NCBI RefSeq assembly: GCF_000001735.4 | Contig: NC_003075.7 | Coordinates: forward strand, 5,953,001-6,017,000 | Source: Arabidopsis thaliana | Taxonomy: Eukaryota; Streptophyta; Magnoliopsida; Brassicales; Brassicaceae | Length of the DNA stretch: 64,000 nt | Reading direction: 5' to 3' | Shown: positions 1 to 64,000 of the stretch, piece by piece | Numbering within the stretch: position 1 is the first letter of the stretch | How the letters are laid out: every line of letters begins with the position of its first letter | Translations under genes and position numbers: made by a program | Notes under the pieces: generated by a model | What the model was told of the DNA's origin: nothing | Seen by the model: the letters and a program-made list of their open reading frames with translations, nothing else | Database searches by the model: none

Positions 1-225
1 ATGGCTCGACTAAGTTGTCCAAATGGTTCGACCAATAAAGTACCTCCGTTCGACTGATTATATAATTGTTAGCAAAATTTACATTCAAAACACAGATAAT
101 TATATTCAAACATTTAGATTCATATATTGTATTCAAAACACAGATAGTTAGCAAAATAAAGATTTAAAACCACAATTTAGATTTAGATTTATTTTACAAA
201 CTTAAGCAAAACAAAGACATAATGT

Positions 226-1033
226 TTATTGAAAGAGAGAGTCAGGAGGATACTCGCGTGGAGGCTCATCCACTCTCCTGTAGTAACTTCCATCATCTGG
301 TTCATCGTCCTCCTTAATGGGAATTGGCTCCGCGAAACACGCATAATTCGGTGACGATCCATCATGCTCAACACACCATCTCCTTAGTGGCAGTGGAATG
401 TCAGCAACTTTGTCGAAACCGTATCTCACCCAGTCTTTCGGATGAGCCTCCAACCGCCTCATACCTCTCTCCAGGTCTTGCAACTTAATGAGTAGTTGGC
501 GGTGACGCCTTCGATAAGCTTGGTGTTGATTATCCACCTGTCCAACAATATAAATGTCAATTTCTCGCTAAATATCCATCAATACAACTATACCACCACT
601 ATATGATTCACCTAATATAACGAACAATCAACACAACTAAACCCTAAACCTGAAATTTGATTAAACCCTAAACCAAACCACATTGGCAACAACGAAACAC
701 TATTCTTACATTTACCTTTTGAATGAACATTTGACATGCTTCATGCATCTCCGGAAATAGATTCGTTTGACCAAAAAACTTTTCGGGCCAAATAACTTCA
801 CTTGGGACGAAATCTCTTGGGGCTGGAACAAAATCCGGCCCCATATATCCTGGTAAAGGAGACCTCATCCATGGTACTGTTGGCTCCACTGCTCCAGGGG
901 GGATTACACGGTGAAGCGGAACCCCCAACTCTAGGCGGATCATACCGATGTCAACTAACCACTCAGGTGGTGGTGGAGAAGAACAATCCGGTGATGTTGG
1001 AGTCAGAGACGCAGGAGAGGAAGGCGCCGACAT
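226..1033 (-). CDS. Hypothetical two-exon gene in the Mutator-like region
   Basis: I do not recognise this gene. Exon 1 runs from the ATG at 1033 down to 716 and is followed by a GT donor. Exon 2 runs from 537, after a CAG acceptor, to the stop at 226. Joined in frame they give about 209 residues. The N-terminal part is Pro/Ser-rich, with motifs such as PPPPEWLVD. The middle is rich in Pro, Phe and Trp. Exon 2 starts with a basic, possibly helical stretch (QAYRRRHRQLL) and ends acidic (EDDEPDDGSYYRR). An in-frame stop lies two codons upstream of the chosen ATG, which supports that start. The frame is open and the splice sites look normal. Its neighbours are transposon genes, so it may be an element-encoded or captured gene. 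No function can be assigned. Confidence 0.5.
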
Positions 1034-1458
1034 TCTCACTCACTGAATGCTCCGGCGATGATCCATGTAGTTCACCGGGGAACAGTTCAATTTCTTGAAT
1101 TCTCTGGTTTCGTGTAAATTAAAAGCAGACGAGTAAATTGAATAGACGTGACTCTTCGGCTGTCCCATCTGAACTTTGACGCCGAACGATTAAGTAAATG
1201 GGCTGGGCTTGGGCCTTTCGTTTACTATGGGCTTTTAGCATCCCTAAAATAAGTATTCGTTTTGGGCCTTTTGCCATCTTTAATGGGCTTCTAAATTACA
1301 AAACAAAATCCAATAAATTTCAAAAAATAGAGGCCGCTTTATGTATAATTCATAATTCAAAATTCGAAAAAGCAAAAACGATTGAAATCCCTAAATCGAA
1401 AAATTCGAATTCCAGTTCCGAATTGCAAAAATTCGAAATCCCTTCTCTAACTACTCCG

Positions 1459-2026
1459 ATGAGTTCAAGCTCAGTGTCAATGTCATCTGGTGTTGACGGA
1501 GCTGTGGTTTTCCGGTGAAATGTGCGTGTGGAGCAGATGTGACGATCTTCACATCCAAGAGTCAAGACAATCCCGGAAGACCTTTTTCCGGTGTAAAACC
1601 AAAAGAGATCTGAATACGTGGACAAACAAAAGAGATGTAAGTAGAGCTGGTGTTTATATTGTGTATTTGTGTAGTTGCTAAACTTGTCGGATTTGGTTTG
1701 CTAAACTTGTCGGATTTGGTTTGTGGGTTGTGCAATAGGGTCATTTGTTTGAGTGGGTTGAGGATGCTGTGCAAGAAGAGGTCGAAGATGCTTTAGAAAA
1801 TTTTGGAATCATTGCAAATGAGCTTAACAAAATCAAATCTGAGGCGAAAGAGCTACATGCGATGTTATAAGAACTGAAAGAAGAAGCAGAATTGGGGAAA
1901 AAGGAATTCCGCAAGTGGAAAGTTTGCTTAACAATGTGTTTTGTGTGGCTTTGCTTGATCACCATTGCCATTGTTTACGTAATGTTTGGTAATAAAAAGA
2001 AACATGAATTTGTAATGTTGTATTAG
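1459..2026 (+). pseudogene. GRF-type zinc-finger / membrane-anchored protein, broken
   Basis: This resembles the small plant proteins with a GRF zinc finger, a coiled coil and a C-terminal membrane helix. From the ATG at 1459 a Ser-rich leader runs to a stop at about 1516. One base out of phase, the frame reads through the finger core ([12 protein letters not shown], then PFFRCKTK), so a 1-bp frameshift sits near 1505. A GT donor at about 1636 and an AG acceptor at about 1739 remove a short intron. The next exon encodes an acidic helix ([17 protein letters not shown]), contains an in-frame TAA at about 1868, and then a hydrophobic segment (CFVWLCLITIAIVYVMF) typical of a tail anchor. The GRF zinc finger is known as a DNA/RNA-binding module. 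Two disabling changes make this copy a pseudogene, unless an unusual start or splice is used. Confidence 0.6.
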
Positions 2027-2246
2027 ATCTTTAATATCTTGTAATGACTTTGCAATGTCGGATTTTTGACCTTATTATTCCTTGATTTTATAATGCTTTT
2101 GATTTGTGACTTTGTAATGTTATTTCATTGGTTCGACTGAAATAGAGATATTTCATCTGGTTCAAAACAGTTTAGTTCAAATGGTTCATCTTTCATCACA
2201 TTATCCTATTTAACTGTATATTTTGGTTGCACATCGTAATAAATCA

Positions 2247-2400
2247 TAAATACTTGCATAATTAAAACAAAGTGGTTCACAAGGTTCATACATAAATACT
2301 TGCATAATTAAAACAAAGTGGTTCACATGGTTCAAAAGTAAATACTTGCATAATGAAAACAACGTGGTTCACATGGTTCATACATGGTTCAACGAGAACC
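2247..2400. repeat. Tandem ~48-bp repeat carrying GGTTCA words
   Basis: Three consecutive copies of a roughly 46-50-bp unit read TAAATACTTGCATAAT, then AAAACAAAG, then TGGTTCACAAGGTTCATA or a close variant. They end at the stop codon of the minus-strand gene beginning at 2389. The same GGTTCA/TGAACC word recurs in other noncoding parts of the first 8 kb. Confidence 0.7.
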
Positions 2401-2844
2401 ACGCCCTCCTCTAGCTCGGAGGATACTAATAGCAGTCCGGATTGATCGTAATTCCTTGAATAATTGGGTCTCAAGCTCAGTGATCCGGTCATTCATAATG
2501 CGTATCTTCTCGTGGATGGGCTCGAACATCGGAACTTGCCAAGCAGGAGGTCCTTCTTCTCGCTTGTCCTTCCGGCTACAGTACTTCGAAAACTTCTCTT
2601 CAGTGGCTTCCTCCCACCACTTATGCAAGTGTTCTCCATCCACCTCGGTCAGATTTAGTGGACATCGGAATCTTGTTTTCCCGTGGTGATTGCCACCAAC
2701 CACATTACCCTTTTCAACGTCTCTTCCACCGTAGCACTTAGTCGGAATGCCCCAATTCCCGTCGCGTATTGCATTGTAGTAGTCGAAACCGTCAGATTTC
2801 TCACTAGGAGAGGAGTCGGAGCTTCCGTTAAAAGAGATAGGCAT
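2389..2844 (-). CDS. GRF-like zinc-finger protein with C-terminal coiled coil
   Basis: From the ATG at 2844 the frame encodes about 151 residues. A Ser-rich leader (SFNGSSDSSPSEKSDG) is followed by a GRF-like finger with GIPTKCYGG, then GKTRFRCPLNL, then a His/Trp segment (GEHLHKWWEEATEEKF). The C-terminal third is predicted helical (IMNDRITELETQLFKELRS) and ends in a Gly/Arg tail. The residue expected to be the second cysteine of the first CxC pair is Gly, so metal binding may be weakened. A CAG acceptor lies immediately upstream of the ATG, suggesting a 5' untranslated exon or an upstream exon beyond 2859. It converges on the broken GRF gene at 1459-2026, so two GRF-type genes sit side by side in this transposon-rich region. 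Activity is uncertain. Confidence 0.5.
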   Translation of the reverse strand: MPISFNGSSDSSPSEKSDGFDYYNAIRDGNWGIPTKCYGGRDVEKGNVVGGNHHGKTRFRCPLNLTEVDGEHLHKWWEEATEEKFSKYCSRKDKREEGPPAWQVPMFEPIHEKIRIMNDRITELETQLFKELRSIRTAISILRARGGRGSR

Positions 2845-3822
2845 GTCTGTCAAATACAAAATAGAAAACTATCAAATACTTGACTAAACCCTAGATCTTG
2901 GCTTAAATAAACCCTAGATCTTGACTAAAATAAACCACATAAACCCTAGATCTTTAATAGAAAAGACCTAACCTTGTGAAGAAATGACGTCGTTTGCCGG
3001 AAAAATCTTGTCGCCGGAAAATACTTGTCGCCGCTAAAGAATCGCCGCCGTCTTCTTCAGCAGAGGGTTTTCTCGAATTTTCGATTTTTCACACAAGTAA
3101 ATGATTAAATATAGATGAAAATCCTCAAAACCCTACCATTAAAAAAAAATATTTTAAACATAGGGACCCACCAAAATCTAACTTGAGTTGATAAATCCAG
3201 ACATTTATTTCTTGAGTTGATATACGGTATGCCAGCTGGAATTATGCGGTATGCCAGCTGGAATTATCAAGCTCATCAGCTGGAATTTTACACATAGTTG
3301 TATTGCTGAACTATCATACACATAGATGTACTTTTCACTGTTTTCATATATTGCAGCTGAACTTAATGTACATACTTGATAAGTATGTCGAACCCAACCT
3401 AACTGTGATTTATTTTTCATATTCAAAGTTTTGGCAGAATCATATTTGATATAAGACCATATTCACGTAATTCACTTCATTTGAGGTGATCTCATAGTAA
3501 CTACTCCTTATCATATAAGAGGTTGTTTATGTGAACACATACTACGATTTCAATTTTTATAAAAAAAATTTATCAATGAAACTTTAATAGTAATAGTAGA
3601 TTTTTTGTTGAGCTACTAGTAAACTTCAAACGTTTCTACATATTATAAAATCGTTAAACACATTTTAATAAGTGATTATAGTTGAACGAGCTGAACTTGT
3701 TGTACTAGGCTTACCGATTCCGGGAATTACAAATGTACATAGAAAGACTTGTTATTAGTTAAAATAATAAAGTCAGATAACAAATTTCTTCGTTTATACG
3801 AATAATACAAAGTACCCAAATA
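2845..3822. other. Intergenic, no gene seen
   Basis: The 2,980-3,080 part is GC-richer with several CGCCGG words and could be the 5' region of the minus-strand gene ending at 2389. At 3,215-3,265 there is a short direct repeat of TATGCCAGCTGGAATTAT. At 3,683-3,755 there is a block with TTGAAC and TTGTACTAGG words that recurs after the transposase gene at 5,250-5,490. I see no convincing coding sequence. Confidence 0.5.
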
Positions 3823-5060
3823 CTAAAATACTACATTATAAATTTCATCAACTTCCGGAATTTCCAGATTACCTAACACCTTCGACACGGGGCCATGACT
3901 CACAAGCTTCGGTTTAGAATGACCGCTCACACGCCAGCAAACGAGTACAGCCACAATTGCCGGATTACAAAGACTCCGAAGTGAGCTTGAAAGTCCAAAG
4001 CTTGTTGATTGTGTGCTTCACAATAGAGAACTTCATTGCTCCAGTTCATAGAAATTATTTACTTGATCAGAAATTATGAACATGACCATCTGAACCAGGT
4101 CTGCTGAAGCATTTGAACTATAGCAATTGAACCATCTAAATAGACCAAGTGAACCATGTGAACTATAGCAATTTGAACCATTTGAATTAGAGTAGGTTCA
4201 CCATGTGAACTATAGCAATTTGAACCATTTGAACTAGAGTAGGTGAACATGTGAACTAAAGCATTTGAACCATTTGAACTAGAATAGGTGCACCATGTGA
4301 ACTAAAATAGGTGAACCATTTAAACTATATCATTTGAACCATTTGAACTAATCCCAAAATAGTAACCAAGTTTCATTATAATAAGTGAAGATGGAGGCAC
4401 TTACTGTTGATTCATTATCTTGAAAGGAAACTTCAAACGTCGATGCCTTCGATCAATCGGCCAATCCAAATAATCGCACCTACCGCATCTTGTGTATAAT
4501 AATAGAAGTAAGTATTCGTACAATTTCTCAAAGAAAATACTATAAAATTGTCAAAAAAAACTCACCGACCAACACATTCTTGTTAACTGTCTTCTCTATG
4601 ATGTTGTCGAAAGGAGTAAAATTGTAAAACGAGAGTGCATCCGTTCGCAAAGCTTTAGTAACAATAGTCTGTTCCATAAACCATATCTGGTAGTCATGGG
4701 ATGTTGCTCTCACAGACTCAGCGTCGTTTCGGACCGAGAAATTAGTGATAATTATCCACTCATACTCATATTCTCGTATTCGATCAAAGTAAAATGACGC
4801 AAGGCGACGAGGAATGGTAGCCTTGATTCGGGAACGGGGACCCTACACCAAATAATTTTAACTATATACTTGCAAGTTATGTGAAAGAAACAAAATTAAA
4901 CATATTCGCAATATATTACCGTTTGATCTGCCAATATGAGGCCCAGTTTGAACTCATCCGGTGCCACAAACTTTTTGAACACTGTCACAACAAAAACGCA
5001 AATAGTCCATCCACTGATAGTCGGACAAAGTTCGGAAACAGAATGATATCCATCCATGTT
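3823..5060 (-). pseudogene. RPA1-like OB-fold (DUF223-type) protein, degenerate
   Basis: Minus-strand segments translate into pieces that match the plant RPA70-like / DUF223 OB-fold family. An N-terminal segment near 5,040-4,898 reads WTICVFVVTVFKKF, then APDEFKLGLILADQ. The next exon (about 4,852-4,566) reads IKATIPRRLASFYFDRI, then NFSVRNDAESVRATSHDYQI, then FTPFDNI. A later short exon (about 4,498-4,406) carries GAIIWIGRLIEGIDV and then a stop or frame change. The last exon (about 4,010-3,823) carries an IPEV segment before the stop. GT-AG boundaries join the first pieces. These families bind single-stranded DNA and are often carried by plant transposons. The stop or frame change and the absence of an ATG in frame argue for a pseudogene. 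Exon borders are approximate. Confidence 0.5.
4077..4358. repeat. Tandem ~47-bp repeats of TGAACCA words
   Basis: About four to five degenerate tandem copies of a unit made of GTGAACCATGTGAACTATAG, then CAATTTGAACCATTTGAACT and AGAGTAG. The segment lies within the predicted intron or noncoding part of the RPA-like remnant. The TGAACC/TGAACT core occurs more than a dozen times in under 300 bp, far above chance by eye. Confidence 0.8.
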
Positions 5061-5209
5061 GACAAACGACGACTTCCTTTATTAGTGGGGTGGGCTCTTT
5101 TTTTTGGATAGGATGAAATATGAATGGTGTAAAATCGATTGTAATCCTGTCTTAAATAATATTCCAAACGACGCGACGATTGGTACTCGCAGTGCCACCT
5201 GTCACTGCT

Positions 5210-5500
5210 AATATTTCAACTGACGCGTTGATTGTGATGCCACCCGTGTATATAGTTGACCCAGATGAACCTGTTGTACTAGGTTTGCCAAACAACGACT
5301 AGTTCGTAGTTGAACCTGTTGAACTATGTTTGGCAATTCTGTTGAACTAAAAAACTTAACTATGCTTAAAAATTCCGAAAACACAAATCTAAACACAAAG
5401 GATTGTTCTTAATTGAACCTGTCGAACAATATTTGACAATTCCGAGAAACACAAATTTACACACAAAGACTTTATCGTAGTTGAACTTCTTGTACTAGTT
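5210..5500. repeat. Degenerate ~100-bp repeats with TTGAACC words
   Basis: Two to three degenerate copies of a block containing GTTGAACCTGTTGAACTA, then TTTGGCAATTCYG and CACAAATYTA. A further copy lies at 3,683-3,755. The block flanks the 3' side of the MULE transposase remnant. Confidence 0.55.
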
Positions 5501-5512
5501 GACGAGTTAACG

Positions 5513-7988
5513 TCAATCATCATTGGTTTCAGGCTGCAACCACCTCTCCAAGTTGATGCCACGCGTAGCTTTGTTATTAGTCTTCTTTCGGCGCTTCTCA
5601 CCTTTGGATGGAAACCGGGTTTCTTGATTCCTTCCTTTTTTTGGAGTGTAATCTGGCGGTTTTGCGACCTTCTCCACATAATCAGGAGGAAAGAACCAAT
5701 GAGCCTGATGCGGCACCACATAAATCGTTCTGTAATATGCCAATGCCCACGTCTCGATCAAGTAATACTTCGAGCATAGACCATAGATACTTACATTCAA
5801 GATTGAATGGCTATTCCAATCCATCTTAGATCGCTTTATGGCTGCAGCTATAGCATGGACGCACGGGTACTTGTCAATATCAAATTCTCAGCAAGAACAA
5901 GTATTCTTTTTCAAGTCCACCAAATAAGAAAAACCGTCATTTCCAATTACGTTGTATTCTTGTCAGAAGCTGTTTAGTTCAGTTGCATTTAGCTTTGCAC
6001 CAATTGGACAGCGCGTGTGTAATATATTCTCCACAACAGGCACCACTTGCCTTGTGTTCGATGCAGACGCGGAATCTTTGCGATGTGTGTTGAACCACTC
6101 AGAAAAATTCTCCAAAATCGCATCGATCATCGGTAACAGATGGTACTTCCTTACTTCTGAAAACACGGCGTTCATTGACTCTGCGGAGTTGCTAGTATCT
6201 ATGTTGTACTTGTCTCCCTGGAAATAGCACCTAGCCCATTTCTCAAGCCCAATTGCCCCATCCAGATAGGTGGCTACATTAGGATGCTTTCTCCTAAATT
6301 CTGCATATCTAGTGTTGAACTCAGTCGTAGTATAAATATGAGTTAATTCCCTAAATTTGGCCATACCTTCTTCTTTGTCACCTGCCAGTTTTTTCTTAAT
6401 GTTTTGAGACAAATGTCATACACAATGTCCATGTGATGCCTTCGGGAACACATCCGCGACTCCCTTGATGATGCTTCCATGTCTGTCGCTTATGAAAACC
6501 AATTCCGGGTCATCCGGTATAATGAAATTCAACTTTCTGAAAAACCAGTTCCAACTAGCATGATTCTCGCTATCAATTACACCAAACGCAATGGGGTAAT
6601 GATGATGATTAGGATCCTGAGCTATTGCAATAACTAACATCCCTCCATATATGGTTTTCAGAAAAGTTGCATAGATCACTATAACTTTCCTCATTGCCTT
6701 AAACCTTTCAATGCTTGCGCCCAAAGCGATGAATAGGAACTTAAACATGTCATCTGCATCCAATTCCACTTCCGTTATTGTCCCATGATTCACAGACCTT
6801 AAAATGTGCAGATAAGCAAACAATAACTTGTAGCTAGTTTCAGGGCTCCCACGCACATTACTAACATGTTTTTTTTCTCTCTTAAAGCTGTGGAGTAGGA
6901 ACAATCGAAACCAAGTCTTCCTTTACCAATACTCATTATTTGTTTAGGTTTCAGAGTATTAAGAAGACCCGGATAGTCCTCATGCAACACATCTGCTACT
7001 AATTGCGATGTGCCTTTTAGTTTTTCATATCTAGTTGCCTCCGGACACCGAGAGCATTTATGTATTTGTGTGTGTTTCTTCACACACCAAAAATCTGTGC
7101 TCGAAGTATTTGTAACTCTTAAATACCAATCACAACCCAATGATGCTTGACTGCATTCTAACATAAGACGGCCCGGGTCAGATTTAATAGTTTTCACACC
7201 AAACACTTCCTCTTTTGAAGCTCTATTAATCAAATCCCATACTGCCTCCTTAGAACGAAATTCTTGACCTACTAAATCACCAATACCATCTTCCCATTCT
7301 TTGACAACGGCAGCCACACTTTCTTGTACCGGACGTGCAAGATGAACATATTTTCCCTAACATAATCATTATCAGAATCTTCATTAACCCCACACTCTAG
7401 CATCAACGGTTCAATAACAGTTTCAGTAACTCCATTCTCTAGCATCATAGGTTCACTAACTGTCTCACGCTGATCCTCTAGTTCAATAATAGGTTCACTA
7501 ACTGTCTCACTCTGTTCCTCTAGTTCAATAATAGGTTCATTAGTACTCAGAATTCATGTATTTGCATCCGCAACCATTACAACATTGGCAGCCAATTCCC
7601 CATAATTCACACCGCATGAACTTCTTCGCTCTACTATTGGAACTAGCCTATTATTACTTTCCAAATCACTGCATAACTCTACATGCAAAACAGGTCTAAG
7701 TCCCTCTTTATCCAATGACGTTAAATATATCAACACATCCTCATTATCTACAATATAAGACTCTCTCCATGCTTTAGATATCTTGTAACTCAATTTCAGA
7801 TTCCTTTTCTGTCCACCTAGAGCAATCTTTCTAAAGATGTTATCTATTAAATCCGCATATGTTATTCTCTCCAACGATGATGTTTTAAACACTATACCGT
7901 ATACTGAATTTTTGCAACTCCACTCATGGTCTGCTGTATAGTACTCTCCATAGTCAAAGTGTAGGTTCGTCTGGATCCTCTTCTTCAT
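5513..7988 (-). pseudogene. Mutator-like (MULE) transposase, inactivated
   Basis: Minus-strand pieces cover an almost complete MuDR-type transposase. Segments in order: an N-terminal domain from the ATG at 7988; an acidic repeated linker at about 7,545-7,380; a MuDR DNA-binding-like domain (7,317-6,905, with GQEFRSKEAVWDLI, CDWYLRV and KHTQIHKC); the MULE core (6,904-5,960, with LFIALGASIERFKAMRK, YGGMLVIAIAQDPNHHHYP and FISDRHGSIIKG); and a SWIM finger (about 5,900-5,850, with CSC then CVH). Family members cut and paste DNA using a DDE triad. Here the first catalytic Asp (family motif VDAT) is Tyr in VIYAT. In-frame stops occur at about 6,418 (after HGHCV), at about 5,957 and at about 5,891 (after CSC), and the frame shifts near 7,340 and 6,905. 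It cannot make active enzyme. A non-TIR VANDAL-like subfamily is possible but unproven. Confidence 0.85.
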
Positions 7989-9318
7989 CGCCTCCTACAA
8001 ATATAAACAATATATTAGTACCAGTTGAACCACGAGATGTACCAGTGTCTGATTCAATTTCAGTTCGAACATTCATTGTATTCTGCAAATTTGGTTTGAT
8101 TCTGCTACACATTGATTCAATTCAATTACATTGTACTAACTATAATACTTACAGGAGATGGACGAACTAAAGAAGGATCGTTTCCAGAGTAGCCGCAGCA
8201 AAGATCGATAAAGAATTCGATCCAACAGTATCAACTCACGTAGCATGCAGCACCGGAGAAATCGACGGCCGGAGAATTGGATTAGCTGACCTAACAAAGT
8301 TTCTCCAGACTCGACGGAGCCAATGTCGAAAATTGCCGATGTCGGAAGTTAATTGGAAATCGCCTATCTCGTCGGAGTTAAATGTCAAAATTAAATGAAT
8401 TGGGTCGGAATTAATTGGGTTGGGTCGGGATTATTTTGATTTCGATTTAGATTTTGTTTTTGATTTTTCTTTTAAAATTAATAGATATAATTCATTAAGG
8501 GTAAATAGGTATTATCCACTACAAGAATGGCATGCAGATCAAAAGATGGCACGCCAGATTCAAATTTCCGGTTCAGTGGCATTGTTGATCAGGACTTTGA
8601 CGAAGAAGACTAAACAAATCCAGTATAACTTCGGCTTGGTTTGAGTCTATTTGAGGTATATATTTATAATCGGTTTGGTTGTTTAGGTTCTATCGTGTTT
8701 TCGAACTAAAACCAAAAATTAACCAGTGATGGGACATCATTCCTAAACAACCGGGCTTTACTACAAAACAGAGCACGACTGTCTTGAATACTTTTAAGAT
8801 TTTTAATTTTAATTTTACGAAACTGCTTTGCTTTCTATTGAGCAAGTTTTACCATGTTGCTAGCTCTTTGTACCAGGAACCCATAAACAAGGGTTTCATA
8901 CTTTCATTACTTTAGACTAGAGATGGATACAAAAAAAAATGAAGATGAATCAGGACCAGGGTTCGAACTTCGAAGAGATTGAACATGTGAAATCTTTGTG
9001 ATTACTCTGAACTCTAGAAAACATTGGAAAAATCTCTGCTTTGTAAATTTTGCTTCAACGACGTAAATCCTATTCCTATTTACTATACATTGCTCTGCTT
9101 CTACTCAACAAGCTTTACCAGGTTATGCACTTTTGTGTTACTACTTTCATTAGCTTAGCCTTGAGATGGAGACAATAAAATTTCAAAAAACCATAAGAGA
9201 GATATTTTACATAGCAAAAACTTTCTATCATACATCATGATTCATGACAACTCATCTATCAGTTGGCATTGTTGATCGAGTTTGGAATACCAACATCTCC
9301 CTGTGGTGGAGAATTTCA
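7989..9318. other. Intergenic, no gene seen
   Basis: 7,990-8,400 looks like the 5' region of the transposase remnant, with an intron-like TTTGTAG before its first ATG. 8,400-9,240 is AT-rich with no coding signature. Two related stretches, about 8,820-8,930 and 9,085-9,190, share CTGCTT, then TTTTACCA(T/G)GTT and GAGATGGA words. They look like a small diverged duplication in the 3' flank of the TIR-NBS gene. Confidence 0.4.
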
Positions 9319-10776
9319 TCAGTTTAGAGGAAAGATAAATGTAGGGACTTTTTCTCTTGTGCAGCTTTTCTTCATTACTTCCATAATTGCTTTTTCTTGG
9401 CCTCCCTCCAGTCTTTGCAGTTCCTTCTCCCAATACTTGCCATCCTTGTCTTGTAAAGAAGAACCGAGGATTTTAAGAAGCAGAGGAAGGAAACCAGCTA
9501 CCCGGACAGCACGAAAGGAGAGTGATTCAAAACTAGCTGGAGGGTGTTGCTGGTTGAATGCAGATTGAGAGAAGACTTGAAGAGCTTCATCGTATCTCAG
9601 AGACTGGACCTCGTAGACATGCTCCACACCAAAGTCATCTAGCAATTTCTTGTCCTGTGTAACAAGGATGACTCTGCTTCCAGGAAAACACAAGCCGACA
9701 ATGTTTGCGATTTCCTCTAACTGTTTGATGTTATCTACACAATCAACGACTAGCAAACTTCTCTGGTGTGAAACCGTCGATTTGATAAAATCAGAGGCCA
9801 CAGTCAGAGTCCTTGTCACCGTTTGAGTGCCCTCTTGAATCTCCTTTGATGTTAAAGATTTTTGTGAATGTGACTCATCGGTATCTTGCTTATAAATCTT
9901 TCCGGCATTGTCTACAAACACATGGGCATGGAAGTTTTTGAATAGTTCTTCATACACATATCTCGCTAGCGTGGTCTTGCCGACGCCTCCTTGACCGCAA
10001 ATCCCAATCAAGCGAACTTCCTCGTTAGATTTTAAATCCAACAATTCGTTCAGTGCTAGCATATGACGATCCAACCCGATCAGTCCAACGTTTTTTGTTG
10101 TCAATGAATTGATCTGCTTGTTTGAGACAGTATGCGAGATGGTTGCTTTCAGATTGATCTGCTTATCCTTATCCAATAGAATTTGCTTGACCTGACTTGT
10201 AATAACCATATCGATCGTAGTCTCGTCGTCATGGATTCTGTGGTTAAAAAAAACAAAAGGATTAACTATGAAAAAGTTGAAAGCACAAATAGACTAATAG
10301 AGCAGCATCTTGTAAAAGTACCGTGAATCTGAGCGGGATATGTTGATGAGTTTGATAAGAGCAATCATCCATGCTTGAACCTTCTCAGATGGATATTCTT
10401 TACCAAGCTTTCTGAAGGACGCTGCGAGTTCTTTAATCTGGTTTCTTACATCATCATAATCAACTCCGTAGAAGATGGGCAGAATGGAGATACGGCGTTC
10501 ATCGTGAAAGTTTACTATCGTTTGGAGCTCGTTCAGGCACTGAGCAGAGATCGCATAGCTCTGGGAGATCACCACAACAGCGACTTTTGACTCCCTGATA
10601 CCTTCGCTTCGCTCAGAACCTAAGGACGAGACTCCCTTCTCTAGATCGTCATCTTTCATTGTAATGCCATTTTCAGAAAACGAACTGCGAAGATCCGAGA
10701 CTAAAGTTTCGGCTTCTACGCTAAAACTCAGGAAGACATCAAACTTGGGGGTAGAAGATGAAGAAGAAGAATACAT
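9319..10776 (-). CDS. TIR-NBS (TN) immune-receptor-like protein, no LRR
   Basis: Two exons: 10,776-10,322 and 10,237-9,319, joined by a GT donor and AG acceptor that preserve frame. The product is about 457 aa. Residues 1-150 are a TIR domain (FDVFLSFS, then KVAVVVISQSYAISAQCLNEL, then ILPIFYGVD). It lacks the usual RGEDTR after FLSF but keeps the Glu of CLNEL, the position of the NADase Glu in active TIRs. The NB-ARC follows with P-loop GICGQGGVGKTTLA, kinase-2 LLVVDCVDN (second Asp is Cys), RNBS-B GSRVILVTQD, and a GLPL variant GFLPLLLKILG. The frame ends soon after, so there is no LRR. Plant TN proteins act as partners or guardees of full TNLs. It is divergent with the TNL at 17,932, the layout of known TN/TNL pairs. 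I believe it corresponds to At4g09420. Confidence 0.85.
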
Positions 10777-10888
10777 TGAAGAAAGTGATTCAGAATTTGC
10801 TAGAGAGATTAGGAGTTGCTAAATTATTCTAAATTCTGAATTGTTCACCACACTAATAATATAATCGATTTTTTTTACCAACTTTCTC

Positions 10889-10898
10889 TTTATAAATA
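10889..10898 (-). promoter_or_regulatory. Probable TATA box of the TIR-NBS gene
   Basis: TATTTATA on the minus strand, about 115 bp upstream of the ATG at 10,776 and followed by a pyrimidine-rich leader. Position and sequence fit a plant TATA box. Confidence 0.4.
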
Positions 10899-12687
10899 TG
10901 ATAGCAAACCATTCAATCCCTCTTGTTAAACTAAGAATTTTAATGTCATGCATTTAGAAGAAAAAAAAAACTACATACATAATCCTAATTTTGATTAAAA
11001 CATTGCCTTCTATTTTATTTTAGTATGGCCTTTGGGAACTCTGTGTCTAGTTACCGTCTTGTTGGCGACAATAGAAAGCAACCAAGCTGTATATTAAGAC
11101 TTTTTAGTTGCTTGGATTGGGACCATAATGTGCTAAGTTTGACGTGGACATATGTTTTGACTTTTTTTTTGGCTCTAATCACAAAACTAGTATCAAATAT
11201 ATTTGTTTATCATATGTTATATCTAATATTTGATTTAATCATATAATACAAATAATTATCAATCTAGCACATAGATTTTTTCTTTTAAAAGGTTGTGGTC
11301 TTAGACAATTGTTCTTTTAAGTCGTGAAGCACCTCGCCTGTTGGGAACTATGTCGTTATCTGGTTATTAATAACAGTAGCCTATAAGCTGTACATTTAAG
11401 ACTTAGTAGCCTCGACTTAAAGACAATAGAAAGCAATCAATTATATATTACTCCTTCTGTCCCATAAAGATAAATTTTTTAGAAAAAATATTTGTCCCAC
11501 AAAGATAGAAGTTTTATATTTCCAATGCAAATTTTAAAACTGTTTTCCCGTTTTACCCTTACTAATTAGATAAATATTTATTATTATTTTTAAAGTATAT
11601 TAAGAGGTTAAAATTATCTTTATACAATATTTCTTAAAGAATGTGAAATTTCTAAAAAATTCATCTTAGTGGGACGGACGGAATAGTATATTACGACTTA
11701 GTTGCTTGGGTTGGGACCACTGTGGTAAGCTCGACGCAGACATATGTTTTGACCTTTTTACATCTCTTTAATCACAAAACTAGTATCATATAGTATATTA
11801 GAGAAAGTCCCATTATGCGTGGATGAAACTAATATAATAAAATTAAAAAAAATATAATATTCTAATTAATGTATATTAAAATAGATTTAGTTATTTTCAC
11901 TTATACTAAAAATAGTTATTAAACACAAATAATTATAAAGATATATTAATTATATTTTTATTTCCAATAGTAGATCCCAAATTTCATCTCAAAATGGTAG
12001 TTTAATATATAGTAGTTTACATATTTTAATGACTATTTTTCTAAATATATCATATATCTATTAGTAAATAATTTTAGTTAAACTACAATTAATGATAAAT
12101 ATTGCATTAGTAAACAAAGTTAGAAAAAACATTGTCTTATTATATATGATATATATTTTGATCAAGATAGTTGATCTAATTTTATTACAGATAAATGATC
12201 AACTTATCAATTTCTATACATACGAATACGATTATAATAAACAGTTAAATAACTTCACCTCTCTGCAATACTCAGATTGATACCATACATATGAATTATG
12301 ACAGACAACGTTTACCCCTTCAAATTGTAAGAAATTGCATTTTTTGGAAATCAAATTACATACATAATGTATAAGCCTTTACATCTTTGATCATTCGGTC
12401 AAAGACTTCCACAATTACTATCTTATATTTAAAATGTAAAATATTTGTTTTTGTAGTTAAAACAAATTGACAAAATAATAAATTTTTTAAAAATCACTGA
12501 ATTACGTGAAGAAAATAAAATGTGTCATCGATTATGTGAAGCTGGATCTGCGGACTTTGGTTAACATTGACAGCTCTATGAGAAACGCCGAAACGGTAGT
12601 GGACCTGAAAAATAAACTAGAATTGATCAAACGGGATATATATATATATATATATATCTAAAAGGGAGACTTATAAGGAACAGTAAG
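10899..12687. other. Divergent intergenic region with diverged duplication
   Basis: This is the original promoter space between the TN and TNL genes. 11,060-11,215 and 11,415-11,800 are diverged copies of one segment, sharing GACAATAGAAAGCAA, then TTAGTTGCTTGG, TTGGGACCA, GACATATGTTTTGAC and ATCACAAAACTAGTATCA. The second copy is split by a Stowaway MITE. The remainder is very AT-rich and ends in a (TA)n run at 12,638-12,656. I see no coding sequence. Confidence 0.6.
11451..11686. mobile_element. Stowaway-type MITE (Tc1/mariner-like)
   Basis: A 236-bp segment with terminal inverted repeats starting CTCCTTCTGTCCCA at the left and, on the reverse strand, CTATTCCGTCCGTCCCA at the right. Both continue into an AATTTTTTAGA match. 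It is flanked by TA dinucleotides (11,449-11,450 and 11,687-11,688), the target duplication of this superfamily. It is non-coding. Confidence 0.75.
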
Positions 12688-12692
12688 ACAAC

Positions 12693-13078
12693 TGAAGTTT
12701 GGTGATCTATATGCTAAGTCTCAAAAAACACTCTAAGAGAATCAGAAGGTCTCAGAAGTCTGTTTTAGGCGAGCTAAGGAGGTGGCGACATCAGGTCTGG
12801 TTTAGGCGAGCTAAGGAGGTGGCGACATCAGAAGTCTGTTTTAGGCGAGCTAAGGAAGTAAGAGAGAGAAGAGAACAATTGTAGAGAGAAAGAGCTCGAG
12901 TTTGAGCTAAGTGTTTTTAGTGAATTCCGGAGACATCTCCGGCGAGACGTAGGGTTCCACATCGGAGCCTGAACTCGATAAATTCCCGTGCGTCTCTTTT
13001 ACGTTTTTTCTTTGAATCCGATCTCAAATCAAGTCAGAACCTGAAATCGATCCAATTTCTGAAGGTTCAAGGTTCACA
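12693..13078 (+). repeat. 5' LTR, internally deleted
   Basis: 386 bp, TG...CA. It contains three tandem copies of a roughly 36-bp repeat (TCTGKTTTAGGCGAGCTAAG, then GAGGTGGCGACATCAG). Relative to the 3' LTR it lacks 148 bp between GCTAAGGAA and GTAAGAGAGAG. The missing part contains the AT-rich promoter-like stretch. Confidence 0.88.
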
Positions 13079-13081
13079 AAT

Positions 13082-13093
13082 TGGTATCAGAGC
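13082..13093 (+). other. tRNA-iMet primer-binding site
   Basis: TGGTATCAGAGC directly after the 5' LTR. This is the standard plant copia primer-binding site, complementary to initiator methionine tRNA. Confidence 0.9.
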
Positions 13094-13130
13094 TAAAGGT
13101 TTAGCTCAAGAAGGTAAGATCGAATCAAAG

Positions 13131-16100
13131 ATGTCGAGTACGAAGTTAAAGATTTCTCAGTTTGATGGATCCGGTGACTTCTCACTATGGAAGACTCGGA
13201 TGTTCTCTCATCTAAGAGTGATGGGGTTAAAAGACGCTCTAGTGGAACAAGAACAGTTACCTCCTCTGAAAGATGAAGAAGAATCAGATCCTGCAAAGAA
13301 AAAACAAAGGATCGATGAAGAGAAGGCAAGAATAGATCGAGACGAGAAAGCGATGGATATGATCTTCATAAACGTCGGTGATAAGGTTCTCAGGAACATC
13401 GAGAACTCAAAGACTGCAGCTGAGGCATGGGCAACACTCGATAGATTGTATTTGGTAAAGTCTCTCCCAAATCGAGTCTACCTGCAACTTAAAGTCTATA
13501 ATTACAGAATGCAGGATTCAAAGACTCTCGAAGAAAATGTTGATGAGTTTCTAAAGATGATCTCAGACTTGAGTAACCTTCAGATTCAGGTTCCTGATGA
13601 AGTTCAAGCGATCTTGATACTTAGTGCCCTACCTGACAGTTATGACATGCTCAAGGAAACTCTGAAGTATGGGAGAGAAGGCATCAAATTGGATGAGGTC
13701 ATAAGCGCTGCGAAGTCTAAAGAACTGGAACTAAGGGATAGTTCAGGAGGATCAAGACCAGTAGGTGAAGGTCTATACGTCCGAGGTAAATCTCAAGCTG
13801 GAGGAGTGGGAAATAAGTCAACAGAGGGCAAGAAAGTCTGTTGGATATGTGGAAAGGAAGGACACTTCAAAAGACAATGTTACAAGTGGCTTGAGAAGAA
13901 TAAAGGAAATAGTGCAGGAGAAACAGCACTGGTAAAGGATGATGCTCAAGACTTGGTCGGTTTAGTTGCCTCAGAAGTAAACATTAGTGAGGATAAAAAC
14001 GATCAGGAAGAATGGATTATGGATACTGGGTGTTCATTCCACATGACACCAAGAAAGGAGTATCTGATAAACTTTGAAAAGGCTAAGTCAGGGAAGGTTA
14101 GAATGGCTAATAATTCTTACTCTGAGGTCAAAGGAATAGGCAGCGTGAGATTTGTCAAGAAAGATGGAACAAGCATTGTTCTTCAGGGAGTTAGATACAT
14201 TCCAGAAATTTCAAGGAATCTGATATCAATGGGAACCTTAGAAGCAGAAGGCTATGAATTCAAAGGTAACCATGGTATTCTGAGAGTCATGCAGGACTCA
14301 AACGAATTCATAAGAGGAAGAAGGAGAGCTTCTTTGTATATACTGGAAGCACAAGCTGAAATGGCTAATTCAGAATCTTTGGTTACAACTACAGGAGAAA
14401 CAGATCAGACACAGTTATGGCACAGTAGAATGGGTCACATAGGGCAACAGGCCATGGATATTCTAAGTAAGAAAGGGTGTTTTGGAAATGACAAGATCTC
14501 AGAAATAAAATTTTGCGAAGACTGTGTAATAGGAAAAACACACAAAGTCAGCTTCGGAACAGCTCAACACACAACTAAAGAGAAACTTGATTACGTTCAC
14601 TCAGATTTATGGGGGTCACCCAATGTACCCTACAGCCTTGGAAGATGCCAATACTTCATCTCCTTTACAGACGATTGGTCAAGAAAGGTTTGGATCTATT
14701 TTCTCAAGACTAAAGATGAAGCATTTCAGTCGTTTACAGAATGGAAAACGATGGTAGAGACCCAAAGTGAAAGGAAACTGAAACACTTGAGAACTGATAA
14801 TGGTCTTGAATTTTGCAACCATAAATTTGATGGAATCTGCAAGAAAGAAGGAATAGTGAGGCACAGGACCTGTACTTACACTCCACAACAGAATGGAGTT
14901 GCGGAAAGACTAAACAGGACCATTATGAACAAAGTTAGAAGTATGTTGAGTGAAAGTGGTCTTGACAAGAAGTTCTGGGCTGAAGCAGCAGCAACCTCAG
15001 TATATCTCATCAACAGATCCCCATCATCTGCTTTGGAAAACAAAATACCTGAAGAGCTGTGGACATCTGCAGTTCCAAGCTTATCTGGACTAAAAAGATT
15101 TGGATGCATTGTGTATGTGCACTCTCAAGAAGGAAAATTAGATCCAAGGGCTAAGAAAGGTGTGTTTTTGGGATATCCACAGGGAGTAAAGGGATTCAGA
15201 GTCTGGATGATTGATGAGGAGAAGTGCTCTATAAGCAGAAACGTCGTGTTCAGGGAAGATGTAATGTACAAAGACATCTTGAACAAGTTAACCTCAGGTA
15301 TGAGTCTTGAACTACCGTTTGTTACTAACAAGGTTCCCAGTTTTGAATGTACAGGTCTTAACAAGGATGGTGAACGTTTAGTTCAAGGTGGAGCTATTGA
15401 AAAAGAGTCAGATGAAACTCTAGAACTATCCAATACAGACCAGGAAGATACAGGAACAGAAAGGATTCAGAGAACCCATCAGATAGCCAGAGACAAACCA
15501 AAGAGACAGATTGTTATACCCTCAAGGTTAAAGGATTATGAAATGAATGAGGAAATACTTGATGAGATAGCAGGATATGCGTATCTTATCACAGAAGATG
15601 GAGGAAATCCAGAACCCACTGATTTCCAAGAAGTCCTGCAAGACCCTGACAATAAGAAATGGCTTGAAGCAGCAGATGAGGAGATAGAATCCCTCATTAA
15701 AAACAAGACTTGGACTCTAGTGGACAGAGACAATTCTCAGAAGCCTATCGGGTGCAAATGGATATTCAAAAGAAAAGCTGGAATTGCTGGAGTAGAACAA
15801 CCAAGGTTTAAGGCAAGACTTGTAGCTAAAGGTTATGCGCAGAAAGAAGGAATTGACTTCCAAGAGATTTTTTCACCAGTAGTGAAACATGTGTCCATTC
15901 GACTCTTGTTGTCAATGGTAGTTCATCTAAACATGGAACTGCAGCAAATGGATGTAAAGACGGCTTTCTTACATGGCTACTTAGACGAAACCATTTACAT
16001 GGACCAGCCCGAAGGTTACATTCATGAAAAATATCCAGATAAAGTTTGTCTGCTAAAAAGGTCATTGTATGGGTTGAAGCAGTCTCCCAGACAATGGAAC

Positions 16101-17177
16101 AACAGATTCAATGAGTTTATGCAGAGAATTGGATACGAGAGAAGTAAGTATGACAGTTGTGTGTACTACAAGATCTTACTAAGTGGAGATTACATCTATC
16201 TGTTACTCTACGTGGATGATATACTCATAGCATCCAAGGACAAGGAGCAGGTATGTGAGCTAAAGACTTTACTGAATTCTGAGTTTGAAATGAAGGATTT
16301 AGGTGATGCTAAGAAAATCCTAGGAATGGAAATCACAAGAGACAGACAAGCTGGTACTTTGACTATCTCACAAGAAGGCTATCTACTAAAGGTACTCAAG
16401 GACTTTGGAATGGACCAAGCCAAGTCTGTCAACACACCCATGGGAATTCATTTCAAACTAAAGCCAGCAAATGATGAAGAAGTGCAGAAGCAGTCTGAAG
16501 TGATGAGGGCTATTCCATATCAAAGCGTAGTAGGAAGTCTGATGTACTCGATGATTAGTACAAGACCAGACCTAGCCCATTCAGTAGGTCTAGTTTGCAA
16601 GTTTATGAGTAAGCCTCTGAAGGAACACTGGCAAGCTGTAAAATAGATACTCAGGTACATTAGTGGTACATTAGACCGAAAGTTGTGTTACAAGAATGAA
16701 GGAGAATGCATTCTAGAAGGGTACTGCGATTCTGATTATGCTGCAGACAAAGGAAGCAGAAGATCTACTTCAGGAGTAGTGTTTACTTTTGGAGGAAATA
16801 CAATAAGCTGGAAGTCTAACCTGCAGAAAGTTGTAGCTCTGTCGAGTACAGAAGCTGAATATATGGCTTTAACAGATGCAGCAAAGGAGGCAATTTGGCT
16901 AAAAGGGCTAGTGAACGAGTTAGGTTTCACACAAAAGACAGTGAACATTCACTGTGATTCACAAAGTGCAATAGCACTGGCTAAGAATGCGGTATATCAT
17001 GAAAGAACTAAACATATAGATGTTAAGTATCACTTCATCAGAGATTTGGTGAATAATGGAGAAGTGCAGGTTCTGAAGATTGATACAGAAGACAACCCTG
17101 CAGACATATTCACTAAGGTTTTACCAGTGAGCAAGTTTCAAGACGCCCTTGAATTGCTCAGAGTGTCTCAAAATTAA
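13131..17177 (+). pseudogene. copia gag-pol polyprotein with one nonsense codon
   Basis: One frame of 1,348 codons is interrupted only by TAG at 16,644-16,646, where the family has Trp (AVK-stop-ILRYISGT). Domains by residue from the ATG: gag (1-230, with SQFDGSGDFSLWKTRM), CCHC knuckle (about 237, CWICGKEGHFKRQC), protease (about 298, WIMDTGCSFH), integrase HHCC (about 430, WHSRMGH, then CEDCVIGK) with catalytic D (about 492), D (about 554) and E (about 591, NGVAERLNR), reverse transcriptase (YVDDILIAS at about 1,027), and RNase H after the stop (CDSDYAADKGSRR, LSSTEAEYMAL). It encodes the enzymes for retrotransposition. Suppression of the stop, or trans-complementation, would be needed for RNase H. 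Confidence 0.92.
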
Positions 17178-17333
17178 GGTGGAGCACTGCTCCAAGAAAC
17201 CAGCTGAGTGGGTTTACTCAGGGAGAAGAAGCTGAGTGGGTTTACTCAGGGATTTGAAGCTGAACGAGTTTGTTCAGGAACCGGAGAGGAATTCAAACTA
17301 AAGCAAAGTGGCATAAAGATCAAGGTGGAGATT

Positions 17334-17867
17334 TGAAGTTTGGTGATCTATATGTTAAGTCTCAAAAAACACTCTAAGAGAATCAGAAGGTCTCAGAAGT
17401 CTGTTTTAGGCGAGCTAAGGAGGTGGCGACATCAGGTCTGGTTTAGGCGAGCTAAGGAGGTGGCGACATCAGAAGTCTGTTTTAGGCGAGCTAAGGAAAT
17501 TACGACACGTGGAGCAATCTCCTTAGCTCGCCCATCTCTAACGGAATTATCTCTTCCGAGAGCTCGTCTTCTTCTGTTTCTTTAAGTACTCATCTGTTAT
17601 CTTAGTTCTGATTATTCGATTTAAAAGTGTATTGAATCGAGAGAGAGTAAGAGAGAGAAGAGAACAATTGTAGAGAGAAAGAGCTCGAGTTTGAGCTAAG
17701 TGTTTTTAGTGAATTCCGGAGACATCTCCGGCGAGACGTAGGGTTCCACATCGGAGCCTGAACTCGATAAATTCCCGTGCGTCTCTTTTACGTTTTTTCT
17801 TTGAATCCGATCTCAAATCAAGTCAGAACCTGAAATCGATCCAATTTCTGAAGGTTCAAGGTTCACA
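17334..17867 (+). repeat. 3' LTR, full length, next to the TNL start
   Basis: 534 bp, TG...CA. It has the same three 36-bp repeats as the 5' LTR plus 148 bp that the 5' LTR lacks. The extra part includes GAGCAATCTCCTTAGCTCGC, an inverted match to the repeat core GGCGAGCTAAGGA, and an AT-rich stretch near 17,580-17,640 that may hold the promoter. Its end is 64 bp upstream of the TNL ATG at 17,932 and in the same direction, so an LTR transcript would enter the resistance gene. Confidence 0.9.
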
Positions 17868-17931
17868 ACAACAACCATGAATATATCGTAACAGAGAGCT
17901 CTGACATTTTTTATCTTCAGCACCTTCGTCA

Positions 17932-20900
17932 ATGGCTTCCTCATCCACATCCTCTCCAACTCGAGTCAAGGAGTACGATGTCTTCCTCAGCTTTCGAGGG
18001 GCGGACACCCGCAATAACATAGTCAGCTATTTGCACAAAGCACTTGTTGATGTCGGAATCCGTACCTTCAAAGACGACAAGGAGCTTGAAGAAGGCGACA
18101 TCATTTCTGAAAAACTTGTCAACGCTATACAAACTTCGTGGTTTGCTGTGGTTGTTCTCTCAGAAAAATATGTTACTTCAAGTTGGTGTTTGGAGGAACT
18201 CCGACATATAATGGAGCTTTCCATTCAGGATGACATTATAGTCGTTCCCATCTTTTATAAAGTAGAACCTTCAGACGTGAGATACCAGAAAAATAGCTTC
18301 GAGGTTAAGCTTCAGCACTACAGAGATCCAGAGAAGATTCTCAAATGGAAGGGAGCTCTCACTCAAGTTGGCAATATGTCAGGCAAGCATTTCCAGACAT
18401 GGTACTTTACATCCACTCCTAAGATTAAATCTTGTTTACCAAAAAGATTTTCATTCTGAAACTTGCTTTCTTGGGTTTTTTCTTTTGCCTGGAAGATAGC
18501 CTAATAGGCTAATATTTTACCCCTCATTTCACTGAGAGACTTTGGTACACCGTACACTTACACATGTAATTCATTGTCTGTACGTTTTTGTTTTTGTTTG
18601 TTTGACATCATTCTTTATAGATGGAAAGAACGAGTTAACGAAGAAGAACCTTTCCTTAAATTAAAATCTGAGCCATCTACAACCTTTCCTATTCTCCCAT
18701 GTTTGTCTTATAGCAATAGAAGGATATTAAGAAGTAAATGAGTTAGCCAAGAAGAACCACCTTGATGTGTAAATTAACTATATACCTTTCTTTCATCTTT
18801 TAGTTTTTAACGCAAATGCTCTTGTTCCATGTCAGTTCCGATGAGGCAACGAACATCGCAGAGATAGTTTCAAAAATTTCAAACCGACTGAGAAAGATGA
18901 AGCCTACAGATCTAATCAATTTAGTTGGAATGGATGCTCATATGGAGAAGATGCAACTCCTTTTGGATAAGGAGCCTAAAAGTGAGGTTAGAATGATAGG
19001 GATATTGGGTATGGGAGGCATAGGCAAGACCGCCATTGCCAACTATCTCTATAACCAATTCTCACATGAATATTGGGCACACTGTTTCATAGAAGACGCT
19101 TGGAACACCAATGACCCAACTCACCTACAAAGGAAATTGCTTTCCCATATCTGCAATGATGAAAATGCCAAGTTGTTTACCAGGGAAGCTGGAGCCATGA
19201 AGATTAAGGGTATACTTAAGCACAAGAAATTTTTTCTTGTGATAGATGGTGTGAATAAAGCAGAGCAAGTACATGCACTGGCAAAAGAGAGAAGCTGGTT
19301 TGGTCCAGGGAGCTTGATCATCATAACTACTCGAGATAGAGGTCTCCTCAATTCATGTGGAGTAAATAATGTATATGAGGTTAAGTGCTTGGATAGTAAG
19401 GATGCCCTCCAGGTTTTTGAAAAGTTTGCTTTTGGAGGAAGAAATCCTCCATTTCATGGTTCAGAGAGACTCTTTACCAGAGCTTCTCAGCTTGCTCACG
19501 GCCTACCTTATGCCCTTGTAGCTTTTGCTTCGCATCTCAGTGAACAGACCACCATAGAGGGATGGGAAGATGAATTATTTCGTCTAGAAGATTATCCTCA
19601 GAAGAATGTTGAAGAAATTTTGAGAGCTAGCTATGATGATTTAGATTATTACGAGCAGTCTGTTTTCCTTCAAGTGGCATGTCTCTTCAACGGAAGCTTT
19701 CTCTGGCTTATCAGAGCTTTTCTTGGGAAACTTGGTTCAAGGATAAATAGCTTACGGGCAAAGTCTCTCCTGGACATATCAAATGATGGACGTTTAATCA
19801 TGCATTTCTTGGTTGAACAAATAGGAAAAGAAATTGTGCGCCAACAATCCAACTGTATACCTTCCGAGCAAAAGTTCTTGTGGAAGCCGGAAGAGATCTA
19901 TGATGTACTCGCAAGGAACATAGTAAGTTCTTACAAATAAATTCTTCAATTTGTTTTTGTTTCTAATCCTTTAAAGTGAGTATACATGCTTTTGTTCAAC
20001 AGGGTACATCCAAAATACATGGGGTGTCACTAGAAATGTGTGATCTGTCTGACACTTTACGTATAGGGAGCAGTGCAGGCCAATGCGTGATCTCACATTT
20101 CTCAAGTTTTTAAAGCATGTGGTTGATATAACGTCCAAGCTGCAGCTCATTTCGGATGTTTCTAGTATCACTCATGGACTTAAGTTACTCCATTGGGACG
20201 CCTACCCTCTGGAAACCTTGCCTTTTAGTTTCCAATCAAGCACCCTAGTCGAAATCAATCTGCGATACAGCAACCTAAAACACTTTTGGGATGAAACCAA
20301 GGTCTATAGATCCAAGGTACGCTACTTTTCAAAATTCATATTTAATTCCCTTTTCATATACATTGAATCTATTTGCATTGACTAAAATGTGTTCCATACT
20401 TTTCTGTTGTCTTGTTTTAAGCAGCTTCCGAACCTACGAAGACTAGATGTGACAGGCTCTACGAGTCTAGTAGAACTTCCAGATCTTTCAGATTCCATGA
20501 ATCTTGAGGAGTTGATAATGGAAGGCTGCAGGAGCCTTAGGCAAACCCCATGGTCCTTAAACAGATTACCTTTGAGGAAACTCAATATGGTCAAGTGTGA
20601 TAGCCTTATGGGTCTCTTGCTGGTTACTGACGACCATAATCAACCCAAGGCCAGCCGACCCAGCCCCTATCGACATATTAATTTGTTGCTTCTTGATACA
20701 GTAACAGCGCTTAGTTCTCTTACAGAATTATCCATCCAAGGCGAAATATCTGTTAAGTTATTGCACACTCTCATAGGAAGTGCAGAGCACTTGTCTTTTA
20801 CTTGCGAGCAACAGATCCCTGATCAATTGAAAATTACGATGGCACAGAAAACAGGTTCAATTCAACCCTTGCACCTTATCAAAACACTCGTCATTGAGAG

Positions 20901-21684
20901 GTTCAACTACGGGGCGAGAGAAGCTCCTTTCAGTTGTCAGAGCTTTTCAAGCTTTCCTTGTTTGACTGAGCTAAAGCTCATCAACTTAAGCATCCGAGAA
21001 ATCCCACAAGACATTGATTGTTTGTTGTCCTTAAGGAAAATGGACCTCACCGGTAATGATTTCGTTCATCTACCCAAAACCATGGCACAACTGACCAAGC
21101 TGGAATGTCTTACTCTTCGAAACTGCCGTCAGCTCAAAGCATTGCCACTACTTACTCCCACCCTCACTCTTCCTGGTCTAGACAACCAACCGAGGGGTTT
21201 GATAGAGCTTTGCATTGACAACTGCAAGAATCTTCAGTCACTGCAAGATCAGCTATTATGCTATAACACCAGTTTAGCATATTTAGACCTTAGCAACCAT
21301 GATTTCGAGAGAATACCAACAAGCATTAGACACCTGTCCTCACTGAACACTCTCTGCCTCAAGAACTGCAAGAAACTCAAATATGTGGAAGAGCTTCCCC
21401 TGAGTCTCAACCATCTCTATGCACACGGCTGTGATTATCTGGAGAACGTCACCCTTTCCCCAAACCATACGATCAAACACCTCGATCTTAGAGATTGCCC
21501 CCGCCTGAAACAAAGCGAGCAGATAAAGACTCTGGTTTCAAACGAGAGACATGGTGAAGCGGTAAGTTTTCTCTTGTCGACCCGCTATTTCGTGATGCCT
21601 CTACTATACTGATATATGATTTATCCCCCCCTTTCTTTTTTCTCATAGATGTCAATACGAATTTCTACTTTATCGAGAATGTAG
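17932..21684 (+). CDS. TIR-NBS-LRR (TNL) resistance-type gene, possibly frameshifted
   Basis: Exons: 17,932-18,401; 18,836-19,922; 20,003-20,316; 20,425-21,561; a short last exon from about 21,649. The TIR (YDVFLSFRGADTR, SSWCLEELRHI) carries the Glu used by NAD-cleaving TIRs. NB-ARC motifs are P-loop GILGMGGIGKTAIANYLY, kinase-2 FFLVIDGVN (second Asp is Gly), RNBS-B GSLIIITTRD, GLPYALVAFASHL, RNBS-D FLQVACLFNG and an MHD variant MHF. The LRR exons begin with the TNL linker LKLLHWDAYPLETLPF, then LPNLRRLDVTGSTSLVELP and further repeats. In exon 3 the phase inherited from exon 2 reads GTSKIHGVSLEMCD but must shift by one base near 20,075 to reach MRDLTFLKFL. TNLs are intracellular immune receptors. 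I believe this is At4g09430. Confidence 0.8.
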
Positions 21685-22729
21685 CGGCCAATGTACGAGG
21701 ATCGGCCAACTTTCGCATTGGATAACCCTAACTGGATTTTCCCCAGTTCCTGAAATCATTCGTCAAAGGGCCCTGATTGAAGCTAGATTGAGGTAGTGGA
21801 AAAAAGGTTTAGAATTTGATGCAAGTACCTTCCCTTCCTTGATCCTTCTTTGCCACGCGAGTTTCAATTTCTTTCTTCTTCTTTTTTTTTTATAGGTTTC
21901 ATCACGAATCGCTTGCTTTCCCCTTTTAACTATCAAGCCACAAGGAGCCTCCTAGTAATCGGATGCTTCTATGTGTGACTGCTCGTCTCCTGATATTTCT
22001 GCTGTAGTTAGTGTCCTTCCGTTCGTTCTTCTCATCTTCTGTGTATTTTTCTTTTTCGAGTCAACTCGATAATTTGATCCGAGTTCATCAAACCAAGAAG
22101 GTAACTTCGACTCGGTGATTTCCTTTGTTCGGTTCAGTTACTTTGGTTCATGTTATCATCAGTTTGGCTTACGTTCCGGTTCGAGTGGGTTTTCCAATTA
22201 TAGCCAAAATCCTAAAACCAGCGGCAGAGAAATTCCAAAGACCGCTTTACCAAAGCTTGGTCTGCAACTCAAATTGCCACAAACACATACTGAGATTGTT
22301 ATTTTATGTGGAGCTCGCTTGACCACAAACAAAATCAACATGGAGCATCATTTTTCTTGCCATTTTATTTTATAAAATACTAAAAAATTCTCTGCTTTGG
22401 TAAATCACTAGACAATCCTCTGTTTTAACACAACAAGTTGTACCAGATTGTGTCCCTGTCTGTGTGTTGCGTATCTATGACACGTGTACTTCATTTGCGG
22501 AAAATTTGAGACAAGCCTAAAAGAGTTATGTTCACACTGAGATTGTTATTCACAATTTGGAAGCAGAATTTAAAAATTTAACATCTTCCAGAAAAGTAAT
22601 TTTTCTTGAGTGATTCATTCACTCATCCTCACCTTTTTGTGTTGGTTAAATCATTCACTCATCACTTAATAGACAAGATAAATTGAAGGATTTGGTCTTT
22701 CTCAGTTGCTCTTTTCCAGCTGCTTTCTT
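21685..22729. other. Intergenic, no gene seen
   Basis: This is the 3' flank of the TNL gene. An open stretch near 21,658-21,717 (FYFIENVAANVRGS in another phase) may be an alternative or former last exon. At 22,385-22,480 the words TCTGCTT and CAACAAGTTGTACCAGATTG recall the 3' flank of the TIR-NBS gene near 9,090-9,130, consistent with common ancestry of the two genes' 3' ends. Nothing else is recognisable. Confidence 0.4.
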
Positions 22730-23277
22730 GAGTTTTTCAAGAATTTAGAAGAGGAGTTAGAGATTGGGCAGGAAAACAACCCTATAGTTGGTGTTGTTGG
22801 GATGGTTTGGGATTGGCAAAACTACTCTTGCTAAATCGTTTTACAACAAGTGGTAAGGAGATTTTACGCACAATATATGTATAGCAGAAGTAAGCAAGAT
22901 GTTAACGACCTAAAGGAGCATATGGACTGGAGTTGTTTGCAGATGATAGGACACACAAAGCATGCACATAAGGTTTGGATGTAATGTATGAGTTACTCAA
23001 AAGAAAATTTCTTGTTGTTCTCGATGATGTTAATGGAAAGAAACATTTCACCTCTTCTTGGTAATTTATATTGGATTTAGCGACAAGTCACTGCTCAAGA
23101 GTTTATTCAAAAATGCGGAAGTAGTCCCGAGATTAAACGACAAAGAAAGTTAGGGTGCTTCACTTATCATGCATGGCTTTAATTTGGCACTAAAAGATAG
23201 TGGGTATACTTATAGAAAGTTCCACTACAAATATGCATTTCTTGACGTTGCTTGTTTTTTTAGATCAGATCCTGCGA
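22730..23277 (+). pseudogene. NB-ARC fragment of a TNL-type gene
   Basis: Decayed remnant. The P-loop core is present across a frameshift at about 22,790-22,845 (VGVVGM, then GIGKTTLAKS in shifted phase). A kinase-2 motif follows (KRKFLVVLDDVNGKK, about 23,000-23,043). At 23,169-23,277 the frame reads MHGFNLALKDSGYTYRKFHY, then AFLDVACFFRSDPA, which is an RNBS-D-like motif. No TIR or LRR is visible. It runs directly into the tRNA-like repeat array at 23,278. Confidence 0.7.
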
Positions 23278-23346
23278 CTTGTTGCCGGGCTTTGAACCAG
23301 GTAAGTTCGGCAATGAAGATAAATTTAGCCTATGTGATACAACTGA
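23278..23346 (-). tRNA. tRNA-Glu-like sequence, copy 1 (degenerate)
   Basis: 69 nt on the minus strand. The T-arm region still has TTCAAAG with a partly paired stem (CCTGG/CCCGG). The acceptor arms are imperfect (TCAGTTG/CAACAAG), and the A-box region is changed to CATAGGC. Probably a pseudogene, fused to the end of the NBS remnant. Confidence 0.45.
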
Positions 23347-23582
23347 TTTTTTGTTAAAACATAAATATTTATTAATATATACATCATCGAAAAGGGATAA
23401 TTACAAAATTTAAAACAAAAAAGTTGTTTCCTTTGATAATAGATTAAAGAGTCTTTTTCCTTAAGTTACTTCCGCCTAATATGAAACATATTTTAACATT
23501 ATTGGGATTTGAACACATCTTCAATTAAGCAATGAAATATAAAACCAAAAAGAACAATTAAAAACTCAAAATAAAAAAGTCT

Positions 23583-23651
23583 TCCGTTGTCGGGCTTTGA
23601 ACCCGATAAGTTCGGCAATGAAGACGAATTTAGCCAGTGTGCTACAACGGA
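23583..23651 (-). tRNA. tRNA-Glu-like sequence, copy 2
   Basis: Minus strand. The acceptor arms TCCGTTG and CAACGGA pair perfectly and equal those I know for plant tRNA-Glu. A-box is TAGCACACTGGC and B-box GGTTCAAAGCC. The D-stem TAGC/GCTA pairs, the anticodon arm TTCG/CGAA encloses TTC (Glu), and the T-stem TCGGG/CCCGA pairs. The anticodon loop is longer than the normal 7 nt and the length is 69 nt, so charging is doubtful. This is the best cloverleaf in the array. Confidence 0.5.
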
Positions 23652-23694
23652 TTTCTTGCTAAATTGTAAATATTTATTAATATATACAACATCG

Positions 23695-24267
23695 TAGGCC
23701 TGGGCAAAAAAACCGCTAACCGATTAACCGAACCGAACCGAACCGAAAAACATGGTTCGGTTCGGGTTTGGATAGCTTAAAATAACCGGCTGGATATTAC
23801 ATGTCTTAGATTTCGGTTTCGGTTTCGGTTAGGTTAGTAACCGATAACCAAAGGATAACCAAAGCATATATGTATGATAGATAATATATCACATATATTG
23901 TATGTATTGACACTTAACTATGTTCTTCTCTTTATTAGTTTGCAAGTTAAATTTCGTGAGTTGTGAATCAGGTGTTTTAATGTTATGGAGAGTATGGACC
24001 ATATTTGCATCTTTGTGAGTTGTGAATATGTCTTACGTTCTATATCGGTTATTGGTCAATTTTTTTTGTTGTTTCGATTTTTAGTCGGTTATTTCGGTTT
24101 TGGTTTATTTATGGTTACCAAGTTTAATATCCGAACCGAACCGAACCGAAAGATATCCGAACCGAACCGAACCAAAATTCCTCAAATATCCAAATGGTTC
24201 TTATATTACTATAACCGAAATAACCGAAACCATGCGCAACCGAACCGAAACCGAATGCCCAGGCCTA
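23695..24267. mobile_element. hAT-type MITE inserted in the array
   Basis: 573 bp with perfect 12-bp terminal inverted repeats TAGGCCTGGGCA / TGCCCAGGCCTA and the 8-bp target duplication CAACATCG (23,687-23,694 and 24,268-24,275). The inside is made of (A)ACCGA repeats in both orientations near the ends and is non-coding. An 8-bp TSD and a YAGG start fit hAT. Confidence 0.88.
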
Positions 24268-24481
24268 CAACATCGAAAAGGATAATTACAAAATTTCAAA
24301 AAAAAAAGTTGTTTTCTTTGACAATAGGTTAAACTACAAAGTCTTTTTCCTTAAAGTTACTTACTTCCGGCTAGTATATGAAACATATTTTACCATTTTC
24401 GGGCTTTGAACACATCTTCTATTAAGCAATCAAATACAAAACCAAAAAGATCAATTACAAAACTCAAAATAAAAAATGTTT

Positions 24482-24549
24482 TCCCTTGCGGGGCTTTGAA
24501 TCCGTAAGTTCGTCAATGAAGACGAATTTAGCCAGTGTGGTACAATATT
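24482..24549 (-). tRNA. tRNA-Glu-like sequence, copy 3 (degenerate)
   Basis: 68 nt. The acceptor pairing is damaged (AATATTG/CAAGGGA). The T-arm carries GGATTCAAAGCCCC and the anticodon region TCTTCATTGACGAAC. Pseudogene-like. Confidence 0.4.
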
Positions 24550-24786
24550 TTTTTTCTATATAAATAAATATTTATATATACATCATCGAAAGGGATAATT
24601 ACAAAATTAAAAACAAAAAAGTTGTTTCCTTTGATAATAGGTTAAAGAGTCTTTTTCCTTAAAGTTACTTACTTCCGCCAAGTATGAAACATATTTTACC
24701 ATTATTAGGCATTAAACACATCTTCTATTAAGCAATGAAATACAAAACAAAAAAAAACAATTACAAAACTCAAAATCAAAAAGTCT

Positions 24787-24855
24787 TCCGTTGTCGAGCT
24801 TTGAACCCGGTAAGTTTGGTAATAAAGACGAATTTAGCCAGTGTGCTACAACAAA
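24787..24855 (-). tRNA. tRNA-Glu-like sequence, copy 4 (degenerate)
   Basis: The A-box TAGCACACTGGC is intact. The T-arm is CCGGG-TTCAAAG-CTCGA (imperfect) and the acceptor TTTGTTG/CAACGGA has two mismatches. The anticodon stem is weakened (ACCAAAC). Confidence 0.4.
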
Positions 24856-25098
24856 TCTTTTGTTAAGTTATAAATATTTATCAATATATACAACATCGAA
24901 AAGGATAATTACAAAGTTTAAAAAAAAAAAAAAGTTGTTTCCTTTGATAAAAGGTTAAAGAGTATTTTTCTTTAAAGTTACTTACTTCCGCCTAGTATGA
25001 AACATATTTTACCATTTAGGGCTTTGAACACATCTTCTATTAGCGCAATGAAATACAAAACCAAAAAAATAACTACAAAACTCAAAATAAAAAGGTCT

Positions 25099-25167
25099 TC
25101 CGTTGTCGGGCTTTGAACCTAGTAAGTTCAGCAATGAAGACGAATCTAGCCGGTGTATTACAACGGA
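25099..25167 (-). tRNA. tRNA-Glu-like sequence, copy 5
   Basis: The acceptor TCCGTTG/CAACGGA is perfect. The A-box is altered (AATACACCGGCTAG). The T-stem is CTAGG/CCCGA, with mismatches, around TTCAAAG. Confidence 0.45.
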
Positions 25168-25409
25168 TTTTTTGTTAAATTGTAAATATTTTTTAATATA
25201 TACAACATCGAAAAAGAATAATTACAAAATTTAAAACAAAAAAGTTGTTTTCTTTGACAATAGGTTAAAGAGTCTTATTCCTTAAAGTTACTTACTTCCG
25301 CCTGGTATGAAACATATTTTACCATTTTTGGGCTTTGAACTCATCTTCTTTTATGCAATGAAATACAAAACCAAAAAAAAAAATTACAAAAGTCAAAATA
25401 AAAAAGTCT

Positions 25410-25478
25410 TCAGTTGCCGAGCTTTGAGCCCGGTAAGTTTGGCAATAAAGACGAATTTAGCCAGTGTGCTACAACGAA
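25410..25478 (-). tRNA. tRNA-Glu-like sequence, copy 6
   Basis: A-box TAGCACACTGGC is intact. T-arm CCGGG-CTCAAAG-CTCGG. The acceptor TTCGTTG/CAACTGA is imperfect. Confidence 0.42.
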
Positions 25479-25719
25479 ATTTTTGTTAAAATATAAATAT
25501 TTATTAATATATACATCATCGAAAGGGATAATTACAAAATTTAAAATAAAAAATTTGTTTCCTTTGGTAATAGGTTAAAGAGTCTTTTTCCTTAAAGTTA
25601 CTTACTTCCACCAAGTATGAAACATATTTTACCATTATTAGGCTTTGAACACACCTTCTATTAAGCAATGAAATACAAAACCAAAAAGAACAATTACAAA
25701 ACTCAAAATAAAAAAGTCT

Positions 25720-25788
25720 TCTGTTGCCGGGCTTTGAACTCGGTAAGTTCGGCAATGAAGACGAATTTAGCCAGTGTGCTACAACGGA
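25720..25788 (-). tRNA. tRNA-Glu-like sequence, copy 7
   Basis: The acceptor TCCGTTG/CAACAGA has one mismatch. The A-box is intact, the anticodon arm TTCG/CGAA encloses TTC, and the T-arm is CCGAG-TTCAAAG-CCCGG. After copy 2 this is one of the best-preserved copies. Confidence 0.48.
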
Positions 25789-26032
25789 TTTGTTTTGTTA
25801 TATTTAAATATTTATTTATATATACATTATCGAAAGGGATAATTACAAAATTGAAAACAAAAAAAAGTTGTTTCCTTTGATAATAGGTTAAAGAGTCTTT
25901 TTCCATAAAGTTACTTACTTTCGCCAACTATGAAACATATTTTACCATTATTAGGCTTTGAACACATATTTTATTAAGCAATGAAATACAAAATCAAAAA
26001 GAATAATTGAAAAATTCAAAATCATAAAGTCT

Positions 26033-26101
26033 TCCGTTGTAGGGCTTTGAACCCGATAAGTTCAGCAATGAAGACGAATTTAGCCAGTGTGCTACAACAA
26101 A
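26033..26101 (-). tRNA. tRNA-Glu-like sequence, copy 8
   Basis: The A-box is intact and the anticodon TTC is kept. The T-arm is TCGGG-TTCAAAG-CCCTA, and the acceptor is TTTGTTG/CAACGGA. Confidence 0.42.
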
Positions 26102-26334
26102 TTTTATGTTAAAATATAAATATATTCATCATCGAAAAGGATAATTACAAAATTTAAAACAAAAAGAAAGTTGTTTCCTTTGATAATAGATTAAAGAATC
26201 TTTTTCCTTAAGTTACTTACTTTCACCTAGTATGAAACATATTTTAAAATTATTGGGCTTTGAATAGATCTTCTATTAAGCAATAAAATACAAAACCAAA
26301 AAGAACAATTACAAAACTAAAAATTAAAAAGTCT

Positions 26335-26403
26335 TCCATTGCGAGGCTTTGAACCCGGTAAGCTCGGCAATGAAAATGAATTTAGCCAGTGTGCTACAAT
26401 GGA
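26335..26403 (-). tRNA. tRNA-Glu-like sequence, copy 9
   Basis: The acceptor TCCATTG/CAATGGA pairs perfectly although both arms differ from the consensus, a paired change. The A-box is intact and the T-arm is CCGGG-TTCAAAG-CCTCG. The anticodon stem is altered (TTCATTTTCATTGCCGAG). Confidence 0.45.
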
Positions 26404-26421
26404 TTTTTTTGTTAAATTATA

Positions 26422-26680
26422 CTCCCTCTGTTCCTTTTTGTTTGATTGTTTAGAAAAAAAAATTTGTTTCTAAAAGATTGATTTTTTAAGTTTTCCATGT
26501 AATATATATTGGTTAGTATTGGTGAATTGTAATTTTCAAAAAAAATAGTTAATTATCATTGGTTTAAAGTTATAGAAAATTGTAAAACACTAAAAATAAT
26601 ACATTTATAATCAACATTTAATATGTTTTCTTAATATGTGTGTTTTTTCTAAACAATCAAACAAAAAGGAACAGAGGGAG
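26422..26680. mobile_element. Stowaway-type MITE inserted in the array
   Basis: 259 bp. The terminal inverted repeat CTCCCTCTGTTCCTTTTTG continues TTTGATTGTTTAGA and is essentially perfect at both ends. It is flanked by TA (26,420-26,421 and 26,681-26,682). Non-coding. Confidence 0.88.
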
Positions 26681-26908
26681 TAAATGTTTATCAATATATA
26701 CAACATCGAAAAGAATAATTACTAAATTTAAAACAAAAATAAGTTGTTTCTTTGATTATAGGTTAAAGAGTGTTTTTCCTTAAAGTTACTTACTTCCGCC
26801 TAGTATGAAACAAATTTTACCATTGTTGAGTTTTGAACACATCTTCTATTAAGCAATGAAATATAAAACAAAAAAAAACAATTATAAAACTCAAAATAAA
26901 AAAAGTCT

Positions 26909-26977
26909 ACCGTTGTTGGGCTTTGAACCCAGTAAGTTTGGTAATGATGACGAATTTAGCCAGTGTACTACAACGGA
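26909..26977 (-). tRNA. tRNA-Glu-like sequence, copy 10
   Basis: The acceptor TCCGTTG/CAACGGT pairs in six of seven positions. The A-box is TAGTACACTGGC. The T-arm is CTGGG-TTCAAAG-CCCAA. Anticodon loop changed to CGTCATCATTACC. A truncated copy 11 (27,204-27,221) ends the array. Confidence 0.4.
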
Positions 26978-27222
26978 TTTTTCGTTAAAATTTTAAATAT
27001 TTATTAACATATACAACATCGAAAAGGATAATTACAAAATTTAAAACAAAAAAGTTATTTTCCTTGATAATAGATTAAAAAGTCTTTTTCCTTAAAGTTA
27101 CATATTATAAAACATATTTTACCATTATGGGGCTTTGAACACATCTTCTATTAAGCAATGAAATACAAAACGAAAAATTACAAAACACAAAATAAAAAAA
27201 GCCTCCTGTTGCCGGGCTTTAG

Positions 27223-29020
27223 GTGTGTAATAAGAATCGGTCTATCTACTAAGGTGAACTTATCGAACTCGTTTAGCATGCATGTCTAGGATAGGGTTTC
27301 ACAGAACGCCACTGGGAATCTTAGCTCTAGGCATAGTGAGTTTTGGAAAACGCGACCGGTTATTCTAATATTAGAGTTTGAGTTTAAGAACGGTTCGATA
27401 ACAACCTAGCTATCATTAGATCTACTAATCATTTGTTTCTTGAGAATACCCTAAACCTAACTTTTTATTATCTTGTTTTACAACCAACTAATCTGTTGTT
27501 TGCTTACTATGTTTTCTTTTTATTTTTCTCATTTTCTTCTAGCTTAATCTCGACACTTAATTAACTCACTGTGTGAACAAAATTATTTTGTGGAAATTCG
27601 ATCCTTAAGTACTGCAATTGATCTCTTATTTGAGAGTGTAGTTCTTAGGGTAATTTGAGCTATATCGAAAAAGAAAAAATTAAGGAAATAGACCCAAAAC
27701 AAAAATCAACGTTTACCTAAGTAAAAAATAAAAATAAAAAATCGCCGGCTGCTACAACAAATCGAGGAGACTGTCGATTTTTTTCTGAGCCCATTCAAGA
27801 CATATTAAGGATATCAATTTTGATTTTATTTTCCAATCATATAATGATATGAAGAACAAGGACAAGAACATTTTGGTTCTTAAAGACTTTTAGAACAAGT
27901 TATTTAATTTTTCTCTTCATAATAGATTTTGCAATAAACGATGCTTAAATACACAAGCAAATAACTAACTACTAAGAAACGTGAAACTTGGGCAAGTTAA
28001 CACATTCCCACTAATTAGTTTAAATAACTAAAACTCTCTTGACCACATCATCTTCTTCCTCATTGTATCTCATCAAACATGCTCCGATTTAAAACATGTT
28101 TCTTTTATATCCCTAGGTAAGATCTTCACCTCTGTCTCTTATCTTTTGTAGATATAGATTTCTTCGATTTGAAATCAAAATTAATTTTATCTAGAGCTAG
28201 ATTTATTTAGGCAATCAAGAAAGAACATGTTGCATCTCTTAATAAGGAGTTATGGCTCGGATTGTGAAACCAATGGATCAAGTTTGGTGATACAGAAAAG
28301 AATAAACTAATAGATTCTTTAAATCTGCAAACGATGCAATGATTCAAGAAAATAAAGTTTTGCTAACTGAAAAGCTTAGCTTTATAAGAATGTATATAAA
28401 TATAAGAGTTCATTATCATCTTGAGTACATAAAATTTCATATAGTCAGATTTGTATATAAAAGTATAAAACTAACAATTGTTTTGCATTGCAGTATAGGT
28501 GGTTACTGCCACATATATACAAATTAAGTCATGTACCAGCACTAATGACTTATCTCCCAAGAGCAGAAAGGTTAGTACTTTGACATTTACCATCTATGTT
28601 GATTTCTGGTCTTCGAAGTTCTCATCAGTTATTTTTCACTAATCGTCATTGTAATTCCATAGCTCATCATTTAGCTTCTTCAGAGTTCACAAAAACATTG
28701 TTTCAAGCACAGATTCAAACAATCAGCATTTGTGGCTCACAAATCTCCTTTGTAAAGATTTATTCTTCTAAATAAAATTTAGTTTGCAGTAAAAAAAAAA
28801 AAGAAGCAAGAGAGCTATTGAGTTACGGATTTTATAATAGTGGGGTTATGAATGAAATTTTAATTACTCGTGTTTCTTTTGTAACTATTGTGGGTTTATG
28901 ATTGGTAGTCTACAAAAAATCAGAAATACCTAAGCACCTACTAAAGAACCAAGACCAATATTTGTACTTGACTTGTTTTTCTATACAAGGTTAATTCTTT
29001 CTACAACTCCAAACTATGTA
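27223..29020. other. Intergenic with possible old LTR-element remnant
   Basis: 27,225-27,665 has words such as TGTGGAAATTCGATCC, then TTTGAGAGTGTAGTTC, that recall ends of plant gypsy-type leaders, but no domain or LTR pair is visible. 28,060-28,560 contains short open stretches with no family resemblance. I see no supportable gene. Confidence 0.35.
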
Positions 29021-29976
29021 TCAAAAACCATAGTCTGCAAGCAGAATTTCAGACTGTTCAAATCCGTCAGCCTCAGGTAGGTTCAGCCAATCAAACTTAC
29101 CCTTTGGGAGCTCTTTAACCTGCTCATTCACTCCTCTCTCCACAATCACATTGATTCTCCACAACACGATCTTACTTTCCCATTTCATGCCTTTGATTGT
29201 ATGGAATTTGTATTCTAACTTCCCGTACCATTCCATTTGTTTAGGTTCTTGACAATGTTTTCAAGATCTCTGAAAGCTCTCCTCACAAGCCCAACTTCAA
29301 TTCCTATTTCCACAAGCTCTCTCACAGAATCTATCATCTTATTTGCAATCTCCTTAACGGATTCAGCTTGGCTTGGAAATTCTCTCAAGTGTATGGTCGC
29401 ACAGAATGCACCAGTAAACGCCAAAACCCAGCAACTGTTATCTACCAACAAGTCTCTTGGTGGGTTTAGCCTTATTCTTATCTCTGGGAGAAGATTCTCC
29501 ATCACATGAATCACAAACTCGTCATCCTCAAGCGGCGTTGTTAAGCACTGGAAGATATAAACCGCTCTCTGAAACTTTGTTTTGCTTTGTGATACAATAT
29601 AATCGCGTAGACCGTCCCATGCGATATCTTGGTGTTTGAACATCTCACACACAACGTGGTTCACCACCTTACCTAGGACTCTGAACATACTGCCAGAGAT
29701 TCTTTCTTGCTTAAGGCAAGAGATGAGCAATGTCTGGAGTTCTCTCATCTCTGACAATTCTATTTTCACTTTCTTTCAAGTGTGATCAGAGAGTACAACT
29801 TCAAGTCTTCTTATTGCAATCTCTCTTGACCTATCTTCAACAACATTTGACACAAAGATTCTCAAGATATCAACTGATGACAAAGTCTTCAAATGGTCAC
29901 ACAAGCCACGAACATATTCTGCTCCATCATCTTTCGTTTCCTGAGGTTTCACGACAGGTTTGCTCACAGCTTTGTC
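29021..29976 (-). pseudogene. DUF577-like (ARM-type) protein, broken
   Basis: Minus-strand coding from an AG acceptor at about 29,977. It reads EYVRGLCDHLKTLSSVDIL, then IAIRRLEVVLSDHT, and meets an in-frame TGA at about 29,778. The same phase continues KKVKIELSEMRELQTLLISC, then CWVLAFTGAFCATIHL, with alpha-helical repeats. Near 29,225 the phase shifts by one base (KNLNK, then MEWYGKLEYKF), and the frame ends at 29,021 (ILLADYGF). The composition and motifs fit the Arabidopsis-specific DUF577 family of unknown function. The family call is from memory. A nonsense codon, a frameshift and no initiator Met make this a pseudogene, although the first exon may be missing. Confidence 0.55.
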
Positions 29977-29989
29977 CTGTGTTTTAACA

Positions 29990-30155
29990 AAATCTGACTA
30001 TACTATTTCCTATATGCCCTATTATTTCTCCCTATAAAATCTCCCTATAAAATCTGACTACAAAATCTGACTATACTATTTCCTATATGCCCTATTATTG
30101 TTAAATTTTAATTTGTCCGATAGGCCCTATTATTTCTCCCTATAAAATCTGACTG
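29990..30155. repeat. Short tandem duplication upstream of the DIV-type MYB
   Basis: AAATCTGACTATACTATTTC, then CTATATGCCCTATTATT, occurs at about 29,990 and again at about 30,066. CCCTATTATTTCTCCCTATA, then AAATCT, is repeated in between and after. It lies just upstream of the MYB-related gene (ATG 30,277) and may include part of its promoter. Confidence 0.65.
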
Positions 30156-30276
30156 GAACAAGAAAAAACCCTCAATAACAAAACCCTCAATATTTCCTTC
30201 AACTAATTGTTTCCTTGCTTCTATCAGATTCCTTATCTTTCGCGATCTCCAGTTTTCTCTCTTTTTCTTAGATACT

Positions 30277-31500
30277 ATGGCCGCGTTTCCGCAGTGGACA
30301 AGGGTCGATGACAAACGTTTTGAGTTAGCTCTGCTTCAAATCCCGGAGGGTTCGCCGAATTTTATAGAGAATATCGCCTATTATCTCCAGAAACCGGTGA
30401 AGGAGGTGGAGTACTACTACTGCGCGTTGGTCCATGATATTGAGCGGATCGAATCGGGTAAGTATGTTTTGCCCAAATACCCGGAAGACGATTACGTGAA
30501 ACTGACGGAAGCAGGTGAGTCTAAGGGCAATGGGAAAAAGACGGGAATTCCTTGGTCAGAAGAGGAACAGAGGTTAGTCAATGATTTTATGAATAAGAAT
30601 TTCTTTGGATTGTGGAGATAAAGTCCCAAGTTTAAGAGTTTTAAATTTTGCTAGGGTTTGATGAATTAGGGTTTTGTTGGTTAGGGCTAGGAGTAAACTT
30701 ATATATATATCACGTACGTTTTTAGGTGGTACGTACGTTTTTAGAAAAACATTGGTTAATCCTCTCATGATTTGATTTGGAATTAGATGAAGGCGAAAAC
30801 GAAAAAGTTAGTTGGGTGAGATGAACGAGTAAATTATGGTCCTTTGGTTAAGTCCGTGTAATCAGGTTGAAAACGGGTAAATGATGGTTAACTCTGGTTA
30901 TTATTACGTTTAATTGGTTTAGCATTCGGTTTTGAATACAATAAACCGATTAAATCAAACTATGTGGTGTTTTAGCTCTCGAACTATTGACTCAGGGATA
31001 TCTAAATATAGATCTTTCGATTTGGGGGGAAATAGGAACCGAACTTCTATTTCATGGATATATGGACCGTGGTATAAGTTTGGGCTCTATCTGTTATGAT
31101 GTCATAGTTCTCGGGGGAAATAGACTGTTTTCCTCTCGTATTTGCTATGTGATCTTAACTTTGGACTTTTGGTTGGTTTAATGATATTTTCAGGTTGTTT
31201 CTGGAAGGACTAAATAAGTTTGGGAAAGGAGACTGGAAGAACATATCGAGGTATTGTGTGAAGTCAAGGACCTCGACGCAAGTGGCAAGCCATGCTCAGA
31301 AGTATTTTGCAAGGCAAAAGCAGGAGAGTACGAATACTAAACGCCCGAGTATTCATGACATGACTCTGGGAGTTGCGGTCAATGTCCCTGGATCCAACTT
31401 GGAGTCTACTGGCCAGCAACCACATTTTGGTGATCAAATTCCTTCGAATCAATATTATCCCTCCCAGGAAAACTTTCGGGGTTTTGATCAGCGATGGTGA
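30277..31500 (+). CDS. DIV-type MYB-related transcription factor
   Basis: Two exons: 30,277-30,572 and 31,194-31,500. GT and AG boundaries fuse CAG-AG with GTTG in frame, giving 200 aa. The N-terminal SANT-like domain (about residues 5-55) has FPQWTRVDDKRFELALLQIP, then VKEVEYYYCALVHDIERIESG. The second MYB repeat (about 90-145) reads GIPWSEEEQRLFLEGLNKFG, then KGDWKNISRYCV, then the diagnostic VASHAQKYFARQ. The Gln/Pro/Asn-rich tail has no clear motif. This two-domain layout is that of DIVARICATA-like factors, which bind GATAA-type I-box sequences in the nucleus. Length and order fit what I recall of At4g09450. The intron is 621 bp. The frame is intact. Confidence 0.85.
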
Positions 31501-31820
31501 TGGGTGTATGGCAAACTTATACTACGCTTAAGTTTTCTAATGTGATTTTTAGTTCTAGGGATTTAGAGTTTTGGTGTTAGAGTGTTGGTTTCTGGCGTAG
31601 AGTTAAGTTTGGATATGTAGTTTGATCACTTCCCAAAGTCTTGTCAAACAAACTAATCACCCTTCTTTTAAGTTCTAACTAATAAGACCAAATACAACTA
31701 TTTAGATTTGCTCCACATTGCTTAAACCAGGTGTGCTAAAAGTTTGACTGCTTTATCCATTAAACCTTACTCCACCTACTCATGACTTCCGAAATTCTTG
31801 AACTCTTTAACGAACAAGGT

Positions 31821-31893
31821 CTGCCTTGACTGAACTCACACCATCACATTGTTGACATTCCTTTCCTGGATCCTTAGCCGTCTCCACAGCTTA
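31821..31893. repeat. Left arm of 73-bp perfect inverted repeat
   Basis: This stretch (CTGCCTTGACTGAACTCACA through CTCCACAGCTTA) is the exact reverse complement of 32,449-32,521 by eye. A direct copy of TTCCGAAATTCTTGAACTC lies just outside both arms (about 31,786 and 32,525). Confidence 0.9.
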
Positions 31894-32448
31894 TCACATT
31901 GTTAAGGCAACCTGAAAGGCTGAAACGTATTACAACTCTGTTTTGTAATGAACGTGGGATCGACCAAAACGATTTCTTTGTTTTTCACACAAGCCATTTT
32001 CTCCTGCAGATGATGGAGCACTTGCTGAGAACTAGAAACCTATGATGGCTCCATGTCCACAACAGCAGAAGCACTCTGTTCTTACTTCTCTCTGTTTTGC
32101 ATCTTTGAAAATTTCGCTTTCCTGAAAAGATGAAATATAACAGTCTTGTCTTTTGAAACACATCTCTATCTACGTGTATGTTACCAAAGGTTATTTTTCT
32201 CTCTTTAAATCAATGAATATATTTGGTAAAGAAAAATGTATTGGTGAGTAGAGGAAGAGCAAGTGTCCCACTTTACACCCTTATTTCTCATTCAATACAA
32301 CTCCGTTTTTGACGTATGAGTATACTATTTTGTAGTACTCTTTACCAAATTTCCAATTCACTAATGACCCGACAATTCCGTTCAGCCGTTTGGCCGGAAT
32401 TTGGCCGGAAAGTCACCGGAAAATTTTATGTCAAAAAAGTTCCAACAA

Positions 32449-32521
32449 TAAGCTGTGGAGACGGCTAAGGATCCAGGAAAGGAATGTCAACAATGTGATG
32501 GTGTGAGTTCAGTCAAGGCAG
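32449..32521. repeat. Right arm of 73-bp perfect inverted repeat
   Basis: Exact reverse complement of 31,821-31,893, with 555 bp between the arms. A transcript through both arms would form a long hairpin. Confidence 0.9.
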
Positions 32522-32546
32522 ATCTTCCGAAATTCTTGAACTCATG

Positions 32547-32795
32547 TTAAATGCTTATTCCAATAAACAGTGAGCACAAACAACCTCGTCTAAACTCCAT
32601 TCGTCTCTCCATCTCTTTCCATAGAGTCTTAGCTCGACTCAGATCTCCAGCTTTAACCAATCCTTTTATCAATATATTGTATGCAACTACATTAGGCTCA
32701 GAACCTAGCTTTTTCATAGAAGACATCATCTTTATAGCGCCTTGGATATTGTTCAGCTTGCATAACCCATTGATATACACATTATAGGTATAAAC
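32547..32795 (-). pseudogene. PPR protein fragment
   Basis: Minus strand: VYINGLCKLNNIQGAIKMMS, then GSEPNVVAYNILIKGLVKAG, then LSRAKTLWKEM. This covers about two 35-residue pentatricopeptide repeats of the P type. PPR proteins bind organellar RNA. The fragment has no start and loses homology at both ends, next to the inverted repeat, so it is a relic of a rearrangement. Confidence 0.75.
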
Positions 32796-32880
32796 ATCAG
32801 GAGGTCACAGATAACCTTAGTTTTCTTCACAGTCAAGTCAGCATATCTTATATTTACCACTATGAAGGTTTAATTTTATG

Positions 32881-33640
32881 CAAATTGGAAGAAGTTAATA
32901 GGATCGTGGTTTGGAATATCCGTAGTTGGGGCAAACAAGGTGGATTGATCTCAGAGACGGACATGACAAGTGCAGTTATAGTTGTGCTGTTGAGGTTTTT
33001 ATATTATTTCTACAATACACCCGAAACACGGTTTTTTGGTATGAAATCTATGATGTTAACTCGGGTGATTGGACAACTCTTGATGTCATTCCACGTTGGC
33101 GTATATATTGTTCTTCCCCTAGCGTTTCTCTTAAGGGAAATAGTTATTGGTGTGCTAATAAAAGGAGCTCCGAAGGTAGCAAGAATCACATAATCTATTT
33201 TGATTTTACAAGAGAGAGATTTGGGCCGCTTCTGCCTCTACCAATTCACGTTGTAGCTAATGGCTATACTAATATTTGTGACTTTATCTTGTGTTAAAGA
33301 AGAGAAACTTGCGGTTTTATTTCAGCACCGTGAACGATACATAGATGATCTTGAGATATAGATTACGACTAAGATTGAGGCCGAAATGGTGTTGAAGAGC
33401 AAGTTCTGACTCTGACACTGAGGATTATACCAAACTAGTTATTAATATTAATGGAGAGGCTGGATACTTCAAAAACTTTAGATATCAGAGTACCTGTAGA
33501 TAATAAACGTTGGCCACACCCATGCATATACTCTTATTTTCCAAGTTTGATCCAAATCGAGGAACCTGCACTAAGCAAAAGGAAAAGAGAAAGCAGTTTA
33601 GAAAAGCATCGGTGTGATCAAAACATGTTGTGACTTGCCG
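32881..33640 (+). pseudogene. F-box-associated (FBA) domain remnant
   Basis: Plus-strand pieces in more than one phase match the F-box associated domain of Arabidopsis F-box proteins: RIVVWN, then FWYEIYDVNSGDWTTLDVIP, then GNSYWCANKRSS, then IYFDFTRERFGPLLPLP (32,890-33,250). Then EEKLAVLFQHRERYIDD runs to a TAG at about 33,358, and a tail NKRWPHPCIYSYFPSLIQI lies near 33,500-33,560. Intact proteins recruit targets to SCF ubiquitin ligases. The N-terminal F-box is absent and there are stops and phase shifts. Confidence 0.75.
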
Positions 33641-34003
33641 CAGTTGAAAACCTAATGAAATAGATATCCGTAGGAGGAGGCGCAAAAGGAGAAAACGCGA
33701 TGATGCAGTAGAGGGGAGGCCGTAAAAGCTAACGTGTAGAAAAAGATAGCTCTAACGATGATACAAGTGTTCTAGTGATAGCTCTGTTGTTTCCATTTGT
33801 TTCCCTTTTCTTTTTAACAATTGATCTAGTTTTGGGTCTTACATAATTTTATATACACGAATTAAGGTTTATATAGAACTTTTATGCATCAAACTATATG
33901 AACTAAATAAAATTTGAGTTTTCTACATAAACAAAAGCATGGTCCAAAACTTACGTTTACATAGATGTCGTTAATCAAACTGTGACAACTTGCTGGCTAC
34001 TTT

Positions 34004-34382
34004 TGTAGAAGACAACCCAATAAATAGAACGGGCTTTGACAAAAACAAAGACATGGTAGCCCAAACTCAACAAAGCCCACTACAGAAGCCCAGTCAACAT
34101 ATGCAAAAGAAGATAAAGACCAAAAGCTCTTTACCTGCAAAACAGAAGACTGTCACTAATACGGAGAAGAAGACAATAACACTTGAAAACAAATTCAAGC
34201 CGTTGCAGTCGCTGCCGTTGCAGTAATTCACAATAAATAGCTATTGATTAAAGATAGCATTGTCAAGGATTCTAAATTGTTCTAAAGAAGTCATAAAAGA
34301 AAGATGTAAAACTCCATTGAAAGATAAGCAAAATAAAAACATTTTTTGTCAAGAAATAATCACAGTTTTATTTTTCTCTTCA
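34004..34382 (+). repeat. 5' LTR of the second copia element
   Basis: 379 bp starting TGTAGAAGACAACCC and ending TTTCTCTTCA, followed at once by TGGTATCAGAGC at 34,383-34,394 (primer-binding site). Confidence 0.9.
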
Positions 34383-34418
34383 TGGTATCAGAGCTATTAT
34401 ACCTTAACAGGTGATTCA

Positions 34419-37400
34419 ATGGCCCCTGCTTACCCTTTTCCAGACAATGTCCATGTCTCTAGTTCCGTTACCTTAAAGCTCAACGATAGTAACTACTTGT
34501 TGTGGAAGACACAGTTTGAGTCCCTTCTATCGAGCCAAAAGCTCATAGGTTTTGTCAATGGAGTCGTCACTCCTCCAGCTCAGACTCGTCTTGTTGTTAA
34601 TGATGATGTCACCAGCGAAGTTCCGAATCCTCAATATGAAGACTGGTTTTGCACAGACCAGCTCGTCCGGTCGTGGTTGTTTGGTACGCTTTCAGAGGAA
34701 GTGCTTGGTCATGTCCACAACCTCACTACATCTCGTCAGATTTGGATCTCTCTAGCTGAAAATTTCAACAAAAGTAGCATCGCCAGAGAGTTTTCTCTTC
34801 GTCGTAATCTTCAACTTCTGACAAAAAAAGATAAGTCTCTATCTGTTTACTGTCGTGATTTTAAAATAATATGCGACTCTCTAAGCTCCATTGGCAAACC
34901 AGTAGAGGAATCCATGAAAATCTTTGGCTTTCTCAATGGACTCGGCAGAGAGTACGATCCTATCACCACAGTTATCCAAAGCTCCCTAAGCAAGCTCCCT
35001 GCTCCGACGTTTAACGACGTCATCTCCGAAGTTCAAGGGTTTGACAGTAAGCTGCAATCTTATGACGACACTGTCTCTGTTAATCCTCATCTTGCGTTCA
35101 ATACTGAAAGATCTAACTCTGGCGCTCCTCAATACAATTCCAATTCCCGTGGTCGTGGTCGTTCTGGGCAAAACAGAGGACGCGGTGGCTACTCTACACG
35201 CGGCAGAGGATTTTCTCAACATCAATCCGCTTCACCATCATCAGGACAAAGACCAGTTTGTCAAATTTGTGGTCGCATAGGACACACTGCTATCAAATGC
35301 TACAACCGATTTGACAACAACTACCAAAGTGAAGTCCCTACTCAAGCATTTTCTGCTCTCCGTGTCTCTGATGAAACCGGCAAGGAATGGTACCCCGATT
35401 CTGCAGCCACAGCCCACATAACAGCCTCAACATCTGGTCTGCAAAACGCAACAACATATGAGGGAAACGATGCAGTCTTGGTTGGAGATGGAACATACCT
35501 CCCTATTACACATGTTGGATCCACCACAATTTCCTCATCCAAAGGTACTATTCCGTTGAATGAAGTCTTAGTGTGCCCTGCTATACAAAAATCTCTTCTA
35601 TCTGTGTCCAAACTTTGCGATGATTATCCATGCGGTGTTTATTTTGATGCTAATAAGGTTTGCATAATTGATTTAACCACTCAGAAAGTGGTGTCCAAGG
35701 GTCCACGAAATAATGGGCTCTACATGCTGGAGAATTCAGAGTTTGTAGCACTCTATTCAAATCGTCAATGTGCAGCTAGCATGGAAACATGGCATCATCG
35801 ACTTGGCCACTCAAACTCAAAGATTCTTCAGCAACTTTTAACCCGCAAGGAAATCCAAGTGAATAAAAGCAGAACTTCTCCCGTTTGTGAGCCTTGCCAA
35901 ATGGGAAAGAGCACTAGATTACAGTTTTTCTCTTCTGATTTTCGAGCTTTAAAACCTTTAGATCGAGTTCATTGTGATCTTTGGGGACCATCACCGGTTG
36001 TATCAAACCAAGGATTCAAATACTATGCAGTTTTTGTTGATGATTTCTCAAGATTCTCTTGGTTTTTTCCTTTGCGCATGAAGTCAAAGTTTATTTCAGT
36101 GTTTATTGCATATCAGAAATTGGTTGAGAATCAACTTGGTACAAAAATCAAAGAGTTTCAAAGCGATGGAGGGGGAGAATTTACAAGCAACAAATTAAAA
36201 GAACACTTTAGAGAGCATGGCATTCATCATCGTATATCTTGTCCATATACACCGCAACAAAACGGTGTTGCCGAAAGGAAGCACAGACATTTGGTAGAGC
36301 TTGGGCTTTCAATGTTATATCACAGTCATACACCTCTCAAGTTCTGGGTAGAAGCTTTCTTCACTGCCAACTATCTCAGTAATCTCTTGCCTTCTTCTGT
36401 CCTCAAGGAAATAAGTCCCTATGAAACTTTGTTTCAACAAAAAGTTGATTATACACCTCTCCGAGTGTTTGGTACAGCCTGCTACCCCTGCTTGAGACCG
36501 TTAGCAAAGAACAAGTTTGATCCACGCTCGTTGCAATGCGTGTTTCTTGGCTATCACAACCAATACAAGGGATACCGCTGTTTGTATCCTCCTACCGGTA
36601 AAGTCTACATCTCTAGACATGTCATTTTTGATGAAGCTCAATTCCCATTTAAAGAAAAGTACCACAGTCTGGTTCCAAAATACCAGACGACCTTACTACA
36701 GGCTTGGCAACATACTGATCTCACACCACCTTCAGTGCCTTCTTCTCAATTACAACCTCTTGCAAGACAAATGACTCCTATGGCAACAAGTGAGAATCAG
36801 CCAATGATGAATTATGAGACAGAGGAAGCCGTCAATGTTAATATGGAAACTAGCTCTGATGAGGAAACTGAATCAAATGATGAATTTGACCACGAAGTAG
36901 CTCCCGTACTAAATGATCAAAATGAAGACAATGCACTAGGACAAGGCTCATTAGAAAATCTCCATCCCATGATTACAAGATCAAAAGATGGAATTCAGAA
37001 GCCAAACCCCCGGTATGCTCTCATTGTCTCTAAATCCTCTTTTGATGAACCAAAAACTATTACTACTGCTATGAAGCATCCTAGCTGGAACGCTGCAGTT
37101 ATGGATGAGATAGATCGCATTCACATGCTAAACACTTGGTCTCTAGTTCCTGCAACAGAGGACATGAATATTCTGACATCCAAATGGGTTTTCAAGACTA
37201 AACTCAAACCTGATGGCACCATAGATAAGTTGAAAGCTCGTCTAGTTGCCAAAGGGTTTGATCAAGAAGAAGGAGTCGACTATCTTGAGACATTCAGTCC
37301 GGTTGTTCGAACTGCAACTATACGTCTTGTTCTCGATACCGCTACTGCAAATGAGTGGCCTCTCAAACAGCTTGATGTGTCCAACGCGTTTCTCCATGGA

Positions 37401-38819
37401 GAATTACAAGAACCGGTGTTTATGTTCCAACCCTCTGGTTTTGTTGATCCTAACAAGCCTAATCACGTTTGTCGGCTCACCAAAGCTCTTTATGGTCTAA
37501 AACAAGCGCCTAGAGCCTGGTTTGACACCTTTAGCAACTTTCTTCTTGACTTTGGCTTTGAGTGCAGCACATCTGATCCTTCCCTCTTCGTTTGTCATCA
37601 AAATGGGCAAAGTCTCATACTCCTCTTATATGTCGACGATATACTCCTCACAGGAAGTGATCAACTGCTCATGGATAAACTTCTTCAAGCTCTCAACAAC
37701 CGCTTTTCGATGAAAGATCTTGGGCCTCCTCGCTATTTTTTGGGTATAGAAATTGAATCTTACAACAATGGTCTATTTTTACATCAACACGCATACGCTT
37801 CCGACATTCTTCATCAAGCAGGCATGACAGAATGCAACCCTATGCCTACCCCTCTGCCACAACACTTGGAAGACCTCAATTCAGAACCCTTTGAAGAGCC
37901 AACATACTTTCGGAGTTTAGCTGGCAAGTTACAATACTTAACAATCACAAGACCGGATATTCAATATGCCGTGAACTTCATCTGCCAAAGAATGCACGCT
38001 CCGACCAACTCTGATTTTGGCCTTCTCAAACGCATACTCAGGTATGTGAAAGGAACTATCAACATGGGGCTTCCAATCAGAAAACACCACAACCCTGTTC
38101 TTTCGGGATTTTGCGATAGTGATTACGCTGGCTGCAAGGACACTAGACGCTCCACTACTGGTTTCTGCATCCTCTTGGGATCTACTCTGATATCTTGGTC
38201 TGCAAAGAGACAACCCACTATCTCTCACTCCTCAACAGAAGCCGAATATAGAGCTCTTTCCGATACAGCTCGAGAAATCACTTGGATTTCCTCTCTTCTC
38301 CGAGATCTTGGAATCTCTCAACATCAACCTACACGAGTGTTCTGTGATAACCTATCTGCTGTCTACCTCTCTGCAAATCCTGCTCTTCATAAACGATCTA
38401 AACACTTCGATAAAGACTTTCACTACATCAGGGAACGTGTGGCTCTCGGTCTCATAGAAACGCAACACATCCCAGCAACTATTCAACTTGCTGATGTCTT
38501 CACCAAGTCACTACCGCGACGGCCCTTTATCACGCTTAGAGCCAAACTCGGCGTGTCTGCGTCACCGGTCTCACCCACGCCAAGTTTGAAGGAGGGTGTA
38601 GAAGACAACCCAATAAATAGAACGGGCTTTGACAAAAACAAAGACATGGTAGCCCAAACTCAACAAAGCCCACTACAGAAGCCCAGTCAACATATGCAAA
38701 AGAAGATAAAGACCAAAAGCTCTTTACCTGCAAAACAGAAGACTGTCACTAATACGGAGAAGAAGACAATAACACTTGAAAACAAATTCAAGCCGTTGCA
38801 GTCGCTGCCGTTGCAGTAA
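34419..38819 (+). CDS. copia gag-pol polyprotein (uninterrupted)
   Basis: From the ATG at 34,419, 36 bp after the 5' LTR, about 1,466 codons are open. I prefer this start to in-phase non-ATG codons inside the LTR. Domains by residue: gag (about 15-250, with SSVTLKLNDSNYLLWKTQF), a Gly/Arg-rich stretch (about 245-270), CCHC knuckle CQICGRIGHTAIKC (about 281), protease with WYPDSAATAHIT (about 326), integrase HHCC (WHHRLGH, CEPCQMGK) and D, D, E at about 517, 581 and 618 (NGVAERKHR), reverse transcriptase with YVDDILLTG (about 1,070), and RNase H with CDSDYAGCKDTRR and SSTEAEYRALS. The C-terminus runs roughly 75 codons into the 3' LTR before TAA at 38,817. It encodes all functions for retrotransposition. 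Confidence 0.92.
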   Translation: MAPAYPFPDNVHVSSSVTLKLNDSNYLLWKTQFESLLSSQKLIGFVNGVVTPPAQTRLVVNDDVTSEVPNPQYEDWFCTDQLVRSWLFGTLSEEVLGHVHNLTTSRQIWISLAENFNKSSIAREFSLRRNLQLLTKKDKSLSVYCRDFKIICDSLSSIGKPVEESMKIFGFLNGLGREYDPITTVIQSSLSKLPAPTFNDVISEVQGFDSKLQSYDDTVSVNPHLAFNTERSNSGAPQYNSNSRGRGRSGQNRGRGGYSTRGRGFSQHQSASPSSGQRPVCQICGRIGHTAIKCYNRFDNNYQSEVPTQAFSALRVSDETGKEWYPDSAATAHITASTSGLQNATTYEGNDAVLVGDGTYLPITHVGSTTISSSKGTIPLNEVLVCPAIQKSLLSVSKLCDDYPCGVYFDANKVCIIDLTTQKVVSKGPRNNGLYMLENSEFVALYSNRQCAASMETWHHRLGHSNSKILQQLLTRKEIQVNKSRTSPVCEPCQMGKSTRLQFFSSDFRALKPLDRVHCDLWGPSPVVSNQGFKYYAVFVDDFSRFSWFFPLRMKSKFISVFIAYQKLVENQLGTKIKEFQSDGGGEFTSNKLKEHFREHGIHHRISCPYTPQQNGVAERKHRHLVELGLSMLYHSHTPLKFWVEAFFTANYLSNLLPSSVLKEISPYETLFQQKVDYTPLRVFGTACYPCLRPLAKNKFDPRSLQCVFLGYHNQYKGYRCLYPPTGKVYISRHVIFDEAQFPFKEKYHSLVPKYQTTLLQAWQHTDLTPPSVPSSQLQPLARQMTPMATSENQPMMNYETEEAVNVNMETSSDEETESNDEFDHEVAPVLNDQNEDNALGQGSLENLHPMITRSKDGIQKPNPRYALIVSKSSFDEPKTITTAMKHPSWNAAVMDEIDRIHMLNTWSLVPATEDMNILTSKWVFKTKLKPDGTIDKLKARLVAKGFDQEEGVDYLETFSPVVRTATIRLVLDTATANEWPLKQLDVSNAFLHGELQEPVFMFQPSGFVDPNKPNHVCRLTKALYGLKQAPRAWFDTFSNFLLDFGFECSTSDPSLFVCHQNGQSLILLLYVDDILLTGSDQLLMDKLLQALNNRFSMKDLGPPRYFLGIEIESYNNGLFLHQHAYASDILHQAGMTECNPMPTPLPQHLEDLNSEPFEEPTYFRSLAGKLQYLTITRPDIQYAVNFICQRMHAPTNSDFGLLKRILRYVKGTINMGLPIRKHHNPVLSGFCDSDYAGCKDTRRSTTGFCILLGSTLISWSAKRQPTISHSSTEAEYRALSDTAREITWISSLLRDLGISQHQPTRVFCDNLSAVYLSANPALHKRSKHFDKDFHYIRERVALGLIETQHIPATIQLADVFTKSLPRRPFITLRAKLGVSASPVSPTPSLKEGVEDNPINRTGFDKNKDMVAQTQQSPLQKPSQHMQKKIKTKSSLPAKQKTVTNTEKKTITLENKFKPLQSLPLQ

Positions 38820-38976
38820 TTCACAATAAATAGCTATTGATTAAAGATAGCATTGTCAAGGATTCTAGATTGTTCTAAAGAAGTCTATAAAAGAAAGATG
38901 TAAAACTCCATTGAAAGATAAGCAAAATAAAAACATTTTTTGTCAAGAAATAATCACAGTTTTATTTTTCTCTTCA
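38597..38976 (+). repeat. 3' LTR of the second copia element
   Basis: 380 bp, almost identical to 34,004-34,382. Its first 220 bp also serve as the 3' end of the polyprotein frame. Confidence 0.9.
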
Positions 38977-39061
38977 GGAACAACTAAAAAACTGTATTTA
39001 ACTAAAACAATTCAGAACTCCTTCATACGACGTCGTTCTTTTGTTAATTTTAAATTTAATT

Positions 39062-39697
39062 AATGGGAAAAATGTCATTAAAATCTTCAACTCATTGCAA
39101 ACATTGATTTAAATCCTCAACTCTCGACGAAACAAAATAAATATTTGACTTTCTAAATAAATATCTAATTTTTGTTGACCTGGCGATATTAGACACACTG
39201 TTAAGTAAATTACTAGATCCCGTTAACGGAGTTAATTTTTTTGTTAACAGAGGCCCATTAATGCAAAACGTTATTGTTTCCAACAACAGAGTGACGTCGT
39301 TTTGTAATAATGACTGAACTAAATTCCCAAATTCAATCTAAGATCTCTAAATCAAGCAAAATTCCTATCTCTAAATCCCCATATGATTTGAAACTGGAGA
39401 TTTAATTGAGCCGTTATGACAAAAACGATGACGTTTTATTGTTAGAGTAAACGTTGTCGTTTTCAATCAACGAGTATGTTAACACACTAAACGTTCAAGG
39501 TCTATTAACCTACTGAACATCATGCCTAATATAGTCATGTCAACAAAAGTTTGATATTTATTTGAAAAGTCAAGAAGGTTTGGTATTTATTTGGAAAGTA
39601 ACATAAGTTTGATATTTGTTTCGTTCGCCGAGAGTTCAAGATTTAAATCAAAGTTTTCAATAAGTTGAGAATTTTAATGACATTTTTTTCCAAAAGA
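39062..39697. mobile_element. Foldback / MITE with long imperfect inverted ends
   Basis: The left end GGAAAAATGTCATTAAAATC and the right end read in reverse (GGAAAAAAATGTCATTAAAA) match imperfectly for over 100 bp. Shared words include TTGATTTAAATCYT, GAACTCTCG and TTTTGTTGAC. The middle contains ACGTCGTTTT words. No clear target duplication was found. It lies about 260 bp upstream of the MYB6 TATA box. Non-coding. Confidence 0.65.
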
Positions 39698-39960
39698 TAA
39701 CATGTTTGATAAATATTATTTTTGCATTGTATTTTTCTTAACTACCAACTAAATTATAAGAACAGTGAGAGAAAGAAAAAAACAAAAACCAAAATCTAAG
39801 GAGAAAAAGTAAAGAGACAAGAAAAAAAGAGAAAAGAAGGTTACTTACTTACCTACCTAATCTCCATTACCCCACACACAACACAGCAAAGCACAGCCTC
39901 ACTTTATCTCCACATAGTCACATGTACATATACCAAACTTAGTCAAAGTCTCCTCCTTTT

Positions 39961-39967
39961 TATATAA
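39961..39967 (+). promoter_or_regulatory. TATA box of MYB6
   Basis: TATATAA 52 bp before the ATG, followed by a CT-rich leader (CTCTTCTCTCTTCTCTTACA) typical of plant 5' UTRs. Confidence 0.65.
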
Positions 39968-40018
39968 CCCACAAATTGATCTCTTCTCTCTTCTCTTACA
40001 CCATCTTCTTCATTCACC

Positions 40019-41038
40019 ATGGGAAGATCTCCTTGTTGTGAAAAAGCTCACACAAACAAAGGAGCTTGGACTAAAGAAGAAGATCAACGTCTCGTAGATT
40101 ATATCCGTAATCACGGTGAAGGTTGTTGGCGTTCTCTTCCTAAATCCGCTGGATTGTTGCGTTGTGGTAAAAGTTGTAGATTGAGATGGATTAATTACCT
40201 TCGTCCTGATCTTAAACGTGGTAATTTTACTGATGATGAAGATCAAATCATCATCAAACTCCATAGCTTACTCGGTAACAAGTACGATAACTTTTTCCTC
40301 TCTTTCTCTTCTTCTAAAAAAACAGAGTGAAAATAGAAAAACAGAGTCACTTTTTTTTTTCTCCCTACTCTTGTTTCTAGGAAAAAGATTTCAACTTTCT
40401 AGGAAACAGAGAGAAAATAGAAACTGGGTCACTTTGTTTTCCTGCTCTTTCTTCTTCTTTGATCTTTCCCAGGAAAAAAGTTTCAACTTTCTAGGAAACA
40501 GAGTCGTTCACTTTTTTGTTTCCTCTGTTTTTGTTAAAGCTTTCCTCTGTTATTGTTATTCATATGAATTTGAAATGTTTTGTTTTGCAGATGGTCATTG
40601 ATAGCTGGAAGATTACCAGGAAGAACAGATAACGAAATAAAGAATTATTGGAACACTCATATTAAGAGGAAGCTTCTTAGTCACGGTATTGATCCACAAA
40701 CTCATCGTCAGATTAACGAATCCAAAACGGTGTCGTCTCAAGTTGTTGTTCCTATTCAAAACGATGCCGTTGAGTATTCTTTTTCCAATTTAGCCGTTAA
40801 ACCGAAGACGGAAAATTCCTCCGATAACGGAGCTTCGACTAGCGGCACGACGACGGACGAGGATCTCCGGCAGAATGGGGAGTGTTATTATAGTGATAAT
40901 TCAGGACATATAAAGCTGAATTTGGATTTAACTCTTGGGTTTGGATCCTGGTCGGGTCGGATAGTCGGAGTCGGGTCATCGGCTGATTCTAAACCGTGGT
41001 GCGACCCGGTGATGGAGGCGCGTTTGTCACTGTTGTAA
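40019..41038 (+). CDS. MYB6: R2R3-MYB transcription repressor, subgroup 4 (MYB6)
   Basis: Two exons: 40,019-40,281 and 40,591-41,038. The GT donor and CAG acceptor fuse AA with A to restore the Lys before WSLIAGR, giving 236 aa. R2 and R3 MYB repeats (about 13-115) carry the spaced Trp residues ([56 protein letters not shown]). The subgroup-4 C1 motif [14 protein letters not shown] follows. An EAR-type repression motif LNLDLTL lies near residue 200. The C-terminal zinc-finger-like C3 motif of MYB4 is absent. Such proteins bind AC-rich or MYB elements and repress phenylpropanoid-type genes in the nucleus. Only one R2R3 intron is present. The 236-aa length and sequence match what I remember of AtMYB6 (At4g09460). 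The frame is intact. Confidence 0.92.
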
Positions 41039-43376
41039 TAATTTGTCAAAAAAATCCCAAAAAATGGGTTTTGTTACTTCATTTTTTTTTTTGCTTGAGT
41101 CCTTTTGGATAAATATAGAAATTCTTTACTTCAGTTTCTTTGGTATTTTTGTTTTAGTTTTTGTTCATATTACCTTTTGAAGAAAAAGAAAAAAAACGAT
41201 ACATGGTTTCCAAAATAATTTTATGGAAATATATAAGAATATTACACCATTGTCTAGGAATGCAAATGAGTAATTTGAATTTTATTTTGACAATATTGTT
41301 ATAAAATGTAGAAGTATAAATGTAGGAGTGAAATGTGAACATGGTTGGTCCCTTTTGGACTCTTTCTTATGGATCAACCGTTATCCATTTTTACATGTTG
41401 GTATAGATCATAGTTTTTATATGTTTTTTGAAGCAAAAGCTTCTAGAAACTTGAATTAGGTTATAATGGGGACCATATAGTTGCAACTAGCAAGTTTCAA
41501 CAAATATCTCGTTCACTATGTTAACTATTTTTTTTCATTAGGTTTTCGGTGTTAGTTTATATATAGTGCTAGGACACATGGTCCTCATCTCAACAAACAA
41601 ACTTCTAGTTTGTAGAACTTTTTATTGTTTAGGAAAAAACTAGAATTGAGAACTTCTATTAATACTTATAGTTGTAGCGTAATTTGGTGCCAACGAAATT
41701 AATTAAAAGAACTACTATAGACGTAAACATTGAAAAGGAATGTGAAGAAGCAGCTGATTGGAAGAGATACAAATTGATTACTAAATAAAGAAATATAGAA
41801 TAAGAGAATAAGATAAGGGAGGAGACATGTGACATGTTTTAGGCAGGTAGGTGGCAGAATCTATCATTAAAACCATATTGTGTACCAAAAAATAATTGAC
41901 TTTACCTAATCTTTAATAAGATAAATATTTTATATATCAATACTATAACCTTATAGATTATCCGAAACAAATTTGACATAGCCAAGTCTCGATAAAAACA
42001 TTTATCAATATGATCTTAAGGCAAAGCAAAATGTTTTGTCTTTAGACAAATCTTTGGTCGACGTCAGAACAAGAAAAAAAAAGAAAACAAGAATTGGTTT
42101 CGTAGAGATATTATCATATTCATACGCATAAATATATCTAAACAATTAAAGAAACAATAATATAAATGTAAAACAAAAGAGAGAATCATGTGCGTAAGAG
42201 GAGGAAGAAGGAATGGGAATGTGAGATTTAGGTGAGATCCAGCCAAACATGACTTCCTCTTTTCCTGGAAATTAAAAAAGAAGTTATCACTCTCATTTTT
42301 AATATTAATAAAATTAAGAAAATTCTCTAACGAGTTTAAGTTATTATTTTATATGAATTGATATACCTTTTTACATCTTCTACATAAACATAGACTATAG
42401 TCTTCATAATTTTGTAAACTATCAATAGCTAAGTCTAATTAATTTTAGGATCATTTGCAAAACTAACCATATTTGATAAACTATTGAAGTATATAGGACT
42501 ATATATTTACATGAATTTGCAAGAGATTCATTAAAATCTTCATTCCAGGACTCTAAAATTATAGATCATTTACTAAACATAATTCTTATTCCACGGAACA
42601 AAATTGAACCAAAGACTTACAATTTCAATAGTCTATAGTCTAAGAACTAACCTAATCTGTTACTCAACAATTGCAGGCATCGATCGATTAGGTACGGTTA
42701 GATTGAAAGATACATCATTACTCCACTTTTGTAGATTATTGGGTCGAGTCTGTCTAAATCTAGGGTTGGAGAAATAAAGGTTTTTTTTAAGCTTTTGACG
42801 AGCCCTACTTCTTGAGAAATCAGCAAATAGTGTATGACAAACTACACACATGAAATAAAATACAGTATAGAACAGTAAATTCTTTTAAAAAGATATCCTA
42901 AAGTCGTCACTTTAACTAATCGATCATGAAATCCTCCTTAAAAACTTTATAAATCCCTTTAAAACACTTGTAAACTTTTTTAAAATCCTTTAAACCCCTC
43001 TTGTAAATCTATTTCCCGCAAAACTTTTCAGAATCAAGTGTCCCGTCAAAAAATACAAGATCACTTCTCTTGCAAAAAGGAAAAACTTTGCGGAACATTT
43101 TTGATAAAAAAATACACTTTTTCATTTTTGATTTCAATATTTTTCAAATAGGGGTAAAATATTAATTAACAATTGAAAGAGAGCAAAAATAAAAATGGCC
43201 AAAAGTGGGGTATTTTTGAGAGTGAGGGCTTTTCTAACACTTACTCATTAATAGATAATGGATATACAAATATATATTTCTATTTCTTAAATATTTTTAA
43301 ATCTTAAAGTTTCTACTATCTAGTTACTAAAATGTTTTACAAATATGTCATTTCCAATTTTAAAGATTTATTTAAC
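41039..43376. other. Intergenic; contains a partial copy of the X8 array unit
   Basis: 41,040-42,480 is the AT-rich 3' flank of MYB6 with no gene seen. 42,505-42,670 (TTTGCAAGAGATTCATTAAA, then TCTTCATTCC and so on) is a diverged copy of the 3' part of the X8 array unit, showing the left edge of the amplified segment. 42,860-43,240 has TAAAATCCTTTAAACCCCTC-type AT-rich text without coding signal. Confidence 0.5.
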
Positions 43377-43859
43377 TTGTCCTAATATGATTAAATAATG
43401 TTTTTTCTACTAATACATTATAGACATATCATTTCTGATTATAAAAATATATTTCTATTTTTACCGACATATAATTTCAAATTAAAAAGATAAATTAGTA
43501 TTTACAAAATATTTCTAATTATAAAGCATATGTTTATTTTCCTAATATTTTAAACTTTTTGATTTTCTACCATCTAGTTAAAAAGTTTTTATAGACATCA
43601 ATTCTAATTATAAAGATATATTTCTAGATATTTCAAATCTCTTACTTCTACTATCACGAGATAATTTTTTTAATAGACATAACAATTCAATTTTATTCAG
43701 ATCTTCGACCATAATGAATACTTAGGAATAATATATCTACAAAAATAGAAACATATCGTAAAAATTGGATATATATACATAGACATACATATACATAAAC
43801 TTACATAGATATCCAAACACTAAATTAGTTGAATATCAATTCAATTGTCAGTTTTAAAA

Positions 43860-44204
43860 ATGGCCAAAATATCATCACCTTTGGCTCTCTTATTCATCAT
43901 GTTATCTTCCATCATGATCAACCATGTGGCGAGTTCCAAAACATGGTGTATAGCAACTCTAATCGCAACGAATGCGCAGCTGCAAGCAAATATTAATTTT
44001 GCATGTAGTCAAGGAGTTGATTGTAGGCCAATCCAACCTGGTGGATCTTGTTTTATCCCTAATAATCTTGCAAATCATGCATCGTTTGTGATGAACTCTT
44101 ATTATCAGACTCATGGTCGTACCAATCAGGCATGTAGTTTCAAAAATACCGGAACATTTGCTGCTACCGATCCTAGTTTTGGTAAATGTGTGTATGCGTC
44201 TTAG
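43860..44204 (+). CDS. Secreted X8-domain (CBM43-like) protein, copy 1
   Basis: 114 aa from the first ATG (MAKISSPLALLFIML...). Residues 1 to about 26 form a signal peptide. The X8 domain follows, starting KTWCIAT, with six Cys (WC, AC, DC, SC, AC, KC) and the family core LQANINFACSQGVDCRPIQP, then GGSCF, then HASFVMNSYYQ. Single X8 proteins bind beta-1,3-glucan in the cell wall or at plasmodesmata. This copy lacks the two residues (Ile-His) present after MINH in the other four and has QPGG rather than RPGG, so it is the most distinct unit. A TATATATA run lies about 90 bp upstream. The order fits At4g09462-09467. Confidence 0.88.
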   Translation: MAKISSPLALLFIMLSSIMINHVASSKTWCIATLIATNAQLQANINFACSQGVDCRPIQPGGSCFIPNNLANHASFVMNSYYQTHGRTNQACSFKNTGTFAATDPSFGKCVYAS

Positions 44205-46130
44205 AAATTTTATTTTGTTTTGATAATTTTTAAGCGTAATAAAAGAATGAATTGGTGATTACAATCATCCATTGGTGAATACAATACATAATAAAAGAAA
44301 TGGTGATTTCAATCATCCATTGGTGAATAAATGCGTAATTAATTTGATTGAATACGTAAGACATAAAAAGCGAGACAGATCCAAAAATATATATATTTAC
44401 AAAGATGACTCAAGTTGAACAAATCTCTTTAACCATGAGGCTCCACCAAATAGATACCATCATAAGTTCATAACTTAACCACCTATGCTAATCCACTATC
44501 AAATTCCTATTTTTTTTTTTTGTCTCCATTAATATAGTTTTTCTAGAAAAGTTGTTATTTACGGATCTCGTTAGACGGTGCATTGTTAACTCAAAGGACC
44601 TATCTAGTCCTTGAAATTCAAAAACAATAAGCTCCAAAGGTTTGATGATCTGTCATATGGAACCACCTCCCGAGGTTTGCGCTAAGAGAATTTATAATGA
44701 GAATCCATAGGTATTAACCATAACTTTAAAGATATAAATATATCCCTTTCTGCTGTTAAATCTGACCTAAGATATTCCTTTGATGTCCCTTGTAGTTATG
44801 CTAACATGTTTACATTAATCCCGTAAATAGTTTCAATTTGTGGAGTTAGGATTGCTCTCTCTATAATCCTTACATATGTAATTTTTGAAAAATTGGTTTC
44901 CATATTTATGGTTTGAAATATAACCTGAAAATAATATCTAATTTATTGCATTATAAATATAGGATCAACGACCATAATCTGACCATCGTCTTTGTTGACC
45001 TATTTAGCTTCACCTTTGGGTATTTTTCCATCTTCTACAGTTAGGAGCCATGCAGCTAAATTTTCTTGGATTTTTTAAATCCATGGGAGAAGACTTTGCA
45101 ACAGGCTTACAAGTATGGCTGTCTACTTGATGCTAAGACCACACGCATCATCGTGAGAGTCTTGTGGAATAATGATGTGTGTGCTTTTTTACCTCATAAG
45201 TTTTACTTTATAAAATACATGAAAAGTATCGAGTGCACCACTAATCTTATGTGTATTTAAGGAGTGATTACACAAAAAGAGAGAGAATGTGTTCCAAATC
45301 AATTAGAAAAGATATAAGCTATGACAAAAATAAGAGATTAGTTTATATTTCGTCATAGAAACAAGCAAGCAAGTAAATATGAAAAACATTCAACAAAGTG
45401 AAGTGTTGGGCATCACGAGTTTGCAAGAGATTCATTAAAACCTTCATTCCATGACTCTAAGATTATCAATCACTTACTAAACAAATTCTTTAACTTAATC
45501 TTAGGTGGAACAAAAATGACCTAAAGACTCACGGTTCGAATAGTCTATAGTCTAAGTTCTAAACTAAGCAGTTACTCAATTCTTCTAACAATTCAGTTAC
45601 TTATCAGTTACTCAAATTTTTCGAATAGTCTATAGTCTAAGTTCTAAACCCCGAGTATTTTTGAAAAGAAGTATCTAATATGATTAAATTATGTTTTTCT
45701 ACTAATACATTATAGACATATCATTTCTGATTATAAAAATATATTTCTATTTTTACCGACATATAATTTCAAATTAAAAAGATAAATTAGTATTTACAAA
45801 ATATTTCTAATTACAAAGCATATATTTATTTTCCAAAATATTTTAAACTTTTTGATTTTCTACCATCTAGTTAAAAAGTTTTTATAGACATCAATTCTAA
45901 TTATAAAGATATATTTCTAGATATTTCAAATCTCTTACTTCTACTATCACGAGATATTTTTTTTATTCAAATCTTCGACCAAAATGAATAACTTGGAATA
46001 ATATATCTACAAAAGTAGAAATATATCATCAAAATTTTATATATATATACATAGACGCACACATACATATACCTACATAGATATCCAAAAACTAAATTAG
46101 TTGAATACAATTCAATTGTCAGTTTTAAAA

Positions 46131-46481
46131 ATGGCCAAAATATCATCACCTTTGGCTCTCTTATTCATCATGTTATCTTCCATCATGATCAACCATATCC
46201 ATGTGGCGAGTTCCAAAACATGGTGTATAGCAACTCTAATCGCAACGAATGCGCAGCTGCAAGCAAATATTAATTTTGCATGTAGTCAAGGAGTTGATTG
46301 TAGGCCAATCCGACCTGGTGGATCTTGTTTTATCCCTAATAATCTTGCAAATCATGCATCGTTTGTGATGAACTCTTATTATCAGACCCATGGTCGTACC
46401 AATCAGGCATGTAGTTTCAAAAATACCGGCACATTTGCTGCTACCGATCCTAGTTTTGGTAAATGTGTGTATGCGTCTTAG
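46131..46481 (+). CDS. Secreted X8-domain protein, copy 2
   Basis: 116 aa with signal peptide and complete X8 domain with all six Cys. It has the Ile-His insertion before VASSKTWC and RPGG at the glucan-binding core. The protein is identical to copy 5. The 3' flank reads TTTTGCTTCGATAATTTC, then AAAACAATG, shared only with copy 5. The upstream TATA-like run TTATATATATATACATAG is retained. Confidence 0.88.
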   Translation: MAKISSPLALLFIMLSSIMINHIHVASSKTWCIATLIATNAQLQANINFACSQGVDCRPIRPGGSCFIPNNLANHASFVMNSYYQTHGRTNQACSFKNTGTFAATDPSFGKCVYAS

Positions 46482-48410
46482 AAATTTTATTTTGCTTCGA
46501 TAATTTCTATGCGTAATAAAACAATGAATTGGTGATTACAATCATCCATTGGTGAATACAATACGTAATAAAAGAAATGGTGATTTCAATCATCCATTGG
46601 TGAATAAATGCGTAATTAATTTGATTGAATACGTAAGACATAAAAAGCGAGACAGATCCAAAAACAAATATATATATTTACAAAGATGACTCAAGTTGAA
46701 CTAATCTCTTTAACCATGAGGCTCCACCAAATAGATACCATCATAAGTTCATAACTTAACCACCTATGCTAATCCACTATCAAATTCCTATTATTTTTTT
46801 TTGTCTCCATTAATATAGTTTTTCTAGAAAAGTTGTTATTTACGGATCTCGTTAGACGGTGCATTGTTAACTCAAATGACCTTTCTAGTCCTTGAAATTC
46901 AAAAACAATAAGCTCCAAAGGTTTGATGATCTGTCATATGGAACCACCTCCCGAGGTTTGCGCTAAGAGAATTTATAATGAGAATTCATAGGTATTAACC
47001 ATAACTTTAAAGATATAAATATATCCCTTTCTGCTGTTAAATCTGACCTAAGATATTCCTTTGATGTCCCTTGTAGTTATGCTAACATGTTTACATTAAT
47101 CCCGTAAATAGTTTCAATTTGTGGAGTTAGGATTGCTCTCTCTATAATCTTTGCATATGTAATTTTTGAAAAATTGGTTTCCATATTTATGGTTTGAAAT
47201 ATAACCTGAAAATAATATCTAATTTATTGCATTATAAATATAGGATCAACGACCATAATCTGACCATCGTCTTTGTTGACCTATTTAGCTTCACCTTTGG
47301 GTATTTTTCCATCTTTTACAGTTAGGAGCCATGCAGCTAAATTTTCTTGGATTTTTTAAATCCATGGGAGAAGACTTTGCAACAGGCTTACAAGTATGGC
47401 TGTCTACTTGATGCTAAGACCACACGCATCATCGTGAGAGTCTTGTGGAATAATGATGTGTGTGCTTTTTTACCTCATAAGTTTTACTTTATAAAATACA
47501 TGAAAAGTATCGAGTGCACCACTAATCTTATGTGTATTTAAGGAGTGATTACACAAAAAGAGAGAGAATGTGTTCCAAATCAATTAGAAAAGATATAAGC
47601 TATGACAAAAATAAGAGATTAGTTTATATTTCGTCATAGAAACAAGCAAGCAAGTAAATATGAAAAACATTCAACAAAGTGAAGTGTTGGGCATCACGAG
47701 TTTGCAAGAGATTCATTAAAACCTTCATTCCATGACTCTAAGATTATCGATCACTTACTAAACAAATTCTTTAACTTAATCTTAGGTGGAACAAAAATGA
47801 CCTAAAGACTCACGGTTCGAATAGTCTATGGTCTAAGTTCTAAACTAAGCAGTTACTCAATTCTTCTAACAATTCAGTTACTAATCAGTTACTCAAATGT
47901 TTCGAATAGTCTATAGTCTAAGTTCTAAACCCCGAGTATTTTTGAAAAGAAGTATCTAATATGATTAAATTATGTTTTTCTACTAATACATTATAGACAT
48001 ATCATTTCTGATTATAAAAATATATTTCTATTTTTACCGACATATAATTTCAAATTAAAAAGATAAATTAGTATTTACAAAATATTTCTAATTATAAAGC
48101 ATATATTTATTTTCCAAAATATTTTAAACTTTTTGATTTTCTACCATCTAGTTAAAAAGTTTTTATAGACATCAATTCTAATTATAAAGATATATTTCTA
48201 GATATTTCAAATCTCTTACTTCTACTATCACGAGATATTTTTTTTTATTCAAATCTTCGACCAAAATGAATAACTTGGAATAATATATCTACAAAAGTAG
48301 AAATATATCGTCAAAATTTTATATATATACATAGACGCACACATACATATACCTACATAGATATCCAAAAACTAAATTAGTTGAATACAATTCAATTGTC
48401 AGTTTTAAAA

Positions 48411-48761
48411 ATGGCCAAAATATCATCACCTTTGGCTCTCTTATTCATCATGTTATCTTCCATCATGATCAATCATATCCATGTGGCGAGTTCCAAAACA
48501 TGGTGTATAGCAACTCTAATCGCAACGAATGCGCAGCTGCAAGCAAATATTAATTTTGCATGTAGTCAAGGAGTTGATTGTAGGCCAATCCGACCTGGTG
48601 GATCTTGTTTTATCCCTAATAATCTTGCAAATCATGCATCGTTTGTGATGAACTCTTATTATCAGACCCATGGTCGTACCAATAAGGCATGTAGTTTCAA
48701 AAATACCGGCACATTTGCTGCTACCGATCCTAGTTTTGGTAAATGTGTGTATGCGTCTTAG
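48411..48761 (+). CDS. Secreted X8-domain protein, copy 3
   Basis: 116 aa, complete. It differs from copy 2 by one residue (TNKACS in place of TNQACS). Signal peptide and six Cys are intact. The 3' flank is of the TTTTGTTTCG type. The companion segment downstream (49,600-49,830) carries several private changes shared partly with unit 4 (for example CATCAGCGTGAG). Confidence 0.88.
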   Translation: MAKISSPLALLFIMLSSIMINHIHVASSKTWCIATLIATNAQLQANINFACSQGVDCRPIRPGGSCFIPNNLANHASFVMNSYYQTHGRTNKACSFKNTGTFAATDPSFGKCVYAS

Positions 48762-50689
48762 AAATTTTATTTTGTTTCGATAATTTCTATGCGTAATAAA
48801 AGAATGAATTGGTGATTACAATCATCCATTGGTGAATACAATACGTAATAAAAGAAATGGGGATTTCAATCATCCATTGGTGAATAAATGCGTAATTAAT
48901 TTGATTGAATACGTAAGACATAAAAAGCGAGCCAGATCCAAAAACAAATATATATATATTTACAAAGATGACTCAAGTTGAACAAATCTCTTTAACCATG
49001 AGGCTCCACCAAATAGATACCATCATAAGTTCATAACTTAACCACCTATGCTAATCCACTATCAAATTCCTTTTTTTTTTTTTTTTCTCCATTAATATAG
49101 TTTTTCTAGAAAAGTTGTTATTTACGGATCTCGTTAGACGGTGCATTGTTAACTCAAAGGACCTTCCTAGTCCTTGAAATTCAAAAACAATAAGCTCCAA
49201 AGGTTTGATGATCTGTCATATGGAACCACCTCCCGAGGTTTGCGCTAAGAGAATTTATAATGAGAATCCATAGGTATTAACCATAACTTTAAAGATATAA
49301 ATATATCCCTTTCTGCTGTTAAATCTGACCTAAGATATTCCTTTGATGTCCCTTGTAGTTATGCTAACATGTTTACATTAATCCCGTAAATAGTTTCAAT
49401 TTGTGGAGTTAGGATTGCTCTCTCTATAATCCTTGCATATGTAATTTTTGAAAAATTGGTTTCCGTATTTATGGTTTGAAATATAACCTGAAAATAATGT
49501 CTAATTTATTGCATTATAAATATAGGATCAACGACCATAATCTGACCATCTTCTTTGTTGACCTATTTAGCTTCACCTTTGGGTATTTTTCCATCTTCTA
49601 CAGTTAGGAGCCATGCAGCTAAATTTTCTGGGATTTTTTAAATCCATGAGAGAAGACTTTGCAAGAGGTTTACAAGTATGGTTGTCTACTTGATGCTAAG
49701 ACCACACGCATCAGCGTGAGAGTCTTGTGGAATAATGATGTGTGTGCTTTTTTACCTCATAAGTTTTACTTTATAAAATACATGAAAAGTATCGAGTGCA
49801 CCACTAATCGTATGTGTATTTAAGGATTGATTACACAAAAAGAGAGAGAATGTGTTCCAAATCAATTAGAAAAGATATAAGCTATGACAAAAATAAGAGA
49901 TTAGTTTATATTTCGTCATAGAAACAAGCAAGCAAGTAAATATGAAAAGAATTCAACAAAGTGAAGTGTTGGGCATCACGAGTTTGCAAGAGATTCATTA
50001 AAACCTTCATTCCATGACTCTAAGATTATCGATCACTTACTAAACAAATTCTTTAACTTAATCTTAGGTGGAACAAAAATGACCTAAAGACTCACGGTTC
50101 GAATAGTCTATAGTCTAAGTTCTAAACTAAGCAGTTACTCAATTCTTCTAACAATTATGTTACTAATCAGTTACTCAAATTTTTCTAATAGTCTATAGTC
50201 TAAGTTCTAAACCCCGAGTACTTTTGAAAAGAAGTATCTAATATGATTAAATTATGTTTTTCTACTAATACATTATAGACATATCATTTCTGATTATAAA
50301 AATATATTTCTATTTTTACTGACATATAATTTCAAATTAAAAAGAAAATTTACTGTTTACAACATATTTCTAATTATAAAGCATATATTTATTTTCCAAA
50401 ATATTTTAAACTTTTTGATTTTCTACCATCTAGTTAAAAAGTTTTTATAGACATCAATTCTAATTATAAAGATATATTTCTAGATATTTCAAATCTCTTA
50501 CTTCTACTATCACGAGATATTTTTTTTATTCAGATCTTCGACCAAAATGAATAGCTATGAATAATAGCTACAAAAGTAGAAATATATCGTCAAAATTTTA
50601 TATATATACATAGACGCACACATACATATACCTACATAGATATCCAAAAACTAAATTAGTTGAATACAATTCAATTGTCAGTTTTAAAA

Positions 50690-51040
50690 ATGGCCAAAAT
50701 ATCATCACCTTTGGCTCTCTTATTCATCATGTTATCTTCCATCATGATCAACCATATCCATGTGGCGAGTTCCAAAACATGGTGTATAGCAACTCTAATC
50801 GCAACGAATGCGCAGCTGCAAGCAAATATTAATTTTGCATGTAGTCAAGGAGTTGATTGTAGGCCAATCCGACCTGATGGATCTTGTTTTATCCCTAATA
50901 ATCTTGCAAATCATGCATCGTTTGTGATGAACTCTTATTATCAGACCCATGGTCGTACCAATCAGATATGTAGTTTCAAAAATACCGGCACATTTGCTGC
51001 TACCAATCCTAGTTTTGGTAAATGTGTGTATGCGTCTTAG
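50690..51040 (+). CDS. Secreted X8-domain protein, copy 4 (most changed)
   Basis: 116 aa with signal peptide and six Cys. Three substitutions set it apart: RPDGSC for RPGGSC, TNQICS for TNQACS and ATNPSF for ATDPSF. The Gly-to-Asp and Asp-to-Asn changes fall in conserved positions of the X8 core and may weaken glucan binding. Its promoter side (AAAAAGAAAATTTACTGTTT) is shared with unit 5. Confidence 0.87.
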   Translation: MAKISSPLALLFIMLSSIMINHIHVASSKTWCIATLIATNAQLQANINFACSQGVDCRPIRPDGSCFIPNNLANHASFVMNSYYQTHGRTNQICSFKNTGTFAATNPSFGKCVYAS

Positions 51041-52964
51041 AACTTTTATTTTGTTTCGATAATTTCTATGCGTAATAAAAGAATGAATTGGTGATTACAA
51101 TCATCCATTGGTGAATACAATACGTAATAAAAGAAATGGTGATTTCAATCATCCATTGGTGAATAAATGCGTAATTAATTTGATTGAATACGTAAGACAT
51201 AAAAAGCGAGACAGATCCAAAAATATATATATTTACAAAGATGACTCAAGTTGAACAAATCTCTTTAACCATGAGGCTCCACCAAATAGATACCATCATA
51301 AGTTCATAACTTAACCACCGATGCTAATCCACTATCAAATTCCTATTATTTTTTTTTGTCTCCATTAATATAGTTTTTCTAGAAAAGTTGTTATTTACGG
51401 ATCTCGTTAGACGGTGCATTGTTAACTCAAACGACCTTCCTAGTCCTTGAAATTTAAAAACAATAAGCTCCAAAGGTTTGATGATCTGTCATATGGAACC
51501 ACCTCCCGAGGTTTGCGCTAAGAGAATTTATAATGAGAATCCATAGGTATTAACCATAACTTTAAAGATATAAATATATCCCTTTCTGTTGTTAAATCTG
51601 ACCTAAGATATTCCTTTGATGTCCCTTGTAGTTATGCTAACATGTTTACATTAATCCCGTAAATAGTTTCAATTTGTGGAGTTAGGATTGCTCTCTCTAT
51701 AATCCTTGCATATGTAATTTTTGAAAAATTGGTTTCCATATTTATGGTTTGAAATATAACCTGAAAATAATATTTAATTTATTGCATTATAAATATAGGA
51801 TCAACGACTATAATCTGACCATCGTCTTTGTTGACCTATTTAGCTTCACCTTTGGGTATTTTTCCATCTTCTACATTTAGGAGCCATGCAGCTAAATTTT
51901 CTTGGATTTTTTAAATCCATGGGAGAAGACTTTGCAACAGGCTTACAAGTATGGCTGTCTACTTGATGCTAAGACCACACGCATCAGCGTGAGAGTCTTG
52001 TGGAATAATGATGTGTGTGCTTTTTTACCTCATAAGTTTTACTTTATAAAATACATGAAAAGTATCGAGTGCACCACTAATCGTATGTGTATTTAAGGAT
52101 TGATTACACAAAAAGAGAGAGAATGTGTTCCAAATCAATTAGAAAAGATATAAGCTATGACAAAAATAAGAGATTAGTTTATATTTCGTCATAGAAACAA
52201 GCAAGCAAGTAAATATGAAAAGAATTCAACAAAGTGAAGTGTTGGGCATCACGAGTTTGCAAGAGATTCATTAAAACCTTCATTCCATGACTCTAAGATT
52301 ATCGATCACTTACTAAACAAATTCTTTAACTTAATCTTAGGTGGAACAAAAATGACCTAAAGACTCACGGTTCGAATAGTCTATAGTCTAAGTTCTAAAC
52401 TAAGCAGTTACTCAATTCTTCTAACAATTCAGTTACTAATCAGTTACTCAAATTTTTCGAATAGTCTATAGTCTAAGTTCTAAACCCCGAGTATTTTTGA
52501 AAAGAAGTATCTAATATGATTAAATTATGTTTTTCTACTAATACATTATAGACATATCATTTCTGATTATAAAAATATATTTCTATTTTTACTGACATAT
52601 AATTTCAAATTAAAAAGAAAATTTACTGTTTACAACATATTTCTAATTATAAAGCATATATTTATTTTCCAAAATATTTTAATCTTTTTGATTTTCTACC
52701 ATCTAGTTAAAAAGTTTTTATAGACATCAATTCTAATTATAAAGATATATTTCTAGATATTTCAAATCTCTTACTTCTACTATCACGAGATATTTTTTTT
52801 ATTCAGATCTTCGACAAAAATGAATAGCTATGAATAATATATCTACAAAAGTAGAAATATATCGTCAAAATTTTATATATATACATAGACGCACACATAC
52901 ATATACCTACATAGATATCCAAAAACTAAATTAGTTGAATACAATTCAATTGTCAGTTTTAAAA

Positions 52965-53315
52965 ATGGCCAAAATATCATCACCTTTGGCTCTCTTATTC
53001 ATCATGTTATCTTCCATCATGATCAACCATATCCATGTGGCGAGTTCCAAAACATGGTGTATAGCAACTCTAATCGCAACGAATGCGCAGCTGCAAGCAA
53101 ATATTAATTTTGCATGTAGTCAAGGAGTTGATTGTAGGCCAATCCGACCTGGTGGATCTTGTTTTATCCCTAATAATCTTGCAAATCATGCATCGTTTGT
53201 GATGAACTCTTATTATCAGACCCATGGTCGTACCAATCAGGCATGTAGTTTCAAAAATACCGGCACATTTGCTGCTACCGATCCTAGTTTTGGTAAATGT
53301 GTGTATGCGTCTTAG
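52965..53315 (+). CDS. Secreted X8-domain protein, copy 5
   Basis: 116 aa, protein identical to copy 2, including the shared TTTTGCTTCG 3' flank, while its upstream region is of the unit-4 type. It is therefore a mosaic unit. Signal peptide, X8 domain and six Cys are complete. The companion segment downstream (53,600-54,520) is more diverged and marks the right end of the array. Confidence 0.88.
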   Translation: MAKISSPLALLFIMLSSIMINHIHVASSKTWCIATLIATNAQLQANINFACSQGVDCRPIRPGGSCFIPNNLANHASFVMNSYYQTHGRTNQACSFKNTGTFAATDPSFGKCVYAS

Positions 53316-54687
53316 AAATTTTATTTTGCTTCGATAATTTCTATGCGTAATAAAACAATGAATTGGTGATTACAATCATCCATTGGTGAATACAATACGT
53401 AATAAAAGAAATGATGATTTCAATCATCCATTGGTGAATAAATGCGTAATTAATTTGATTGAATACGTAAGACATAAAAAGCGAGACAGATCCAAAAACA
53501 AATATATATATTTACAAAGATGATTCAAGTTGAACAAATCTCTTTAACCATGAGGCTCCACCAAATAGATACCATCGTAAGTTCATAACTTAACCACCTA
53601 TGCTAATCCACTATCAAATTCCTAATTTTTTTTTGTCTCCATTAATATAGTTTTTCTAGAAAAGTTGTTATTTACGGATCTCGTTAAACGGTGCATTGTT
53701 AACTCAAACGACCTTCCTAGTCCTTGAAATTCAAAAACAATAAGCTCCAAAGGTTTGATGATCTGTCATATGGAACCACCTCCCAAGGTTTGCGCTAAGA
53801 GAATTTATAATGAGAATCCATAGGTATTAACCATAACTTTAAAGATATAAATATATCCCTTTCTGACCTAAGATATTCCTTTGATGTCTCTTGTAGTTAT
53901 GCTAACATGTTTACATTAATCCCGTAAATAGTTTCAATTTGTGGAGTTAGGATTGCTCGCTCTATAATCCTTGCATATGTAATTTTTGCAAATTGTTTTC
54001 TGTATTTATGGTTTGAAATATAACCTGAAAATAATGTCTAATCTATTGCATTATAAATTTAGGATCAACGACCACAATCTGACAATCGTCTTTGTTGACC
54101 TATTTAGCTTCACCTGTGGATGCTTTTCCATCTTCTACAGTTAGGAGCCATGCATCAAAATTTTCTGGGATTATTTTAAATCCATGAGAGAAGACTTTGC
54201 AAGAGTCTTACAAGTATGACTGTCTAGATGATGCTAAGACCGCATCAGCTTGAGAGTCTTGTGGAATAATGATGTGTGTGCTTTTTTACCTCATAAGTTT
54301 TATTTTATAAATACATGGTATCGAATGCACCACTAAGCTTATGTGTATTTAAGGATTGATTACACAAAAAGAGAGAGAATGTGTTCCAAATCAATTAGAA
54401 TAGAAATAAGCTATGACAAAATTAAGAGATTAGTTTAGATTTCTTCATAGAAACAACCAAGCAAGTAAACATGAAAATAAATCAACAAAGTGAAGTGTTG
54501 GGCATTACGAGTTTGCAAGAGATTCAAGTGAATGTGTGTAATAGGAAGACTTTGTTTTTTGGGCATCTTCTGTTTTGAAACATTCAAGTGAGTGTGTAAT
54601 AAGAAGACTTTTAATCTTAATTTTAGCCATCTTCGTGATATAGTGTAGTAAAGTTTTAGGCATTTGCTTGTTAATGAATTTCAAGAG

Positions 54688-55117
54688 ATGAACAAGAAGG
54701 AGATCTTCAAGCTAGCCAAGGGTTTCAGGGGAAGAGCTAAGAATTGCATAAGAATCGCGAGGGAAAATGTTGATAAAGCTCTACAATACTCTTACAGAGA
54801 AAGGTGCAACAAGAAACGTGAGATAAGGGGTCTTTGGATCGAGCTCATCAATGCCGGTTCTCTTCAACACGGTGTACGTTTGATTAGATTTTCCCCCTAA
54901 TTGCATTGATTCCATACGTTATGTTTACCTTGAAGCTCAAATATGCTTAAACAAGTGAATTACTTCGTGTTTCTACACTTATTTTTCTTGTGAAGAACAT
55001 TGAAATTGCATGTTTGATTGGAATCCTAACATCTAAAACTTGAAACAGGTGAACTACAGTAACTTCATCAATGGACTGATGAAGGAGAACATCCAGCTGA
55101 TATTTGTATATACGTGA
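54688..55117 (+). pseudogene. Truncated copy of organellar-type ribosomal protein L20 (bL20)
   Basis: Exon 1 is 54,688-54,873, with a GTACGT donor. Exon 2 starts at 55,049 after an ACAG acceptor. Joined they read MNKKEIFKLAKGFRGRAKNC, then IRIARENVDKALQYSYRERC, and on to HGVNYSNFINGLMKENIQL, before diverging (IFVYT) and stopping at 55,117, for 84 aa. bL20 binds 23S-type rRNA early in large-subunit assembly. The nuclear mitochondrial gene I recall is about 126 aa, so the C-terminal third is missing. Changes at usually basic positions (REN, ERC, IEL) suggest relaxed constraint. The retained intron shows this is a DNA-level duplicate, not a retrocopy. It may be transcribed but is probably non-functional. 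Confidence 0.75.
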
Positions 55118-57996
55118 GATGAAATCACGAGATATATAAACATCTATTGTGGGAACAAAATCTTAATAGATTTGTCTTGCTGCTAGGTTTACTCATTGAC
55201 GAAGCAGGAGATGGGCCACGCCATTTGCAACTTGACTGTCTCAATGATTAGATAACATCATTAATCACAACATGCATGTCAAAAGGATTCCAAGATCTTA
55301 GGGGCCAGCTTTCTCTCACTCACTCTCTCTCTCTCTCTCTCTCTCTCCCTCATATTTTGCTAGATCTAAGTGGACACTCGGTTTAAAATTTAAATAATGT
55401 AGTATACACATTTCATCGTTTACTTTTATAGAAATGCTAATCTAGATCGATGTTAAAATTAACATGTATGATTTAAGATGACAAAATACGCCTCGGTATA
55501 TATATATATATATATATGAGTTCTCACTTGCTAAGAATCCTAATTACATAGGCTTTTGGACTAGTCATGGATTATGCTAATGGGCTTTCTAGCTTGCTCT
55601 AATATCAGAATCATTTTGATTGGGTCACCGATTGCGAGTACATGCCACACTTGGAGAGAGAGAGGAACAATCATGGCCGTAAATGTGTTTTCGCACCCCC
55701 AACAAACCATTCATGTTTTCGACGAAACAATTTGGGACATAAACGGACGATGTTCAACAACATGATTATAGTGGAAACAAACAGTATATATATAAAGAAA
55801 GAATCTATTTGATATATATTCTTGAGTCTTGACCAATAGGAAAGAATCTTTTGCAACTTTAGCTAAAAATATCAACTTGGTTTATACTTTTACTAGCATT
55901 TTTAAAATACAAACAGAATCCCACTAAAGTTCGAAAGAGTAGAAAAATGTTGGTAAAAATGATAAAATCAACTGTCCCTGGAATTAAAGAAAAATCAGGG
56001 TAGATATATATTCGAGTATTCATAATATGAAAATAGCTTCGACTCTACACAAAAGCTTGCAAAGCCCTAGAAAAGCTTAAATATAATTCAAATACTGATA
56101 ACATAAGTATTAGAATAAAGAAAATAATCACAAAACAAATAATAACAACTTGTCTAAATTCCACTCTGAAAGTTACTAAATATATTACAACATATATGTA
56201 CCATTGCATTGAATTACAATTTGTTTTAAAAAACAAAACAAATTATACTATAATTTGTTAACAATTTGTGCGGTAAGTTTGTAACCTCAAGAAACAAACC
56301 CTCGATCGTTAACAAAACTTTGCTGGCCTTCGTGAGTTCCTCAAGGGCCTTTAGAGAACATTCCTTAACCAAGCCCATTAACTTTTTTTTTATCTAAATC
56401 CAACGGATCACCATAATATCAATATGTAACAAGAGCCAATTATCATTTCACAGCGCCACACGCCATTGAACTTGACAAGAACAGAAAATAAAACCTGCCA
56501 CTGCATTGTTAAGAAGAGTCCAATATAGACTATAGTCAACATAATTGTCGCATAGTCGTCGTCATCCCTGTCGGTAAGTTTGATGAGAATAAAGAATACA
56601 AAAGTGTTTAGAAGAAAAATTATAATAAACTCTCATAAGAATAATATTACAATTTATATTCTCTTATATAGAGATTATGATAAACATAAATGTAAATAAT
56701 ATATTTAGAGATAATGTTAAATTTCTTAAACTCCAATATTAACATTTATCTTCTAAAATAATATCTTCTTGCCATATCTCGATCTTTTCATCTCAACCGT
56801 CGATCTCGGTCTATCTTCGGTTCTTCATATCATAATATCATTATAATCAGAATCCGAATAACATTCGAGAAACCAGATGTTTTCAGAATCCGAATAACAT
56901 TAGAATAACTTTATTTACCTCTCGTTGAAAAGAAAACCCCCTACTGTCTATTACCTAAATACTTAACCCCAATTTTGTCTATGCACAAAATCACCCTAAA
57001 ATTAAAGCTTGGAAAGCCCTCGAAAATCTTAAACATTATTAAAATACTGGATGTTAAATATAAAAAAAATACTGATAAAATGACGATCAAAATAAAGAAA
57101 AAAATACAAATAACAAACAACTAAAATTGACGCTCCAACATCCTAGTTTTACGTTGCATCATACTGTGTATACAACTAATGCATTGAAGGAAAGACCAAT
57201 AATAGATATACAATCACACGCATAAAACTCATTAAAATTTCAAAAGAAATAAGGATACTTAAATGAAGAACTTAGAGAAAATAGTGCATGAACGAGTTCA
57301 TAAGTTGATTGTTGGATATTAACCTTATAACCATAATTGACAAAGAACTAAAATTGCAGAGCTATAGAGAATCTACTGCACTTGACCAACAAACTGTCTA
57401 ATTTCGGTGCAAGATAACCAAGACAGGTCACTCCAGGGTTCACTCTGCTCCAGTGGCAGACCCAGAAAGATTTTTAACCAGGGTCAAATCTTAACTAGAT
57501 ATTTTTTTCTGAAAAAAACTTCATAAAAATACTGTAAAACATCCAACAAAAATTCCTTTATAAACATATATAACATCTTATCTAAATCTGGATTTACTAT
57601 TGTGGAGATGGATAATTTTTTTATCCATGTGGTTAATTAAGAGGAAGATGAAATTTTTGAAACCAAAGAAAGAACATACGTTTCAATGTTTTGTTTAATT
57701 GAAATTTTTGCTCTACAAGAATTTGTTATTGGTTAGAGAAAGTTCGTTCATGTTTATTCCGTAAAGAACTATGAGTTCTGAATTATGGAGGTTTAGACAT
57801 GGTTGTTACGTCGAAACAAAGGTCTCTCTATTTAAATTAAGAAGTTAATGTTGAACTAATTCGAATGATGAATAAAAACATAAAATATTGTATGGCTTTA
57901 GTTTATTATTAAAAATAATATGATAGCTGTTTTATAAGGGTAACTTTTAAATTACAAAAACGCACAGTTACATCAGAACGATGGAATATTAGTTTA
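55118..57996. other. Intergenic, no gene seen
   Basis: It contains a (CT)n microsatellite at 55,311-55,350 and a (TA)n run at 55,498-55,517. Two diverged copies of one segment lie at about 56,050-56,150 and 57,003-57,120; both start AAAGCTTG(C/G)AAAGCCCT. CAGAATCCGAATAACATT is repeated at about 56,850 and 56,885. 57,453 has CAGTGGCAGACCCAG, similar to a hAT end, without a partner. No coding sequence is convincing. Confidence 0.45.
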
Positions 57997-58446
57997 TTAT
58001 TCAATAGAGACCGGAACACCAATCTTGCTCCCAACTCTACGGAAACAATCGTTCCATGTCTGTTTGCTTCTTGGAATAGATGCAATATTTTTATATTCAT
58101 ACGATGAGAAGAAGATTTTAATCAATCCAAGATGACAATCTTTGCCAATCTTCAATATATCACGACAACATTTATCTGTCACTAGGGTTGTTGCATCCAA
58201 CACATTCTGGAAAATCTCACCTCCGCATATGGAGCTCGGCTTTTCAGCGCAAGTCTCAAGAAAATCGAACACTTTTTGCGAGTAATGGGGAAGCTTCTTG
58301 TCATATTCCATTGCGGGGGAATTAGCTTCTTCGAATGGAGTTGGAGATATGGCTACGTCTTCATGTATTTCCTAGGAGAAAATTGGACAAGCCATGTAAA
58401 ACATTACAATGGATACAAGCATGACCATGAGAAGAGACTTTGTCAT
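57997..58446 (-). pseudogene. Secreted Cys-rich prolamin-like (ECA1/DUF1278-type) protein with nonsense codon
   Basis: The minus-strand frame from the ATG at 58,446 starts with a signal peptide (MTKSLLMVMLVSIVMFYMAC, then PIFS), meets an in-frame TAG at 58,374-58,372, and continues in the same phase EIHEDVAISPTPFEEANSP, then FLETCAEKPSSICGGEIFQN, then DKCCRDILKIGKDCH, to a stop at 57,997. The spacing C...C...CC...C...C fits the prolamin-like ECA1 gametogenesis-related family of small secreted proteins, often active in female gametophytes. The family call is moderate. If the TAG is real and not read through, no secreted product is made. A downstream ATG at 58,311 would yield a protein without the signal peptide. 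Confidence 0.55.
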
Positions 58447-59997
58447 ATTTATTTTTGGTTTTGGATGTAAGACTGGTGACATGAAACAAAAAAAAACAAG
58501 AGATGTTATATAGGACAATCGGTGAAGGTATTTAATTGATAAATTGTTTATTTATTAATAGTTTTATGTTACTGACTTCATAAACTTCTTCATTTACTAG
58601 TTTTGTTTAGAAGACGTTAACGGTAGAGACTAGAGCTTCTCCACAAGTTGTAACTTACAAGGTGTGAAAACTCCTTTTGTCTTAATGTTATTACAAATCA
58701 AAGTGATACATTAGATATAACACGAATAGAAAAAAAGATAAAAGAAAGAATTGTAACGAGGACGACCGCATGGAAACTTTCAATCCAAAATACAGCAAGT
58801 AGTATTTTTGGGAAGTATATGATCCTTAGACTATGATAACAACTAGTGTTTTCGGTAATTTGAATTTTCTTGGGAGAGTAAAGATTCAAGGACGGGGCAG
58901 ATCATGATACATTTATCGACCTTTATAACCTCAAAGACTTACACACATTCTTATCCTTTAGTGGTTTTAAAACCATACAGGGTTAAGAAAATGGGTGTGA
59001 TTCAGCTAGCGGTTAGGTTTACGCTACATCCATGATAAAGATGCTTCAAGATGCTTCAGAAATACATAAAGCCGTTGCTTCCGCAAATACGCTACATTTT
59101 CCACTTTCTATTTACCAATTAGTCAGCCTTAGAGACCAAGCAACTCACATTCTCTGCAACAAGCCAGCACTCAGAAGGGATGTTGTGGTATAGATGCTCG
59201 ATATATGTGGGATCAAACATTGGTGGAATAAATGTCTAATTATTTTCGGAAAACAAATACCAAATATTGGCATTGATTTTGTGATATTATGAAATATTAA
59301 TTTACCAACAAAAGATAGATTTTACAGAAATTAACTTAAGCAAATATACAAAATGATAGATTTTATTTTTGTTGTTGAAAATGTTAGATTTTATAGTAAG
59401 AAAGTATTATTTTATGTGGGATTCACATGGTTGAACATTTGTCAAATCTAAAGTGGAAACTAAGTTAAATAACTCACATGACTTCTGAGAATCTGAATCC
59501 TAATGACACTCAACATGTGGTCTATGTTTGTAGATATTGTTTAGGAAAGAAACTCTGAGACAAAGATTTATTTTTTCCTTTGTTTCAGTTTTAAATTTGA
59601 ATGAACCGTTTTCAACAACACATACTTGATATACAATACATGCACTGACATTAGTAACTATTTTTAATAATTGATCTTGATATAAAGGTATTCCATGACG
59701 CATTAAGCGATGCGTGGAGCCCCTGAGAGGGCAGGGTTACACATGTTGTTGGCAGCAAGTTTTTTTCTTTCCTTCTCCGAATCACAATAAAATTAGATTA
59801 GTCAGAAGATTACTTATTTTTCTTAGCATATCAGCTATCTACGTAGATGCGTAATATTAGATATATCATCATAATCATCATGTATATACTTCATCATTGC
59901 AAAGTTAGTTAATACTTGTAAGTACTATATAAGGAACAGTGTACAGATTACTTACAATTAATGAGAATAAGAAAGTTAATTAGTCTCTCTCCTAATA
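58447..59997. other. Intergenic; 5' LTR of a copia remnant probably near the right end
   Basis: 58,447-59,700 shows no gene. About 59,738-59,997 probably is the LTR of the copia remnant that follows: it begins TGTTGGCAGCAAG, has TATATAAGG at 59,928, and directly precedes the primer-binding site. No second LTR is found in the window, so its start is a guess. Confidence 0.4.
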
Positions 59998-61208
59998 TGG
60001 TATCAGAGCCATAATAACAAACTTTTCCGCCATCGTTCTCATTTTTCAATTTCTTCGAATTTTCTTCGTTTTTGTTGATTTCTTCATCGGTTGAGCTCAA
60101 AAGTCTTCTCTAATGGAGCTTCCGAAGCCTCAACGATTCTCTTTTCACTGTTTCCTTACTCAAAATCGCTGTGAATGATCTTCTTCCATTTTCGTACTAT
60201 CTTCTCTTGAACCTTTCTTTTTCTTTGACCTAGTTGTTTCTGGTTCTACAAATTCGTATCCAGAACAAGTTCTTATCGTCGATTACAATTTCAACATCAG
60301 AAATGGGATCGATTCCACCAAATCACACAGCGACTATGGATGTTAATCGTTTTTCTACGGATCTGTATGAGAATCCTTATTTTCTTCATTCATCGGATCA
60401 AGCAGGGTTGATTCTAGTCTCTGATCGTCCTTCTTCAGGTTCAGAGTTTCATTCTTGGCGTCGATCTGTTCGAATGGCGCTTAATGTCAGAAATAAGCTT
60501 GGATTTATTGACGGTACTATTCCTCAACCTCCTAGTACTCATAGAGATGCAGGATCTTGGTCTAGGTGCAATGACATGGTTGCGACTTGGCTTATGAACT
60601 CAGTTTCAAAGAAAATTGGCCAGAGTCTTCTGTTTATGTCCACAGCTGAATCAATTTGGAAAAATCTATTATCAAGATTCAAGCAAGATGATGCTCCTAG
60701 AGTTTTTGAGATTGAACAACGTTTAGGATCATTGCAGCAAGGATCTATGGATGTAAGTACATATTATACAGAGTTAGTTACTCTTTGGGAGGAATACAAA
60801 AATTATATTGAATTGCCTTTGTGTACTTGCGGTCGTTGTGAGTGTAATGCATCTGCCTTATGGGAGAAAATGCAACAGCGAAGCCGTGTTACAAAGTTTT
60901 TGATGGGATTAAATGAAGCCTATGAAGCTACTCAAAGACACATTTTGATGTTGAAACCTATTCCGACTATTGAAGATGTCTTTAATATGGTTGCACAAGA
61001 TGAGCGACAGAAGTCTATTAAGCCTGTTGCTAAGATGGATAATGTAGCTTTTCAAAGCTCTAGTCATACTGAACATAATGACATTGGTTATTATAGTGGA
61101 AATAATGAGAATCCAAATGTTGGATATTACTCAGGACCTCTTGAGAATACTGCATATGCAGCCTTTCGTCCTTCTGGTCAACGTCCTTATTGCACACTGA
61201 TAGGTTGA
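59998..61208 (+). mobile_element. copia remnant: primer-binding site plus gag only
   Basis: The primer-binding site TGGTATCAGAGCC is at 59,998-60,010. From the ATG at 60,303 about 301 codons encode a copia-type gag: GLILVSDRPSSGSEFHSWRR, MNSVSKKIGQSLLFM, STYYTELVTLWEEY, CTCGRCECNA, VTKFLMGLNEAYEATQRHIL. The frame stops at 61,206, just after RPSGQRPYC, where related proteins continue into the CCHC knuckle. Protease, integrase, reverse transcriptase and RNase H are absent. It is a truncated element with an abrupt junction at about 61,196. Confidence 0.85.
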
Positions 61209-62339
61209 GAGTGCCTCTAGCTGATGTGAGAAGTAGAATGCGCTCAGGAGGAAGAAAGGCAAGAGCGTTCGAGATATACTTGGGGAAGCTGATGAAGAAA
61301 AGTGGCTGAAGAAGCTCAAAGACTCTTTTAGAAATAGAGGCTTTGCTTCTATTCTCACTCTGCTTTATTTCCTCTTAAACTTTGCGTTTCATTTTAATGT
61401 GTGGGTTGTATTTAAAGGTTGATTCCCTTTAGGGCAACCTCATCAATCACAACATCAAAACCTTAAGCTTTTAATTTATTGTCTTCCTTATTTTCAACTT
61501 ATTTACTCTGTTTTCCATTTTGAAAGTCATAGCTTAGTTCGTTCTTTATCATTGGTGCTTATCATTTCAAAGAGTGCGATGGTTCCACCGGTTACAAGAG
61601 CCAACACGTCTGACTAGTTTTAGAGTGAGGATCTGTCATATGGAACCACCTCCCGAGGTTTGCGCTAAGAGAATTTATAATGAGAATCCATAGGTATTAA
61701 CCATAACTTTAAAAATATAAATATATCCCTTTCTGATCTAAGACATACCTTTGATGTCTCTTGTAGTTATGCTAACATGTTTACATTAATCTCGTAAATA
61801 GTTTCAATTTGTGGAGTTAGGATTGCTCGCTCTATAATCCTTGCATATGTAAATTTTGACAAATTGTTTTCCGTATTTATGGTTTGAAATATAACCTGAA
61901 AATAATGTCTAATTTATTGCATTGTAAATTTAGGATCAACGACCACAATCTGACCATCGTCTTTGTTGACTTATTTAGCTTCACCTGTGGGTGCTTTTCC
62001 ATCTTCTACAGTTAGGAGCCATGTGGACCTCTTCTAATTCAAAGCACAACATCCCACATATATCGACCTCTTCTAATTCAAAGCACTTGTGGACGTCTCA
62101 TGCAAGTCGTTTCCTGGAAACAAGAACCTGGTCCAAGCATCTCAGAAAGTAAACATTTGATCCATGAATGCCTAGTTAGGACCAAGTTACTTTCATCTCG
62201 TCCTTCTTATGAACACATAATATTTAGTTATTTTTTTGAATAACATGTACCTCGGTGATATTACTATACATTTGCAATTTGAGAGAATGTATTTCCTCTT
62301 CTTATTTTGTTTAGCAGATTTTAATCCATTGATTTGTTT
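61209..62339. other. Intergenic with a stray copy of the X8-unit companion segment
   Basis: 61,209-61,620 has no recognised gene. 61,630-62,020 matches the non-coding companion segment of the X8 array (CTGTCATATGGAACCACCTC through GTTAGGAGCCATG) with some divergence. 62,020-62,110 holds a short duplication of CGACCTCTTCTAATTCAAAGC-like text. Confidence 0.7.
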
Positions 62340-63211
62340 ATTAGTGTGAGAATCCCAATCACCACAGTAGCATCAGAGTCGGCTTTCAGCGTTGGAGGTC
62401 GGATGTTAAATCCTTTTAGGAATCGCCTTCTTCCCCAAACTGTGCAAGCATTACTTTGCACTCGCAATTGGCTATGTGGATATGCAGAATTGTAGGCTTG
62501 AAAGTAAAATTGCAATATTAAGTAATTAACTAATGTGACTTCTTCTCTTTTTTTTTTTTGTGCAAAGGGAGAATTTCATTAATCAAAGGTTTAAACCGGT
62601 TGATCCGGGTACAATAGAAAAAGAGATAAGACTTGATTTTGCTAGTTCATCTGCTACACGATTCTCACTTCGTGGAACAAAGGAAAAGCTAACATCTGCA
62701 AATCCTAGGGATAAATTGAGGATGTCAAAGATGATCCCATAGAACTCGGTTGAAGGAGACTCAGAGGTGATGGCTGTGATTAATTGTTGTGAATCTGAGG
62801 CCATTGAGAGTTTGGTGATACCGATCGATTGGGCGTATTGGAGAGCGAGGAACAACGCTATAGCTTCCGCCATGAGAGGCAATCTGACATTCCGGGCTGC
62901 TGATTGGTAGTGGAGAGCTGTCAGTTCCGGGCAATTTCGGATTACCCATCCAAAGCCCACATCTTTAGTCTCATGCTTCCAAGCGGCATCTGTGAAGATT
63001 GTCACACGATCGAGGTCAGGACGAAGGGCTGCAAAAGAGCGATGCGGGAGTGGGAGCGTCTGCTGTGACTTCTTCTCTTGAACTAACTTATACCATTAAA
63101 TTGTAGGAGACACTTGAAAAACTTTTTGATGAAGAAGATTGTGATGCTATAAAGATGGCAAGTAGTTCAGGAGTTGTACGATATGAAACTCTTTTTTCTT
63201 TTTATTTGTAA
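62340..63211 (+). pseudogene. hAT transposase 3' end, split by a LINE insertion
   Basis: The first piece, about 62,340-62,495, reads [20 protein letters not shown], then [17 protein letters not shown], then [11 protein letters not shown]. This is the hAT C-terminal dimerisation domain. The second piece, 63,107-63,211, follows a TTGTAG acceptor: ETLEKLFDEEDCDAIKMASS, then an early stop. The upstream catalytic part is missing. hAT transposases cut and paste DNA; this fragment cannot. A LINE fragment sits between the two pieces. Confidence 0.75.
62551..63063 (-). mobile_element. 5'-truncated LINE (non-LTR) insertion with RNase H domain
   Basis: 513 bp on the minus strand, ending in a poly-A tail (a T-run at 62,551-62,561 on the plus strand) and bounded by the 16-bp target duplication TGTGACTTCTTCTCTT (62,535-62,550 and 63,064-63,079). 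These are hallmarks of target-primed reverse transcription. The only domain left is a plant LINE RNase H, open from the insertion edge to about 62,583: VTIFTDAAWKHETKDVGFGW, then LMAEAIALFLALQYA, then SMASDSQQLI, then ENRVADELAKSS, with the D-E-D-D residues present. There is no ATG. I recall an RNase H-like gene model (At4g09490) here. Confidence 0.88.
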
Positions 63212-64000
63212 TACGCTATTTATGGAAAAAAAATTGATTTATAAGTCTATGATGTTCTAGTATTTATATATAATATTTAAATCATAGTGATATTAACTCA
63301 TAAATGTTTTGTTGAAAAAACTTTCTTTAAGTATTAAAAAAATTGTGAAAAGGGATAGAAAGGTCTCGAATATAACATTCCTAACCATAATTTTAAGGGC
63401 TGAAAAAGAGTTAAAGCTCATTTAGGGACGAGTTTTAAATAAATAGGGCCGGAATCTACGGAAAACTCTATATAACATTCCTAACCATAATTTTATATAG
63501 ATAAATATATTCTTTTCCGCCAATAGTATATGAGCTAAAATATTACTTTCATGTTCCTTACAGTTGTGCTAACATGTATACACGAATCTCATCAATTATC
63601 TCATTTTATGGAGTTATGATCGCTCTTTCTCTCTAATGCTGGCAAAGGTAGGTTTTGATAAATTGTTCTCTGCATTTGTGGTTTGAAATATACCTGCAAA
63701 TGATGTCTTATTTATTGCATTATGAATTTAAAATCAACGACCACCATCATCTTTGTTGACATATTTTGCTTCATTTGTGGGTTCATTTCCATATCCAGCA
63801 CTTAGTAGCCTTGCAACAAAATTTTATTGTGATTTTCTTAAGGCCATGAGAGAAGACTTTGCAAGTATGATTGTCTAAATTATCTAAGATCGTATCAGCT
63901 TATGAAAGGAGGATGTTGCAAAGAAATATGCACGGTTTTTGAAGATACTGTGGGAAAAAAATGGAGAACAAGGAATATATGAACACTAGGTGTTTGGATG
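63212..64000. other. Intergenic; second stray copy of the companion segment
   Basis: 63,470-63,910 is a more diverged copy of the X8-unit companion segment (CTAACATGTATACACGAATC, then GGTTTGAAATATACCTG, then ATCTTTGTTGAC, then CATGAGAGAAGACTTTGCAA). ATAACATTCCTAACCATAAT occurs twice (63,376 and 63,473). No gene is seen up to the window end. Confidence 0.55.

Follow-up and report, generated by a model that had tools for sequence, protein, structure and literature searches.

Within a 64,000-nucleotide stretch of the Arabidopsis thaliana genome (the window), a tandem array of tRNA-like units raises the question of whether a tRNA-Glu gene was amplified in place or whether the array derives from another kind of element. 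Judged from sequence comparisons, and with a probability of roughly 0.64, the array would belong, as one branch, to a family of Pol III-type tRNA-like genes that derives from tRNA-Glu and is dispersed in the genome.

Direct reading of the window confirmed the original prediction of ten 68- to 69-nt minus-strand bodies plus one truncated copy in an array of ~310-bp units (23278..27220, minus strand), and tandem amplification is borne out by the ten bodies in a row and by TRF, which found 6.9 copies of period 313 at 24266-26421. Each unit proved to be a dimer of two modules of the ~150-bp kind seen at other clusters; one holds the retained tRNA-like body, and the other has decayed. The bodies, each starting on the minus strand at the higher of its coordinates, lie at 26909..26977 (body 1), 26335..26403 (body 2), 26033..26101 (body 3), 25720..25788 (body 4), 25410..25478 (body 5), 25099..25167 (body 6), 24787..24855 (body 7), 24482..24549 (body 8), 23583..23651 (body 9), and 23278..23346 (body 10). 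The truncated minus-strand copy at 27201..27220, read directly, consists of a body 3′ end (AAAGCCCGGCAAC...) followed by a T-run. The predicted acceptor arms TCCGTTG/CAACGGA hold as a consensus but not in single copies, which differ from it: body 2 has TCCATTG/CAATGGA, a change on both sides, and all seven acceptor pairs (G-U counted) form in 5 of the 10 bodies. Body 8 is the most decayed and body 10, at the array end, lacks the T-run; body 9 is the sole intact copy, with 7/7 acceptor, 4/4 D-like, and 5/5 T-arm pairs together with the B-box, CAA, and T-run.

Two insertions, read by eye, widen the spacing between units. One (26422..26680, no strand assigned), which we take to be a Stowaway-like MITE, has CTCCCTC...GAGGGAG ends and a TA target duplication; the other (23695..24267, likewise unstranded), presumably a hAT-like non-autonomous element, has TAGGCCTGGGCA termini and 8-bp CGATGTTG duplications.

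The claimed kinship with tRNA-Glu was upheld. When the array consensus was compared with 48 distinct tRNA sequences, the 13 tRNA-Glu sequences scored 61 to 67 and the best of the 35 others 50, while 2,000 shuffles of the consensus reached a maximum of 41 against tRNA-Glu. The consensus contains the acceptor and T-arm sequence of tRNA-Glu (67 versus 50 for the best non-Glu), and the proposal that both tRNA halves are kept was likewise supported. With one representative per family locus, tRNA-Glu outscored tRNA-Asp in all 12 cases, the margin ranging from 2 to 16. A model built from the window copies (R1) matched 11 of 13 tRNA-Glu loci at 19 to 21 bits and, in the 35 other tRNA loci, gave only one 18-nt match, with an E value of 9.9 and on the opposite strand. 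A second model (R2) was built from 12 non-window copies at six loci, using 60- to 70-nt copies only and including 1 of the 4 copies from chromosome 1 at 4.60 Mb; it matched all 13 tRNA-Glu-CTC loci at 27 to 29 bits and none of the 35 others.

Direct amplification of a tRNA-Glu gene, as originally proposed, is not supported, given traits of the array itself. The motif TAGCAC is carried by the array and by 12 of 12 locus consensuses examined, versus 0 of the 13 tRNA-Glu loci read; bases 8-11 of the array can pair with bases 18-21, a pairing absent from those 13 loci; and the array lacks an anticodon arm. Since these traits are absent from the tRNA-Glu loci read and TAGCAC is common to all 12 consensuses, the array appears to branch from a tRNA-like family distinct from the tRNA-Glu genes. 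The presumed TTC-containing anticodon arm was not borne out, the predicted loop being ~10 nt and the stretch not common to the other loci, and the reading of TTC as a Glu anticodon found no support: the middle varies between loci in both length and sequence, and an anticodon stem with a 7-nt loop and a Glu anticodon was not found in it. An alternative, in which an ordinary tRNA-Glu gene or pseudogene expanded in place into a satellite and the other loci are independent tRNA-Glu pseudogenes, would account for tRNA-Glu being the nearest tRNA and for an array decay much like that of neutral DNA. We nevertheless regard it as quite improbable given the distribution of TAGCAC and given that R2, which is free of window copies, recovered all ten window bodies at 19.9 to 59.4 bits, nine of them at 36 to 59 (the tenth, body 8, at 19.9), compared with 27 to 29 for tRNA-Glu-CTC.

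Standard tRNA tools largely pass over these units. ARAGORN called no gene in the window and, at 14 family loci, a single copy (L089, as Asp). The Rfam tRNA model (RF00005) gave no match on the array even at an E value of 10 and no passing copy on the chromosome 5 array; three family copies on chromosome 2 did pass, at 29.1 to 30.9 bits versus a threshold of 29. The original prediction had been staked on tRNA-Glu similarity in a covariance scan, and the outcome was divided: Rfam's general model misses the array, but the three chromosome 2 copies pass, and tRNA-Glu genes are singled out by the models built from the family. Among the Rfam matches with E values up to 10, alpha-tmRNA was rejected (best E value 0.0028, 20.6 bits versus 50), its match resting on the T-arm and acceptor.

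Genome pattern searches revealed the same design at 13 loci, with ~106 copies by our count. A unit has an upstream TATA and CAA, then TCCGCTG-TAGC-6/7-nt loop-GNTA, a divergent middle of 15 to 40 nt without an anticodon arm, and a 3′ part made of the T-arm CCGGG-TTCAAAN-CCCGG, CAGCGGA, and a T-run; the body of a typical unit measures 60 to 85 nt. Four such patterns gave 78, 9, 45, and 42 matches in the genome versus 0, 1, 1, and 0 for the respective reversed controls, and an A-box pattern gave 19 versus 3, with 11 of the 19 outside the array. As members were found through arm patterns, conserved arms are favored by the search. R2 found ~71 copies on chromosome 5, and ~150-bp modules recur at several clusters. 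Grouping of the window copies points to the chromosome 1 4.60-Mb cluster and away from the tRNA-Glu genes. Whole array units used as DNA queries against the genome retrieved nothing beyond the array itself, and the spacers are therefore not common to other loci. Pattern stretches in viral contigs (91) and genome contigs (95) were set aside as ordinary tRNA genes, judging by match lengths and prokaryotic record titles only, and a Medicago small RNA matched by sequence string in the literature does not belong to the family. No published description of the family was found among the literature matches listed, the search covering literature only.

Pol III-type signals (A-box, B-box, upstream TATA and CAA, T-run) were supported by sequence, albeit not in every copy. 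Copy counts for signals and arms refer to the 92 copies with an R1 E value below 0.1, leaving out L087, L116, and ~13 weaker chromosome 5 copies. CAA, TATA, and T-run occurred together in 64 of these 92 versus 0.8% of 6,000 random places, and in 18 of the 34 outside the large chromosome 5 array. Among the ten window copies, CAA was found in 7, TATA in 9, the T-run in 9, and the exact B-box GGTTCRANNCC in 6, while the B-box-like GGNTCAAAGCYC, allowing up to one mismatch, had 14 matches in the window versus a shuffled mean of 1.19. The retained B-boxes, together with the reading frames with NB-ARC and LRR near the array, would suit a chromatin role in which TFIIIC binds the B-boxes and forms a boundary beside the TIR-NBS-LRR genes, no transcript being needed; with the exact B-box lost from 4 of the 10 copies, we give this explanation hardly any chance. 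No observation favored the boundary, TFIIIC, or decoy roles suggested originally. The TIR-NBS-LRR gene of the window is presumably AT4G09430. A methylated region reported upstream of that gene is distinct from the array.

The window consensus folds as a cloverleaf (z, -3.3); the z values of 12 locus representatives lay between -3.8 and +1.0, three of them being no lower than -0.9. Of the 12 locus consensuses, 11 have a complete seven-pair acceptor stem; pair 5 is C-G or T-A and pair 6 T-A or A-T. Mean identity across the 12 representatives was 83% in the arms, as opposed to 53% in the middle (shuffled, 50%), 66% upstream (62%), and 65% downstream (64%). With between-locus identity near the shuffled level, the middle was ruled out as a conserved guide or anticodon. 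Within-locus shuffles were marginal for the acceptor arm (52/1,000 without and 18/1,000 with the chromosome 5 array) and gave no signal for the D arm (483/2,000).

Dispersed and tandem copies with conserved boxes and a center free to diverge could also be produced by a selfish repeat, i.e., a mobile element (small and SINE-like, or of another type) whose Pol III promoter derives from tRNA-Glu, amplified locally in tandem and without a host role, the copies of which stay alike because active ones need the promoter. In a search with the chromosome 2 12.33-Mb locus, three of four other-locus matches started at the body and none of these upstream, as retroposed copies would. However, one chromosome 5 4.16-Mb match takes in ~36 nt of upstream sequence, and matches in the chromosome 5 15.27-Mb search extend upstream by ~60 nt (chromosome 2, 2.071 Mb) and ~44 nt (chromosome 4, 2.73 Mb); upstream sequence common to loci argues against retroposition, since a retroposed transcript would not carry it. 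Moreover, acceptor and T stems are paired in most copies, a pairing for which a SINE head has no need, and the flanks of family loci inspected by eye showed neither a tail nor a target duplication. On balance, we consider a selfish repeat unlikely, though not negligible.

Within the tRNA-like family that we favor, the window array is best read as a mostly pseudogenized branch, with 1 of 10 copies intact. Weighing against the family reading, the array's bodies are no better preserved than its spacers (divergence of 0.150 versus 0.089 to 0.139; P = 0.19 for body versus spacer without CG and CHG sites), and covariation among the ten copies showed no excess over shuffles. CG decay was found in the bodies (18/108 versus 9/135 at CHH, P = 0.02) and not in the spacers (2/36 versus 58/456 changed).

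By sequence, a typical unit combines upstream TATA/CAA and internal A-/B-box promoter signals with a T-run terminator, and its body can adopt a cloverleaf shape made up of acceptor and T arms plus a short D-like arm. Intact members, such as body 9 and copies on chromosome 1 (6.927 Mb), chromosome 2 (12.333 and 12.335 Mb), and chromosome 5 (8.439 Mb), may be transcribed by Pol III and their transcripts trimmed like pre-tRNAs by RNase P and RNase Z, either without any role or with one that does not involve decoding. The window array would have grown by unequal exchange, may have been methylated, and would now consist mostly of pseudogenes. On sequence grounds we put forward, tentatively and as a doubtful rather than a probable proposition, that these units form an undescribed nuclear family that arose from tRNA-Glu, with its own tRNA-type promoter, transcribed by Pol III, processed like pre-tRNAs, and unable to decode, the outer cloverleaf being under selection and the center free between loci, with some clusters having become satellites of up to ~71 copies. 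Should intact copies be transcribed, tRNA finders would mostly have missed some hundred units of tRNA shape in a much-studied plant genome; these would pass through the Pol III, RNase P, RNase Z, and CCA machinery without decoding, and would offer a clear test of selection on the cloverleaf in the absence of an anticodon. The window array would show such units becoming a decaying satellite within an immune-receptor cluster.

Tandem tRNA-type units have precedents in Arabidopsis. A tRNA-Cys cluster has 0.4-kb units with one pseudogene and putative Helitrons (PMC10701932), and Arabidopsis tRNA gene clusters are reported to be methylated and repressed (PMC11700998). The array shares its tandem organization with the tRNA-Pro, Tyr/Ser, and Cys clusters but, unlike these recognized decoding genes, has no anticodon arm and has Glu as its nearest tRNA. 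Three chromosome 2 copies match mascRNA/menRNA (RF01684) weakly, at 23.4 to 24.1 bits, far under the Rfam threshold of 42.5. The family units bear their own tRNA-gene signals, whereas mascRNA is released by cleavage of a longer RNA, and the similarity does not reflect kinship. In plant mitochondria, t-elements and tRNA-like sequences yield RNAs that are processed and CCA-tailed but not charged (PMC11658184). Those elements are mitochondrial and often lie at mRNA ends, whereas the family described here is chromosomal, with Pol III-type signals. tRNA-derived SINEs, finally, conserve the A- and B-boxes of their tRNA ancestor, as does this family, which differs from them in keeping both tRNA halves and the acceptor pairing, in forming tandem clusters, and in having some upstream sequence common to its loci.

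The ten minus-strand copies of 68 to 69 nt in ~310-bp units claimed in the original prediction were confirmed: ten tRNA-like bodies lie on the minus strand at C4:5976278-5980220 (the window being C4:5953001-6017000), spaced 302 to 313 bp apart except where a Stowaway-like MITE and a hAT-like element, the latter with 8-bp duplications, lengthen two of the intervals. The array end is adjoined on the plus strand (window 22800-23275) by a stretch that, read by eye, resembles the P-loop of an NB-ARC gene fragment. Elsewhere in the window, Copia-type retroelement reading frames occupy 12752-17497 and 34248-38819; short tandem repeats of one consensus bracket the first (12752-12856 and 17393-17497) and look like LTR parts. 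Motifs recurring every ~2.28 kb (at 43417, 45709, 47990, 50272, and 52545) suggest that 43417-53450 is a tandem repeat on a larger scale, with about five units.

The predicted likeness to tRNA-Glu held in alignment, but neither ARAGORN nor the Rfam tRNA model found a match in the window array. In global alignments covering 13 tRNA-Glu loci and, from other tRNAs, 35 distinct sequences (50 loci retrieved, tRNA-Asp absent), the array consensus scored highest with nuclear tRNA-Glu, at 67 versus 50 for the best other tRNA and a maximum of 41 for the shuffled consensus (2000 shuffles against tRNA-Glu, 300 against the whole set). A tRNA-Asp sequence from outside this set scored 53. Copy by copy, numbering from the high-coordinate end, Glu was the closest tRNA for 8 of the 10 bodies; copy 8 was closest to another tRNA and copy 10 gave a tie. 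Folding gave a cloverleaf for the consensus (-23.9 kcal/mol, z -3.3, 0/200 shuffles equally good) and for copy 9 without alteration (z -3.2, 3/200 shuffles), the other nine copies having z values from +0.2 to -2.5.

When whole window units were used as the query against the genome (119.66 Mb, 7 contigs), the array itself was the sole match. A search with a 3′-end body pattern, in contrast, gave 78 matches versus 0 in the reversed control; by our count, the window array accounts for 9 of them, a second array, on chromosome 5, for 42, and tRNA-Glu genes for 12, with 15 at other places. Further patterns gave 9 versus 1 (both boxes), 45 versus 1 (5′ end), and 42 versus 0 (3′ end). By our own count over the matches, the family totals about 106 copies at 13 loci, likely a lower bound because the genome search scores candidates only. 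Besides the ten window copies (chromosome 4, 5.98 Mb), there are four each on chromosome 1 at 4.60 Mb (spacing 145 to 162 bp), chromosome 5 at 15.27 Mb (282 to 295 bp), and chromosome 2 at 12.33 Mb (785 to 1858 bp, unlike the other clusters); three each on chromosome 4 at 2.73 Mb (152 and 310 bp) and chromosome 5 at 4.16 Mb (147 to 148 bp); and two on chromosome 5 at 8.44 Mb (139 bp). Additional loci lie on chromosome 1 at 6.93, 21.37, and 23.62 Mb (the last a 5′ half only) and on chromosome 2 at 2.071 and 2.075 Mb. The largest locus is a ~24-kb satellite of 355-bp units at chromosome 5 13437535-13462095 (loci L098 to L100; 91% matches by TRF in the middle 10 kb) with about 71 bodies, a count in which two rows represent a single copy split at the edge of a locus and E is near 0.1 for the two weakest.

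The loci read have a common design, from which most copies deviate somewhere: upstream TATA and CAA, TCCGCTG, TAGC, a 6- to 7-nt loop, GNTA, a middle of 15 to 40 nt, CCGGG-TTCAAAN-CCCGG, CAGCGGA, and a T-run. R2, a sequence model built on 12 copies from six loci outside the window, recovered all 10 window copies (19.9 to 59.4 bits) and nothing else there up to E 10. In a set of 52 loci, tRNA loci and controls together, it matched 13/13 tRNA-Glu-CTC loci (27 to 29 bits), one more tRNA-Glu locus (L305), two tRNA-Glu-like sequences (L087 and L306), and the tRNA-Asp-like L304 (20.3 bits), and none of the 35 loci of other isotypes. The family's kinship with tRNA-Glu is specific but distant. L087 (1501-1571, minus strand; chromosome 1, 21.56 Mb) and L306 (14-85, plus strand; chromosome 1, 3.14 Mb) are of another design, with TGTCATCTAGTNTGGT and a mid-sequence G-run/C-run hairpin; their acceptors, TCCGTTG/CAACGGA and TCTGTTG/CAACAGA, differ from each other on both sides. 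L304 (1-101; chromosome 5, 11.785 Mb) has the 15 bases GGCGCCAAATTGATA, CCA included, at each end.

Signals of the kind expected around tRNA genes accompany many copies. CAA at most 14 nt upstream, a TATA-like element at -45 to -18, and at least four T within 25 nt downstream occurred together in 64/92 copies overall and in 18/34 once the chromosome 5 13.4-Mb array is set aside, versus 0.8% of 6000 positions picked at random within six of these loci. They are uneven, TATA being present in 1/4 copies at chromosome 2 12.33 Mb and CAA in 1/3 at chromosome 4 2.73 Mb. Such elements are known from plant tRNA genes (PMC11700998) and were reportedly described by Yukawa in 2000.

In favor of selection, the seven acceptor pairs are complete in 11/12 locus consensuses, with pair 5 being C-G or T-A and pair 6 T-A or A-T. 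Under between-locus shuffles, which ignore relatedness, acceptor pairing was equaled in 0/2000 without the chromosome 5 13.4-Mb array and T-arm pairing in 13/2000. Also in favor, identity between loci is 83% in the arms and near random in the middle and downstream flank. Against selection, within-locus acceptor shuffles were marginal (52/1000 without that array, 18/1000 with it), the D arm gave no signal (483/2000), and the copies had been located by their arms.

The two halves of the 310-bp window unit align with each other at 98 (maximum of 1000 shuffles, 83) and their spacers at 61 (maximum of 2000 shuffles, 57); the second body alone scored 28, not above shuffles (mean 14, maximum 41). Window halves exceeded 300 single-base shuffles in 7/8 comparisons with the chromosome 1 monomers, the exception being half 2 against monomer 4 (76; shuffle maximum, 92). 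From these alignments, the window unit is read as two ~150-bp modules forming a putative dimer, one of whose bodies has decayed. Some loci have upstream sequence in common (about 60, 44, and 36 nt), which speaks for DNA-level copying. With a chromosome 2 query, 3/4 matches at other loci start at the body, and part of the family may therefore have been retroposed.

Within the window array, where nine full units are 82 to 93% identical, the bodies are no better preserved than the spacers, only 1/10 copies is intact, and the ten copies give no covariation signal; constraint looks relaxed. In the bodies, 23/108 CG cells are changed, 18 by C>T or G>A, versus 10/135 CHH cells, 9 by these transitions (transition excess, p 0.02). 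Such CG-focused change is the footprint expected of methylated DNA, whereas the spacers lack it (CG 2/36, CHH 58/456). As a branch of the family, the window array is probably in decay and perhaps silenced.

The literature searched has Arabidopsis tRNA clusters for Pro, Tyr/Ser, and Cys; neither a Glu cluster nor a family of this kind appeared in it, and we provisionally regard the family as new. Most likely, Pol III would transcribe intact copies, starting from their tRNA-type promoter and stopping at the T-run, and the transcript, a cloverleaf without anticodon arm, would be trimmed as a pre-tRNA. Because they have no anticodon, the family RNAs could not decode. The family can be likened to two RNA systems (PMC11658184): the mitochondrial tRNA-like RNAs of Arabidopsis, which are reportedly processed and not charged, and human mascRNA, which has a similar shape.
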